DNA of 64,000 nt from Tetramitus jugosus. Lineage: Eukaryota > Heterolobosea > Eutetramitea > Acrasida > Vahlkampfiidae. Below the pieces are notes generated by a model. The model made no database searches and was not told where the DNA came from. It worked only from the letters and a program-made list of their open reading frames with translations. Below are positions 1 to 64,000 of the stretch, piece after piece. Numbering within the stretch: position 1 is the first letter of the stretch; each line of letters opens with the position of its first letter. The stretch lies in assembly GCA_937625935.1 (NCBI GenBank), contig OW569370.1:186001-250000 (forward strand), read 5' to 3'. A program made the translations under genes and the position numbers.

Positions 1-1
1 A

Positions 2-2089
2 TATCTGTTGAACAATGACAGTTCACATACCATTGACATTGCCAGAGAATCATTCAAGGTGACGGATGCCAAACTTCGCAAATTTATGAAGCAGGTGAGA
101 GATTCATCGTCTCAAAGCTACCCCGAATCAAGTCTTGTTGGAACCAAGTTTCTTCAAATCAACGATTATCGTGAAGGAATTCTTAATTTTACAATATCAG
201 GTACTCTTGGTTTTAATTTCTATTCCAATATCATTGGTGATATCATTAATTTGATGAATTCAATGATGGAGGATCAAGAAGACCATGGAATAGATGGCAA
301 TGAAGATTTAGTCAATATGTTGAGGATGGTCGAGTTTCAGTACACGACCAAATCAATTGGATCCTTTGTGTTTTCTCAAAAACAATATCCACTGGAGTTG
401 TATCAAGCCATTTCATACCTTATAGCAAGTAGAGATACCCTTCTCGCGTCGGTGGTGCGCTCAATGGATGATAACGAAGAGGAGGTGTATCAACAGATGG
501 TCAATGGAACTCTTCCTGCCATCACTGCAATGGAGTCCTACTTGTCCTCCGATCGATGGAACTTTACAACCACTGGACCACTACCAAGCGTAACAAAATA
601 TTCTGCTATCATGTGGGATTCAGTTACAATGGATCACATCAGAGCGCTCCGATCAGTTCAATCCTTTTTGGAGAAGAAACTCCTGAAGAAGTCCAATGAT
701 ATTATTTCGAAAGGCACCGGAATAATCATATCTATCATTTGTGTTGTCCTCTTCTTCTTCTGCCTTGTGCTGATTTGCTCATCATTGACATCATGCAGCA
801 TCATTGGACCATGGAGAAGATTGAACAAAATGCAAGAAAATGCAATCAGCAAGTTTGTTCCACAACAATTCTTGAGACTCATGAATGTCAAGAGGATCAA
901 TGACATAGAGTTGGGAAAGTTTGTGGAGAGACAGTTAACCATCATGAACATTTCCATTGCTCAGTTCGCCAAGTTGACATCTGGAATGAAACCAGAACAA
1001 ATCTTGCAATTCACCAACTCATACTTTGGTTACATTGGTCCAATCATTCGCAAATATGGATTTGTTCAGAATTACAATGGTGATGGACTTGTTGCATTGT
1101 ATAAGAGCCAAAGGAAAGCATTGTCTGCGAGTGTTGAACTTCAATTGGCAACAAGTGCTTACAACTTGAATGTTGTTTCAAAGAGTGATTTCCCATTGGT
1201 TGAGGTTGGAATATCAGTGCAGACTGGCGCAGTTCTTGTTGCAATTGTTGGTGAGAATGAAAGAATGGAGTGCACCATACTCAGTTCACACCACAAAACA
1301 TCAGCCAAGCTCGATTATTTAATTCAAAAATTGAACTTGAGAATGCTGACCAATACACTAGGAACTGAAGTATCGATCAAAAAATCATTATCTAGTCAGA
1401 TTGCATACAGAATGCTAGGATCGATGGAGGTAGAAACATCTTCTGGTACCCAACTTACGACGGTATATGAGATTTTGAAATCATCAGACAATGCAAAGCT
1501 TCAATCCAGAGATGATCTCAGGAATGCAGTTACACTATTTCAAACTGGACGGTATGCTGAAGCGGAGCCAATCTTTGTTTCGATTGTTAGTGAACTTTCT
1601 GATGATACAGTGAGCAAGTTGTACTTGAGTCGATGTGAACGACTGGTCAACCAAGTGAAACTCATCAGTTTGAATTTAGGTGTTCAGGAGGTCTTGAAAG
1701 ATGATGAACTATTCCATGGATTTGAAGTGTTTTGCCAGCAAGAGTTCAGTGCAGAAAACATTGTTCTTTGGGGTGAGATTGAACAATACAAAGTGCAACC
1801 AGAAAACAAGAGAAGAACCATCGCAAAGAGATTGAGAAGAGAGTATCTGAGTTTGAGTGGACGGAAAACGATCAACATCAATGAGACGTTGAAGGAAGCT
1901 GTTGCGAATGAGATTTTGAAAGAATCTCATGAGAAAGCACCCGCAGCAGAGTTGTTCTCTGACATTCAACATGAACTGGAACTGTTGATGACAGACACAT
2001 GCAACAGATACAAAGCTTCTTCACTCTTCTTTGAGAGCCTTGCAAGATCAAAGTATGCCATCAGAGCACCTTATCTAGACCAATTGTAA
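2..2089 (+). CDS. NIT-sensor / TM / degenerate cyclase / RGS membrane protein, copy 1 (5' partial)
   Basis: The frame is open to the window edge. The apparent first residue is a TTG inside a stretch (LNNDSS) also found inside copy 3, so this is the C-terminal ~695 residues of an ~820-residue protein. Visible in order: NIT-like helical sensor (about 1-230), a TM helix (about 238-262) ending in the family motif SCSIIGPWRRLNKMQ, a class III cyclase-like domain (about 305-465), a linker with the FQ.GR..EAEPIF motif often seen after cyclase domains, and a C-terminal RGS domain (about 550-680). In the cyclase domain the first metal Asp is Ser (MNISIAQFAKLT), the second is kept (YNGDGLVALY), and the transition-state Asn is replaced in SSHHKTSAKLD. 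The RGS motif SAENIVLW is intact. Role inferred: a membrane sensor acting on heterotrimeric G proteins rather than making cAMP or cGMP. Copies 2 and 3 follow on the same strand. Confidence 0.85.
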   Translation, partial: YLLNNDSSHTIDIARESFKVTDAKLRKFMKQVRDSSSQSYPESSLVGTKFLQINDYREGILNFTISGTLGFNFYSNIIGDIINLMNSMMEDQEDHGIDGNEDLVNMLRMVEFQYTTKSIGSFVFSQKQYPLELYQAISYLIASRDTLLASVVRSMDDNEEEVYQQMVNGTLPAITAMESYLSSDRWNFTTTGPLPSVTKYSAIMWDSVTMDHIRALRSVQSFLEKKLLKKSNDIISKGTGIIISIICVVLFFFCLVLICSSLTSCSIIGPWRRLNKMQENAISKFVPQQFLRLMNVKRINDIELGKFVERQLTIMNISIAQFAKLTSGMKPEQILQFTNSYFGYIGPIIRKYGFVQNYNGDGLVALYKSQRKALSASVELQLATSAYNLNVVSKSDFPLVEVGISVQTGAVLVAIVGENERMECTILSSHHKTSAKLDYLIQKLNLRMLTNTLGTEVSIKKSLSSQIAYRMLGSMEVETSSGTQLTTVYEILKSSDNAKLQSRDDLRNAVTLFQTGRYAEAEPIFVSIVSELSDDTVSKLYLSRCERLVNQVKLISLNLGVQEVLKDDELFHGFEVFCQQEFSAENIVLWGEIEQYKVQPENKRRTIAKRLRREYLSLSGRKTININETLKEAVANEILKESHEKAPAAELFSDIQHELELLMTDTCNRYKASSLFFESLARSKYAIRAPYLDQL

Positions 2090-2436
2090 AAAACTGTACA
2101 TTATACCCATAGGACATTACCAACAGTCCATAAGAATTAAAACTCCTCTCGGCTCAACATTTTATGCGCAGCTACTCTAAGAATAGCAGGACTGTTCCGG
2201 CTCACATCCACAAAAGACAGTCGCACATTTTTCGTTGGAAGCAACACGTCCTTCGTTGCTACCTTGTCCTTTCGATATCGCGATATCACGGCTTTTGAGT
2301 GACAGATGAGATTCAGGACTTTAGAGCACGGCGGATTGGACACAGAAATTTTTATGATTACCTGCGAGTATCAACATGTTCAACAGCCAAGTACTCAACA
2401 ACTACTAGACAACAAGAACAAACCCAAGAAAACACC
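2090..2436. other. Intergenic, between copies 1 and 2
   Basis: 347 bp with no convincing gene. It holds the 3' end of copy 1 and the presumed promoter of copy 2. It contains a perfect 14-bp palindrome, GATATCGCGATATC, at 2274-2287. The copy 2 frame is open back to a GTG at 2299 but without resemblance to copy 3, so I treat that stretch as 5' leader. Confidence 0.6.
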
Positions 2437-4890
2437 ATGATGACAGAAGCTGTTCCAAGTGCCACAGCAACTCACAAAAAGGATCTGGAGCTGTGTGATA
2501 TAGATACACACGGTGCAGAGACTCTGTCGACAGTCAATCATCACAACTCCACAACATCAAGTGATCCATACTCGGATGAGCTGCTCACATTCACTGCCAA
2601 GGGTTTTCAAGGTCTCATTGAAAGAATTCCAATGCCTGTCAAGCTCTTGTCCATGGCGCTCGCTGCACTTGTTGGCATGGTATGTATAGGAGCCTTTTTG
2701 ATTGTGATTCAATCCATTGATATTCGCAAGGCCAATGATGAACGACAGTTCGTTCACATCTCGGTGGCAACGAGCGATACTGTACTATACCTGCAGAGGG
2801 AGAGAGAAACTATAGTTCAATTTCTGAGCGAATCTCAGTTGAATAGTTCGATTGCTATCGCAAAAGAATCATTCGAGACGACGGACCTCAAGCTTAAACT
2901 CTTTGGAGACAAAGTGAAGGGCTTGTCTGCGCAGAATGCTTTTGAAGCAACCCTCATTGAGCTGCAACAACTGAATTCCATACGTCAAGGAATGTTGAAT
3001 TTTACTGTCGAGGGAGAGACAGGTTTCAACTATTACTCCAAATTGATTGACAGCTTTGCGGTGGGGTTGAGTTCGATTACTCGAAGTAGCTCTAGCATTG
3101 AAGGTAGTGACAATTTGGTTAGTATGTTGAGAATAGGCGAGTATCAGTATGCTCTGAGAACGGGAGGAGAGTACCTCTTTGCTCAAAAACAACACTCCTT
3201 AACAGTGTACTATCAGTTGGTATATTACATATCCGCGAGAGATTCCTTATTAAGTTCAGTACTGTATTCCATGAGCCAGACAGAGATAGAATACTATTAT
3301 CAAGCTGTTAATTCCACTAGTCTACTGGCTCAAATGGAAAGCTACTTGACTTCAGATCAATGGAACTTCACTACTACGGGACCCCTTCCAAATGTTACAC
3401 AATTCTCGAAAGATTTGTGGAGTACAACAACGAAGAATCGTCTCCTGGCTTTTCAATCTGTTCAATCGTATCTGACTCAGGGATTGACGAAACAAGCAGA
3501 AGATACTGTTACTCAAGGAACCAGTATTATTGTTGGAATCATCGTAGTTATTCTGTTCTTCTTTTGCGTTGTACTGTGTTGTTCTTCCCTCACATCATGC
3601 AGCATCATTGGACCATGGAGAAGGTTGAACAAAATGCAAGAGATTGCAATCAGCAGATTTGTTCCACAACAATTCTTGAGACTCATGAATGTCAAAAGAA
3701 TCAATGAAATCGAACTGGGAAAGTATGAAGAACGGAAGTTGACCATCATGAACATATCGATGGGAAGATTTGCCAAGTTGACATCTGGAATGAAACCAGA
3801 ACAAATCTTGCAATTCACAAACTCATACTTTGGTTACATTGGTCCAATCATTCGCAAGTTTGGATTTGTTCAGAATTACAATGGTGATGGACTTGTTGCA
3901 TTGTACAAGAGTCAAAAGAAAGCATTGTCTGCAAGTGTTGAACTTCAATTGGCCACAAGTGCTTACAACTTGAATGTTGCTTCGAAGAATGACTTCCCAT
4001 TGGTTGATGTTGGCATTTCAGTTCAATCAGGAACAGTTCTTGTTGCAATTGTTGGTGAGAATGAAAGAATGGAATGCACAATTATCAGTTCTCACACAAG
4101 GATATCTGCGAAGTTGGACAGTTTGATTCATAAGTTGAATCTGAGGGTGTTGACAACTGCTTTAGAAACTGATACGCCAATTCAAAAATCAGTAACCAAC
4201 CAAGTTGGCTTTCGAGCTTTAGGATCGCTCGAAGTGGAAACAGCATCAGGTACACAACTCGTACAGGTGTTCGAGATTGTGAAATCGTCAGATAAAGTTA
4301 AGTTGCAATTGAATCATGACTTCAGCCAAGCAGTCGAATTGTTCCAATCAGGAAGATTTCCAGAAGCTGAACCAATCTTTGCTTCAATTGCAAGTGAGTT
4401 GATTGATGACACAGTGTGTAAGTTGTACTTGAAGAAGTGTGAACAACTGCTTCAACAAGTGAGAATGATGACATCAAACTTGGGAGTTCAAGATATCTTG
4501 AAAGATGATGAATTATTCCATGGATTTGAGGTGTTCTGTCAGCAAGAGTTCAGTGCAGAAAACATTATTCTTTGGGGTGAGATTGAACAATACAAAGTTC
4601 AACCCGAGGCAAAAAGAAGAACCATCGCAAAGAGATTGAGGAAAGAGTATCTAAGCTTGAGTGGTCGTAAGACAATCAACATCAATCAGACTCTGAAAAC
4701 GGCAGTGGCCAATCAGATATCAGATGACCACTCTGGAGCACCTGCGGCGGATCTGTTTTCAGATATTCAAAATGAACTGGAACTGTTGATGACAGACACA
4801 TGCAACAGATACAAAGCTTCTTCACTCTTCTTTGAGAGCCTTGCAAGATCAAAGTATGCTATCAAAGCACCATATCTCGACCAATTGTAA
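2437..4890 (+). CDS. NIT-sensor / TM / degenerate cyclase / RGS membrane protein, copy 2
   Basis: An 817-residue protein. I chose the ATG at 2437 (a second ATG follows at once) because its MTE start and the following DLELCD.DTHGAETLS block match copy 3. Layout: cytosolic N-terminus (1-65), TM1 (about 66-90, PVKLLSMALAALVGMVCIGA), NIT-like region (about 95-350; its first helix reads VLYLQRERETIVQFL, like the LQ.ERG motif of NIT sensors), TM2 (about 365-390), degenerate class III cyclase domain (about 430-595) and RGS domain (about 680-805). The first metal Asp is Ser (MNISMGRFAKLT), the second is kept (YNGDG), and the Asn/Arg pair is Arg/Lys (SSHTRISAKLD). The RGS carries SAENIILW and DTCNRY. 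Known for the family: NIT domains sense nitrate/nitrite in bacteria, and RGS domains speed GTP hydrolysis by G-alpha. The ligand here is unproven. Confidence 0.88.
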   Translation: MMTEAVPSATATHKKDLELCDIDTHGAETLSTVNHHNSTTSSDPYSDELLTFTAKGFQGLIERIPMPVKLLSMALAALVGMVCIGAFLIVIQSIDIRKANDERQFVHISVATSDTVLYLQRERETIVQFLSESQLNSSIAIAKESFETTDLKLKLFGDKVKGLSAQNAFEATLIELQQLNSIRQGMLNFTVEGETGFNYYSKLIDSFAVGLSSITRSSSSIEGSDNLVSMLRIGEYQYALRTGGEYLFAQKQHSLTVYYQLVYYISARDSLLSSVLYSMSQTEIEYYYQAVNSTSLLAQMESYLTSDQWNFTTTGPLPNVTQFSKDLWSTTTKNRLLAFQSVQSYLTQGLTKQAEDTVTQGTSIIVGIIVVILFFFCVVLCCSSLTSCSIIGPWRRLNKMQEIAISRFVPQQFLRLMNVKRINEIELGKYEERKLTIMNISMGRFAKLTSGMKPEQILQFTNSYFGYIGPIIRKFGFVQNYNGDGLVALYKSQKKALSASVELQLATSAYNLNVASKNDFPLVDVGISVQSGTVLVAIVGENERMECTIISSHTRISAKLDSLIHKLNLRVLTTALETDTPIQKSVTNQVGFRALGSLEVETASGTQLVQVFEIVKSSDKVKLQLNHDFSQAVELFQSGRFPEAEPIFASIASELIDDTVCKLYLKKCEQLLQQVRMMTSNLGVQDILKDDELFHGFEVFCQQEFSAENIILWGEIEQYKVQPEAKRRTIAKRLRKEYLSLSGRKTININQTLKTAVANQISDDHSGAPAADLFSDIQNELELLMTDTCNRYKASSLFFESLARSKYAIKAPYLDQL

Positions 4891-5549
4891 ATAAACTGGA
4901 CTGAATCACTGGAAATATGTCGAAGTACGTTCTTACGAGTTGGAAGCATATTGAAATACGTGTTCACCACCTTAACTAATAAATTTTGACCCAAAAAATT
5001 AGAAGTATTCGGATCAACATCGTGATTTGACCCTTCGTATGGTTCAATTCCTTCTTGTTGTTTCGCGTGTTAAAAATGCGGCACATCACAAAGCTCTCGA
5101 GAGAAACCTGCTTCTCTAAGTTGAATCAACTCTTAATGGTCCTTCGTGGCAGTTGTTGTTTGTGCGGTTAAATACTCTCGAGATGAAAGGATCTCCTCCT
5201 TTTGCGGTTCAGATGCTTTAGACATTGGCAGCGAGTCCTTTGCTTGTGCGATCCTTCGGCAAAGGATGAATGAAAGTACTTGCACTGGAGGTTTCGATGT
5301 TGACCCGTATTGGATGTTGTAGCGCAACTCCGCGTGTTTTTCGGGGCACCCTACGGGTCTTTTTAGCCGGGGATTCGCAATACCGATGTAATACAGCGAC
5401 AGATGACAGATGGGTCAACTTCGGAAGGTGCAACAATAGACGAGAAATGTGCGCAAGGAAGCTCTATTGTGTTAATACAAGCCAACACCACATCCATTCA
5501 CAGCACCACTCAAAACAAAACAAAACAAACTAACAAACAACTACCCCAA
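4891..5549. other. Intergenic, between copies 2 and 3, with GC-rich hairpin patch
   Basis: 659 bp with no clear gene. Visible items are the palindrome CTCTCGAGAG at 5094-5103, and a locally GC-rich patch at about 5300-5375 with the perfect hairpin ACCC-TAC-GGGT (5348-5358) followed by a T run. An ATG at 5403 is in frame with copy 3 and would add 49 residues. The added residues are Thr/Asn/Gln-rich and unlike copy 2, so I treat them as leader. Confidence 0.55.
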
Positions 5550-8012
5550 ATGACAGAGCCAACCTCGAACAACAAGGAAAGAGATCTGGAGCTTTGTGAC
5601 ATGGACACTCACGGTGCAGAGACACTGTCCACCTTCAACCACCACAACTCCACAACATCAAGTGATCCATACTCGGATGAGTTGCTCACATTCACTGCCA
5701 AGGGATTTCAAGGTCTCATTGAAAGAATTCCAATGCCTGTCAAGCTCTTGTTCATGGCTCTCACTGCACTCCTAGGCATGGCGTGCATTGCTGCATTTCT
5801 AATCACGATACAATCGATTGAGATCAGGAAGGCCAATCAAGGACGGAAGTTTGTCAAAGTTACGGTTTTGACCGGAGAGACAGTGCTGTACTTGCAACAA
5901 GAGAGAGGAGATGTTATCAATTACTTGAGTGAGTATCAATTAAACAATGACAGTTCAAACAGTATCGAAATTGCAAAGAGATCGTTCATCACCACGAATA
6001 GCAAGATTAGAAGTTTTAGGAGAGAACTGCGAAGTTTATCCACGCAGAGCGTGTTTCGCGATGGTTTGACCCAACTAGAACAATTGGACAATGTGCGTGA
6101 AGGTATATTAAATTTCAATATATCGGCAAATGATGGATTCGATTACTACTACAATGTCATTGTTAGTTTTACTGATGCTTTGAATTCAATGACTGGAGGT
6201 CTCAATACGCTGAATGGCGAAGGGAGCGCAAACTTGATCAATCTTCTGAGGATTATCGAGTATCAGTCCGCGTTGAAAACGGCAGGAGAGTATCTCTTTG
6301 CCCAAAAACAACACTCGTTAGAGTTCTACTCCATAATGACGTCTCAGTTATCTGGTAGGGACTCTCTGTTGGCATCAGTGTTACAATCAATGAATCAAAA
6401 AGAAAGAGACTTCTATCATAAAGCAATCAATGGTACTATAGCTGAACTTTCTACAATGGAGGCCTATTTGACATCATATCAATGGAATTTCACTACGACA
6501 GGGCCACCACCGAACATTACAGAGTATTCGGAGTGGAAGTGGCGCTCTGTGACGAACGATCATATGCAAGCGTTTGAATCAGTTGGATTGTATCTCGCGA
6601 GTGAATTAACGAGAGAAACAAACGCAGTCATATCTGAAGGCACTGGAATAATCGTAGGAATCATTGTGGTTGTCATTTTCTTCTTTATTGTAGTTCTTTT
6701 GTGCTCCTCTCTTACATCATGCAGCATCATTGGACCATGGAGAAGATTGAACAAAATGCAAGAGATTGCAATCAGCAGATTTGTTCCACAACAATTCTTG
6801 AGACTCATGAATGTGAAGAGAATCAATGAAATCGAACTGGGAAAGTATGAAGAACGGAAGTTGACCATCATGAACATATCGATGGGAAGATTTGCCAAGT
6901 TGACATCTGGAATGAAACCAGAACAAATCTTGCAATTCACAAACTCATACTTTGGTTACATTGGTCCAATCATTCGCAAGTTTGGATTTGTTCAGAATTA
7001 CAATGGTGATGGACTTGTTGCATTGTATAAGAGCCAAAGGAAAGCATTGTCTGCAAGTGTTGAACTTCAATTGGCCACAAGTGCTTACAACTTGAATGTT
7101 GCTTCGAAGAATGACTTTCCATTGGTTGATGTTGGCATTTCAGTTCAATCAGGAACAGTTCTTGTTGCAATTGTTGGTGAGAATGAAAGAATGGAATGTA
7201 CCATCATCAGCTCTCACACGAAGGTATCTGCAAAGTTGGACAGTTTGATTCACAAACTAAATCTAAGAATGCTTACTACTGCCTTGGACTCAGATGGAAC
7301 TCTACAGAAGTCAGTGACTAGCCAAGTTGGCTTTCGGTCGTTAGGTTTGATCGAGGTTGAAACATCCTCTGGACCAGAGCTAATCCGAGTCTTCGAAATC
7401 TTGAAGGAGTCTGACAAATTTAAGCTGCATTTTAATCATGACTTCAGTCAAGCAGTCGAATTGTTCCAATCAGGAAGATTTCCAGAAGCTGAACCAATCT
7501 TTGCTTCAATTGCAAGTGAGTTGAACGACGACACAGTCTGCAAATTGTACTTGAAGAAGTGTGAGCAACTTCTTCAACAAGTGAGAATGATGACATCAAA
7601 CTTGGGAGTTCAAGATATCTTGAAAGATGATGAATTATTCCATGGATTTGAGGTGTTCTGTCAGCAAGAGTTCAGTGCAGAGAACATTATTCTTTGGGGT
7701 GAGATTGAACAATACAAAGTTCAACCAGAAGACAAGAGAAGAACCATTGCGAAAAGACTTAGGAATGAGTATTTAAGTTTGAGTGGACGGAAAACCATTA
7801 ATATCAACCAGACATTGAAAGAGACCGTGTCAAAGGAGATTTTGGAATCGAGTAGCGATGCACCAGAACCTGACCTGTTTTCTGACATCCAACGAGAGCT
7901 CGAATTTTTGATGGCAGACACTTGTAACAGATACAAATCATCCTCATTGTTCTATGAGAGCCTTGCCAAGTCACAGTACTCCATCAAAGCCCCCTATCTT
8001 GACCAGTTGTAA
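5550..8012 (+). CDS. NIT-sensor / TM / degenerate cyclase / RGS membrane protein, copy 3
   Basis: An 820-residue protein, third in the tandem array. Same order as copy 2: cytosolic N-terminus, TM1 (about 62-88), NIT-like sensor (about 95-350, first helix VLYLQQERGDVINYL), TM2 (about 365-390, IIVGIIVVVIFFFIVVLLC), cyclase-like domain (about 435-595), linker and RGS (about 680-805). Cyclase lesions match copy 2: Ser for the first metal Asp, Asp kept in YNGDG, and Lys/Lys for the Asn/Arg pair in SSHTKVSAKLD. RGS residues aligned by eye to RGS4 Glu87/Asn88, Asn128, Leu159, Asp163 and Arg167 are all present. From about 6720 to 7250 and 7430 to 7720 the DNA is almost identical to copy 2, whereas the sensor part (5900-6600) is only loosely similar. 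An ATG at 5403 is an alternative start. Confidence 0.88.
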   Translation: MTEPTSNNKERDLELCDMDTHGAETLSTFNHHNSTTSSDPYSDELLTFTAKGFQGLIERIPMPVKLLFMALTALLGMACIAAFLITIQSIEIRKANQGRKFVKVTVLTGETVLYLQQERGDVINYLSEYQLNNDSSNSIEIAKRSFITTNSKIRSFRRELRSLSTQSVFRDGLTQLEQLDNVREGILNFNISANDGFDYYYNVIVSFTDALNSMTGGLNTLNGEGSANLINLLRIIEYQSALKTAGEYLFAQKQHSLEFYSIMTSQLSGRDSLLASVLQSMNQKERDFYHKAINGTIAELSTMEAYLTSYQWNFTTTGPPPNITEYSEWKWRSVTNDHMQAFESVGLYLASELTRETNAVISEGTGIIVGIIVVVIFFFIVVLLCSSLTSCSIIGPWRRLNKMQEIAISRFVPQQFLRLMNVKRINEIELGKYEERKLTIMNISMGRFAKLTSGMKPEQILQFTNSYFGYIGPIIRKFGFVQNYNGDGLVALYKSQRKALSASVELQLATSAYNLNVASKNDFPLVDVGISVQSGTVLVAIVGENERMECTIISSHTKVSAKLDSLIHKLNLRMLTTALDSDGTLQKSVTSQVGFRSLGLIEVETSSGPELIRVFEILKESDKFKLHFNHDFSQAVELFQSGRFPEAEPIFASIASELNDDTVCKLYLKKCEQLLQQVRMMTSNLGVQDILKDDELFHGFEVFCQQEFSAENIILWGEIEQYKVQPEDKRRTIAKRLRNEYLSLSGRKTININQTLKETVSKEILESSSDAPEPDLFSDIQRELEFLMADTCNRYKSSSLFYESLAKSQYSIKAPYLDQL

Positions 8013-8632
8013 ATATTCTGCCTCCGAAGCAACTCAATCTTTTTTCTTGACATGTTTCTTGTGTTTCACTTGGCGAGTGAATGCCAGTCAGATGAGAAAT
8101 GCCTTCATCTGCGATTTGACTGCAAAACAGCGTATCAAGTGTATGAATGCCAGTTAAATGAGAAAAGGCTCGATGCAATAGGCCATATCGAACTGCAAAT
8201 TTCAATACTTTTATCACTGGGGACAGACAAGTTAGTTTTGTTTGTTTATCCTACTGTCTGTGAATGATTATGTGCTGGGGTCCTTGTGACTCGTTCTTTC
8301 TTTCTAATTCGATAATTTCGAGAACTTCTACACGAAATGGCACTTCTAGAACGGAGCATCATATACCCAACAAATACAATAGCTCAACAACTGATGACAA
8401 ATCAACAGCCTATCAAACTTTTTCTCTTCAATGTACTTGTTGGTGTGATCGGTGTGTTTTGATTGTGGTCAACCACAGTGGCATCCATCATAGTGGTGAC
8501 GAGAGACACTGCACCGAGCCCGAAGAGTAAAACAAAATGTAGAATCGATTTATCATGGCAAAATTGGTCACATGTTACACTCTTGTAACAAAGTTCATCG
8601 TGCAATGTCCTCTCTATCACAATACAAGATCG
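8013..8632. other. Intergenic, copy 3 to LRR gene
   Basis: 620 bp between the 3' ends of two convergent genes. The only recognisable content is a decayed piece of the neighbouring LRR array at about 8075-8195, listed separately. The rest (8200-8632) shows no gene that I can support. Confidence 0.6.
8075..8195 (-). pseudogene. Decayed LRR fragment, relic of the adjacent array
   Basis: On the minus strand this stretch translates as about two repeats of the neighbouring LRR gene (AFSHLTGIHTLDTLFCSQI, then ADEGISHLTGIHS). The DNA closely matches the array at about 9315-9425, for example CTTCATCTG.GATTTGACTGCAAAAC. It lies about 440 bp past the stop codon of the intact gene and sits in a short frame with no LRR sequence on either side, so it reads as a remnant of a longer or duplicated LRR gene. 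Confidence 0.8.
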
Positions 8633-9907
8633 TCACTTCATCACTAGAGTTATTGAATTAGCTTTACAGTGTTCAACCACCTGCTGGATGAAACTGTTGT
8701 CTCGCTCATTATCAAACCAATAGAGGTTGTGAAGGTTCTTCCAATGAAAGAATGCCTGCTCCGTGATCGATTCTTGACTACAACTACTCAGATTGAGTGT
8801 GTGGATATCAGTCAAATGAGCAAAGAATTCATCTGTGATTTGATTGCAAAAAGTCAGATCTAGCGTGTGAATGCCAGTCAAATAAACAAACGCACTGTCT
8901 GTGATTTGATAGCAATAGGCCATATCGAGTGTATGAATACCAGTCAAATGAGAAATGGCTTCATCTGTTATTTGAGGGAGACATCTCATGCTGAGTGTAT
9001 GAATGCCTTTCAAGTGAGAAAAAGCCTGATTCGTGATTTGCTTGCATCTCCCCATGTTGAGTGTATGAATACCCTGCAAATGAGAAAACGAATTGTCTGT
9101 GATATTCTCGCAGTAACTAATGTCGAGTGTGTGAATACCAGCCAAATGATGGAATGCGTTGTCAGTGATAAGGCAACCACTCATGTTGAGCGTGTGAATA
9201 CCAGTCAAATGAACAAACGCACTGTCTGTGATTTGATTGCAAGAGGCCATATTGAGTGTATGAATACCAGTCAAATGAGAAATGGCTTCATCTGTTATTT
9301 GCGCGCAACCAGTCATGTCAAGTGTATGAATACCAGTCAGATGGGGTATAGCTTCATCTGTGATTTGACTGCAAAACTTCATATCAAGTGTATGAATGCC
9401 AATCAAATGAGAAAAGGCTTGATCTGTGATCTGTTCGCACTCAGTCATGGCCAGTGTATGAATGCCAATCAAATGAGGAATGGCTTCATCTGTGATTTGC
9501 TTGCAATAATCCATTCTGAGTGTATGAATGCCAGTCAAGTAAACAAAAGCATTGTTTGTGATTTGATAGCAATAGGCCATATCGAGTGTATGAATACCAG
9601 TCAAATGAGAAACGGCTTGATTTGTAATTTGCGTGCATCTTCCCATGTTGAGTGTATGAATACATTTCAAATGAGAAAACGCATTGTCTGTGATATTCTC
9701 GCAGTAACTAATGTCGAGTGTGTGAACACCAGACAAATGATGGAATGCGTTGTCAGTGATAAGGCAACCACTCATGTTGAGCGTGTGAATACCAGTCAAA
9801 TGAACAAACGCACTGTCTGTGATTTGACGACAATATATCATCACAAGTGTGTGAATCCCTTCCAAGAATTGGAAATGCTCATCTACCACATGTGAATTCT
9901 CATTCAA
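8633..9907 (-). CDS. Leucine-rich repeat protein (cysteine-containing LRR type), start uncertain
   Basis: About 424 residues made almost wholly of 22-residue LRR units, consensus GIHTLDM.YC.QITDEAF.HL, resembling the Cys-containing LRRs of AMN1/F-box-LRR proteins. No F-box, kinase, TM or signal peptide is seen. Likely role: protein binding; the partner is unknown. The first residue would be a TTG at 9907. The frame stays open further upstream to a TGA near 9998 and the added residues look coding, but there is no ATG in that frame. An ATG at 10035 in another frame (protein start MKWEIFMHKLTEP) runs towards it and would need a small intron or a frameshift. It is therefore either mis-started or 5'-broken. 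The window's REXO gene starts divergently only 27 bp beyond that ATG. Confidence 0.75.
   Translation of the reverse strand: MNENSHVVDEHFQFLEGIHTLVMIYCRQITDSAFVHLTGIHTLNMSGCLITDNAFHHLSGVHTLDISYCENITDNAFSHLKCIHTLNMGRCTQITNQAVSHLTGIHTLDMAYCYQITNNAFVYLTGIHTLRMDYCKQITDEAIPHLIGIHTLAMTECEQITDQAFSHLIGIHTLDMKFCSQITDEAIPHLTGIHTLDMTGCAQITDEAISHLTGIHTLNMASCNQITDSAFVHLTGIHTLNMSGCLITDNAFHHLAGIHTLDISYCENITDNSFSHLQGIHTLNMGRCKQITNQAFSHLKGIHTLSMRCLPQITDEAISHLTGIHTLDMAYCYQITDSAFVYLTGIHTLDLTFCNQITDEFFAHLTDIHTLNLSSCSQESITEQAFFHWKNLHNLYWFDNERDNSFIQQVVEHCKANSITLVMK
8660..9890. repeat. 66-bp tandem repeat array coding LRRs, with a 591-bp higher-order duplication
   Basis: The LRR coding repeats have a 66-bp period, with occasional 63-bp units that lack one codon. 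A block at about 9061-9235 recurs almost unchanged at about 9652-9826. The offset is exactly 591 bp (8 x 66 + 63), for example GATAAGGCAACCACTCATG at 9167 and at 9758. This shows expansion by unequal exchange or slippage in multi-repeat steps. Confidence 0.9.
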
Positions 9908-10061
9908 GCAATTGCTTATGACAGCGCGATTCGTGCACTGTTTGATGCATTCTTCCAGTTTTTCACTTGTGGAACTTGAAGGTTCAAAAAGAAAGCAGGT
10001 TCAGTGAGTTTATGCATAAAAATTTCCCATTTCATTCAACAAAAAGCACAACAACAACAAA

Positions 10062-12281
10062 ATGGCAAAGAGGAAAAGAGAAAAGAGCAATTACTCACGC
10101 AAACAACAATCGAGTAACAACAATAACAAGAGAGACAAGCGGAAAAGTCTTGCCGGTGTGACTCCAAATCTTCCGAGCGCCAATTCTCCTCCCGCCAAAA
10201 GATTCAAAAAGGCGCCAAAAAATGCCGTTTTTGCAAGTGTGTTTGGTGATGATGCACGACCAGAGATTTCTCTGCTTAGCTCTCTACCGTCGTCCACCAC
10301 TAACAATCACAACAACAACAATCATCATGTGATTCAACTGAGAGACGTTCAAGATTTGATCATGTGGGTCGTAACCAACACGAGTCACTCAAGAGTGTTC
10401 ATGGTCAAGCACAAGCCACTCATTGAAAAAGTGTTGGTCATTTATGTGAATTCTCTCGATTATACCACACTTGAAAAGCACTTGAATCATGGTGAGAATG
10501 ATGATGAAAAGTCAACATCATCATCAGTATTGAATGTGTTTCATCGTACTCATCCACATTTTTCATGGATTGGAGCGTTGGGTGTTCATGCACCATGGAA
10601 TCGATTCCAGCAGAATGCACAATTGATGAAGGAATCGAGAAATTGTTCGGAAGCTTGGAAATTTCGAAGCATTTCCAATTTGATGCGAACAAAGGTTGAA
10701 AAGGTGCAACAGAAAAGAAATTACGCTGCTCACCAGCAGCACACTCATCAGTCAATGAGTGGAACATTGGCCATTCTTCAACAACAAGAAAAACAACATG
10801 AAAAGCATGAAAATGAAGATGATGACGATGGAATGATTCAAGTGACTAAACGAAGAAAGCGTGATGAGAAATTAAATGATGAGAATGATGATGCGAAATC
10901 TTTTGAAAAGACTACGTTGACGACGACTACTACGACGATGACAACTACTAGTCAAAACAGTGATAATTTGGAAGAGAAGGATGACAATAATGGTGATGAG
11001 AAACATGACATCACAAAAACGATGACGACAACTACGACAACGACGACTACTACACTTGTTGAAAAAGTACCTCGGAGTCAATTGTTGCTCAGTGAGAGTC
11101 AATTACTGGAGCATGGTTATCCGAATGAGAAGGATGTGTTGGAAAGACAGTTCAAACAAACGATTATTAATGAAGTACAGACGAATAATGATGATGAAAA
11201 TGAATCAAAAACGCGCAAGCATAAACTCGTTGCTATTGATTGTGAAATGTGTGTGACTGTTGAGGGATTGGAATTGACGCGAGCGACACTGTTGGACGAA
11301 GATGGAAGTGTGTTCTATGACGAATTAGTGAAACCGCATAATCAAATTGTGGATTACAATACGAGGTACAGTGGTATTACGTATCATCACTTGGAACATG
11401 TAACAAAACGGTTGTCTGATGTGCAAAGCGATATTTTACAATTGATTGATTCGGAAACGATATTGGTTGGTCACTCGTTGGAGAATGATTTACAGAGTTT
11501 GAAGTTGGTTCACAAGAAGGTGATTGACACTGCCATTCTGTATCCTCATCCCAAGGGTGAACGATTCAAATGCTCACTCAGGATTCTAGCCAACAAATTT
11601 TTGTTGCGAGAAATTCAGATGAACGCCGATGGTCATGACAGTGCAGAAGATGCACTGGCTGCGCTTGATTTGGTCAAGATGAAGTTGGCGAGAGGACTAT
11701 CGTTTGGAAGCTCTCACGGGAGAGTAGACTTGGAAAGTATTTTGGCTGTGATGAACAGAGAGAACAAGAAAAGTGTGCTGTTTGATCATCCAAACTACTT
11801 GAATAAGATTAATGATCCCTCTGCATCCGTATCGTCTGCCATGACAGACATGGAACTCGTTTCCAAAGTAAAGAAACAGCTGAGCAAGACAACAGAGCAC
11901 TTTATCTGGTGTCAATTGCACGGACTGGAGAACATGTACCGACACAGAAAACATGAACAATTGACGGACTCTGATATTGCATCTTGTTTGCAGTCGCTCA
12001 ACTCTGACCTGAGTGCAATGTTGGATGCAGTCGAAGATAACACGCTGTGCATTGTTGTGTCTGGTCATGGAAATCTTGATCAAGTTCAAAAGTTGACTGA
12101 TCAACTCAAGGAAGAAGAGACGAAACAAGCGACAACAACAGATCAAGAGGCAGAACAAAACAATTCCAACTCTACCCTGTACAAGGAACTGATGCACGCC
12201 ATCACGCAAGCTTCCACTGGTTTTGCCTATGTGGGCATCAAACAAGAAGTGGCAGATGATGATGAGGCAACAAACAAATAA
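10062..12281 (+). CDS. DEDDh 3'-5' RNA exonuclease, REXO1/REXO5/SDN-like
   Basis: A 739-residue protein. The N-terminus is highly basic (MAKRKREKSNYS, RDKRKS, AKRFKKAPK), as expected for nuclear or nucleolar import. The middle is low-complexity, with Asp/Glu and long Thr runs coded by ACN repeats (about 10915-11055). The exonuclease domain spans about 385-550: ExoI AIDCEMC, ExoII GHSLENDLQSL, ExoIII GHDSAEDALAALDL. This gives the D-E-D-H-D set of the DEDDh family that trims the 3' ends of 5S rRNA, snRNA or small RNAs. The C-terminal ~190 residues are less conserved and may hold an RRM-like fold, which I cannot confirm. Single exon; it ends tail-to-tail with the calponin-homology gene, 141 bp away. 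Confidence 0.9.
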   Translation: MAKRKREKSNYSRKQQSSNNNNKRDKRKSLAGVTPNLPSANSPPAKRFKKAPKNAVFASVFGDDARPEISLLSSLPSSTTNNHNNNNHHVIQLRDVQDLIMWVVTNTSHSRVFMVKHKPLIEKVLVIYVNSLDYTTLEKHLNHGENDDEKSTSSSVLNVFHRTHPHFSWIGALGVHAPWNRFQQNAQLMKESRNCSEAWKFRSISNLMRTKVEKVQQKRNYAAHQQHTHQSMSGTLAILQQQEKQHEKHENEDDDDGMIQVTKRRKRDEKLNDENDDAKSFEKTTLTTTTTTMTTTSQNSDNLEEKDDNNGDEKHDITKTMTTTTTTTTTTLVEKVPRSQLLLSESQLLEHGYPNEKDVLERQFKQTIINEVQTNNDDENESKTRKHKLVAIDCEMCVTVEGLELTRATLLDEDGSVFYDELVKPHNQIVDYNTRYSGITYHHLEHVTKRLSDVQSDILQLIDSETILVGHSLENDLQSLKLVHKKVIDTAILYPHPKGERFKCSLRILANKFLLREIQMNADGHDSAEDALAALDLVKMKLARGLSFGSSHGRVDLESILAVMNRENKKSVLFDHPNYLNKINDPSASVSSAMTDMELVSKVKKQLSKTTEHFIWCQLHGLENMYRHRKHEQLTDSDIASCLQSLNSDLSAMLDAVEDNTLCIVVSGHGNLDQVQKLTDQLKEEETKQATTTDQEAEQNNSNSTLYKELMHAITQASTGFAYVGIKQEVADDDEATNK

Positions 12282-12422
12282 TGAATTGAAAGCTACAGAG
12301 TAAAGTGTTCATTTACTACAGTGTATTGACTTAGGATGTGTGTATGCTTGTTTTTAGACCAATAAAATACAAAACTCGTTATCGAAGCAGAACGAGATAG
12401 CTCTAGTTGACCAATAACTCGA

Positions 12423-13139
12423 TTAAAGACCCAAAATTTGCTTCTTTTTCAGTTCGAACTCTTGATTGGTCAGAATACCCTTGTCGCGCAACTCTGCCAA
12501 CTTGATCAAATCATCATAGCTGCTGCTGCTACTACTGCTGCTATGATTCGAGCTCTTGGCGGCAACTGGCGGACCAGGTGCAGGTCGGCTATTTGATGAA
12601 GAACTTGCAGGGGACACTGGAGGAGCAACTCTCTGCGGCAAAGCTTTTGGCGCCGTTTTTCTTGGGGAAACCTTTACGCCGAGCTGCGGCAACGATCGGT
12701 GAGCGCTCTTGCTCAAAATGAGCATAGCAAACGAGTACAATGACTCAATGACCCACGGAATGTTCTTTGCTTCGTACAAGTCGGCCTCTGCAAAACATTC
12801 GCGCTCAGGCAAACCCATCTGTTGACATGACTTTGTGAAAACGTGCAAATTCTCCATGCACAAATAACTCAATCTTCCATTGTTGATTTTCTTGATGAAT
12901 CCCGGCTTGATTGTATTGATGAGCTTGCACAGCACTTGTCCGTCCTTTAACTCTTCTTGAACGTTCATACTGTCGGAGAATCTCTCACCTGTCACAGATT
13001 GGATCCAGTGCATGACTTCCAAGACTTTTTCTGGGTTGTCTTTTTCCTGCTTTTTTTTGGCGAGTTCAATGTCCATGCCGTAGAGTGGACGACCGAATTT
13101 GTCCTTTGGTGCTTCTTGGTGACGAGTGAAATTGGACAT
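12423..13139 (-). CDS. Calponin-homology (transgelin-like) protein with C-terminal SHOCT domain
   Basis: A 238-residue protein. One CH domain (about 35-150) reads VLEVMHWIQSVTGERF, then LKDGQVLCKLINTIKPG, MENLHVFTKSCQQMGLPE and ESLYSFAMLI, the pattern of calponin/transgelin/SM22 actin-binding proteins. A Pro/Ser/Ala-rich linker (150-205) leads to a last segment, DDLIKLAELRDKGILTNQEF followed by ELKKKQIL, which is a textbook SHOCT motif. Known: single CH domains of this type bind actin filaments or signalling partners; SHOCT is a short helical module found mostly in bacterial proteins and thought to mediate oligomerisation. The combination is unusual. The ATG at 13139 is followed directly by the normal transgelin N-terminal extension. 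Confidence 0.88.
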   Translation of the reverse strand: MSNFTRHQEAPKDKFGRPLYGMDIELAKKKQEKDNPEKVLEVMHWIQSVTGERFSDSMNVQEELKDGQVLCKLINTIKPGFIKKINNGRLSYLCMENLHVFTKSCQQMGLPERECFAEADLYEAKNIPWVIESLYSFAMLILSKSAHRSLPQLGVKVSPRKTAPKALPQRVAPPVSPASSSSNSRPAPGPPVAAKSSNHSSSSSSSSYDDLIKLAELRDKGILTNQEFELKKKQILGL

Positions 13140-13371
13140 TTTTTATCAGTGTTGTTTGTTTGGTTGTTAATTTGTTGTTTGTGGCGATCTGATGCTGAGC
13201 TTTGTGCTTTTGATTAGTTGTCACAAGGAAAAGAAAATGAATTTGTGACATGATTCGCACTACGAAACGTCAAGTGTCAATGAAAAAACGGTTTGAAAGC
13301 GGAAAAATAACAGGGATTGTATTTGCATTGCTAACTGATACAAGGTGTGAATCAACAATGAGACCACCATA

Positions 13372-16300
13372 TTAGAACAAGTAAACCCTCTTCTTCATCT
13401 CTTGTTGCTTCCAAACAGGATGAGTGTAGAATTCTTGCTTTGAGATATCGAAAACAGCACTAAAGTCCTGCTCTGACAAGTAGGATTCAAGCTTCAATGG
13501 ATCGACACCTTCTGGCAATGGTTCATTTAGAAGTACAGAATATGGATAGGTGGCACCTCCACAATAAATCTTCATCACTTCGGCAAGAGTAGCCAAAGTG
13601 TTTTCCTTCTTTGCTGTGGAGGAGGACATGATCGAACTTCTTCTTCTGGCTGTGCCAGAAGTAGTGTTCCAACCCTGGATACCAAAGAAGAATTCATTGG
13701 TCTCTTTGCCGTCATATGCAACAAATGCCTTTGAAAATCCTTCACTCGCCAACGAATTGAGCATATCTTCCGCAGTGAACAGAGCACCCTTCTTCACAAA
13801 GTCATCAGAGCTTCTGCCCAACCAGACAAATATGCATCCCTGGTCACTGTATGGAACCAAGATGTAGCAGTTGTTATGATTTAACAATTCATCTTGACAT
13901 ACATGTCGCACCTCATCACACGAGAAAATACCAGTTGATTGTGTGCAGAGGAACAATCGAGAATAGTGTCTAAGTGATGGCTTTGAAGATGGCTTAATGT
14001 ATCGAACATTTTTGGTGGCAAAGGTGTTGATGAATGCCTCGGGCTCATCTCCCTCCTTCACTTCGGATACACTCTTTGACATGACTGCCGATATCTTCTT
14101 TGCATGCTCATATTCAACATTGATCGAACGAGAACCTCTCCAGATGAAAGCATTTGTGTTACCTGGTTGCAGCAACACATAGCAATGAAGTGGATTCAGT
14201 CTAGAGAAGTCACTTTCAATCTCAACTGCCTTGGCATTGTTTGCTGTTGTTCCTCTCACATCATACAATCTGCTACCGTTGGATTGAGCAGTGTATGAGC
14301 CTTTGTGAACCACGAACTTGCCCTTGAACAACATAATAAACTCGACTGGTTCCTTGTTTTGTTCAATCCGGATCTGAGCGGCACTTCCGTCCATATTGTC
14401 ATCAATACCGACGGACAACACAGCTGACGCACCTTTGCTCTGATTTGATGTCTCTCTTCCTTGCCAGAAGAATAGAATGTGTTGAACAGTAGGTGCACCC
14501 TTTTGAGTCCATGTGAACAGAACGATGAATGTGTCTTGAGCAAAGAAGTGGCCATAGAGTTGCTCAGGATATTCCTCCTTACTAAACTTGTTCACTCTCC
14601 AGATCTTGATCTTCTGAGATTTGAACACTGTGTTCTCAGAGAATGGAATATCATCCTCCTTCAGCTCAACAATGCTTGTCCTCAAAATACCCTTGACATC
14701 AACATCTTGCTGCTCCTTCTTCGTAGCAATATTACCACGTAGTTCAACAATCTGTGTAGCAATAGGAAGCATACCAGGATAGCCAGTAAACTTCTCTTTC
14801 CACAGAGATGTTTCTGCACCTTCGGCAATCTGAGTAATCTTGATCCATGACTTTCTATCAGGTTGTTGTAACAGTTTTTCTGCTACAACCATGGCTAGGT
14901 TTCTCTGTGCTGGCACTGCGTTCTTTCCAATCCACACCATCACTTCATCCTTCGTATCTAGAACGTACACGTACTTGGTGTTCAAAATATCCTTGTTTGG
15001 TCTTCCACTGGCTGGAACTCCTACTGTTGTAATGGCCTTGGCTAGATCCTTGATATTGGACACACGATACAATGTAGGCTTGCTGCTGATTGATGGCGCA
15101 GGTGCCTGATCACCAGGGACCTTAGATTCGTTCTCAATACCTCCAAATAGCTTCCAGAATTGAGTGTTAGCCTTCTTCATCTCGTCATTCATGTCCGACT
15201 CACTATCAATGACCTTGAGTTCAGCTGCTCCACCTCTTTCCTTGAACTTAATGGTCGATGATAGCTCCAATCCCTTGGCTTTTTGCAACTTGCTGGCATT
15301 CTTTCCGTTCCATTGATAAACAACTGTTCCACAGTCAACAACATACACATTTCGATGATTCAATGATGAGAAACTGAATTCGACCTGTGAAACATCGACT
15401 TGCTTGTTTCCTTGGATAGTATACATGGCTTTATCTTTTCCTTCCTTCAATCGCGCAAAATCAGTGACAGCGACATCCTTGCTTGGCTTCTCCTTAATGT
15501 CAGTAATGCCCAATGAGGCAGCAACTGGTTTCTTATGGGATCTCGAAGCATCTGTAAATCCGAGTCTAATATCTTCAGATTGTGAAGAATTCATCTCAGA
15601 CAATAAGTTATCCGTATCATCAGATGTATCGTAGAACTCCTTGAGAATTTGCAATGAATCGATCCAACTTCTCTTCACTTGAATGGTAGGACAGAGGAAA
15701 ATGTTGGTCTCTCCCTTGATGGCCTTGATGACAAAGTAGAATTTTGCATCGTCTCTCTTCATGTGGAACGAGATGGCCATTTCTGTTGTCATCTCCTCGA
15801 TAGCGAAAATGGTCTGAATAGGAATGATTTGGTCAATCAATTCCTTTTCAACAGGTACACCAGAGTTCAATCGATCCAATCCAGCTCTCGAATTAAATAC
15901 GAAGAGACTAGCCGTGTTGTCATCAAAGAAAATCCAACGTTTCTTCACCGTACCGTCACTGCCTCTCTTGAGCAGTTGACCACACACTTGACTGTCCAAA
16001 TCATCAAGCTCTCCAGACTCACCAAGTTGATCCTCCTCATCATCCATCAACTTTTTAATAAACTCAATTTCAGTCAACAAGGTTTGATACCACAATTCAC
16101 ATGTTTGATCATCCTCTGCCTTCAAAATAAAGTTTCTACCAGGTGTAAAGATTTGAATACACTTGTGACTGCTCTTCTTTGAAATCTTTGTCGAAACACC
16201 CTTCTCAACAGACAATGCCTTATCCAAATGAATGTAGCCCAGTGCAGATTTGCTCTGCTTTGCCTTGTAAGACAGAGTGTGCTCCTCTGGTGTATACTCA

Positions 16301-17472
16301 AAGTAACGCTTTCTCCATCCACCCGAAGGTCCCAACTTCTTCAATTTGCCACACAAATTGAAACTACTGGTCGTGGAGTTCTCTGCTCTGGCAGCCTTCT
16401 TCTCATTGGCTGCATGTTGCGAATAAGGACTCATGGCCAATCGAATATTGGCCATCCATTCCTCGCACAGAGTAGCATTCTCAGCCATTAGAATATAGTC
16501 TCTCGAAACGGTTTGAATCACAAAACTGGTGCGACTCTTTGGCGCACTCACAATATCTCTCACCTCCTTGAGACAAATCTTGCCCAGTGATCTCGATGCC
16601 TCCTTTTTATCAAAATAGAAAATGTTGCCATCTTCAATGGTGAACCATCGACGCTTCTTACCAATACCATATGGATTCTTCTTGTCCAGGTATCCACTGT
16701 ACTTTGTCGCTTGAGTAAACTCCTGAGTCATTTGTTGCACCGTTGTCGTAGCTTCACTAAACTTGCTCTTTCGGTCAGAATCGAGTCGAATGCTATATTT
16801 GTGAGAAGATGACGTGCCTGTCATACTGTTCCACATGTCTTCATCACGACTGCTCTGTCTCTGTAGAGACGTAGATGTCGATGGTGGCGATAATGTAGCC
16901 TGTGATTGTTTTTCAGACTCCTCATCACGATGACTGGCAGATGACGATGATGAAGATGACTCTGAAGAAGGTGACTGCTGTGGTTGTTGTTGAGTAGACG
17001 ATGTTGGTGGTGGTGTGTTGGCAGAAATGACAGATTTTCGGTGAACAGCAGTCGATTTACCTCTGGATCGAATCACTCGAACATTATTACCACTATTGCT
17101 GTTGTTTCCAATGATACTTCCACTTCGGATCACTGCAGTACTCGCTGTTGTTGCGGTTGTGACCGTAGTTGTCTTACTCGGAGAATCTGTAGCTGCCAAA
17201 TCCGTTGTCGGAGTGGGAGAAGAAGAAAATTGAGGGTTCCAATCTTCGTCATCGCTACTTCCATCGTCCTCGTCGTCACTGTCATTGACCGCAACTGAAC
17301 TGTTTGTGATAATTACAGGCACATCGTCATCATCATCGTCGTCGTCATTGTCATCTTCACCACCATTGGCAGAAGGTACAACTGTCATTTGAATCTCATC
17401 CTCAACCTCCCAATCTTCATCCGCTTCGTCGTCACTGGACGAATGGTTCTCATAATGATTGTTGTTGACCAT
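13372..17472 (-). CDS. Villidin-like actin regulator: acidic N-terminus, 3 PH, about 5 gelsolin repeats, villin headpiece
   Basis: A 1366-residue single-exon gene. Residues 1-240 are acidic and Ser/Thr/Gln-rich. PH1 is about 254-347 (SGYLDKKNPYGIGKKRRWFT), PH2 about 372-470 (CGKLKKLGPSGGWRKRYFEY) and PH3 about 494-607 (CGQLLKRGSDGTVKKRWIFF). Gelsolin-like repeats follow from about 690, for example HRNVYVVDCGTVVYQWNGKN, TKYVYVLDTKDEVMVWIGKN, HCYVLLQPGNTNAFIWRG and CYILVPYSDQGCIFVWLGRS. A villin headpiece closes the protein (LPEGVDPLKLESYLSEQDF, then WKQQEMKKRVYLF). This is the order of Dictyostelium villidin, but without its N-terminal WD repeats. Expected role: linking phosphoinositide-rich membranes to F-actin during amoeboid movement. 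Severing ability cannot be judged from the sequence. Confidence 0.92.
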   Translation of the reverse strand: MVNNNHYENHSSSDDEADEDWEVEDEIQMTVVPSANGGEDDNDDDDDDDDVPVIITNSSVAVNDSDDEDDGSSDDEDWNPQFSSSPTPTTDLAATDSPSKTTTVTTATTASTAVIRSGSIIGNNSNSGNNVRVIRSRGKSTAVHRKSVISANTPPPTSSTQQQPQQSPSSESSSSSSSASHRDEESEKQSQATLSPPSTSTSLQRQSSRDEDMWNSMTGTSSSHKYSIRLDSDRKSKFSEATTTVQQMTQEFTQATKYSGYLDKKNPYGIGKKRRWFTIEDGNIFYFDKKEASRSLGKICLKEVRDIVSAPKSRTSFVIQTVSRDYILMAENATLCEEWMANIRLAMSPYSQHAANEKKAARAENSTTSSFNLCGKLKKLGPSGGWRKRYFEYTPEEHTLSYKAKQSKSALGYIHLDKALSVEKGVSTKISKKSSHKCIQIFTPGRNFILKAEDDQTCELWYQTLLTEIEFIKKLMDDEEDQLGESGELDDLDSQVCGQLLKRGSDGTVKKRWIFFDDNTASLFVFNSRAGLDRLNSGVPVEKELIDQIIPIQTIFAIEEMTTEMAISFHMKRDDAKFYFVIKAIKGETNIFLCPTIQVKRSWIDSLQILKEFYDTSDDTDNLLSEMNSSQSEDIRLGFTDASRSHKKPVAASLGITDIKEKPSKDVAVTDFARLKEGKDKAMYTIQGNKQVDVSQVEFSFSSLNHRNVYVVDCGTVVYQWNGKNASKLQKAKGLELSSTIKFKERGGAAELKVIDSESDMNDEMKKANTQFWKLFGGIENESKVPGDQAPAPSISSKPTLYRVSNIKDLAKAITTVGVPASGRPNKDILNTKYVYVLDTKDEVMVWIGKNAVPAQRNLAMVVAEKLLQQPDRKSWIKITQIAEGAETSLWKEKFTGYPGMLPIATQIVELRGNIATKKEQQDVDVKGILRTSIVELKEDDIPFSENTVFKSQKIKIWRVNKFSKEEYPEQLYGHFFAQDTFIVLFTWTQKGAPTVQHILFFWQGRETSNQSKGASAVLSVGIDDNMDGSAAQIRIEQNKEPVEFIMLFKGKFVVHKGSYTAQSNGSRLYDVRGTTANNAKAVEIESDFSRLNPLHCYVLLQPGNTNAFIWRGSRSINVEYEHAKKISAVMSKSVSEVKEGDEPEAFINTFATKNVRYIKPSSKPSLRHYSRLFLCTQSTGIFSCDEVRHVCQDELLNHNNCYILVPYSDQGCIFVWLGRSSDDFVKKGALFTAEDMLNSLASEGFSKAFVAYDGKETNEFFFGIQGWNTTSGTARRRSSIMSSSTAKKENTLATLAEVMKIYCGGATYPYSVLLNEPLPEGVDPLKLESYLSEQDFSAVFDISKQEFYTHPVWKQQEMKKRVYLF

Positions 17473-17935
17473 TATTGTGGTATGTTATATTATTCGTTGA
17501 TGCAGTGGTTCGTTGTTGGTGGGACACCCGAAAGGAATATGAACTAACGATTAATATTGGTTGGTTTTGTGATGTTTTTGTTGTAACTTTACAAACGTGT
17601 GAAACACAACCTATGGATGAGAGATGTTTTTAGCAGACCGTTCTCGCTGTGGGATCATAAGGGGAGCGTGTTTGGAGGGGCTTTCCAATAGTGCTAACTT
17701 CTGTGAATTACCAAGGTGACATCTGACGGACTAAATGTGATTCGTTGACGAGCGGGCACTTGATTTTGACACGCCGCTTTCCGATGGATATCAAATTGAT
17801 ATCTGAATGTTGATTTTGGCGCCAAAGCTGCACGTGGGAATTCCAATCACACACAGTGGACTCTTAGATGATACAGGAGAGAGAGCGCAAGGACAACGGT
17901 TCTCCAGGAGAACATTGATCACTGAAAGGTCTCGT
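17473..17935. other. Intergenic upstream of villidin gene, with two palindromes
   Basis: 463 bp with no gene. It contains an inverted repeat GATATCAA-A-TTGATATC (17787-17803) and, 11 bp further, the perfect palindrome TTTGGCGCCAAA (17815-17826), which matches the E2F/DP consensus core. Both lie between the villidin start (minus strand, 17472) and the stop of the MsrB gene (17936). Confidence 0.6.
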
Positions 17936-18628
17936 TTACTTCTTTTCAAATTTCAAAGCAGCACTGTTGATACAGTATCTCATACCAGTCTTATCCCTTG
18001 GTCCATCATTAAACACATGACCCAAATGACAATGACACTTTCTACACAAAATCTCTGTTCTTGGCATGTGAGCAATCTTGTGATCAACCAACTCGATCAC
18101 CGATTCCTTGTTCACTGTATCCCAGAAACTTGGCCAACCTGTTCCAGAGTCGAACTTTGTGTTGCTATCAAACAGATCTGTGCCACAACAAGTACACTTG
18201 TACATGCCTGTTTCCTTATTGTTCCACAGGGGACCTGTGAAAGCTCTTTCAGTTCCCTTTCTTCTGCACACTTCATACTCTTGTGGTGTCAATGACTTTC
18301 TCCATTCGTCATCAGTCTTTTCAATCTCTGGTTTTGGTAGCTCCATTTCTGTTGTTGCTGTGTTTTTTGTTTCGTTGCTCTCACTATTTCCCATAAATAT
18401 GGTATTTGTTTGATATTGTCGTTGTTGCTGATCTGTGTTGTGGCAGATCAAGTTTTTTTTGTTTGAAGTTTTTGTTGTTCTTTGGATGAAGAAGAACGAT
18501 TGGTGGTAGGGGTGGGCAGTGATGGTGATTGACCTTGGATGTAGAGGGGTGAATCGGTTGACACGAAACAGAGTGCTAAGGCTCTTGATGCTTGGTTGGG
18601 TGCGGGTGACTATTGATGCAAGGAACAT
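17936..18628 (-). CDS. msrB: Peptide-methionine (R)-S-oxide reductase, MsrB
   Basis: 230 residues from the ATG at 18628. It reduces methionine-R-sulfoxide in proteins. The core begins at DDEWRKSLTPQEYEVCRRKG. Zinc Cys pairs are seen in CTCCGTDLF (CxxC) and EILCRKCHCHLGHVF, the substrate motif is SGTGWPSF, and the resolving/catalytic end is GMRYCINSAALKF with the catalytic Cys in RYCINS. The first ~75 residues are rich in Arg, Ser and Thr without acids until MGN, as in a mitochondrial presequence. A second in-frame ATG at 18394 gives MGNSESNE, a possible N-myristoylation start for a cytosolic form. The frame is also open upstream to a TTG, which I do not use. Confidence 0.93.
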   Translation of the reverse strand: MFLASIVTRTQPSIKSLSTLFRVNRFTPLHPRSITITAHPYHQSFFFIQRTTKTSNKKNLICHNTDQQQRQYQTNTIFMGNSESNETKNTATTEMELPKPEIEKTDDEWRKSLTPQEYEVCRRKGTERAFTGPLWNNKETGMYKCTCCGTDLFDSNTKFDSGTGWPSFWDTVNKESVIELVDHKIAHMPRTEILCRKCHCHLGHVFNDGPRDKTGMRYCINSAALKFEKK

Positions 18629-18821
18629 GGTTTCGGTTGTTGATTTCAATTTCGGGCACCAGTGATACCCAACTTGTTTACTTGCTAAAAATTAAGGGTA
18701 TTACCCGGTGTTTCATCCTAATTATTGTTAAACAAGGATCACACTATTAAGTCATCCTCCTCTCTGCCAAATGATCGTAAACGAGGAGCCAGTAGGTCGG
18801 CGGATGTATTTACATGTCCTT

Positions 18822-19694
18822 TTACAACAAAGTACAGAAACTTGGCGGCTCATTGCTCCGAGACAGTACTTCCACTACACATTCTCTATTGAACTCGACT
18901 TGCTCCTTGCGCAACAGATAACCGAGCTGATTACTAACGATACGTGTCTTTCCCTTAGTTTTCGTGTGCACATAGTCCGTACTGTAATGCGAGTGACCAA
19001 ACACCCAACACTTTACACATTGTCTCATCAAGCTCTCCAGATCAGTGGCAAATGCTGTTCGTACCATTGAATTTTCATGCCTCTTTGCGACAGTGTTGAA
19101 AAAAGAAGGTGCGTGGTGAGTGAGGATCAGCACATTTTCATTGTTGGACTCTGCTTTTTGAATCTCCTCCGTCAAAAATTCCACATCACCCTTGTGCATC
19201 TCTACTGTGTCTCTCGCGTGCAATGGTCGTTCATTCTCATCATTTTCACCTCGAATCTTGATGCGCCGATAATCGTTCATCATTAGATTGATTGTGTCAA
19301 TTTCATTGTCCGGTACGTTCGACCATAGAGTGCATCCCAACACCCGAACAGTGTCACTCTCATCCTCTGGATTCACATACAAATAACTAGTCCGATCCAT
19401 GAAGATCACATTGGTGAATTGAGAACAAACTTCATTCAATTTCTTTTTGGCAGTGTAGTACTCTGTTCCGTAGAACTCATGGTTGCCTGCAATGACAAAA
19501 ACGAGTTGAAATTGCTGAGAGACCTTGGTCAAGAATTTTACATAGTGCTCATTGTCAATCTTCTCGTAGTCACTAATGGGAAGTCCAATATCACCAGTGA
19601 GCGCCAAACAGGGCGCACTCGGAATAATATCGGGAAAATCTTGGCAGAGACAATTCATCTCAAGGTGAAGATCACTTGCTAGTTGGATCTTCAT
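18822..19694 (-). CDS. Calcineurin-like metallophosphoesterase
   Basis: A 290-residue protein with every metal motif of the family: SDLHLEM (Asp, His), LTGDIG (Asp), AGNHEFYG (Asn, His), LTHHAPS (His) and FGHSHYSTD (His). There is no signal peptide or TM, so it is probably cytosolic. The Ser/Thr-phosphatase insert is missing and the length fits the short, bacterial-type phosphoesterases (YfcE/UPF-like) whose substrates are often nucleotides or phosphodiesters; the substrate here cannot be named. The last residues (PSFCTLL) may form a CaaX-like tail, but the Leu ending is imperfect. It is divergent from the ARF gene, with 473 bp between the starts. Confidence 0.88.
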   Translation of the reverse strand: MKIQLASDLHLEMNCLCQDFPDIIPSAPCLALTGDIGLPISDYEKIDNEHYVKFLTKVSQQFQLVFVIAGNHEFYGTEYYTAKKKLNEVCSQFTNVIFMDRTSYLYVNPEDESDTVRVLGCTLWSNVPDNEIDTINLMMNDYRRIKIRGENDENERPLHARDTVEMHKGDVEFLTEEIQKAESNNENVLILTHHAPSFFNTVAKRHENSMVRTAFATDLESLMRQCVKCWVFGHSHYSTDYVHTKTKGKTRIVSNQLGYLLRKEQVEFNRECVVEVLSRSNEPPSFCTLL

Positions 19695-20167
19695 GGTGGT
19701 TATCTATGGGCTTTGGTTGTCAATAAATGTTTTGTGTGGATTTTTGTGAGGACCTTCTGCCAATTCTTTGGTTCCATCATGTTCGTCGCATGTGCTCTGA
19801 ACAAGTATCATCTGTCATCATCATTGGGTTACAAACAAAACCACACCCACGTTTTACGAGCATGTGGACATGGAATCTTTGTATTGAGAGCTCAATCAAT
19901 AGAATCAATAAGATTTGTGCTCGCAGTCTACTTCTGGTGCTCAAGGAACAAACATGTGGAGGACAACAAAAAATGGACACTTGTCCCGAGGAGAAACGGT
20001 CGAATAGAACATTTCGCGCATATTTTTTTGTAATTTGTTGAAAACTTCAACCTGGCTTACAAAAAATAGTCAGATTCTCTCCTCTAATTTCCCACCAACC
20101 CCAACAAAATCGCAGCGAACCAAAAGGAAAACACAATCAAAAAAACAAACAACAAGTTAGAACAAAC
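19695..20167. other. Intergenic, shared divergent promoter region
   Basis: 473 bp between divergent starts (phosphoesterase minus, ARF plus). Short open frames exist on both strands but have no protein-like features. The last ~70 bp before the ARF ATG are A-rich (for example AACAAACAACAAGTTAG), typical of leaders in this window. I see nothing else. Confidence 0.6.
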
Positions 20168-20855
<688 letters not shown>

Positions 20856-21153
20856 TTTTTTGATTTCCTCAGATATGATGTAACTATTGTGCCACAAATC
20901 TTAACTATATAAAACAACAAGAGAACTCTAGCAACAACAATATTATTATACCACACACGTGAGTATCTTTTTGGAATATCCAAAATCATCTCTCAATCAC
21001 TGTCTCAAATTTGTCCGCGAATTTGATGACACTACTTCCTTTGGTCCAACAGTCCACCTTCGAATACAAAACTTCTACTTTGATGCGAAATTTCGCTTCT
21101 CAACGCCCAAATGATCGTAGAACAACTACAAAAAACCGTCCAATTGACAATAC

Positions 21154-22551
21154 ATGAAGCACAACACCAGAGCTAGATATTGTATTAAATACAGAAGAAT
21201 TCATTCCAATGAGTATCACAAGAGAAGGAATCAAGAGTGGCAGGCACTGATGCAAAATCAAGAGTTCAATACTAAGAGGACGGAACTACTTGAGTATAGC
21301 TCTCATGTAGCATTGCTGAGAATCGACAGCTCTCATAGGAAGCCAAGCATGATCAACAGTTCAGAACACCTCTACTGGCAACAAACACTCAAGAATCTCA
21401 AAGAGAGACCACCTCACATGTCTACAAAGAACATTGACCTTGAATCTCCATCTCCATACTCTCTTTCCATTGATAACTACACGAACAAAAGAGAGGAAAA
21501 GCTACAAGGTAATAGTGGCGATCGTATGATTGAAATGATGCTCCTGACGCAACCCTCTTCTGACAATGAATTCATTCAAGATACAAAATCAAGGCGTTTA
21601 GTAACCAAGGAAACAAAAAGAGAGCTCGAAACGAAAGTTATTGGCCAGGAATCAGAGGTAAAACAACCATGTCGTTCTCTGGAGGAGATATCTGAATTGA
21701 AGATGGCAATTGATCCCATCTTGATCTCAGATGACCACGAGATACACTCAGATGGTGGAGATAGTGCTCGAGGCACAATGACCGAATCGATTCAACATTG
21801 GGAAAATGAAGCTGTATCATTGGAAGCTGATGAAGACAGTGAATGGAGTGCAGAGAACACTGGATATCGTTCTCCCATCGTCTCTTTGTCTACAGTGAAG
21901 GAGAGGATGAATGGCTCGACTAGAGATAAAATACTAAGCACTCGAACTTTTGTACAGTTCAGAGAGAAACAGAAAAGTAGTAGTTTTTTGAGGAGAGGTT
22001 CGAGTGGCGTTCCCTCATTCCTAGTGTACCAAGATCAAGTGGACACCCAAACACCAACGAAGAAAGAAAATCGCGTAAACAAAGGGAGTATCGGGTTGTT
22101 CAGAGAGGAGAAAGAGAATCTCGTTCCACATTCTGTTCGGTTCAATACAACAGTGAACTACATTGGAGAAGAGTTGGGATTTGAGGCCACGGGCACAAGA
22201 TCACCTAACTATCTCTCTTTGAGCCAACAAGGGCCTCACAGATCTCCATTGAGAGACATCACATACCCTCTATTGACCCAAGAAAACTTGGCGATTCACA
22301 ATGAACAGCAAGAACGAAAGGACGCCAAGGGAGGAAAGGAAAGACATTCCAAGAAAAGAAAATCTCTTGACCTGCACGAAGTGGCAGGCAACTCAAGAAA
22401 CAAGAAACCCTCCCGCGCCAAAAGGAAACAGCAGAAGACTCCCAAAAAGCGAAAGCGAGCTAGTTTTAATTACAAAAGACTTCAGTCTGAAGAGGACGAT
22501 GAATCAGATGAGGACTATGTTCCTTCGTCCAATTCGTCAGATTCGTCGTAG
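21154..22551 (+). CDS. Unknown basic, disordered, probably nuclear protein
   Basis: 465 residues, no recognised domain. The sequence is rich in Ser, Glu, Arg and Lys and seems largely disordered. The N-terminus (MKHNTRARYCIKYRRIHSNE) is very basic. The C-terminal ~85 residues form a strong nuclear localisation region (KRKSLDL, RAKRKQQKTPKKRKRASFNY) followed by an acidic tail (SEEDDESDEDYVPSSNSSDS). This basic-then-acidic tail resembles chromatin or nucleolar proteins, but that is a guess. The ATG at 21154 is the first in the frame. It lies 298 bp after ARF on the same strand and 113 bp before the peptidase gene. Confidence 0.65.
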   Translation: MKHNTRARYCIKYRRIHSNEYHKRRNQEWQALMQNQEFNTKRTELLEYSSHVALLRIDSSHRKPSMINSSEHLYWQQTLKNLKERPPHMSTKNIDLESPSPYSLSIDNYTNKREEKLQGNSGDRMIEMMLLTQPSSDNEFIQDTKSRRLVTKETKRELETKVIGQESEVKQPCRSLEEISELKMAIDPILISDDHEIHSDGGDSARGTMTESIQHWENEAVSLEADEDSEWSAENTGYRSPIVSLSTVKERMNGSTRDKILSTRTFVQFREKQKSSSFLRRGSSGVPSFLVYQDQVDTQTPTKKENRVNKGSIGLFREEKENLVPHSVRFNTTVNYIGEELGFEATGTRSPNYLSLSQQGPHRSPLRDITYPLLTQENLAIHNEQQERKDAKGGKERHSKKRKSLDLHEVAGNSRNKKPSRAKRKQQKTPKKRKRASFNYKRLQSEEDDESDEDYVPSSNSSDSS

Positions 22552-22664
22552 AAAGTGTTTCGGCTGTCCACCCTTTTTTGACCTGACTGTTGTGGAAACG
22601 GGAATTCAAGGGACAGGCGGACACCGCGCGGTTCCTACCATCGTGAAAAAAACAGATTGAAAGA

Positions 22665-23678
22665 ATGACTAATACCATCAAGTACGTTCTATTGGCAGTG
22701 ATTATCCAGGCTTTGGTGTCTATTGTTCTGACACTGCAAGTTGGTGACCGAGTGTGTCTCAAGTCTGGAGTGTCATTAAAGGCCGGTGCTTTGAGCACTG
22801 GGGCTGAAAGCGGTGTTGTTGTTGCCGTCAAAAGAAATCCATCAGGTTCCACCTGGGTCAAGATGAATCTCGATGCCAACGTTAGACCTGATTTGTTGCA
22901 AAAGATTGCAGTTGTTAGGTCTGGAGAAGATGGTATTTTGTTGGCCGATGGAGCACAAGAAGCCTATGGGGTAATAAGAAAGAAGATTGAGAATGATCAC
23001 ACCGGCATCTGGGCCAGTTTGAACAGTGGTCTCATTTATGACTGTAGCCTGACAGTTGGCAACAGTTCAAAGAATTGGCCAGTTCCATACATTCACCAAG
23101 TATTCGACACACCAAACAGTTTCTGTGGTCAATGGGCCTGTGGACCTACCAGCAGCGTGATGAGTGTTGCTTACTATCAAAAGATTGCACCACATCCAAT
23201 TACCGTATCAATCCCTACTGCTCACACTTCACTGTACGGGTGGTACGTTGCCGAGCTCTACAAGAGCAACATTACCCATTCTGCGTTTGATAGAATGCAA
23301 ACTGATGCTTGTTCAAAGCCTGCTCACGGAGCGTATGGTACATGCACTGAAGGTGGAGGTGCCTGGGCATGGAGGATTCAAGACTATGTCAAGAGAAACG
23401 GTTTGCAAAACAAGTTTTATGATACAGCAACTTTCAACATTATCAAGACTGCTATCGACAATCATAGATTGGTTGTGTTGTCCACCAAGCTCACTAGTGC
23501 AGGTCATTTGGTACTTGTTCGTGGCTATGACACAAGCAATGGCAAGATGGACTTGTTCGTGAATGATCCATGGGGAGACAAGACGAAGCCAGAATACGGA
23601 AAGCACAAGAATGGAGAAAATGTTCGATACAGCTGGACGGTCGCCGCTGCCAAATGGATGGTCGAAGTTTGGAACTAG
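22665..23678 (+). CDS. Secreted C39-like (papain-fold) cysteine peptidase
   Basis: A 337-residue protein. A hydrophobic signal peptide (about 5-25, IKYVLLAVIIQALVSIVLTL) is followed by a small beta-rich domain (about 25-85) and then a C39-like catalytic domain (about 135-335). Catalytic candidates are Gln and Cys in YIHQVFDTPNSFCGQWACGP (Cys of ACGPTSS), His in SAGHLVLVRGYD, and Asp/Asn in NDPWGD. This is the Peptidase_C39_2 layout, common in bacteria and some protists. Role inferred: a lysosomal or phagosomal hydrolase in a bacteria-eating amoeba. There is no intron, and the family is mainly bacterial, so acquisition by transfer is possible. Confidence 0.75.
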   Translation: MTNTIKYVLLAVIIQALVSIVLTLQVGDRVCLKSGVSLKAGALSTGAESGVVVAVKRNPSGSTWVKMNLDANVRPDLLQKIAVVRSGEDGILLADGAQEAYGVIRKKIENDHTGIWASLNSGLIYDCSLTVGNSSKNWPVPYIHQVFDTPNSFCGQWACGPTSSVMSVAYYQKIAPHPITVSIPTAHTSLYGWYVAELYKSNITHSAFDRMQTDACSKPAHGAYGTCTEGGGAWAWRIQDYVKRNGLQNKFYDTATFNIIKTAIDNHRLVVLSTKLTSAGHLVLVRGYDTSNGKMDLFVNDPWGDKTKPEYGKHKNGENVRYSWTVAAAKWMVEVWN

Positions 23679-23947
23679 TTACCCAAACGTCTGCCCTTGT
23701 TCGACAGCTTATGACGGTCTAACTTGGTACTTTCCTTTCTTTTACATAAAGAACATCTGCATGCACCAATCGCAGTGAAAACTTCACTTGTTCTTGAATT
23801 TTTAGTTTCCTTTGGTATTAGCTTGTCTTACGGCAATGTCCGATAGAGAGATCCCATTAAAGTATAAATGTTGAGCTTTCGCATGCGACTACTTCCCGAA
23901 TAATTTTCACTCACCCACTGCGCACCAAAAAACAATGACTTAAAAAA
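23679..23947. promoter_or_regulatory. Leader of the P-type ATPase gene with a two-codon upstream ORF
   Basis: 269 bp between same-strand genes. Just before the ATPase ATG (23948) lies ATG-ACT-TAA at 23935-23943, a minimal upstream ORF ending 4 nt before the main start. If the transcript includes it, scanning ribosomes would meet it first. Confidence 0.5.
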
Positions 23948-26900
23948 ATGAATGAAACCGAACTAGCACCAACTCTGACAATAGTACTAGCCACAGAGAA
24001 TGAACTACCTCGGGAAGAAGAAGAAGAAGTAGATGTCAAACAACTTCAGACATCACTCAACAAGGACAATAACTACCCTAGTTATCATTATCTATCGGTG
24101 GATACCGTGTGTCATCATTTCGAATCGCAACCAGCGACGGGACTCACCAGTGAACAAGCTCGGGAGAGATTGACAAAATATGGTGGAAACAAGTTACATG
24201 GCAAAAAGCATTTTCTTCCATTTTGGTTCCGGTTGCTTATGAGTCACACGTTTACGGTGATTAATTTGATATTGGTGGTGGCTGCAGTGTTGGCAGGTGT
24301 GGTGAAAGAATGGGTCGATTTTGGAGTCATTCTGTTTGTTGTTGTAACGAATATTATTATTGGATTTTTGCAAGAGTATCGTTCGGAGAAGACAATGAAG
24401 CAGTTGCAGAAGATGACCACGTTTACTTCAAAAGTGTTGAGAGATGGTCAAGTGCAGCATATTCCTTCAAGTGAGATTGTACCTGGAGATATTGTCATGA
24501 TCAAGGAAGGAGATTCGATACCGGCTGATCTTCGTATTGTTGAATCGAGTGATTTGGAGTGTAATGAGGCATTGTTGACTGGTGAGAGCGTGCCTGTTGC
24601 AAAGAATGAGGCTGTGATGGAGTCAATGGTTAGAGAATCGATCAATCCAGTAGATGCAGCTTCTTCCAGTAGTTTCTCAAAGCAGAAGGAGATTGTTTCA
24701 TTACCTCGGGGATAGAGTCAATTGTGCGTTTATGAGTACTGTTGTGACAAAGGGTAAGGGTACGGGTATTGTGACAGCAACTGGAATGAAAACAGAGATT
24801 GGTAAAATTGCAAGCTCCATTGGCAATAGCAAACAGAAGAGCACACCATTGCAGAAGAGAATGACCAGAATGTCGCTTGTTCTTGTTGTTGTAGCAGTTA
24901 TTGCGATTGGTATTGTCCTGATTTGTACCTGGAGATATGAAGGAAAGAAGAAGGTGTTTCCTGACGCTTTGATTATTGGTATCAGTATTGCAGTGGCTGT
25001 CATTCCAGAGTGTATGGCTGCTGTTGTGACGTTAACGATGACTGTTGGAATGAGAAGAATGGCACAAGAGAATGTGATTGTTAGAAAGTTAGCCGCTTTG
25101 GAGAATCTGGGGCATGTGAATGATATTTGCACTGACAAAACAGGAACTCTCACTGAAGGTAAAATGGTTGTCACAAACGTGTGGACCCATGGCAAAGACT
25201 ATAATGTCACATCTGTGCCATCAAATCCAACAGAAGGTTCGTTGGTCGAGTCGGGAGTTGAAGTACAGGAGTTGAACGATTGTCTGACAAAGTTGGTCAC
25301 CGCATCTGCTTTGTGTAACACATCCAGCCTTGTGCAAAAATTCTCATCGGGAGATGAAAATGAGACAGCTATTGATATCAAGGACGAGGAAAACAATGAG
25401 AACACAGAATTAAAGGATGCCGTATGGATCTCAACTGGAGACCCAACCGAGATTGCATTAAACGCATTCTCTCAAAAGATGAAGTTAAAGAAGGAGGATC
25501 TGGAAATCCAACAATATGTCAAGTCGTGTGACTTTCCATTTGATTCAACAGTGAAGAGAATGACTGTTATTTATGAAGAGAGAAAAGAGAGGCATTCATC
25601 TAGATTCATTGCACTTACAAAAGGCGCACCTGAACGTATAATTGACTTGTGTAATCGAATAGTGACCACTGAGGGAGAGTTAGCCATGAGAGATTTCCAT
25701 CGATACCAAATCCAAAAGCAGAATGAAGAGATGGCACAAGGAGGACTTCGTGTTATTTCAATCGCATACAAGTACATAGATTTAATGATTGAAACTGTAT
25801 CAAGAGAATCTGTGGAGTCGCAATTGACGTTTGTAGGTGTAATTGGTATTCAAGATCCACCGAGAGAAGAAGTTCCCAATGCAATTAAAACATGCAATGA
25901 AGCCGGAATAGTTGTTCACATGGTAACTGGTGATCATCCAGCAACCGCGAGATCAATTGCTCAACAAGTAGGTATTATTACAGAGGCAAATGCAAACAAG
26001 CCTGGTGTTGTTATGGAGGCGAGTCATTTTGATAATTTGTCAGAAGATGAATTGAAGGTTATGGAGCAGCTGCCACTTGTTATTGCTAGATGTAGTCCAC
26101 AGAGTAAGGTCAAGATGATTAAAGCATTGCACGATAGAAAGAGATTGGTTGCCATGACCGGTGATGGCGTGAATGATGCACCTGCTATCAGTGATGCAGA
26201 TATCGGTATTGCAATGGGAAAGGCTGGATCTGATGTGACGAAGGAAGCCAGTGATATTATTTTGACAGATGATAATTTTGCATCCATTGTCAGTGCTGTT
26301 CGTCAGGGAAGAAGAATGTCCAACAATATTCGAAAATTTGTGATCCACTTGTTGTCAGCAATCGTTGCTTTGTTGCTTTCTCTATTGATTCCAGTTGTAT
26401 CTCGATATCCTATCCCAATGAATGCCACCCATATTCTCTGGGTGAACTTGGTCACTACCGCACCCATTGCTATTGGTCTTGGTGTTGAACGACCTGCAAA
26501 AGACATTATGAGCAAAGATAAGTACAAGATTGGAGAATCAATATTCGATTGGGAGACACTCGGAGACATTATGTTCTATGGTGCTCTGAATGCACTAGTT
26601 ATTTTACTCAATTACTTCTGCATGACCAAACTGTGGTTGAACAGAAGTATCATGTCTGCTCGATCGGTATCATTTACTACTATGGTGGTTGTTCTTCTAT
26701 TCCGTGGTTACACCTGTCGAAGCAGGAGGAAGCCACTCTATGCTGATCAGGTGTTGAAGAGTTACTGGTTGCATGGTTCAGTTGTGCTTGGAATACTGTT
26801 GCAGGTTTGTGTTGTGTATATCCCAGGTTTGAACACAAAGGTCTTCCATCATAATCCACTCAAAGGAGATGAATGGGCTTTCGTTCCTGTTGCTCTCATT

Positions 26901-26996
26901 GTATTCATGGTTGGCGCTGAACTTTACAAACTAGCCAAGAACCTCACCGCTCTATCGATTGGAGGAATTGTGAAGTTGTTCAAACGATCACGATAA
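23948..26996 (+). CDS. P-type cation ATPase, type IID (ENA/Na+-K+)-like, with a frameshift
   Basis: The gene is split between two overlapping frames: 23948-24715 ending in a stop, and a frame that takes over by about 24700 and runs to 26996. Joined, it makes a protein of about 1,015 residues. Motifs: N-terminal cation ATPase domain (LTSEQARERLTKYGGNKL), TGES actuator loop (LLTGESVPVAKN), TM4 VAVIPECMAAV, phosphorylation site DKTGTLTEG, hinge MVTGDHPATA and TGDGVNDAPAISDADIGIAM, and TM6 NLVTTAPIAIGLG. The TM6 sequence and the VNLILVV...IGFLQEYRSEKTM region resemble fungal and protist ENA sodium/potassium exporters rather than SERCA. The break lies just after a Ser-rich loop and before LGDRVNCAF; removing one base near 24702 restores the frame. 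It may be an assembly error or a true lesion. It ends 22 nt from the convergent formimidoylglutamase gene. Confidence 0.85.
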
Positions 26997-27018
26997 AATT
27001 CAATAGTTGTACACGGAT

Positions 27019-27981
27019 TTACTTTGATCTGTTTAGATATCCCAAAACAAAGAAAAGGAACATGTTGGCAACCATCTTGCCTGTTCTATATCCTTCCTCC
27101 TGTGGATTGTACTCGCTCAAATCAAACAATTGTACCTTGCTATTCTGACCTGCCAAATAACAAATGTCGAGCGCATCTTGTGCGCTGAGCCCCAAGGGAG
27201 ATGGACAGCTGACACCAGGAACGAAATCCATGGACAACGAGTCCAAATCGAAGCTCACAAATATATGATCACATGTCTCACTGAGACGATTCAACAAATT
27301 GTTGAATTCCTCCTTGACAACATTGTAACCAGTTCCCTTGAGCTTTGACAACCAGAATATTTGTCCGCCATGTGTCTCCTTGACAAAATTGGCATGAGTG
27401 AGAGAGCATTGAGATCCTTGAGCTGCAAACTCAACAAAATGCTTACCACTAAAGCCCTCTTGCTCCAACAACAGTCTGAATGGAGAGCCAGAGTGCTCCA
27501 AGCCATTCTTTTGCTCTCTCACATCCAAATGAGCATCAATATTGATTACGGCGACGCGAGATTGATCCTTTACAATGTGACTCGTCAACAGACCCATCGC
27601 ATTACTAAACGATTGATCGTTGCCTCCGCCAATCACAAACGGAACCGGATGCGAAACGTGATTAATCACTTTCTGGACAGTGGTTCGAAGCGCATCGTGT
27701 GCATCCTCAAAACTGGCTTCCATTGAGCAAACATTGCCCAAATCCACAATTTTCAACACAGATGCATCTGCATTGTCAAACTCTGGATTCACTAGCGTAC
27801 CAATTCGTTTCAAATGTGTTTCACGCACGTTGTCTGGTCCGAAGCGGGCTCCTATTCTTCCGCCATTTCTCCGAACACCCTCATCATGTGGAAAACCAAG
27901 GATTACAATGTCAGTGTCTTGTGGTAGCTCATCAGAGGATGATAATCGAAGTATGTTTTCACCAATTCTTGGATCACTCAT
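27019..27981 (-). CDS. hutG: Formimidoylglutamase (arginase/ureohydrolase family)
   Basis: 320 residues. Arginase-fold hydrolase: N-formimidoyl-L-glutamate to glutamate plus formamide, the last step of one histidine breakdown route. Metal motifs are GGGNDQSF, INIDAHLDVR (Asp-x-His-x-Asp) and SFDLDSL (Asp-x-Asp). The usual GGGHE/GGNH His is Asn here. To my recollection some protozoan formimidoylglutamases also use Asn at this manganese position, so this need not mean loss of function. The C-terminal ends FDLSEYNPQEE. There is no targeting peptide, so it is probably cytosolic. A ureohydrolase of other specificity (agmatinase-like) is possible, but the HSGSPFRLLLE substrate-loop pattern favours HutG. 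Confidence 0.85.
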   Translation of the reverse strand: MSDPRIGENILRLSSSDELPQDTDIVILGFPHDEGVRRNGGRIGARFGPDNVRETHLKRIGTLVNPEFDNADASVLKIVDLGNVCSMEASFEDAHDALRTTVQKVINHVSHPVPFVIGGGNDQSFSNAMGLLTSHIVKDQSRVAVINIDAHLDVREQKNGLEHSGSPFRLLLEQEGFSGKHFVEFAAQGSQCSLTHANFVKETHGGQIFWLSKLKGTGYNVVKEEFNNLLNRLSETCDHIFVSFDLDSLSMDFVPGVSCPSPLGLSAQDALDICYLAGQNSKVQLFDLSEYNPQEEGYRTGKMVANMFLFFVLGYLNRSK

Positions 27982-28205
27982 ATTTGGTTCTTTTGTTTTT
28001 GTTTTTGTTGTCGCGATTTTGTTTTTTCTGTGATCAGATTTTTCAGGTTTTATTTAGCCCATTCATCGATGAAGGTTCAATCTCCAAGAATGAACTGGGT
28101 GAGCAGAACTGAACAGTTCAATGCTGGACAGGCAACAGGAAACAGCCTGATTGAAAGGTTTCATTCTTCGAGCGATGATTGGAGCACAACAAGCAACAAA
28201 AAAGA

Positions 28206-28871
28206 ATGAATCAATCAACAACGATAGACACGAAAGCAACAACGAACCCCAACAAGAATAAGAGTACCAACAAGAAAAAGAAGGAAAAGAAGACGATTCA
28301 ATGGGGTTCCTTAACAAGCTCCACCACGACAAGCAATGCACAACAGAGTAAAGCATCGAATGCGGATCCTATCGTATCTTATGCTTCTCTCGTGGGTGGT
28401 GGGAATCCAACCGCAGCATCATCCTCCAAGTCTCCTCCACTCAAAACTGCATCGAACAAGAAGAAACCAGCAGTGAACAAGGAAGCGAGTCACAACAAGA
28501 TAGCGAACAGCAATAATGTATTGAATCGAGGAACAGAAAGGAAGGAACAGGTAAAACAAGTGCCTTCAAGCTCTAAAAGCAACAAATCTCTTGTCGTGCA
28601 TTGTAAACGTGGTGAATATGATGTGTATATAGGCAGGAGAAATCCTTCAATCCCTGAGAACAAGACAATGAACTTCAAGTGGGGCAATCCGTTCAAGATT
28701 GGGCCGGATGGCAACAGAGAAGACGTTATTCGAAAATACGACCAATGGATTGAATCGAGGCCTGATTTGATGGAGTTAGCACGAGTTGAGCTCAAGGGCA
28801 AAGTCTTAGCTTGTTGGTGCTCTCCAGAGGCCTGCCACGGGGATGTCCTAGCTCGAATTGCAAACAGCTAA
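28206..28871 (+). CDS. DUF4326 domain protein
   Basis: 221 residues from the ATG at 28206; the frame opens earlier only at a TTG. Residues 1-120 are Lys, Asn, Ser and Thr-rich and look disordered. The C-terminal ~95 residues form a DUF4326 domain: VVHCKRGEYDVYIGR, WGNPFKIGPDGNREDVIRKY and VLACWCSPEACHGDVLARI. This domain occurs in phages, bacteria and scattered eukaryotes; the Cys/His-rich CWC...CHGD motif suggests a bound metal or a catalytic site, but its function is unknown. The gene ends 66 nt from the convergent two-TM gene. Confidence 0.8.
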   Translation: MNQSTTIDTKATTNPNKNKSTNKKKKEKKTIQWGSLTSSTTTSNAQQSKASNADPIVSYASLVGGGNPTAASSSKSPPLKTASNKKKPAVNKEASHNKIANSNNVLNRGTERKEQVKQVPSSSKSNKSLVVHCKRGEYDVYIGRRNPSIPENKTMNFKWGNPFKIGPDGNREDVIRKYDQWIESRPDLMELARVELKGKVLACWCSPEACHGDVLARIANS

Positions 28872-28937
28872 GGAGGTCTTAGCGCCTCAGGGCTTGAAGT
28901 GCAATGAGTGCTAATAAATTTATTCAGAGTGTACATG

Positions 28938-30125
28938 TTACAGCAAATATTGATTTTCTTCGCTCTTTTGAATGTGTTGTGAATCATGATGATGATGCGA
29001 TGGAGGAGTAGTGTATCCAACATAAGCACCAATTTGTTTCCACTTCCTCCGAATATATACAACTGCCACAAGTACATCGATTATGATAATCACCAATGTG
29101 GGAAGAACAAAGAGAGGCACAACTATACCATACCGAGGCATGTAAGTGTACATGATATCTATACGTGAAGCGACCGATGATCCATCAGTATTTGGATTGG
29201 TCGCTGATATCAAGACAATATCTTTGAGATGGGTGGCACAACTGGACGATGAACCCAGTAAGCACCGATGCTTCACAGACGATTCATACATTGGATTGTT
29301 CAAGACAAACTTGGCCTCACACAAACTTACTCTATCATGATCCGATTTCGTGTACATGAACACGAAATAAACCTTGTGTTGTCTCTCTAATTCAATCACT
29401 CTGTCATTCGTGTTTGGTAGTGACTTACTCTTGAACACAATATCCAGTGACACCTCCTTCTCCAACACTGCGTCCTCTATGAGAGAAAAGTACTTGTTCT
29501 GAGCTGTTTTCTTCCATTGATTAAACTTTGAATCACTTACAATGACACCAAACTTGATGGGCGATGGAAATCGATCCTGAAACGACAAATGATACGTTAA
29601 ACGCACAAACGACTCTGGAATGATAATAAAATCCCAAAACTGATAATTTGCTCCTACTGTCAAGTCCTCACAATCTGCATTCACATGCACCACCTGTCTC
29701 AGTGTTTGATTCAGAACTGGAGCTTGTTTCAACGTGTCAATTTGCACCACAGGACCATTGATGCTTGCATCCACCTCCACTCGCAAATCGCTCTCTTCTA
29801 CATGACTCCCATCAGTTCCCACAGTAATTTGCTGCTGCTGTTGCGAAGAAAACACTGCACTCTTGTGCCAAAAACGAGAGTAACCGTACCATTGGAACAA
29901 TACTTGAACAGCAGATTGATTCCCAGGCAAGACATACAATTGCATGTGCTGTTGCATCGGTGTTCGTATGTTGCGCGATGAAAATGTGAATGAGAGACTC
30001 ATGAGGATGATCCAAATGACATGAACAAGGATGAGACTCCATGTGAGAACATCTCTGGAACAAGAAGAAGCTTTTGCTTGTTTTCGAGTGGTGTGATGGG
30101 ATTCTTTGGGTTTCGTCGTTGTCAT
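28938..30125 (-). CDS. Unknown membrane protein with N- and C-terminal TM helices
   Basis: 395 residues, not recognised. A basic cytosolic N-terminus (MTTTKPKESHHTTRKQ) leads to TM1 (about 26-48, VLTWSLILVHVIWIILMSLS), a luminal or external domain of ~280 residues with a few Cys (CEDL, LCEAKF, HRCLLGSSSSCATH) and Asn-x-Ser/Thr sites (for example PGNQSAV, VLNQTL), then TM2 (about 337-362, VVPLFVLPTLVIIIIDVLVA) and a short His/Gln-rich tail. The two-TM layout with one large loop recalls TMEM231-like ciliary gate proteins, but I could not align motifs, so I assign no function. Confidence 0.65.
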   Translation of the reverse strand: MTTTKPKESHHTTRKQAKASSCSRDVLTWSLILVHVIWIILMSLSFTFSSRNIRTPMQQHMQLYVLPGNQSAVQVLFQWYGYSRFWHKSAVFSSQQQQQITVGTDGSHVEESDLRVEVDASINGPVVQIDTLKQAPVLNQTLRQVVHVNADCEDLTVGANYQFWDFIIIPESFVRLTYHLSFQDRFPSPIKFGVIVSDSKFNQWKKTAQNKYFSLIEDAVLEKEVSLDIVFKSKSLPNTNDRVIELERQHKVYFVFMYTKSDHDRVSLCEAKFVLNNPMYESSVKHRCLLGSSSSCATHLKDIVLISATNPNTDGSSVASRIDIMYTYMPRYGIVVPLFVLPTLVIIIIDVLVAVVYIRRKWKQIGAYVGYTTPPSHHHHDSQHIQKSEENQYLL

Positions 30126-30297
30126 ATCATAATATTATGCTTTTTGATGGTTTTGCAATTTGAAATTGCGAATTGTGTCAAATAGATGAATTGGAAGATG
30201 GTGCTCAGAATTCGAGGTGGTCGGTGTTATCAGGGAGAAAATTGCGAGATTTTCGTGGAGGAAAAAAGAAAAAAGCGGGTCATTTATTACGACTAGT

Positions 30298-31263
30298 TTA
30301 TTCCTGTAGAGTGTCACGCACAACACGTAAATGAGAAGTGTTGTTTAGCTCGATGACTTCTCTCTTGAGAATTTGCAATTGTCCTGATTCTAATGAGGCC
30401 TCTCTGTCCACGTACAGTCCAAATCGATGAACCGATGTGTTGTGCACCTGGAAAATACGCATGCTGGTCAATGGAACTTGCAAAAACTTGCAAGTCTGAG
30501 TACGGATACCACCACCATGACACGCCACAATAATGCCCTTTGGCTTTTCCGTGTTTTTCTCATGTTTAATGTAGTGCATGCACAGAGCTTCGACTCCTTC
30601 ATTGAATCGTTGTTGTAGCTCTGCATGTGACTCTGCATTTGGATTGTTCACTCCACCAATCTTCACATAGGGTGTATCCAAAGGCTCTGACCGAATATCC
30701 TTCCAATGTTTTCCCGCCAAATGATCACCAAAATTAATTTCGCGCAATCGCGGGTCCAACTGCATTTGAAAGTGTGAAGCTTCTTCTTGTTCTTCAGCAC
30801 ATTGTCCATCGCCACTATTCTTCTTGTTACTCGTCTTCTTATTGAGTGCCTCACAAATCACTTGTCCTGTTTTTGAAGCTCTCTTCAAATCACTTGAAAA
30901 AATGTGAGAATAGAATCGATCGACTGCACCATGATGAGAAATGTAATGATTGGAAATGGAGTGAGCCACGAGATGTGCTTGTTCAACACCCAATTCATTC
31001 AACTCAATGTCCAACTGTCCTTGTACTCTGCCTTCTGCATTATAATCGGTTTCTCCGTGTCTGACGAGCCAAATTTCAACTTTGACGACTTTTGGTTTTT
31101 TGGTGGGTTGAGAGAGTGGTAGTGTAGTTTCCTGTTGTGGTGGTAATTGTAGTGGTTGTTGTGTTTCTTCTTCTGCTTCTTCGACGAGGAGAGAGTTGAG
31201 TTGTTGAGTTGATTTGGACTCGTGCAATGATGGTTGATTGTTATTGTTGTTGTTGTTGGTCAT
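30298..31263 (-). CDS. Histidine phosphatase (phosphoglycerate mutase-like)
   Basis: 321 residues from the ATG at 31263. The frame is open further to a TTG, but that stretch is Lys/Asn-rich leader-like. Residues 1-70 are Asn/Gln/Glu-rich. The catalytic domain (about 72-300) has the RHG motif in WLVRHGETDYNAEG (phospho-accepting His), SSDLKRASKTG (second Arg), acidic LREINFGDHLAGKHW, and the second catalytic His in IVACHGGGIRT. The closest themes are co-factor-dependent PGM/TIGAR/fructose-2,6-bisphosphatase-like enzymes; the ~30-residue insert after SDLKRAS (Lys/Glu/Gln-rich) is unusual. The substrate cannot be assigned. Confidence 0.87.
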   Translation of the reverse strand: MTNNNNNNNQPSLHESKSTQQLNSLLVEEAEEETQQPLQLPPQQETTLPLSQPTKKPKVVKVEIWLVRHGETDYNAEGRVQGQLDIELNELGVEQAHLVAHSISNHYISHHGAVDRFYSHIFSSDLKRASKTGQVICEALNKKTSNKKNSGDGQCAEEQEEASHFQMQLDPRLREINFGDHLAGKHWKDIRSEPLDTPYVKIGGVNNPNAESHAELQQRFNEGVEALCMHYIKHEKNTEKPKGIIVACHGGGIRTQTCKFLQVPLTSMRIFQVHNTSVHRFGLYVDREASLESGQLQILKREVIELNNTSHLRVVRDTLQE

Positions 31264-31486
31264 TATGGTGATAGTTGTTTGTTTGTTTTTGTTTTTGTTT
31301 ATGTTGTTTGAATACCAGTGATTTTTGTTCTTTGTTCTGGTATTTTTCTTCGTCGGGGAATGAGCAAAGTTCTCCGCCGATTGTTCATCATTCCCGAGAT
31401 TGAGTTTTCCGACGCAACACAAAAACTATTAGGCTCCAAAGTAGATCAGAGAAGAAAAAACAACAACACAGTTAATCAACTATAAC

Positions 31487-33011
31487 ATGTCATCTAGACC
31501 AATTGGTCCAGTTTTGGCCGAAAATGAAATGCTCATTGGTGGAAGAATCCTCAAAGTGAAGAAAAAGGCTGCTTCTTCCTCATCGTCGTCCTCATCGAGC
31601 AGTGCCGCTGCTCAGAAGACGAAAAATTTGAAAAAACAGTTTCAAGATTTAGCAGAGGGACGGAAAGCTCTGCGACAAGGAAGACACTTGTGTGATTGTG
31701 ATGGAAATGATCATCGTGTGTTAACGAATTGTATTCATGTAAGTGCGTCTGTGATTTTTGTCAGTGTGTGTTTGATGGTGATGGCAGTCTTTTTAACATT
31801 TGAAAAAATCATAATTTTTTTTTTGTTAGTGTGGAAAAATTCATTGTGAACAAGAGGGTTATGGTCCGTGTCTCTCCTGTGGTATCGAAGTGACCAAACC
31901 GACCGATGTTTTGACAAAGAAACAGAGAGAAGAAATTGGATTGGTGGAGGCATTGAGACGCAGAGATCGATTATTGGAGTATGATCGACAATTTGCTCAG
32001 AGAACAACAGTGATTGATGATCAGATTGCAAGTTTGGTGTTTGGTGGATCAGAGAACAATTATTGGTTGACTGAGGAGGAGAGAGAAGAGTCAAAGAAGA
32101 AGGAGAAGCGAGTGAATGAAATTCTGGAGAAGCAAGAGAATCGATCCAATCGAACATTAAAGTACAGAATTGATTTTGCGGGCAGAAGAATCGTAGAAGA
32201 CGATTCACAAGTGATTAGTGAACAGGAGGAAATGAAGAACTTGATCCAGGATTTGAAGGTGAGTCAGACTGCTCCTTCATCATCCAAAGAATTGTCTCAA
32301 AAACAGAAAAAACAACAAGAGTTGGACGAGTATTTGAAGAATGTAAAGACAGTGATTGCATCGAGTATGGTTCACCCGAGTGTAGCCAACTCTGGCATGC
32401 TAAAGTTTGTTGATAAAAAACAAGCCGACGATGGCAAGAAGAAGGAAAAGCTGACCGAAGAGGAAAGAATGATGAAGATTAAGAAGGAACAACAAGCAAT
32501 GAAACGATCCATTGTTCAGGACGAGGTTTCAGTTGATACGGATGATCATAGCAATGATTTGGGATATTGTATGAGTATGCATCAACCTTGGGCATCGTTG
32601 CTCGTTCATGGAATCAAGCAACATGAAGGAAGGCAATGGAATCACCATCACAGAGGTCGTCTATGGATCGCTTCTACTGTTCAGGAGCCAACACAAGAAG
32701 AAATTGAAGAATTGGAACAATTCTACAAGGCAGAGCCACTCAACAGAACGGCAGACACAGGATACGAGTATCCACAGCATTATCCAACGGGTGTCATTCT
32801 GGGTTGTGTCGATGTGAAGGATATCGTTCCTCAGGAGGACTATTCCGACCGGTTCCCTAACGATTCCGAACAAGAGAGCGAAAGTGACTTTGTGTTCATT
32901 TGCAAGAATCCCAGAAGACTCGAAGTTCCATTCCCAATCTCAGGACAGCCCAAGATTTACAAGTTACCTCGCGGTGATCTCATGCGGTGTCAATCGGGTC
33001 TTCGGGAGTGA
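31487..33011 (+). CDS. TRIP4: Activating signal cointegrator 1 (ASC-1), zinc finger plus ASCH domain, one intron
   Basis: Exons 31487-31738 and 31830-33011 (477 residues); intron 31739-31829 (GTAAGT...TTGTTAG, 91 nt). The splice rebuilds a C2HC5 zinc finger at about 68-101: CDCDGNDHRVLTNCIHCGKI, then HCEQEGYGPCLSCG, as in human TRIP4. The middle is charged coiled-coil. The ASCH domain lies at about 326-460 (CMSMHQPWASLLVHGIKQHE, GRLWIAST, GVILGCVDVKDIV). Known role: part of the ASC-1 complex with ASCC1-3, which separates collided ribosomes and acts in transcription and DNA alkylation repair. Without the intron the first frame would stop at 31849. Confidence 0.93.
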
Positions 33012-33342
33012 CAAGTATCTGATCAGATTGTAAAGAAGATCTGTGTCCAGATGCCGCAATCTTTCATGACAACAGATCAATAAACCACTACTCTTCCGCA
33101 GTTTCTCTCCAACTTCGAACTCCCAAGTTTGACTGCGCGTGGAGTAACAGTTCTCCGAGCGGTGAAATTATCAAGTGTCGAAAATGAACCATTTTTTTCA
33201 TCTTCTGCAGTCAAAAGATTTTTATCGAAAACCAAAGAAGAAGCTTTCCAACACCACCCACCATCCACCACACAAAAACACATCTCCACAGTATTAACCA
33301 CCACATCCTCCCTCTCTATTCTTTTTCAAAATAATCATCAAC
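33012..33342. other. Intergenic, TRIP4 to BEACH gene
   Basis: 331 bp between same-strand genes. Short frames on both strands are open but lack protein-like features. The last ~100 bp are C/A-rich leader (CACCACCCACCATCCACCAC). Nothing else is seen. Confidence 0.55.
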
Positions 33343-36300
33343 ATGTGGAGACTGACAAAACGTTTTCAACAACAACCACAACATGATAACAACAACAACA
33401 ACAATGATAATGAACAAGAATCAGAAGCAGAATCATATTCAGAGGATATCATCTCTCCTCTGACATCCACATCCACTGGTGCATCACATCATCATCATCA
33501 AAAACCAAGTATCATACCAGATGGTATCAACGAAGAAGAGGATGACGAGGAAAATTTCAATAATAATGAACAACGAAAGAATCATGATCAAGCTTCTGAG
33601 AATTCATTTATTGATTTGGACGATTTTGTTTTGGAGAATTTTGGTGTTGATTTGAAGGAGTATGATGATCATTTGATCATGGATCAACATGAACAAGAAG
33701 TATTGATGAATTCAAAGGAACAAATTTTTGTGTGTGAATTGACAAAGTTGTGGCATGATTTGTATCGTGCCATTTCGAAACAAGTATGTAGAGTGGAAAT
33801 GACACACGGTGTTTTTGTGTGTTGACCAAGATTTTTTTTTTCATGTTGCTTTTTTTTTGTTGAGAGATCACATATTCACACGAAATTTATTGATATTGTT
33901 AGGAAAAGCAATATTGTACGACAAAGTTTGTAGTTTGCTTGAATACTGCATTTGTGAATGGAATGGATATCAAAACACTGGTATCATTGAATGCGTTTGT
34001 ATCTTTATAGCTTTATCAATATTTGTTGTGATTCTCATTTTCATGTTGGTATTGACACATGTTGTGTGTTGTTTGTGTCACATTTTAAATGATTCATTGA
34101 TTCGTGTGAACCACAGTCACTTGAACGTGGGCAAAATGGTGAAAAAATTATCGTTCGAGTACATTGAAGAGTTTTGCGATGTGTTTGATATTGCCAACAG
34201 TCATCAATTGAGACATGAAAAACTGCGATTCAATTGTCGAACAAGAATCGACGGTCCAAGAGCAAAGGAATTTTTCTTTTTGGATGCCAGAACGAGCAAA
34301 GAGGCATCAACGACAACAGAAACGACTGCAGCATCATCGTTATCGATAGAACCGACGATTGATCCATGTAACAGTAGAGCAACGCTCATCTTGAAAGCTC
34401 TGTGTCTTTTAACAACGAGTTTGGATCCTAAAATACCAATTGTTTCCAATTTAGCGAGCTCAGTTATATTAACGATGCGATTCTTTGCGAAATGGGTTGG
34501 AATCGAACGAGAACAAGAGAGTGCAGATGATTCAGGCAATGATAATATAACGACAAATGATTCCCAAGAACGTACACGGATTGGTGACTATTCCATATTT
34601 AGTGGCGTTTGCGAACAGTTGGCCAATTATTTTGAAGTGGACCAGAATGAAGCGTACTTCAAAACGAATTATCGGAATGATGATGCCGTGGATTGTCATA
34701 CACTTAAACCCAAGGACAAAAATCCTTGTATTATTGCGGCATTGCTCTTAAAAAATATATGCCGTTCTCCTCTTGTTTTTACCGAGGTTTTCAATGAAAC
34801 AAATCAATGGAAACAAATTATAGCTTTATTTATTTCAATCAAGGAACAAGAGAACTTTGATTGGCGACTATATATTCAATTTGCTGATATCATGTTGGAA
34901 GCAGGTGCGATCATTTTTGAACAATCCTCAAACGTTATTGGCCAATTGCATGAAATTTCAATGGTACGAGTGACTAGTTTTATTTTGGGTCTCGTGAATC
35001 ATTCGTTGTCTCATTGTGAAACTTTGGACATTATAGATTCAGATACTCGGTTGAAGAGACTACACATGTGTCTCATACGGAGGTTGTCTCTCATGTATCT
35101 TACTGAATTATGTATATTTGGATTGTACAAATCATTGCATGTGATACCTGGACTGTTCATGGAGTTTGAACAGCAAGATGGGTACATTATCTTACAGAGA
35201 TTATTCGATAGTATCACATCTATTAATGTAACTTCGAGTTATGGGGAGGCAAACAACGCGATTCTCCAGTTCCAACAACAGAAAATGTTGGTTGTACTTC
35301 GTATCTTGGTTTGTCTCGTAATCGATTTCGTGAAGAATGTACAACAACGGCGATTTGTGACAGATTATTCGTTGGCGATTGGCTTATCTGCGCCATCGGT
35401 TCCATTGACGAACGCGAATCCCTTTTTAGAGGTGTCTCGAGATCCTCCAATTAAATGGAAGCACAACAATAAGGTATTGGTGATGCTACTAGCGCTCTTC
35501 AATCATATTGCAATGGAAGATAAATATGATTTGGAGGATAGATCTATTGAGTTTAGAGAGCGATTTTGTTGTAAACGAGAGCTCTTGGTGCAAATTGTTG
35601 AGCTACTACGGTTCTTCCCGTTGGAGTATGTGCGAGATCTCAACGATTCCGCGCCTTTTAAGTACCTGTGTGACAATTTCACATCAGTCAACTATCACAT
35701 GCAAATCTCAATCCTGGCAGCATTCAAGAAGTATATGACCTTGTTTTGTAGGTATGTTGTTGCCAATGGAGAAAACACCAAAGGAAGACAGGAGCGAAAG
35801 AAGTTGGACAATATTTTTTCTTCATTAAAGTGGGGAAACAAGAAGGCTGCCAGTAAGAAGAAACTCGAAGATGACTTACTGGTTCAAGCTCTGTGTCGTG
35901 ATTTTCACGAGTATTGTCGTATATTCTCATTCCATCAGAAGAGTCCGTTGGCAATATCACGGGTGTGTTCTCATGCTATTGACTTGCTGTCTACTGTTAA
36001 TAGAACTAGCTGTCTTTCTCGGGATGTTGTCCAGTACATGTTCCGGTTATCAGGTCTTCCACATATATTACTTGAGAGCCTCAATATTGACAGCGAGATT
36101 AGAAACAGGCAACTATCTGCTGAAATGTTGAACTTGCTTTACTCTTATTTGTACCAGAATGAGGAGAATCATAGAGATTTTATTGAAGCCGGTGGTTTGT
36201 TCAAATTTGCAACAGATACCGGTATTGTTCCCATCAAGCCGTTGGAGATTCTCTATTCTTTGCTATATGACGCACAATTGATTGAAATGACATTGACCAT

Positions 36301-39300
36301 TCTCTATCACATTGTTGTGGTTGATACTGACCAAAAATGGAGTTTTATCATTGCAGATATGGTGAGTGTATTGGGCAATCGTGAAGAGAATTGCCAGAAG
36401 TACCGTGGACAATTTACGCTTCGCATGTGTAATCTCATATTATCGACAATAAGGCGGATGTTGGTGGACAACCCTAGTACAAAGGATTCATTCCGAGCTT
36501 GCGGAGGATTTGAATGTATGATTAATTTGTTGTGCTACATGAGTACGTTAAGCGACGACTATGAGATGATTTTTGAAGCAGTTCAATTAATCATATTTGT
36601 GGTTACTTTTGGAATGGAGAATAATTATTGTAATCAGCAATATTTCAATAATTCTATTTCATTCTCCTCATTCCTCGATCCTTTGCATAAGTTAAAGTTT
36701 ATCCAGAGTAGTGTGCATGGATTATGTTTATCGATGAACTTGCTGCAACTTTCGTTGATGAAAACCGATCTACTAGCATGCGAGTCATTCAATAACTCTG
36801 AATCAGTGAATCGCTTTTCAACAATCATTAATACCACGAGTTTGCTTTATTATAATCCAGAGGTTATCACTGAGGTGTTACTCAAGCTATTTGCACGAAA
36901 TCTTGAGTCAATTGACTCGCGATTATCCATGTTCTTCTTCAGTAGCTTATTGAGGTTGAATAGTCAGTTCTCAGGCAATTGTCATAAATTGTGCAAAACA
37001 GGTGCTGTGTCTGTGATTTTGACCGAGTTCCCTTCGGTTCTGATGAATCAAACACATTATCTGCAGGCAACCATATTGGAACACTTCATCCTCTTGGCGA
37101 ATCACAACTTTTCAGTTCAGGAGATACAACAATTTTTTTATCTGATTCATCCAAACGACTATTCAGATATATTCCCAGATAATGTATTGGAGGCGTTTAT
37201 GCATCTTTCAATGGATAGCTTCAGTCCCAGTCACTATATCAATTTCCCAAGTCTTCCCAACAAGAATCCTTATTCAGTCTCAGATTTAGCAAGTCTGTCT
37301 AAGAAATCTACTGCACCTATTGTGAGGGAATCTGCTGTACTATTACCTCAGATAGCCTATTCTCCATGGCCTCCTGCAAGAGGATACACGATATCGTGCT
37401 GGTTTAATGTTGAAAAGATTTTAGCTGGTGAGCTCTGTTTGTTCAGTCTTTCTTCTCGTTACAGAGAAATGCTCATTGATGGTGTAATCGATTCAGACAA
37501 GCACTTTGCCATCAAGTTGTTTGCAGAGTTAAATTCTGAAGAAGAAACAAGCGATCAACCAACGACGAGGAGGGTCAAATGTCTGCACACAAGACGGTTC
37601 GAAAAATTCAAATTCAAGAAACACAAGTGGTATTTAATAAGTTTGACTCATACTCAATCTGTGCAAAAGGAGAAGATCAAGGAATCTTTCATTTTATATG
37701 TGAATGGCTTGAAGGTGGATTCAGCAGTGCTGGAACATGTTGATAGTTCCTATCTACGATTTTTCAAGTCTGTATTTGGAATGTCCGGCTCTGTGTTGCA
37801 GAATGTAGCTCTAGGCTTATCTGTTGAAGATCTGAGAAATAATACTGATTCAAGGGGCAAGGTGCGAGGATCTCGAAGAATTGTTTCACTCCTTGGCACA
37901 CCAACAAAGCGCAAGGGAGATCAGCAAATCACACTTGGTGAGAGCCCTTCTTTCCAAATAGGAAACACATTTATGTTCGAGGGTACTCTCACTGATTCAG
38001 AAGTTTACATGATATACTTCCTAGGTCCAAATTATGTTGGAACGTTCGACGAAGATATTTCACAGTACTATCCGAACGAAATTATCAACGATGGAAGTGT
38101 CAATGTTTTCCCACAGGACATCTATTACATGCGAGAATGTTCAAACAATTTTGGGCTTTCTCAATTATCAGAGCGTATTTTGTTTGTTTTCTCGGCTAGA
38201 GATGCTACATTCGCAACTAGAACAGTTGTTCCAAGATCTAAGGACAAGGTTGCTAGTCCCTCTGGCTCCGTTGATACAAAGGATGACATTGAAACCGAAA
38301 CTGAAGATGATCAGAATCAAATCATAAATGAGAATCTAGAGTCGTATTTACCTGACGACAACGCTGAAGCGCTCAAAGTGACAAAATCCGTGCTCGAGTT
38401 TGTGCCAATGAAAGCAATGATGACCGGCAGTGCAGAAGTGATTTCAAGATTTACTTTTAAGACTAATCTCTATGCTATTGGCGGAATGGAGCCAATTCTT
38501 GGATTACTCACTCGTTTGGACGATCTTTATGCCGAATGTTATTCAGCACATGTTGACAAACGCCAAAAGCACAAGGTTATTCTTCTGCAAGTTTTGGCTC
38601 ATCTTGTCAGATATGATGCTTGCAATACCTCGGATATGATTAACATTGAAGGCTATGACCTGATCAACCATTTACTACTCAAGAAGAAATTCTTGGTTGA
38701 CGATTCAGTTTTGTGCTCCTTGTTGGCCATTTGTGGCTTGAACATTACCCCAACTCAGATCGCTGATCTAACTGTGGACCCTATAGATACTGATGACAAC
38801 CAAAAGAGATTTATGAAGTTGAAGAGACTTTGTAGACAAGGAGTTGTTTCTAATAGCGTAGCGTTTGAACGACTGCTGTTGGATCATCGTATTTGGGCCA
38901 ATGCGCCAATCGAAACACAAAAAAATATGATGGATATGTTATCGATGCTGGTGTCATACGAACATCCTAATGCCGGTCATCATATCAATCTGTTTATCTC
39001 AGTGGGAGTCATGAAGAGATTCCTATTCACGTTGTCTCAAGCATTTGTTCTCAAGAAGCCCTGGCCAAAACCATTGACCAAACCTTTGGTGAACATTTTC
39101 CGATTCGTGATGCCGTCACCATTGTCTGTCACACATCTCTTCCCTATATGTCAATATTTAATATTAACACACCCTGAAAGAGGCATCAGTGTGAATGCAC
39201 CGAACCATAACCAACAAGAGTTTGATGATTCAAGAAATGCTCTATTCCAACTCTTCTATTCTCTCATGAGAGAAGGATCTGAGGATGTTCTGGAAGATCT

Positions 39301-42300
39301 ACATGCCTTTTTACCAATTGGTGAAGTTATTGCGTTGTTAGATAACAGGTCTGACATTACGAGATCTCATTTGTTGAATATTTTAGGTGTGTATATAACC
39401 AGAAGAGCAAATCTCAGAGAACACTTCAAACGAATTAATGGCGTATCTCTTTTGACGCAACAATTATTGAAGTTGTCTCCCTCATTGGTTGAATTTCAAA
39501 TTCTCTTCGATTTGCTACTTGGTAACTTTTACAATTCGGAAAGAGCAGGTCGAGAAAGAATTAATTCAACTGAGACCCCGTTGACTCCAATGAAGTTTAT
39601 CGAGGAAGTTGTACCATTTGCTTCTCCATCCCTAATCGAGCCAGTTAAAAGAACAAAGTCCGTGGAGAGCTTTGATAATATTCAGCTTGACGATAAAATA
39701 GAGTATGAGAACGAACATAAGCGATCTAAACCAAAGAATATTCAGAAGAAGAAACTTGTGTTTGATGTCAATGAGCAAGAGCAACAACAATCGTCACAGA
39801 GTCCTTCTCCTAACAGCGAATCGTTTAAGTCTTCTCTGCGAAAGCGAGCCATGTCGACACTAGCATCGTCATCCAAGGAATCGACTGCTACGGGAAGTCT
39901 CTATTTTCATCCGTCACTGGCGTTTAGCTCTCCTGATCTCAACCAATCATCTGGGAAGCGCAAATCACTGATACCGTCTCTGGATCTAGAGGGCAAGGTA
40001 GTCAATACCTCAAATGTTGGCCCAACGAAGAAATCAAGAGCATACCCAAGCAGAAAGGAGATCTATGTATCTGCTGTTGACAGACTCAAGTTCCCCGACT
40101 TTTTATATGCAATTTTCAAACTATTGCCGGCAGTTACGAACCTTTCTGAGAGACTCAATGTCCTGCGCTCTCTCATGATGCTTTTTAATGAGGGAAGCAA
40201 TGCTCTCAGAAAACAATTTATCGAGACAAATGCTCACAGCTTCTTGTCATCCTTCCTTGCCAAGAAAGTTGTGGACAATAACTCGACATTTATGGATAAC
40301 GTGCTGGATTTTTTAGTATCGTACATGACTCATGCGTTCTTTGATGCTGGTCATGGTCGAGACGGTGTTGATATTTTGCATGAAGTTCTACAGTCGGTAG
40401 CCTTGCTCGAGACCAATTATTCTGTCTGGTTCGTTCACAGTATTCAGCGCTCTATTCTGCATGGTATACTGAAGAATTATCAAGCTCTTCATCTTTTTGC
40501 ATTCTTGGATTCAAATCAGAAGGATCGAAAGAAGTTTAATCAAGAGAAGAAGCACAGAGAATGGATGGATACTCAATTTGCAAGATTTATCTCATGTGTA
40601 ACAGAGTATGTGACACATTGGGTTGACCTTCCACCAAGTATTCCTCATATCGCAGATGCAAACTTGCCATTTGAGGAGGTCAAAACTGCAGATAGAAATT
40701 GGACCATTGCTCCAACACCATATAGCCCTATATACAGACGCAATGAGGAAATTACGAGTAAGCCCGTAGAGCTGATTGATGATTATATTAGCCAAAGTGG
40801 TATCGAGAAACAAAAGACTGTGATTATACCAAGTGCCTTGTCAAGTGATGCCGAATCGCATAAGAAACAACTACTGACCGCATCATTCTGGTACGAATTC
40901 GAACACAGAATTCTTGGAAAACATGACAATTTGCCACAGAAAATGTTTTTATATTCCTATGACGACATTTCGGGTTTTGTATATTGGTTGATTGACTCAA
41001 TAAGAGTGTGTATCAAGAATCGAATGCAAAAGAAGGGTGCAAATGGAGATAACATATCTCAATATCCTGCCACTGATCTCCTACTGGTAGATCAAGTGAA
41101 AAAGTTGATAGTGTATTTGACTGAAGAAAAACGATCAATTGAGGACAATATTTTCATTCTGCTCAGTGTGCTGTACTTCTTCCCCTTGGGTTCATCCGCG
41201 ACCATCAAGAATATTTTGAATGGCCAGGTGCCAACCAATTCGGAATCTTTCAGTGACATGATCCAAACAGGAAAAATCATTACAGAGTGCTCTGCTGAAA
41301 CTCAATTTATCACTCGTCTACTGTATAACACTTCAAAGCTATACTCAAAGGACAATTCTCTGTTGATACAGTTGAATCAAAAGGTCTGGAATATCATTAT
41401 GCAAACAAGAAGAGGATATCTTAAGCACATCTTCCGAACAGATAAGCTAGATCCAATGCATCCTGACTTCTCTTCCATCATCCAGGAAATTACATCGTGT
41501 ATCGCTCAAAAGCAGTTCGATCAGATCATTCTGCAACCAACAGTGACCTTCCAAGTGAAGGAATGGGAGAGTCGAGAATTGGCACAATTCTTCGAGCAGA
41601 CCAACAAGAGAACTCATAAAGTACTGGACGAAGACAAGAAAGAAAAGAGCAGCAACATGGCAGATATTAAGGTGCTTCAGAATGAAACAATTATATTGGA
41701 GGTGTTCCAACTGAAATTCTTAAAACCAACTTTCATGAAGATTAGGAAACTGGTAGATCGAGATATGGTTGCGATGAAACGTTGGAAGAAGATTATCAAG
41801 AGACTATCTGATGAAAGAAGTGTATTGAACATATATTTCCAGACCAAGAACAACACACTTACTTCCAAGACGTTATCAGCAATTACTTCTGTCCAAGACT
41901 ACTTGAGTCAGAATAATGACTATCACAAGTTACCGTTCCGTCCGTACGATGAATATTCATTTGATTTATCATTCTGGAAGTTGGATCCAACAGCTGGTCC
42001 AAACAGAATTCGTATGAGACTCAAGAGGCATGCAAAGCATGAAGTATTTGAACAGGGCATTGTGACTGATGAAGTATTGTTCAACATTGTCTCACCGCAG
42101 TCTGATAAGACTGATGAGTACCAACCACTGAATTCCCGTTCGGAAGAATCAATTAAAACTGAAGAAGGGTTGATTGAAAAGATGCAAGAGCAGGAGGAAA
42201 TGAACACTCAACTCGCAGATCCATCCATTGAAACATTACATCATCCGGGTACTTCAGAACGATTGCTCATCGAACCAAAAATTTGTACCAGAATTACACC

Positions 42301-44791
42301 ACTTCGGAAGTGTGAAGGTGAGCTGCTATTGGCTGAGAATAACATCTATTTTATCGGTAAGCAAACAAGAAATCATGGACCTGCTCGTTTTGGCAATATT
42401 TTCGAGAATCACCCAAAGATGATATCTCAAAATCGTCAATACTGCTTCCCCTATGAACTCATCAAGGAAATTCACAAGCGACGATATTTGTTGAGAAACA
42501 GTGCAATGGAAATATTTTTGACGAATGGTAAGAGCTTGTTCTTGGCTTTTGATGTCATCAGTGATAGAGACGATGTGTACTCGTTGCTCATGACTCCATC
42601 CAAGGTGAAGTTGAACAATTTAAGCTTGCCTAATCTTGTGAATTATGAACAAGAAGTCAATGGTAAATTCATTCTCCAGAAAAGCATTACTCAAAAATGG
42701 CAAGAAGGATTGATATCGAACTTTGAGTATCTCATGCATTTGAACACGCTTGCTGGGCGATCTTTCAATGACCTTACCCAATATCCAGTGTTTCCATATA
42801 TTATCAGCGATTACGAAAGTACCGAACTGGATCTAACAAATCCTAATACTTTCCGTGATCTGTCTAAACCGATGGGAGCCCTGTCTGATTCGCGTTTACA
42901 AAAGGCCATTGCTCAATATGAAGCATTTAGTGATGAAGATGATCTTCCATACCATTGGGGTTCTCACTACTCAACGCCAGTCTCCGTGTTGTACTATTTG
43001 GTAAGATTAGAACCTTTTAGCCGCTGTTTCTGGGAGTTGAACGGTCAAAGACTGGATGTTGCTGATCGAACCTTCCACTCAATTAAGAATTCTTGGCAGC
43101 TATCATCTGGTAGTTCAAAGTCTGACGTGAAGGAATTAATTCCTGAGTTCTTCTTCTTACCAGAGTTTCTACAGAACAGAAATCGGGTTGACTTTGGTGT
43201 AATGCAAGACTATTCACAATCAGACGATGTCGAATTACCACCATGGGCCAAGAACAATGCAATTTTATTCGTAAGAAAGCAGCGTGAGGCACTTGAATCT
43301 GAATACGTCTCTGCTAATTTGCACAAGTGGATAGATTTAATATTTGGATACAAGCAAAGAGGAGAAGAGTCCATTGCGGCACACAACGTGTTCCATCACA
43401 TGACTTATGAAGGTTGTGCAGAAGAAGTGGAGCAGATTGATGATCCAGATTTGCGGGAGGCAAGATGGACTCAAATCTACAACTTTGGTCAAACACCAAA
43501 ACAATTATTCAAGAGACCTCATCCTGAAAGATATCACAGATTTAAACTATTAACACCAAACACCCCAAGAACCGATGCATCTCTAAGAGGAATCCTAGCT
43601 GGAATGTCTGGTGTTTCATCGCCAGAAAGTGCTGCAACCCTGCTATTTAGTGAACCATTTAACCCTAAATCTCCACGGACACCACGCTCTGTGAAATCTG
43701 ATGCCACCACTGCAACAGATGTGTTTACTGATGATGAACGGCTAAAGAGAGCGGAAGCACTTGATTTGAACTCACCACATATTAACAAAATCTACCACTC
43801 TCCGCAGTGTCTGACTCCAAGCAATGTGAGATTCTTCAAAGAAACTGTCGGTGATCTGTATATAGTGGATGATATTACCTCGTATTCTACAAATTCTGTA
43901 GCTGCGATTGGCAAGAACAAGCTCTTCATTCCTCAGTTGGGACAGGAGAGAAAGAAATCGCCCGTCTATCTCAGCTACCAACATTGGGACCAAACCCTGC
44001 GCATATGCAAGTGGGACACTGAGAGAACATTGCACTCCTTTAACTTTATGGTACAACCTGAATCGTATCTCTGCGGAAAGTTTTCGCACGATGGCAAAAC
44101 ATTGGCCTTTGGTACGGACACTTGTGTCATCCACGTCTTCAAAATCAATTCTCAGTTTCGGTTGTTCAAGAAGCGTAACAACAAGTCAAATGTCCGAAAG
44201 AAGAAGAACTTATTCGATTCTTCAGGTTCAGAGACAACTTCTAGATATATTGACCACGTGGCAACTCTTCCAGGTCACTCGAAACGTGTTCTCTCTGTGT
44301 ACGTGTCCTCTGAGTTCAGTATGATTATTAGTGGCTCCGATGATCACTCGATGATGATATGGGACTTGAATCGATTGTCATTCATCCGATCCATCAAACA
44401 TGGCGGACCAGTCCATTGTATTTCCATGAATAAGGCGAATGGAGACATTGCTAGCACATGTACCAATGAAGCAGATGGAAGACACTGCCTCTATTTGTGG
44501 TCGGTGAACGGAGATCTCATTCATGCTAGGTACTTGAAGCAATCCATCTCCTGCCTCGCATTCTCCAGTGTCGAAGAAGGTATTCACGGGAATGTGATCG
44601 TTGCTGGTCTGACCAATGGAACTATTGTTGTCATGGATGCTCTGGACCTCAAGTTTTTCACACGACTCAAGATTGCAGACTATTCCACCCGCATCACCTC
44701 TATTATGATCAATCCATCCATGACTGAGATCATCACAGGTGACGAAAAGGGTGTCGTTGTCACATGGAACGTTGTTCTCAAGAGAAAATAA
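33343..44791 (+). CDS. Giant BEACH-WD40 protein, LvsA/WDFY3 (ALFY) type, two 5' introns
   Basis: My model has exons 33343-33783, 33903-33994 and 34117-44791 (about 3,735 residues); introns are GTATGT...TTGTTAG (119 nt) and GTTTGT...CCACAG (122 nt). Intron 2 could instead start at 33999 (GTATCT) and end at 34159. Domains: Asn/Glu-rich start; long alpha-helical ARM-like region; ConA/LamG-like domain about 1260-1490 (YSPWPPARGYTISCWFNVEK); PH-BEACH about 2900-3005; BEACH about 3025-3300 (LNTLAGRSFNDLTQYPVFPY, LPYHWGSHYSTPVSVLYYLV); WD40 repeats about 3460-3732 (LPGHSKRVLSV, ISGSDDHSMMIWD). No FYVE finger follows, unlike human WDFY3. Dictyostelium LvsA acts at the contractile vacuole and in cytokinesis; WDFY3 acts in aggregate autophagy. 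It ends 32 nt before the next gene. Confidence 0.9.
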
Positions 44792-44823
44792 AAACCTAGT
44801 TTCAAACTGAACCACGTGCAACA

Positions 44824-47454
44824 ATGGTTGGTTTCCTTCCGTTCTTTCGTAAGTTCAGAATTCCCCGCTACTGTCTTCAATCAAAAATTCCCAGCAAAAC
44901 AACAATGACAACAATGACAACAACGAGAAGGAAAGCTGGGATGATGATCCAAAGCTTATTCACAACAACGATCAGCCTTGTCGTTTTCTTTTTCTTTTTT
45001 TTTGATCTCACAGAAAAAGCTTATGCATCATCATCTTCTCACTACAATCATACCATGAAATGGGGCACCTATCGTCCACAAGTCTTCTTTGGCATGAAAA
45101 CAAGATCAACACGGCCAATGATCACTGGTCTCATGTGGACGCACGCTCATTCTTCCCTGCAGGACAATCAAATGATGAGGCATGCAAGTGAAATGGATCC
45201 GAACATTAGCTACGGTTGGAACAGACACGATGGTCGTTCGTTCGGAAAACAGGAAATTGTGGATCGGAGTAATAAACTCCGGCTGACTACGGAAATGATC
45301 AAGCAGTGGGGAGAAAATACACTCGAAGCGACGGCGGCGGCGCAAAGTGAGGAATTGAGCAAGGGGGGTGATTGGGCTGTGAGATTGACTGGAAAATCAT
45401 TGTCGTCTCAACAGCAACAGCAGCAACAAGCTGAGGAAAGGCCATGGATTTCACTCTTTTATTACTTTGCTTTTGAGAGTAGCGAAGAGAATGAGAGTGA
45501 TGGATCGTCATCCATCAGGATTTCTGGTGTCGATGGAATGAAACGAGGTGGTCTATCGAATCCTGTGCTCTTGACTGGTGAGAGTGAAGATTTGGGTGCA
45601 TTTTCCATCTATATCAAGGACAATAGTGCCACGAACAAGATTTCATTGACAGGTGATGAAAACAATGGCCCAAGTGACGATATTGCAACTCCTTTTCATT
45701 TTGTAGGACTCAAGAAATCGCCAAAGGATGTCTGGAAGGTCAAGGACTTTGCTCAGGATTTGCTTCGGAGAGACTACGCTGAAAAGCGAAGAGATTTGCT
45801 CAAGAAAGCTCGTAATCCAGAGGAGCAAGTATCTGCCTTGTCGAAACGACTCTATGCAACGTTGCCAAACTTTATGGAAGAGGATTCAAACATTGTTGTG
45901 ATTCAAAAGATTGTTCGGGCTCCATTCCAAATCGATATTGCGCTATTGTCTGACGAGATGCACTCTGATCTGTATTCACTGTCAGAGATTGTTGATGCTG
46001 GAGATGCGCTAGTCAATCAATTCAAGCAGCTCATGGACGAGAGACAAAATCGATTCGAAAATCAATTTGATCACACGTTTAACTTTAAAAAGTTCTCAAT
46101 GGCTCAGAGGGATTTGGCCATGTTTGGTCTGTCGAACATGATTGGATCTCTTGGTTACTTCTATGGAAACAGTTATCACAAGTATGGTAATAATCAACCT
46201 GTTGTGGTTCCTCCTTATTCTCTGTTTACAGGTGTTCCAGCAAGATCATTCTTCCCAAGAGGTTTCCTGTGGGATGAAGGATTCCATCTCTTGTTAACTC
46301 AGAGGTGGGACAAGGAGATTAGTAAGGATATTATCTCTCATTGGTTGAGAACTATGAGCAAGGAGGGATGGATCCCAAGAGAACAAATCCTAGGTGATGA
46401 AGCAAGAAGTCGCGTTCCTCAAGAGTTCCAAGTGCAACATGACACCCACGCCAATCCACCAATGATCTTCCTGACAATTCTCAACTTGATTCGCAACGTA
46501 CAGGAGAAACAAAGATTACTAGACAAGGATATGGAAACAAGTCCAGACGTTGGAGGCATCCAAATTCGACTGCAATCAGAATCGATCGAATCGGACAAGC
46601 AATTTTTGAAGGAAGCATATCCATTGCTCATGCGTAATTATAACTGGATTGTGCAGACACAAAAGGGACTAAAACCAAACTCGTATCGATGGAGAGGAAG
46701 AACACCTGGTCACACTCTTGCGTCAGGCTTGGATGACTATCCAAGAGGAAATGACGAGCCACAAGACTCAGAAAGACACTTGGATCTGTACTGCTGGGTG
46801 TTCATGATGACTAATGTCATTCAAGAGTTGAGAAGTGTGTTGCAAATAGACACAGACAAGATGGATATGGGTACTCGATTGAGTGCCATGAGAAATGACT
46901 TCAATAAGCTGCATTGGAACAACGCAATTCACTGGTACAGTGATTATGCAGGCATGCCGGGTGTGAACGAAACAAGAAACGAGTTTTCTGATCACATTGG
47001 CTACGTGTCACTGTTTCCCTTCTTGTTCGACCTTGTAACTGTTGAGTCTGATGAATTTGACACAGTTATGAACTTTATACATAACAAGTCATACATGTGG
47101 ACAAACTATGGTCTGCGTAGCTTGAGTGCCAGTGATCCACTTGCTGGTACAAAGGAAGATTATTGGCGAGGTCCCATCTGGATGAATATCAACTACTTGA
47201 CGCTACGGGCTCTGCACAGGAATGCAATTCGAGATGAGCCAACTGCTTCCGAGCGCACAAGAAAGAATATGCAGACGGCAAAGCAAATCTACAACGAATT
47301 GCGCAACAACTTGATTACCACTCTGACAAACAATTGGAAGGTTTCCAAGACTTTGCACGAGCAATACAATCCAGTGACTGGATCAGGCCAGAGAGCATTC
47401 CCATTCACAGGCTGGACTGCATTGATCACACTCATATTCGGTGAATTGTATTGA
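44824..47454 (+). CDS. Mannosyl-oligosaccharide glucosidase (ER glucosidase I, GH63)
   Basis: 876 residues from the ATG at 44824. A later in-frame ATG at 44905, in the A/C-rich context common here, would give 849 and leave more room after the BEACH gene. A TM signal-anchor (about 40-62, MMIQSLFTTTISLVVFFFFF) makes it a type II ER protein. It trims the outer alpha-1,2-glucose of Glc3Man9GlcNAc2 on new glycoproteins. GH63 signs: WGTYRPQVFFGMKTRS, GLMWTHAHSS, RHDGRSFGKQEI, the catalytic region RSFFPRGFLWDEGFHLLL (about 475-490) and SDPLAGTKEDYWRGPIWMNI (about 770-790), ending FPFTGWTALI. Length fits the family. Confidence 0.95.
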   Translation: MVGFLPFFRKFRIPRYCLQSKIPSKTTMTTMTTTRRKAGMMIQSLFTTTISLVVFFFFFFDLTEKAYASSSSHYNHTMKWGTYRPQVFFGMKTRSTRPMITGLMWTHAHSSLQDNQMMRHASEMDPNISYGWNRHDGRSFGKQEIVDRSNKLRLTTEMIKQWGENTLEATAAAQSEELSKGGDWAVRLTGKSLSSQQQQQQQAEERPWISLFYYFAFESSEENESDGSSSIRISGVDGMKRGGLSNPVLLTGESEDLGAFSIYIKDNSATNKISLTGDENNGPSDDIATPFHFVGLKKSPKDVWKVKDFAQDLLRRDYAEKRRDLLKKARNPEEQVSALSKRLYATLPNFMEEDSNIVVIQKIVRAPFQIDIALLSDEMHSDLYSLSEIVDAGDALVNQFKQLMDERQNRFENQFDHTFNFKKFSMAQRDLAMFGLSNMIGSLGYFYGNSYHKYGNNQPVVVPPYSLFTGVPARSFFPRGFLWDEGFHLLLTQRWDKEISKDIISHWLRTMSKEGWIPREQILGDEARSRVPQEFQVQHDTHANPPMIFLTILNLIRNVQEKQRLLDKDMETSPDVGGIQIRLQSESIESDKQFLKEAYPLLMRNYNWIVQTQKGLKPNSYRWRGRTPGHTLASGLDDYPRGNDEPQDSERHLDLYCWVFMMTNVIQELRSVLQIDTDKMDMGTRLSAMRNDFNKLHWNNAIHWYSDYAGMPGVNETRNEFSDHIGYVSLFPFLFDLVTVESDEFDTVMNFIHNKSYMWTNYGLRSLSASDPLAGTKEDYWRGPIWMNINYLTLRALHRNAIRDEPTASERTRKNMQTAKQIYNELRNNLITTLTNNWKVSKTLHEQYNPVTGSGQRAFPFTGWTALITLIFGELY

Positions 47455-47526
47455 AAGAAAACAGAATTATAAAACAGAACGACATAATTTCTCCTATCGG
47501 TTGATAACTTGTTGAGATTTATCATT

Positions 47527-48720
47527 TTACGAAACCATTAACTCCTCCTGTATCTTGGGCAACAGTTGATCAATGACTGCCTTTCCAGCATTGTCCACAC
47601 TGGCTTGCATCTGTTTCAAGAATTGTATGATCTGATGACTCCGATTCACTCGTTGAAACAACGTGACGACCAAACTCAAAAAATCTTCAAACGGAGGCAA
47701 TCCCACCTCAGCCAAATACTCTGCATCCGTAAACCTCGCTCGCTTGTACGCCAATTTCAACCGATTCAACAACTCCAATGCCAACGCATACTTGCGTCCA
47801 TTGAGCAACGCAAGACTAAACAAGTACAATTGATTCCAAAAGGATGGAACCAACTGAAAACGTGAACTCTTGTGCAGCACCTCCAACTGCTCAAACGCGT
47901 GCATGGCCAACTCTGATCCCTGATCGACTTGAGCCGCCGTTGTGCACAAATTGAACCAATCATTAATGGACTGGGAGCGACGAGCGGCTTTTCGGAACCA
48001 TGGCAACGCTCGATCATATTCAAACATTTTGTAATGAGTGAGTCCAACGATGCGATACACTCTTCTCACACTTGCATCATCATTACTATTATTATTACTA
48101 CTATTATTGTCAGTGGTATTGTTATTGTCTGTTTGTTGTTGTTGTTGTTGATCCAATTCGTCCATTTCTTTGAGATAGGGCAATAATTCAAGTGCAAAAA
48201 CACGTGCTCTTTCAAAATATGACCTCTTCTCATGATCATCATGTTCATTGTTCTCTTCATTATCAATAGAAGAAGAATTGACCATTTGAGCAATGAGATT
48301 GAGAACGTGTTGAGGAGTGATTTGACCAGTCTCTAATTTTGTACCATACAAGTCATAAAATTCTTGACTGTAATCTCCAATTGATGATGATGTGATTGGT
48401 TTTTCAGTCATTTTCGTTGATTTTGTTGTTGTCATGTGTTGTTGTTGTTGTTGAGGTGGTGATGGTTCATTGTTACTTTTAAGATTTTCATGAGTCGACT
48501 TGGTGGTTGGTACATGATTGTTATTGTTCGTTTGTTGTGATTGTGGTTCATTGTTGATGTTGTTATTGTTGTTATTGTTGTTGATGGAGGAAGCAATGGC
48601 AGAGACTGTGGAGGAGAGTGGTCTGGAGAGAACGTATTGTTTGAGTAGTGTTGTTATTCTACGTTGTGCTTTTTCATTGTTGTATTGCTTTTGTGATCGT
48701 GAGTGATCTCGATTGTTCAT
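47527..48720 (-). CDS. TPR-like helical repeat protein of unknown function
   Basis: 397 residues. Residues 1-215 are low-complexity (Asn, Gln, Thr, Ser), including long AAC/CAA-coded runs. The C-terminal ~180 residues are helical and TPR-like: VYRIVGLTHYKMFEYDRALP, WFRKAARRSQSINDWFNLCT, LYLFSLALLNGRKYALALEL. TPR folds bind partner proteins; nothing points to a pathway. Its upstream region has GCGCGCCAAAA (48747-48757), similar to an E2F half-site. It ends 72 nt from the convergent glucosidase I gene. Confidence 0.7.
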   Translation of the reverse strand: MNNRDHSRSQKQYNNEKAQRRITTLLKQYVLSRPLSSTVSAIASSINNNNNNNNINNEPQSQQTNNNNHVPTTKSTHENLKSNNEPSPPQQQQQHMTTTKSTKMTEKPITSSSIGDYSQEFYDLYGTKLETGQITPQHVLNLIAQMVNSSSIDNEENNEHDDHEKRSYFERARVFALELLPYLKEMDELDQQQQQQTDNNNTTDNNSSNNNSNDDASVRRVYRIVGLTHYKMFEYDRALPWFRKAARRSQSINDWFNLCTTAAQVDQGSELAMHAFEQLEVLHKSSRFQLVPSFWNQLYLFSLALLNGRKYALALELLNRLKLAYKRARFTDAEYLAEVGLPPFEDFLSLVVTLFQRVNRSHQIIQFLKQMQASVDNAGKAVIDQLLPKIQEELMVS

Positions 48721-48905
48721 TGTTGATTGTTTTTGGTTTTACGGTGCGCGCCAAAAAATGGCTTTCGCTTCTCCTGTCCAATTGATATCTTGGATACTTG
48801 ATGACTTTGACAGCTCACTCTCATGTCGATTGAACGAAAAAGACAAGAATTGACTAGTTCCGTCTCTCAGCAAAAAAGCGAGCTTTGTTAATCTAATAAC
48901 AAGAT

Positions 48906-49403
48906 TTATTGGCAGAATTTCTTGCTTTGACAAACAAGATAGGCATCGCTCTTGCTGTTCACAACACGGATCATTTGACCTACCATGGACTTGCATACGT
49001 TTTTCAACAAACCTGCCTTGTTACAGTAGTCTCCCTTTGTCTCCTCATCCAAAATCTGTTGTCCATATCTCTTGATTCCCTCAACAACAACTTGACATAC
49101 TTGACATGTAGAAAAGGATGCATCACTCATTGAATCTACTTGAAGCTCTTTGCTTCTTCTCTTGAAAGCTTGCTTCTTGTTTAAGAACTGCTTCTTGTTG
49201 AAGCTTCTTATTGGTCGGAGTTTTTGTTGGGCAGCAAATTGGCGCGTAGATACCTTCAAAGGAGATTCACTTCCTCTTCTGCTCATTACCCTCAATTTAC
49301 GTTCGTTATTGTCGTTTTGCTTTGCAAATGTCATTGTAAAGAACAAGGTTACGAGTAATAGTGCTGCAAAGAGCACAATGGTCGTCAGTTGCTTTCTATT
49401 CAT
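48906..49403 (-). CDS. Secreted saposin-like (SapB) protein
   Basis: 165 residues. A signal peptide (about 1-27, LTTIVLFAALLLVTLFFTMTF) is followed by a strongly basic, Lys/Arg/Gln-rich pro-region (about 28-95), then one SapB domain (about 98-165). It has six cysteines in the saposin order: CQVC, then DYC, NVC, VC and a terminal KKFC. The expected pairs are 1-6, 2-5 and 3-4. SapB proteins bind or disturb lipids. In amoebae the family includes lysosomal lipid activators and pore-forming peptides used on engulfed bacteria; which type this is cannot be told from sequence alone. Unlike the multi-domain precursors of known Naegleria pore-formers, only one domain is present. Confidence 0.82.
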   Translation of the reverse strand: MNRKQLTTIVLFAALLLVTLFFTMTFAKQNDNNERKLRVMSRRGSESPLKVSTRQFAAQQKLRPIRSFNKKQFLNKKQAFKRRSKELQVDSMSDASFSTCQVCQVVVEGIKRYGQQILDEETKGDYCNKAGLLKNVCKSMVGQMIRVVNSKSDAYLVCQSKKFCQ

Positions 49404-49625
49404 TGTGTGTACTCAGTGGTATATGTCAAAAATGAGGATAATGTTATTGTTTGTGATGTTTCCGGTGTGTTGTGATCGACAAGTTCTAACTCGCTTTGAA
49501 ACTGGGGGAAACAATCCGATGCGAGGGAAAATAAAGATGACTTTGACATCCCCTCCAGTTTGGTCGGGTGAAATGGAAAAGACAAGAATCGTAAACAATT
49601 GAGATAGAGAAAACCACCAGTATTT

Positions 49626-50471
49626 TTATTTTATGCGAGTTGGTTTCTTTTTGTTGGCAGATGGACCCACGGCAGCAGCAGGCTTCTTCTTCAACAGAGG
49701 CTTACCAGAGCTCGACTTTGTGTTCTTCTTCTTTTCCACCACTGAAGATGATCCATCCATCAACATATTGGCCGGGTTAAAAGAAGCACGCTTCTCCAAG
49801 CGTATCAAATCCACTTGAATCTGCTGATTTTGCTTCTTGTGAAACGAGTAGGTTGCAGGCAAATCATACACGAGTTCAGCCACTACTTTTGCCTTACATC
49901 CCCAACTGTCTGCCACTCTCAATATATAATCTCTGGTCGATGACTTGTGCAAGCTATACACTGCAGTCTTGGTCAACCGAACTGCCACACTCAAAAAATG
50001 CATATCAGCGCCCTTCATTCTCGTTCCAAACGGTGGATTCAATACGACAGTGTCTACACATCCCATGAACACACCTGCTCCACTCTTATCACCCTTATCA
50101 CCCTTACTACTACTACTACTACTCCTCCTATTGATACTCGTACCCAAATCAAACACATTGGCATGAATGAGATCCACACTTTCATTCACTTGACATTGAT
50201 CCAAGTTTTGTTGAGCGATAGAGAGAGCTCCTTCATCAATATCGACACCAATCACATGAGACGCACCACACAATGCACTTGCGATTGCAAGCATACCTGT
50301 TCCCGTTCCCAAATCAAGCACAATTTTGTCTTCAATGTCACCTTGGAGAGTAGCAGTGTAGAGAGTGTGAGCAGCGAGATGAGGGGTCGTTAGATATTGC
50401 TCTAGTTTAATGTTTGGACTCTCGAATGGCTTCACTTGTTGCAATTCACCTTCCAATTGCCATAACTTCAT
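49626..50471 (-). CDS. METTL5: METTL5-like 18S rRNA m6A methyltransferase
   Basis: 281 residues. Class I SAM-dependent methyltransferase: N-terminal QQVKPFESPNIKLEQYLTTP and HLAAHTLYTA match METTL5; SAM motif VLDLGTGTGMLAIAS; IGVDIDEGAL; catalytic NPPF in VVLNPPFGTRMKGADM. Human METTL5 with TRMT112 makes m6A at A1832 of 18S rRNA. Oddities: a ~20-residue Ser/Lys/Gly insert just before the NPPF strand (RRSSSSSSKGDKGDK) and a 45-residue Lys-rich tail (KKPTRIK) not found in human METTL5, which could add RNA or nucleolar binding. Confidence 0.9.
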   Translation of the reverse strand: MKLWQLEGELQQVKPFESPNIKLEQYLTTPHLAAHTLYTATLQGDIEDKIVLDLGTGTGMLAIASALCGASHVIGVDIDEGALSIAQQNLDQCQVNESVDLIHANVFDLGTSINRRSSSSSSKGDKGDKSGAGVFMGCVDTVVLNPPFGTRMKGADMHFLSVAVRLTKTAVYSLHKSSTRDYILRVADSWGCKAKVVAELVYDLPATYSFHKKQNQQIQVDLIRLEKRASFNPANMLMDGSSSVVEKKKNTKSSSGKPLLKKKPAAAVGPSANKKKPTRIK

Positions 50472-50970
50472 TTTTTCCTATTGAAAATTTTTTTGTGTTT
50501 GATTAATCGGGGAATTGAGGAGCGGAGTTCACATAAATTTCGCGTAGTTGGTTGAAGGAAGGTGTATGTCACAAATTGTCATTTCGGCCATGAACCGGTC
50601 CTTGTTTGAAGCACTTGATGCACAGTGGCAGGAAACAGGAAGCTTCGGATTATTACACGATTTATACATCAAGGCTCCAGCCTTCCACCTTTCCATTGAA
50701 CTAGTCCAATCGTGGGCAGACCGGATTCGGACAGTTAAATCTTTTCGAAGCATTTCTTCGAAGGGGTATTTCAATCTGCCACCTGCTTACGTGGACAATT
50801 CTTGGTTTTTACAATCCTATTGAGATACCATCGGGTATGAAAATTATCCTTCCTCGTGGTAATAGGTGGCAATCTCGAAATGCGAGGCTTGGCTGGTAGC
50901 TCACATTTAAGAGAAATGCCTTGGACTGTCTTCCACTCCAGCAAGAAACAAAGACGACTAGAAATAGACA
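50472..50970. other. Intergenic upstream of METTL5 and ABC transporter genes
   Basis: 499 bp between divergent starts. It contains one open frame with protein-like composition (50566-50823, listed separately). Otherwise nothing is recognised. Confidence 0.5.
50566..50823 (+). CDS. Possible small protein of 85 residues (uncertain)
   Basis: ATG at 50566, stop at 50823. The translation has balanced, protein-like composition (ALDAQWQETGSFGLLHDLYI, SIELVQSWADRIRTVKSF) instead of the low-complexity runs of nearby non-coding DNA. It lies in the divergent promoter space between METTL5 and the ABC transporter. No family is recognised. It could be a genuine small gene, a relic fragment, or chance. Confidence 0.35.
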   Translation: MSQIVISAMNRSLFEALDAQWQETGSFGLLHDLYIKAPAFHLSIELVQSWADRIRTVKSFRSISSKGYFNLPPAYVDNSWFLQSY

Positions 50971-52785
50971 ATGGACTCCAGTAAAAAGCTTGAAGAGAAA
51001 GAAGAAGAACAAAGAGTGATAACAGACACTGAAGAGGCTCCAGACCCTCAAGAACCAAGAATCATATTGGGGTCTATTCAATTATGGAGATACATTTTCT
51101 GGGAAGTTCCATGGATAATCATTGCCATGATTGGTGGAGCTGGTGAGGGAGCAATTATACATTTGTTCTATCTGGTGTTTGCATCAGTGTTGAATCAAGT
51201 GTCAGGAAGTTTGGCCCAGAAGGATGCCAATGCGACAGCGTTGAAACTTGTTTGGGTGTCTATCGGTGGTGCAGTGGCTGCCACGTTGAAAAGCGCTGGT
51301 TCTTCTCTTGCTCATGATCGAATTGAAGTCAGGTTAAAAGTTGCATACTTCAACTCGATTACCAAGCAAGAAATTGGCTACTTTGATAGAAAGAAGGTGG
51401 GAGGCATCATGTCAGAGATTTCTGAACATTTATCGTCAATTGCTACTGCCTATTCAGAAAAGTTAGCAACGTTATCTAAGAACTTGTGTTCAGTAATTCT
51501 CGGTCTTGTATTGTCCTTCGTTTATGGATGGAAATTGACATTGGTTATGTTGTCATCGATACCCCTCATTGCGGTAGCAGCTGGTATTACTGCTATATGC
51601 TTTGAAGTTTTCTCAAAGAGAACAGCATCCTATTCAACCAATGCCGCAAGCATGATGAATGAAGTCATTGGGTCCATCAGAACAGTGAGATCAATGGACG
51701 GAGAGGAGAGATCTCGTAAGCAATACTCCAACTACTTGCAAAGAGCTCAATTGACCTACTTTTTGAAGGCCATGGTCGTTGGAATAGCAATGTTTGGAAC
51801 CTCTTTCACTATCTGGGGTCTGACAGCTCTAGGGACATGGTATGGAAGTAAGCTCATTAACAAGGGCGAGTCACAGTTACAACAAGGTGTCGATACACTG
51901 CAAGGCATTACAAAGAGCAAAGCACCAATCGACACGATACTCAAGGTCATCAAACGTGTTCCAGAGTTTAATACAGAGGGAGGTAAGAGTGAAATCACAC
52001 CAAACAAGATTGAAGGACACATTGAGTTCAAACAGGTCACGTTTTGTTATCCAACACGTCCCAATGTTCAAGCACTCAAAGATTTCAATCTCACCGTCAC
52101 ACCAGGTATGACTGTGGCCCTCGTAGGTCCGTCGGGATCAGGCAAGTCGACGATAGTAGGCCTGATGGAAAAGTTCTACTTGCCCAACTCTGGAGAGATT
52201 CTGCTGGATGGTGCGAACTTGACAACTATTGATTCCAGATGGGTTCACAGAAATATTGGTATTGTCACTCAGGAGCCGACACTATTTGCAACCTCAATTC
52301 GAAAGAATATAGAGTATGCGATTGAGGGAGTCAGAGAAGTCAGTGAAGAGGAGATTCATCAAGCAGCAAGAAATGCCAATGCGCATGACTTCATCATGGC
52401 TCTTCCAGATCAGTATGAAACTGTTCTGGGAGAACGTGGTGTGTCTCTTTCAGGAGGACAGAAACAACGTGTTGCAATTGCAAGAGCCATGATTCAGAAT
52501 CCTTCTCTTCTGTTGTTGGATGAGGCTACTTCAGCTCTGGATACCAAGTCTGAGAGCTTAGTTCAAGAAGCACTCAATATCCTCATGAAGGGAAGAACTA
52601 CCATTATCATTGCCCATCGACTAAGTACGATTGCACACTGTGATGCTATCTGCGTGCTGGAGAAGGGTGTCTTGAAAGAGAAGGGCACACATGCGGAATT
52701 AATGGCAATGGAGGACGGAATCTACCGTTCGATGGCAATGCTACAAGTAATCTCCACAGGTTCCACCTCAACAGGCTCATCATGA
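50971..52785 (+). CDS. ABCB-type half-transporter lacking the TM6 segment
   Basis: 604 residues. TM domain (about 30-310) with ABCB landmarks: FDRKKVGGIMSEISEHL, SFVYGWKLTLVML, EVIGSIRTVRSMDGEE. Nucleotide-binding domain (about 345-590): Walker A GPSGSGKST, Q-loop IVTQEPTLF, signature LSGGQKQR, Walker B LLLLDEATSALD, H-loop IIAHRLST. The NBD is intact and ABCB1/TAP-like. Between WYGSKLINKGE and IDTILKVIKRVPEF there are ~19 residues where ABCB proteins normally have ~45 that include TM6; the DNA has no room for an intron there. It may be a non-transporting variant, a broken gene or an assembly loss. It ends 37 nt from the convergent amine oxidase gene. Confidence 0.88.
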   Translation: MDSSKKLEEKEEEQRVITDTEEAPDPQEPRIILGSIQLWRYIFWEVPWIIIAMIGGAGEGAIIHLFYLVFASVLNQVSGSLAQKDANATALKLVWVSIGGAVAATLKSAGSSLAHDRIEVRLKVAYFNSITKQEIGYFDRKKVGGIMSEISEHLSSIATAYSEKLATLSKNLCSVILGLVLSFVYGWKLTLVMLSSIPLIAVAAGITAICFEVFSKRTASYSTNAASMMNEVIGSIRTVRSMDGEERSRKQYSNYLQRAQLTYFLKAMVVGIAMFGTSFTIWGLTALGTWYGSKLINKGESQLQQGVDTLQGITKSKAPIDTILKVIKRVPEFNTEGGKSEITPNKIEGHIEFKQVTFCYPTRPNVQALKDFNLTVTPGMTVALVGPSGSGKSTIVGLMEKFYLPNSGEILLDGANLTTIDSRWVHRNIGIVTQEPTLFATSIRKNIEYAIEGVREVSEEEIHQAARNANAHDFIMALPDQYETVLGERGVSLSGGQKQRVAIARAMIQNPSLLLLDEATSALDTKSESLVQEALNILMKGRTTIIIAHRLSTIAHCDAICVLEKGVLKEKGTHAELMAMEDGIYRSMAMLQVISTGSTSTGSS

Positions 52786-52822
52786 ATAAACAAGCAATGA
52801 AAATAGAAACGATCATTTCACT

Positions 52823-54400
52823 TTATAGTTTGCTTATGAACGGCTTGTCACACAACTCGTCAGAAACACGCTTTCCAGATCGGATAGCACCATCCATGTA
52901 ACCAATCCATTCGTCAGATGTCTCTGTTCCAGCAAAGTGAATTCTACCAATTGGTTGACGCAGAGCCTCACCATAATTAAAGTAAGCACCAGGTGTCGTA
53001 TAAGACACGTAGGATCCTCGAATGAATTCCTCTTGGGACCAATCCTTGTCTTCATAGAATACAAATTCACTGCGAATAAACTCTTCACTCACATCGAATA
53101 TCTTTGAGTACTGTTTCAAAATGATATCTAATCTCTCCTCTTTTGTCTTTTGTCCCCAGTGCACAGCAGTCTTACCAACCATGAATCCAACCAAACCAAT
53201 ATTCTCTGTCACGTCATATGTCAGAGCCACTGGATACTCAGTGTCCTCTGCAATGTTGATAATACATCCGGAGAGACCCTTCTTTCTCCACCATTGAGAC
53301 TTGAAGATTAAATTAATTTTGATGACGTAGCCAGCTGGCATGTGCTGACAGAAGCAGTCACGAATGGCTGGCATAGGAGGATCATAGACCATTCTTGTCG
53401 AGAGTGTTGGAGGAATAGCCACAATGACATAGTCACTGTAATACACTCGACCATCTCTAGTCACGACAGCCATTGGACCAATTTGTGAGCCCAACTCTGG
53501 ATGAGTTCTCTTTGCTCTCTGCAAATCAATGACTTGAGCTACAGGACTATTCAAATGAATGCCCTTGCAGTTTTGAAGCTTTGAAAGACTTTCAGCCAAC
53601 TTGATTGGCACTTGTTGAGCACCACCCTTGATTTTCGCTTCTTGAGCTCCATTTTCAATCTCAATCAGCTTTCCAATGTCTCCACTGGCGCGGATATATT
53701 GTAAAAAGTATAGGAAACTAATCTCACCAGGATCACAAGCACAAACCGTCTGAATCAACACAATAAACACCTTTTTTGCTTCATCAGAAGTGAATTGCTG
53801 ATCGATAAACGTTTGACACGTCATGTAATCAAACTCCTTAGCTCTTGGACACTCCCATGGATTATCAGCAGGAACAGTCAATGCCAACTCATCACACAAG
53901 GCCAATACTCTGTCCATTTCGACTGCTGCATTTGGATCGACAGGCGTCAAAATACCTTCGTATTTTGTCTTTGTAAGTTGACCTGTTTTTTGATCCTTGT
54001 TGAACAGGATGGACTTTCCAGTGAGGAATTGATAGCATACACTGAGACCAAATTCCTTAATGTAGGCTTGAATGTGTCTCTGTGTTGGTGCAATCCTATT
54101 TTATTGAGAAAAGGATCACACACAAAAAAAAATTAGCAAAATTTTTCGTGTTAGCTTTCGCACTCGTGTGCCAAAAAAAATAATTGTGCTGCACCAATGG
54201 TGTACGTACCATTGACCACCGACGTCGTATTGAATGGTTTGATTGGTCTCTGGGATCGTGTAGCTCTTGCTGTGCAATCTGCCTCCGACTCTCTCCATGG
54301 CTTCAATTACTCTGACAGTTTTTCCCTTGTAGGCCAATTCTCTGGCAGCAGTAAGACCTGCAAGACCAGCTCCAATAATGGTAACATTTACTTTGTCCAT
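52823..54400 (-). CDS. Flavin-containing amine oxidase, one intron
   Basis: Exons 54400-54210 and 54095-52823 (487 residues); intron 54209-54096 (GTACGT...AAATAG, 114 nt) rebuilds GGQWIAPTQRH. FAD Rossmann motif at 4-35: VTIIGAGLAGLTAARELAYK, then EAMERVGGR. The C-terminal flavin motif is FAGTETSDEWIGYMDGAIRS. It oxidises a primary or poly-amine, giving aldehyde and H2O2. In MAO-A/B the flavin is linked to a Cys before TT/AYFPPG; here the equivalent reads GSYVSYTTPG with Ser, so FAD is probably non-covalent. There is no C-terminal TM tail, so it is not outer-mitochondrial like MAO. No PTS1 ending (ends FISKL, although SKL itself is a perfect peroxisomal signal only as SKL-COOH, which it is): peroxisomal import is therefore likely. 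Confidence 0.93.
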
Positions 54401-54644
54401 TTCTTGGTATTCTCTTCGTTTGTGAGTGTTTTTCTGATTTTTATTTTTTATTTTTTCGTGTCCATAAGAAAATGATTTTGAGGGGCAGACAGAACACCCA
54501 ATCAAAAAGTCTTGGCTGAGCAGCACTTGTGGATTGATTGGGACAACGATTCCCCCAAACAGGGATCTCTTACAAAGAGCTCACTATTGAAGTGAGAGGA
54601 TTTCAATAAATAAGAGGTTTTGTGCTTGTGTCATGTGCGCCTCT

Positions 54645-55532
54645 TTACAGTTGTTCGGAGGGAACATTTCGAAACGTGAGACTGAGTCTCAGACCATTCT
54701 GTTTGAGTCTCTTGGGCAACGAGTGCTTGTACAAATCTTGGCACTTACCTCTCATGATGATCAATGATCCATCTTCCAAATCTTGGCTTACTGTAATCTT
54801 TTTCGTTGCATTGTTCTTGAACTGAAATGTTCTTGTTTGTCCGAGACTGACACCGATGACAGATGAGCCTGGGGCCATGTTTGTTCTGCGATCCGAATGC
54901 CAGCCAATATAATTCTCTCCAGAGTCATACCGATTCACCAACACATAGTTGAATGTTTCTCCTGTTTGTTGCTGCACTCGATCTCTGAGCTCTACTAGCT
55001 CTGGAAGCCAATCATGTGCTGTTCGATAGGTTCCCGTGTACTTTAGAGCTATTCCCTTTTGGTCGGCGAATGCACAGACGAGCCTTGGTGATTCTATTGA
55101 CTTTCCAAGAATCTTGAAAATGTCCTGATCCCACTGTGCATTCTTCAACAGAGCATCAATAATCTTCTTGCTGCTTGCTTTGCTAATGAACCGGGGACAA
55201 TACTCAACAATAGCACCTCGATCATTGATCAGACTGATCACTTTCATTCTCTTGAACAAGACAGGTGGTGCTACAGTAGCCACAGTTGAACTGGAGTCAC
55301 TACTTGTTGCCGTAACAGTGTTCTCTGCAGGCAACAAAGACTCATCTTGAGATTCATCCTTATTGTTGGTTGCTACTTCTTCTTTTGGCTTCTTCTCTTT
55401 CCTGAGAATGAGAAGTTTTGGTTTCTTTGGAGCATCTCTCACAGGGCTACTGCCTGGAGAAGAGTCAGACTGCTCTGGGTCGGTTGCCTCTTCCTTGTAG
55501 AGATCGACCAGTAATTGTCTCGCTCGTTTCAT
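54645..55532 (-). CDS. ALKBH2/3-like alpha-ketoglutarate dioxygenase (alkylation repair)
   Basis: 295 residues from the ATG at 55532; the frame opens further only at a TTG. Residues 1-100 are Lys/Glu/Ser-rich and probably disordered, with basic nuclear-type clusters (KKPKLLILRKEKKPK). The AlkB domain (about 110-290) shows TGTYRTAHDWLPELVELRDR, FNYVLVNRYDSGENYIGWHS, iron ligands His and Asp in WHSDRR, third His in YKHSLPKR, and ketoglutarate Arg in RLSLTFRN. The NRYDSGENYIGWHSD pattern is that of ALKBH2/ALKBH3, which remove 1-methyladenine and 3-methylcytosine from DNA or RNA. Confidence 0.92.
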   Translation of the reverse strand: MKRARQLLVDLYKEEATDPEQSDSSPGSSPVRDAPKKPKLLILRKEKKPKEEVATNNKDESQDESLLPAENTVTATSSDSSSTVATVAPPVLFKRMKVISLINDRGAIVEYCPRFISKASSKKIIDALLKNAQWDQDIFKILGKSIESPRLVCAFADQKGIALKYTGTYRTAHDWLPELVELRDRVQQQTGETFNYVLVNRYDSGENYIGWHSDRRTNMAPGSSVIGVSLGQTRTFQFKNNATKKITVSQDLEDGSLIIMRGKCQDLYKHSLPKRLKQNGLRLSLTFRNVPSEQL

Positions 55533-55709
55533 TCTTCGTTTTTGTTTTCGGGCTTCCAACAAGCCACAACCTTTAGTTCAGGAGCAAACGTTTTATGCCC
55601 CATGAAGAATTCCAGCTTTTTCTGGTAAAGCTACCTCGCAAAACTGGCGGGAAATGACATCTCCAATACAAAGATAGAGCTACGAAGGGAATGATGAAAA
55701 AAGGTAAAT

Positions 55710-56950
55710 TTACTCGTTGGTATCCATAGCTTCGCTAGTTGCCTTCTTTGCGCTCTTTTTCTTGGTCTTCATGGATGTTTGGAGCAAGCTCTTCAATTCA
55801 TTGCTTTGGAGAGACTTGGCAGACTTGTATGATTGAACTTGAGGAACGACATATTGTTGAGTAATGGTTGGAGTCAACAACAAGGTAGTCTTCAAGTGAA
55901 CCACAAAGGCACCCTTCTTCTCGCACAAAACTGGATAAGCATCAACCAATCCATGTCTGTAGCACTCAACCAAACCCATGCCGGCAACCTTTCTGTCAAC
56001 GTGTCTCATGGAGAAAGGAAGAGTGTGGAATCGTGTTTGAACATCCTTCAAGAATTGCTTGGATGAAGCATTCTTCAAGTTGTATGTAACGGTTGGGTTT
56101 CTCTTGTAAATGGTTGGCTTGTGGTTACGCTCGCTCAACTTACCCTCACCACTGGAGACAACAATGTCCAAGGAGAAGATTTGGTTCTCCTCAAAGGTGA
56201 ACTCATCAACAGTGTGATCAGGGGTTGGCTTCAACAAAATAACATTGTTGCCATCAATGACAAATCTCTTCATCTCGTGAGACAAGACACCTTCACAAAC
56301 ATTGACACCAAAGTCTGCGGCGACTTGATTGATCGCCTTTGAGACTTCAACATTGGTGTGACCTGGCTTAACCAAACGCTTGGCAACTTCAAGTGCGGTT
56401 TGAGCAGCAGCCAAAACATCAGCCTTCTCGCCCTCCAAAACACCTTCTTCCATAACAATGGTGGTGGCACCAACTGCGATATATCCATCAACGTGAACAC
56501 CAACATCGAATCTGACGCTGTCTCCTCTTTGAAGAACAGTGGTGTCTTCGTTCAATGGAGAGAAATGACAAATGACTTCATTGACGCTGACGCAAGTTGG
56601 GAAAGCAAGACCCTTTGGCATCTTCTTAATCTTCTTGAAGACGGACTTTATTCTTTCATTGACAAAGTTGTCACCAGCCTCGCAAAGCTCAACGACCTTC
56701 TTTCCTGGAGCGACGAGCTTAATGAGCATGGCCAAGGTTTCTGTTGAAATCATGGAAGCGCGTGTGAGTCACATGCACAAAGAGGTAATTTTGAGCGAGA
56801 AAAATCAAAAAAAATAAGCGATCTACAATTTGCTTCCTAACACATACCATTGACAATGTCGGAAGCGAACTTGTACTTTTGCATAACATTTGCGTTAGCA
56901 AGGGTTTCGTCTTCTTGTTGTTGAGCTAGAATTTCTTCGTCAATGTCCAT
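55710..56950 (-). CDS. PA2G4: Proliferation-associated 2G4 (EBP1) homologue, one intron
   Basis: Exons 56950-56848 and 56740-55710 (377 residues); intron 56847-56741 (GTATGT...CAACAG, 107 nt). Exon 1 gives MDIDEEILAQQQED...QKYKFASDIVN, which splices to ETLAMLIKLV as in human PA2G4. Methionine-aminopeptidase fold without peptidase activity: KGLAFPTCVSVNEVICHFSP, FDVGVHVDGYIAVG, MRHVDRKVAGMGLVEC. The C-terminus is Lys-rich (KTKKKSAKKA), where the human protein binds RNA and ribosomes. Known role: ribosome-associated factor near the exit tunnel, also in rRNA processing and growth control. Confidence 0.95.
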
Positions 56951-57217
56951 TGTAGTTAGATTTGTGGATGGGTGTTTGGTGATTGTTGGATGTTTTTGTT
57001 TGCTGCGTTTCGAAGAACAATTTGAGATGCTGAAGCAGAGATCTTACTCCATTTCCCCACTATGACCAAAGCGCCACCAGTGTGTGATTTTAGAGGGTCA
57101 ACCAAGAGAAGACACATTCAATCAATACTTGCATGTAGGAGTAACATTGTTTTTTCTTTTCCGCCAAACATAATAGTCCGTTGCCGTTGCTAATTACAAC
57201 AAATTGAACATAGAGAA

Positions 57218-58567
57218 ATGGCTGACCTACTATCGGCTGGACTGGATAGAAATATTCGTTTAAATAAGGATGTGAACCAAGATTTGCCTCTTCAGCAACG
57301 ATATCTATCCTTGAGGTTACCACATCGAAAGGTATCCTTAAAACTGGTGGTATGTCCTCTTGTGGTTCGAGTACTCATTGCCGAGACCATAGAACTGTTA
57401 TCGATCGATAGATTCCATTCATTTGATTCTAAATCATGATTGTAGAAGAGTAGATACATTGATTTGTTTGATGAGAGAGCATTCAACACTGTGAATCAAT
57501 TCATTACTAATGAAGCATCTAGCAAAAGCAGAGACATGTTTCGGACTATTTTCAATAAGATTGGTCAACACACGGACAAGAATTATCAATACCGACCGAC
57601 AATGACCTTTGATAAATATTTTCACTTGGCCAACATCTATGGGAGTGGCCTTCTTTCTTCTAGTGGTGTGCACAGGGTGGCATCGTGGTTATCCTCCGCT
57701 TCAAATGAAGATGTTAAGTTGTTTAAATCGATAATGGGTGAACTGAAGAACTCTCAGAGCTATTCGAGACCGATCAGTCATACACATAGTGCATATTATC
57801 CTCTACCGAGCCAAATAAAAGATCCTACTCTTTCGAAAACAGTAAAGGATTTAGTTGAAGAAAAGGCTACAGCACAATTCATATCAAACAAAAGAAGAGA
57901 GTCTGATAAACGGCGCATGGATGAGAGAAAAACGTTGAGGGAGAAGGAGAAACATATTGTTAATACATTAACACAGAAGCAACGACCATCCTCAGCTCCG
58001 GCAGTAGGCATTTCGAGCCACAAAGCCAACTTTGAAGGAAGGAAGCCTTACGGTTCTTTTAATTCGGATACTCGTATTTTGTCTACAAACAAGGATCATT
58101 TTAGCGAGCCATCGACGAAATTTCCCTATCGGCCTGCCACTGCACGTATTCGAAATTCAGGACACAAGGATGATAGAATGACCTTCCTACCAAAGGCGAT
58201 GATGACAACTGCTTCTTTAGGCGTTGTGGTACCATCTTCTGATGTAAGTTTCCTTCATTATGAAGATAACTATCCAGGGACGAGGGACCGGAAACAACGA
58301 TTTTACTCCCAATTATCTGATTCTGAACTCTTGTCACATCCTCCTCCTGTATCTAAAACCTTATCTGCTGGATTAAACCGAACAACATACTCTGCCCATT
58401 ACGGTGGGTCAATGACCCAGACAGCAAAGAGAGCAACTGCTCCAGAGTCAAGCTTGAAGGCTCCTTTTGGATTCTTCCCTACTGCACAGGAAATGAGTTC
58501 AACAACGGAGTACAACGGTCGTTACAACAAACGGTCACTTACAAGTACTTACTCACCTGGTTGGTGA
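57218..58567 (+). CDS. Unknown basic protein, one intron
   Basis: Exons 57218-57349 and 57446-58567 in my model (417 residues); intron GTATGT...TTGTAG, 96 nt. A donor at 57332 would also keep the frame. The protein starts MADLLSAGLDRNIRLNKDVN and continues into a folded-looking helical stretch (YIDLFDERAFNTVNQFI, TMTFDKYFHLANIYGSGLLS), then a Lys/Arg/Glu coiled region (RRESDKRRMDERKTLREKEK) and a Ser/Pro/Arg/Tyr-rich tail. I recognise no domain. Basic, Ser/Pro/Tyr-rich proteins of this kind are frequent among axonemal and basal-body proteins of flagellates, but that is only a suggestion. Confidence 0.7.
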
Positions 58568-58663
58568 TGGCACCATGTTTTATAAGACTCTCAATAAACT
58601 AGGAGGAGATCACCACAAACTCGTCGAAAAAAAGAAGCCACACCAACAAAGAGATTACTCAAT

Positions 58664-59605
58664 ATGTCATCCAACTCTGCCATTGATCAAGCCATCCAAA
58701 ATACTGGACCAAGCCATACATCCCTGGAATTCCTATCACCTGGCAAGCGACTCAGATTCGCAGTGGAAAAATACCGGAACGACAACCAAAATTGCCTACA
58801 GATTGCTGGAGCAGTGAATGCTTACTGTGCAATGCTCGCGGAGCACTCTGGTTTCGAAGCTTTGTATCTGTCTGGTTCAGGTGTTGCGACAGCTAGTTTT
58901 GGATTACCAGATCTAGGTATTACAACACTTAACGATGTGGTGGAGGATGCAAGAAGGATCACTGGTGCTTCAAAATTGCCTCTACTCGTTGATGTGGACA
59001 CTGGATTTGGTCAAGCGTTGAATATTGCGAGAACTGTGAGAGAAATGGAACGGGCAGGAGTAGCAGGAATTCATATCGAAGATCAAGTGACAGCAAAGAG
59101 ATGTGGTCACCGACCTGGTAAACAGATTGTGAGCCAAGAGGAAATGGTTGATAGAATCAAGGTAGCGGTCAATGCCAGGACTGATCCTGATTTTGTGATT
59201 ATGGCTCGAACGGATGCCTTTGCTAATGAAGGTCTAGAAAGAGCTGTTGAGAGAGCAAAGGCGTACGTGGCAGCAGGTGCTGATATGTTGTTTCCAGAGG
59301 CATTCACATCCTTGGATCAATATAGGATGTTCTGTCAAGAGGTGAATGTGCCTGTTCTCGCCAATATTACAGAATTTGGCAAGACACCACTCTTTACCGC
59401 GAGTGAGTTGTCAAGTGTGGGAGTCTCGATTGCTCTCTATCCGCTTAGTGCTTTCCGAGCAATGAGTCTGGCGGCGTTGAATGTGTACAAGAGTATTAGA
59501 AATGATGGCTCTCAGGCTTCAATGGTAAGTCAAATGCAAACAAGAGAGGAACTGTATGAACATTTGGATTACTACAAGTATGAAGACGTGTTGAATAGAA
59601 ATTAA
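58664..59605 (+). CDS. prpB: 2-methylisocitrate lyase (PrpB type)
   Basis: 313 residues, isocitrate lyase/PEP mutase superfamily. It splits 2-methylisocitrate into pyruvate and succinate, the last step of the methylcitrate route for propionate. Motifs: [20 protein letters not shown], metal-binding [28 protein letters not shown] (the KRCGHRPGK loop marks PrpB), [16 protein letters not shown] and [13 protein letters not shown]. There is no long presequence of Arg/Ser type, though the first 28 residues precede the fold. The bacterial-type length and motif suggest bacterial or mitochondrial ancestry. Its stop codon (59603-59605) overlaps that of GCN2 on the other strand by two bases. Confidence 0.93.
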
Positions 59606-62600
59606 TTGTATTTAGTGAATGTTACAAAAATGACCTTGTGCTTGTCATCGACGCTCATTAAATAAACATATTCGGCCTTCTTTTCCTTGAGTTCCCTGAG
59701 ATGCTTGCAAACAGACCGGAATTGCATGCACCATTTGTTGGGTCGGTCTCGAATGGATTGATTAATGACATCCTCGCTGGATTCATTCATTACATGGCTC
59801 ACTGCATAACGAACGTCTTCATATGTCAGTTCGCAGACAGCCAATATATGTGCGCCCGCTTGTATCCTCTTGACTTTTTCAGCTGCATGTTTCATTGCCA
59901 GGTCCGTAATGACCTTCTTTTGCTTTCCTTGCTTCAACTTGCTGTTGGTTGAAATAATAGTGACAGACTTGGGATCGAATCCATCATGATGATGTTCCGC
60001 ATGCTTCGTGATGTTGGAGGCAAATTTGTGGGTCGTATGAAGCTGTTGGTCCTGTATTGCCGACAGCTGATTCTGAAGTACTGATGGGAGCTCCTTCTTG
60101 TACACTTCGAGAACAGTAATCCTCTTGGTTGGATCCATACTATTCACATCCGGCGTTCGTACCTTTACTAGACCTCTGCTCTGAAGACCGTTATCCGTCA
60201 CAACAACCAACTTGACATGATGTTTGTTACAAAAGTTTTTCACATCTTCCAAGTTCATTCGATCATCGTACATTAAATCACATTTGATGTTGGCTGCCCA
60301 CAATGAATCTGTTATTCTCATTCGCTCTTCTAGCATGTTTCTTCCCGTCGAACAAACAATAACATCTGGAACACTACTTGAGAAAGCACGTGGTGGACCA
60401 GAAGTTCCTGTTCCCTCCACGAGTATCGTCTCTCGGATCAGTTTATCCAACTTGATATTGATGCCTACTACATGATGAGGCTCCTTCTCATAGACGGCAA
60501 ATTTGGAAACCAGCTTATCATATCGGCCACCATACGCCACTGGGATATAGTGTTTTCTTCTCTTGATACCACACTCTATAATAATGCCATCATACCTATG
60601 AAGATTATTGCAACAACTCAGATCGAATTGAAGTTCGCAGTTCGATATTGGCCAAATATCCAGATGACCTATTAGAGTAGCCATGTCAGTCAGAGCTTCT
60701 CTGTTGTTATTGCTGGCCATTATCTTGGTTAATGTTCCGTGTACAGTCGATATATCTCCCTTGATGCTCAGTAGCTGAATCAGCTTGTTTGCATCTTTCT
60801 CTGGAATTCGAAGCTTTAGCAGCTCATTCTTTGCAAAGTTCCAAGAGTAGGATAACCGTATGACCTTGTTACACAACTTACAGATCGTGGCATAGTAACT
60901 CTTGTCGATGTTACATGATTCGAATATGGAGTGTACGAGAGATGCATGATTAATACGGATAATAAATCTTCCATCTCTCTTTGGCTTAAACTCATCAATG
61001 ATACGCGATAGAATTTTGAGAATCTCCGATTCTGTCACCAGCTTAAATGTCGATCCAACAATGTCGAACGAGCACATGTGTTGGGCGGCTGGGATACCGT
61101 GCTTGTTTTTAAAGGCATTCTGGAATGAGTATCTCTTGAGAAATTGAATATTCTCTGGTAGTCTGGAGAGGTATCGAGCAAATGAGAGCGTTCCATCACA
61201 GGAGAGATTGACTAGCTGACCGGATTTGGTAACAATGGGGAAAATCTTCTCCATTGATAATATGTCAGCCGTTTGATGTGAGCTTGGTAAAAGTGGTGTT
61301 ACATCGAACTGAGTTGCACCGTGCAATTGGAAGATTGACTGGAATCGAAGTGTTGACTTTTCCTTGTAAAATGCACTTGATAAGTCAAAATTTTGACCAA
61401 GCATAAAATCTTCTTCCTTTTGAGCAAAGAGAGCTCTCAGGTACTCTTCCTCCATCTTGACGGGCATCAAATCACTTTCAAGCAATTCTTTGGCTGATGG
61501 TCGCTTATTCGGATCCTTGTCGAGAAGCATCTCAATTAGTTTTGCTTCCTTCTCATATGTCTTTGGGAATGAGTTTGGAACTCTGCCTGTTGTTCCAAGA
61601 TCACGCAACACTTCCAGTCTCTCTTGAGTTGTACAGAATGGCTCATGCAGCATTTCAAAAAAGATGATACCTAAACTGAACATATCAACTTTGCTAGAGT
61701 AATTGCTGCTGCTCTTAACTTCAGGAGCAATAAAGCACTCTGTACCAACATCAATACTTAACTCAGGATCAGTTGATGTCGATACGATGCTCTTTGGTAC
61801 TGTAACTCGTTCTCTAGTTCTTCTGGACAAACCAAAGTCTCCAATCTTGACATCTCCCTCAACACTAAGGAAAACATTCGTTGGCTTCAAATCTCGATGA
61901 ATAATGTGATTCTCATGCAGATAATCCAATGCACTCACAATTTGTCTAAACAATCTCCATGCCTCTTGTTTGGATCCTTCCAAATTTTTCTTGGCGATGA
62001 TACTTGTTAGTGTATCTTTACAATACTCCATTTGAATATACAGCGTGTGTGACTTGCCGCCCTTCTCTGGCATATGGGTCGCATTTGTATAATTTGTTTG
62101 ACGAGACATTGACATGTCTTCAGAATCATCGAATGGAGAATCTCCTAACTCATCATGGTTACTACTCGCACTACCCTCTTCTAACCAAGAATTGTAATAG
62201 CGAACAATATTGTGATGATGCATACGAGAGAGCAGGTTAACCTCCCGCAAAATACTTTCCTCCTCACTTCTATTACCAGATCGCATAGGTATCGTTTTTA
62301 TCGCATATATTCTCTGATCAATCTTGTTCTTAGCTTTCACTACGCTACCAAAACCTCCTACTCCAAGCTGCTCAATAAAAGTAAAATCGTTTCGGTATCG
62401 AGACTTTGATTTGAGTTGCTTTTCTCCCATTTTAAGAGTTGGTGGTGTCCACAAGCTAGAAAACGCTTTGCCTTTTGTTGATGCAGAAGCAATTTGTGAT
62501 TTGAAGCTCTTCCTGAACTTGTGCTTTAACGTTCGCAAGTCAGACCAGTTCGTTTTATCCAAAAATCCAATCTTTTGCAGTTGATCCACTAAATCACCAT

Positions 62601-64000
62601 ACGCATTTGAATCCTCGGGAAGACTCGATGTGGCAAAATGATACAATAGATGCGCCAATAGAACTTGATGGTCAGAAGGTACTCTAGCACTGCTGGATGT
62701 AGTACTCCTTCTGGAAGGTGTGGGAATCTGACCCAATCTTTGAATAGGACTTGATCCAAATTCAATCTCGGTGTCTGATGAATCTTCTCCGGATGATTCA
62801 ATATCATCAGTAAACTGCACATCAAACTTAAAATTATTTTCGTCTTGATCCATGAATTCTGCATGTGACAGTTCCTCTCCTTCACTACTCTCCTCGTCTT
62901 CCGACTCAGATCCAGACGAATCATCAGCATATTTGAACATGCCTTTTTGTCTCTCGTATTTTTTATTCGTCTCTTCTTCGCTTGACGACTCTGTTTCGTC
63001 ACTTTCCTCATCCTCGCTTTCACTTTCTTCCTCAGTCTCGTCTGATTCATCTGTATCCTCGTCTTCTTCCTCCTCCTCATTAATTAGTGATGCGCCATAA
63101 TCCCAATCATCAGAATCAAGATGCTTCTTCTCGTGACTATGCAGCATATCGTCTATATCTGAATCAAGGGATTGATCACTGTCTACATTGGAACTGCGAC
63201 CGCTCCTGTCCCAACTTATATCAGCGGAGGATGCACTGAACTGTATCAATCGCTTCTTCTTTTCGTTTCTGAGCATGGCTGTCTTCAATTTCCGCTGTCG
63301 ACGCATCTCCATAATCTCCTTCTCAATCGCATCGTTGTGTTGTTTCCGCTGGTCTGCTGCCTTTTGAGTCTCGCAAGCTTGATTCATCTCTTGTATTCTC
63401 TTTCGATCTTCTCGATCCTTGATAAAGGTATCATACAACGAAGGCGTAATCTCTCTTCTGTAAAAGTGCGTATCCAAGTACTCTTGACACAGAGTGCACA
63501 AGTTATAAATCATTACCGTTCCAGCCAAGCTCGCTACATTAGTCTGGAGCAAATCGTTCAATTCCTTGGTTTGTTCACTCGATAGACCTCTTACTCTCTC
63601 AATAGACACCTTTGGAGACAAGAGTGGATAACCTTTTGAGAATTGAACAATGAGAACAACTCTTCCGGATGATGGAATCGGATCCAACTCTGCCTCATAC
63701 TCATCAAAATCCATGGCTGACGATACCATGGATGGAGAATCATCGTGTCTCAAGAGTGTAATCTTTACGCAAACCCATTCAAAATTGGCAATCTTTGAAA
63801 TGTTCGTTATCGGAACAAAACTAAACTTTGGTTTCTCCGTTCGTTTTCTCCGCTCTCCATGATTCGAATTGTGAAAAGTATCGTCGTCATTGTCTTCGTC
63901 TTCTTCATTGTCATACTCGTCGTCTTCACCTTCAAGATGACTCTCGATCGGTACCATTCGATACACTTTGCAAACATACGGTTCATATATACACTGCACT
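59602..64000 (-). CDS. GCN2: eIF2-alpha kinase GCN2 (5' partial)
   Basis: At least 1,465 residues; the frame is open at the window edge. The first visible residues ([10 protein letters not shown]) look like the start of an RWD domain (EAxQ.IY), so the true start lies outside. Order: RWD (1-185) interrupted by an acidic insert (about 20-50, [17 protein letters not shown]), charged coiled coil, very acidic Ser/Glu stretch (about 280-420), kinase (about 537-846: [46 protein letters not shown]), then HisRS-like domain (about 885-1300) and C-terminal ribosome-binding region. Known role: when uncharged tRNA binds the HisRS-like part, it phosphorylates eIF2-alpha and slows translation. No separate degenerate pseudokinase domain is clear between RWD and kinase. 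Confidence 0.93.

Follow-up and report, generated by a model that had tools for sequence, protein, structure and literature searches.

The locus described here raises the question of whether a receptor with two transmembrane (TM) helices, combining a NIT sensor, a cyclase-like domain and an RGS domain in one chain, could act on a Galpha protein by way of its GTP hydrolysis. It lies at the start of a 64,000-nucleotide stretch of Tetramitus jugosus DNA, referred to as the window (G000:C27:186001-250000), and genome searches covered 26.3 Mb in 56 contigs.

Gene organization

Three open frames on the + strand were found at 2-2089 (cut by the window start), 2437-4890 and 5550-8012, in line with a preliminary description of three adjacent same-strand genes spanning 2-8012. 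The start codon (ATG) of gene 1 lies 374 bases upstream of the window in the genome sequence, which gives a full length of 820 aa; genes 2 and 3 encode 817 and 820 aa. The same layout had been proposed for all three, with two TM helices around a NIT domain, then a cyclase-like and an RGS domain, and on this Pfam, phmmer and hydropathy agree. The features are as follows.

1..2089, + strand: gene 1, TM1-NIT-TM2-pseudocyclase-RGS (open frame, Pfam, hydropathy; 5' end cut)
41..682, + strand: gene 1 NIT domain, portion in window (PF08376 67.0 bits; second Arg is Lys)
932..1315, + strand: gene 1 class III cyclase domain, degenerate (PF00211 25.3 bits; residue check)
1685..2029, + strand: gene 1 RGS (PF00615 53.8 bits; contact residues)
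2437..4890, + strand: gene 2, 817 aa, TM1-NIT-TM2-pseudocyclase-RGS (open frame, Pfam, hydropathy)
2626..2727, + strand: gene 2 TM1 (hydropathy; inside the first long helix of the AF2 model)
2782..3486, + strand: gene 2 NIT domain (Pfam; AF2 model against NasR 4akk; both nitrate-type arginines kept)
3502..3618, + strand: gene 2 TM2 (hydropathy)
3733..4239, + strand: gene 2 pseudocyclase (20.4 bits, under cut-off; genome search; residue check)
4489..4830, + strand: gene 2 RGS (PF00615 56.1 bits; contact residues)
5550..8012, + strand: gene 3, 820 aa, TM1-NIT-TM2-pseudocyclase-RGS (open frame, Pfam, phmmer, hydropathy)
5727..5825, + strand: gene 3 TM1 (hydropathy)
5883..6587, + strand: gene 3 NIT domain (Pfam; QxER kept, second Arg is Lys)
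6618..6740, + strand: gene 3 TM2 (hydropathy)
6855..7283, + strand: gene 3 pseudocyclase (19.7 bits, under cut-off; CyaC 2w01 E 1e-11; residue check)
7611..7955, + strand: gene 3 RGS (PF00615 57.3 bits; RGS4 1agr_E; contact residues)

By hydropathy, two strong TM-like stretches flank the NIT domain of each protein, the first one of gene 1 falling outside the window, and a third, weaker stretch lies at residues ~520-543, within the cyclase region; the RGS domain is thus preceded by two strong stretches and one weaker one, and not by the seven TM helices of a 7TM-RGS protein. The profile searches that had been proposed as a check (NIT, Guanylate_cyc, RGS) came out as expected, with Guanylate_cyc over its cut-off in gene 1 only. 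Chance similarity is excluded, the NIT matches having E-values between 8e-13 and 4e-18 and the RGS matches between 3e-14 and 3e-15. Bestrophin-like, SAM_SMF, TPR_2, GGDEF_GdpP and other Pfam matches scored far below their cut-offs and were rejected, an NCBIfam search gave no match over cut-off, and a phage search gave no match. A full-length structure prediction for gene 3, made from four sequences, reached a pLDDT of 34.8, too poor to show domain packing. One further NIT and RGS protein (P0001, from a metagenome) was found, alone among 7971 candidates scored from 5.8 billion proteins; it nearly duplicates gene 2, with 98 % identity across the sensor piece.

Elsewhere in the window, gene 3 is adjoined by a leucine-rich repeat gene of 66-base units (8636-10000, - strand), with an orphan repeat piece at 8078-8174 between the two. 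The - strand at 13372-17472 encodes a protein in which three PH domains are combined with gelsolin repeats and a villin headpiece, a Galpha-profile match below cut-off at 20451-20711 (E 4.6e-9) is probably a small GTPase, and 34043-44791 holds an open frame of 3582 aa.

NIT sensor

The NIT profile (PF08376) scored 67.0, 49.7 and 63.8 bits in genes 1, 2 and 3 against a gathering cut-off of 24.9, the value for gene 1 rising to 76.4 bits when the whole gene was used. All eight NIT matches of the genome exceeded the cut-off. Seven belong to NIT-RGS proteins (genes 1-3, C27d, C36a, C36b and C45) and the eighth to C42, which has no RGS domain. When the NIT part was searched as a profile against PDB sequences, NasR came first, at an E-value of 0.083 that is too weak alone. 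Structure prediction of the extracytosolic part, which the preliminary description had suggested, was made for gene 2 and gave the expected result: compared with NasR (4akk), the AF2 model shows a NasR-like fold, all-helical and with two bundles. Together with the Pfam scores of all three genes, this upholds the NIT identity of the sensors.

Two arginines are reported to hold nitrate in NasR and other nitrate sensors; they belong to GxxR-type motifs, and in NasR one of the Gly residues is Gln (PMC8199190). R176 of helix 5 has been predicted to be one nitrate-binding arginine (PMC7496416). The eight amoeba NIT domains were aligned with 13 bacterial NIT proteins, all relatives of P0004, the sole match of a protein search with the NIT alignment, and this reference set samples the surroundings of one protein, not the whole family. 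All eight amoeba sensors share the first motif, QxER, without variation, as do the 12 bacterial proteins that extend so far (P0014 falls short), and the core residues Arg183 and Tyr200 (gene 3 numbering) are likewise invariant in the eight. The second Arg is present in 13/13 bacterial proteins versus 2/8 amoeba domains, namely gene 2 and C42, its placement in C42 hinging on a local gap in the alignment; the other six have Lys (genes 1, 3 and C36b), Asn (C36a and C45) or Gln (C27d) at this position. None of the eight has the Gly of GxxR. In histidine-kinase sensors of the NarX/NarQ type, replacement of an Arg, even by Lys, is described as giving ligand-insensitive receptors (PMC8199190). Judged by these residues, nitrate is a fair guess as the ligand of gene 2; for genes 1 and 3 it is poorly supported, because the second binding Arg is Lys there. 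A search for loci related to P0004 found a single one, matching P0004 residues 438-666 only, outside the NIT part.

Pseudocyclase and RGS domains

The Guanylate_cyc profile (PF00211) scored 25.3, 20.4 and 19.7 bits in genes 1, 2 and 3, and only gene 1 passes the cut-off of 21.9. As gene 3 scores under the cut-off, the identity of its cyclase region rests on a phmmer match to CyaC (2w01, E 1e-11). Comparison with cyclases of the same genome showed that 7/7 NIT-RGS proteins have other residues in place of the first Asp and of the transition-state pair, Asn and Arg; the second Asp is kept in genes 1-3 and is Glu in the other four, and C27d keeps the Lys of the active site. None of the seven has the metal-binding Asp pair, Asn and Arg of a catalytic class III cyclase, so the earlier label of pseudocyclase was right, and none has the catalytic cyclase output of a NIT-guanylate cyclase receptor. 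All four catalytic residues are kept in the NIT-cyclase C42, in which the substrate Lys position is Ser, and in four dCache-like cyclases (C40, C30, C50 and C43), whose dCache matches lie at or below the Pfam cut-off. Nonsynonymous difference was below synonymous difference (pN < pS) in every segment and pair of the trio, and the pseudocyclase is therefore under constraint and not debris. Class III cyclases act as dimers, in known cases with a non-catalytic domain as partner.

The RGS profile (PF00615) scored 53.8, 56.1 and 57.3 bits in genes 1, 2 and 3 against a gathering cut-off of 23.9 and exceeded it in all seven NIT-RGS proteins; gene 3 also matches RGS4 (1agr_E, E 5.3e-8). At the positions that we take to form the Galpha interface of RGS4, S85, E87, N88, N128, L159 and D163 are kept in 7/7 and R167 in the six that are readable, E126, D130 and R166 are not conserved, and Phe, Gln or Arg takes the place of Y84. 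Most of the checked positions are thus kept, and Pfam, the RGS4 match and the contact residues agree that the C-terminal region is an RGS domain, as first proposed. The layout, in which a helical linker separates the cyclase and RGS domains, the loss of cyclase catalytic residues and the retention of most RGS contacts are established at the level of sequence. The RGS domains of Naegleria fowleri 7TM-RGS proteins are reported to be GTPase-accelerating proteins (GAPs) on several Galpha subunits, with one tested Galpha unaffected (PMC9283941); GAP activity is therefore not to be assumed for every RGS-Galpha pair.

Related genes in the genome

The genome gave 130 RGS and 52 cyclase matches, an abundance similar to that published for N. 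fowleri, which has 28 7TM-RGS and 79 further RGS proteins, one RGS-RhoGEF and 80 cyclases (PMC9283941). A Galpha on C23 matches many solved Galpha chains, 6ne6_A (Galpha7) among them. Genome searches with two of the pseudocyclases located cyclase-like sequence just upstream of an RGS domain nine times, in the seven NIT genes and also in C7 and C46. Profiles detected no cyclase-like sequence in 40 other RGS neighbourhoods of the 130 matches, and the RGS matches beyond these 40 were covered by the sequence searches.

The RGS-less gene C42 (G000:C42:358390-360615) encodes NIT, TM and cyclase parts with one short presumed intron; none of the genome's RGS matches lies nearby, the next gene runs the opposite way, and C42 is likely the unconverted relative. 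C7 (G000:C7:82513-85297) carries the same output behind another sensor, in the order dCache-like, TM, weak HAMP match, degenerate cyclase and RGS. Its dCache_1 match lies under the cut-off of 45 when the frame is scored (43.2 bits) and over it in the genome search (45.5 bits), MCP-like_PDC_1 was over its own cut-off, and the cyclase region has at least one frame break, taken as an intron. The C7 RGS domain keeps E87, N88, N128 and L159; S85, D163 and R167 are not kept, which makes its GAP activity less sure. C46 (G000:C46:6786-7769, - strand) consists of a fragmentary pseudocyclase-like piece, without a Pfam match, followed by an RGS domain, in broken or intron-split frames near the contig end. 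The paralog C36a (G000:C36, L021:607-3138) has a stop within the final portion of the RGS domain, which may reflect decay, an intron or a sequencing error.

A cyclase tree of 15 rows placed C42 between the NIT pseudocyclases and six dCache and bacterial cyclases, with values of 90/86 for the branch of C42 plus these six and 99/97 for the six without it; long branches were flagged in this tree, that of C7 above all, and the eight NIT cyclases do not form one group. In an RGS tree of 45 rows, six NIT-RGS proteins, C46 and C7 were joined weakly (91/63) and C27d fell elsewhere, so a single clean clade of all cyclase-following RGS domains was rejected. One conversion or several are possible.

History of the tandem array

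Within the trio, identity is 46-49 % over the NIT domain, 80-90 % over TM2 plus cyclase and 83-87 % over RGS. Between genes 2 and 3, dS is 0.12 in the cyclase core, 0.31 in the helical linker and 1.23 in the whole RGS domain, and the NIT part and the cyclase end are saturated at silent sites. In the cyclase core and linker, silent sites are nearly alike between 6741-7244 plus 7425-7607 of gene 3 and approximately 3619-4122 plus 4303-4485 of gene 2, and the stretches round and between them differ. Selection alone was rejected as the cause of the higher output-half identity, because silent sites of genes 2 and 3 are also alike there and gene conversion is needed; we read the pattern as gene conversion that has homogenized the output half in patches, with sensors diverging alongside.

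Proposed mechanism and alternatives

The trio is read here as tandem copies of a receptor-GAP in which a ligand outside the cell would control Galpha GTP hydrolysis through the pseudocyclase and the RGS domain, a reading given a probability of about 0.6. The NIT domain would face outward and bind a small molecule, ligand binding would move TM2, and a dimeric pseudocyclase would relay this movement to the RGS domain, much as proposed for the kinase-homology domain of receptor guanylyl cyclases. The relay could then alter how well RGS speeds GTP hydrolysis on a membrane Galpha. The Galpha subunits of N. fowleri are reported to be self-activating (PMC9283941). GTP hydrolysis is then where control would naturally be exerted, as it is with AtRGS1 of plants, and a seven-TM exchange-factor receptor would not be needed. 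In evolution, a NIT receptor cyclase may have gained an RGS domain; its cyclase would have decayed into a module for transmission, and copies of the gene would have multiplied.

A membrane-anchored RGS scaffold free of ligand control, its NIT and pseudocyclase parts serving only dimerization and placement and its RGS always on, would accommodate the loss of the second nitrate Arg, or its change to Lys, in six of the eight NIT domains, and the uniformity kept by gene conversion in output-half stretches while the sensors drift. We regard it as unlikely, since QxER, Arg183 and Tyr200 are invariant in 8/8, the NIT segments are constrained (pN 0.29-0.36 against pS 0.71-0.78), and several different sensor copies are maintained on one output type. 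The preliminary description hinted at true nitrate/nitrite receptors; such receptors, or receptors for NO, feeding a G protein would suit the two arginines of gene 2, and annelid NIT-GC1 is reported to be needed for NO signalling in photoreceptors (PMC10584369). Within the trio, however, only gene 2 has the Arg pair, the Gly of GxxR is missing from all eight domains, and no match to NO synthase or HNOB was found in this genome, where an intron-split gene could be missed; we hold this to be rather doubtful.

The proteins might instead be regulatory subunits of active cyclases, the pseudocyclase pairing with a catalytic partner such as C42, the RGS domain bringing Galpha and the output being a cyclic nucleotide. 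Dimerization with non-catalytic partners has precedent in the class, and NIT and dCache-like cyclases with catalytic residues are present in the same genome, but C42 sits on another contig and the first Asp, Asn and Arg have been lost together in 7/7, leaving as remnants the second Asp (genes 1-3) and the Lys (C27d); this seems improbable. Returning to the receptor-GAP, a wider version is put forward tentatively, at somewhat below even odds: a class of ligand-gated receptor-GAPs derived from receptor cyclases, with a dead enzyme as relay, RGS as output and sensors from two or more families (NIT and dCache) within one lineage. Given self-activating Galpha subunits, these two-TM proteins would be primary G-protein receptors working on the off-step, and signalling would bypass both seven-TM receptors and exchange factors.

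Comparison with known systems and significance

Three related arrangements are already known, namely NIT-cyclase receptors of animals, NIT-kinases of pelagophytes and 7TM-RGS proteins of plants and Naegleria. The NIT-guanylate cyclases of placozoans and other metazoans (PMC7400543) and Platynereis NIT-GC1/2 (PMC10584369) share a NIT domain between two TM helices and a C-terminal cyclase fold; they are described as catalytic, of the ANPR type, with no RGS domain mentioned in the excerpts, whereas the trio has a dead cyclase and RGS as the presumed output. 7TM-RGS proteins (plant AtRGS1 and the 28 of N. fowleri, PMC9283941) are also membrane proteins whose RGS domain is C-terminal, and they occur where Galpha subunits are self-activating; they differ in having seven TM helices instead of two strong TM-like stretches round a NIT domain with a pseudocyclase in between. 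Bacterial NIT proteins (NasR and the NIT-HAMP-MCP chemoreceptors P0004-P0016) share the fold and QxER and, in the chemoreceptors, the TM-NIT-TM order, but their outputs are ANTAR or MCP and the second-motif Arg is, as noted, general among them. Pelagophyte NIT proteins (Pelagomonas) are likewise from protists, one having two TM helices, and their output, where given, is a protein kinase domain, unlike that of the trio (PMC9481584). The available text on RGS proteins of N. fowleri describes no NIT sensor or pseudocyclase-RGS chain (PMC9283941); if the species is close enough to N. fowleri, the trio may correspond to some of its 79 further RGS proteins. Among the matches listed in a search of the open-access literature, none combined NIT, or a pseudocyclase, with RGS, and a domain database may contain the architecture without comment.

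Textbook G-protein signalling mostly begins at a seven-helix receptor that loads GTP. If the proposed reading is true, a two-helix receptor acting on GTP hydrolysis via a dead cyclase would widen the notion of a G-protein receptor. It would also be a clear case of an enzyme-linked receptor switching output by domain gain and enzyme decay, for which the RGS-less relative with catalytic residues in the same genome allows comparison, and as the sensor domains are separate modules, their ligands can be tested singly.
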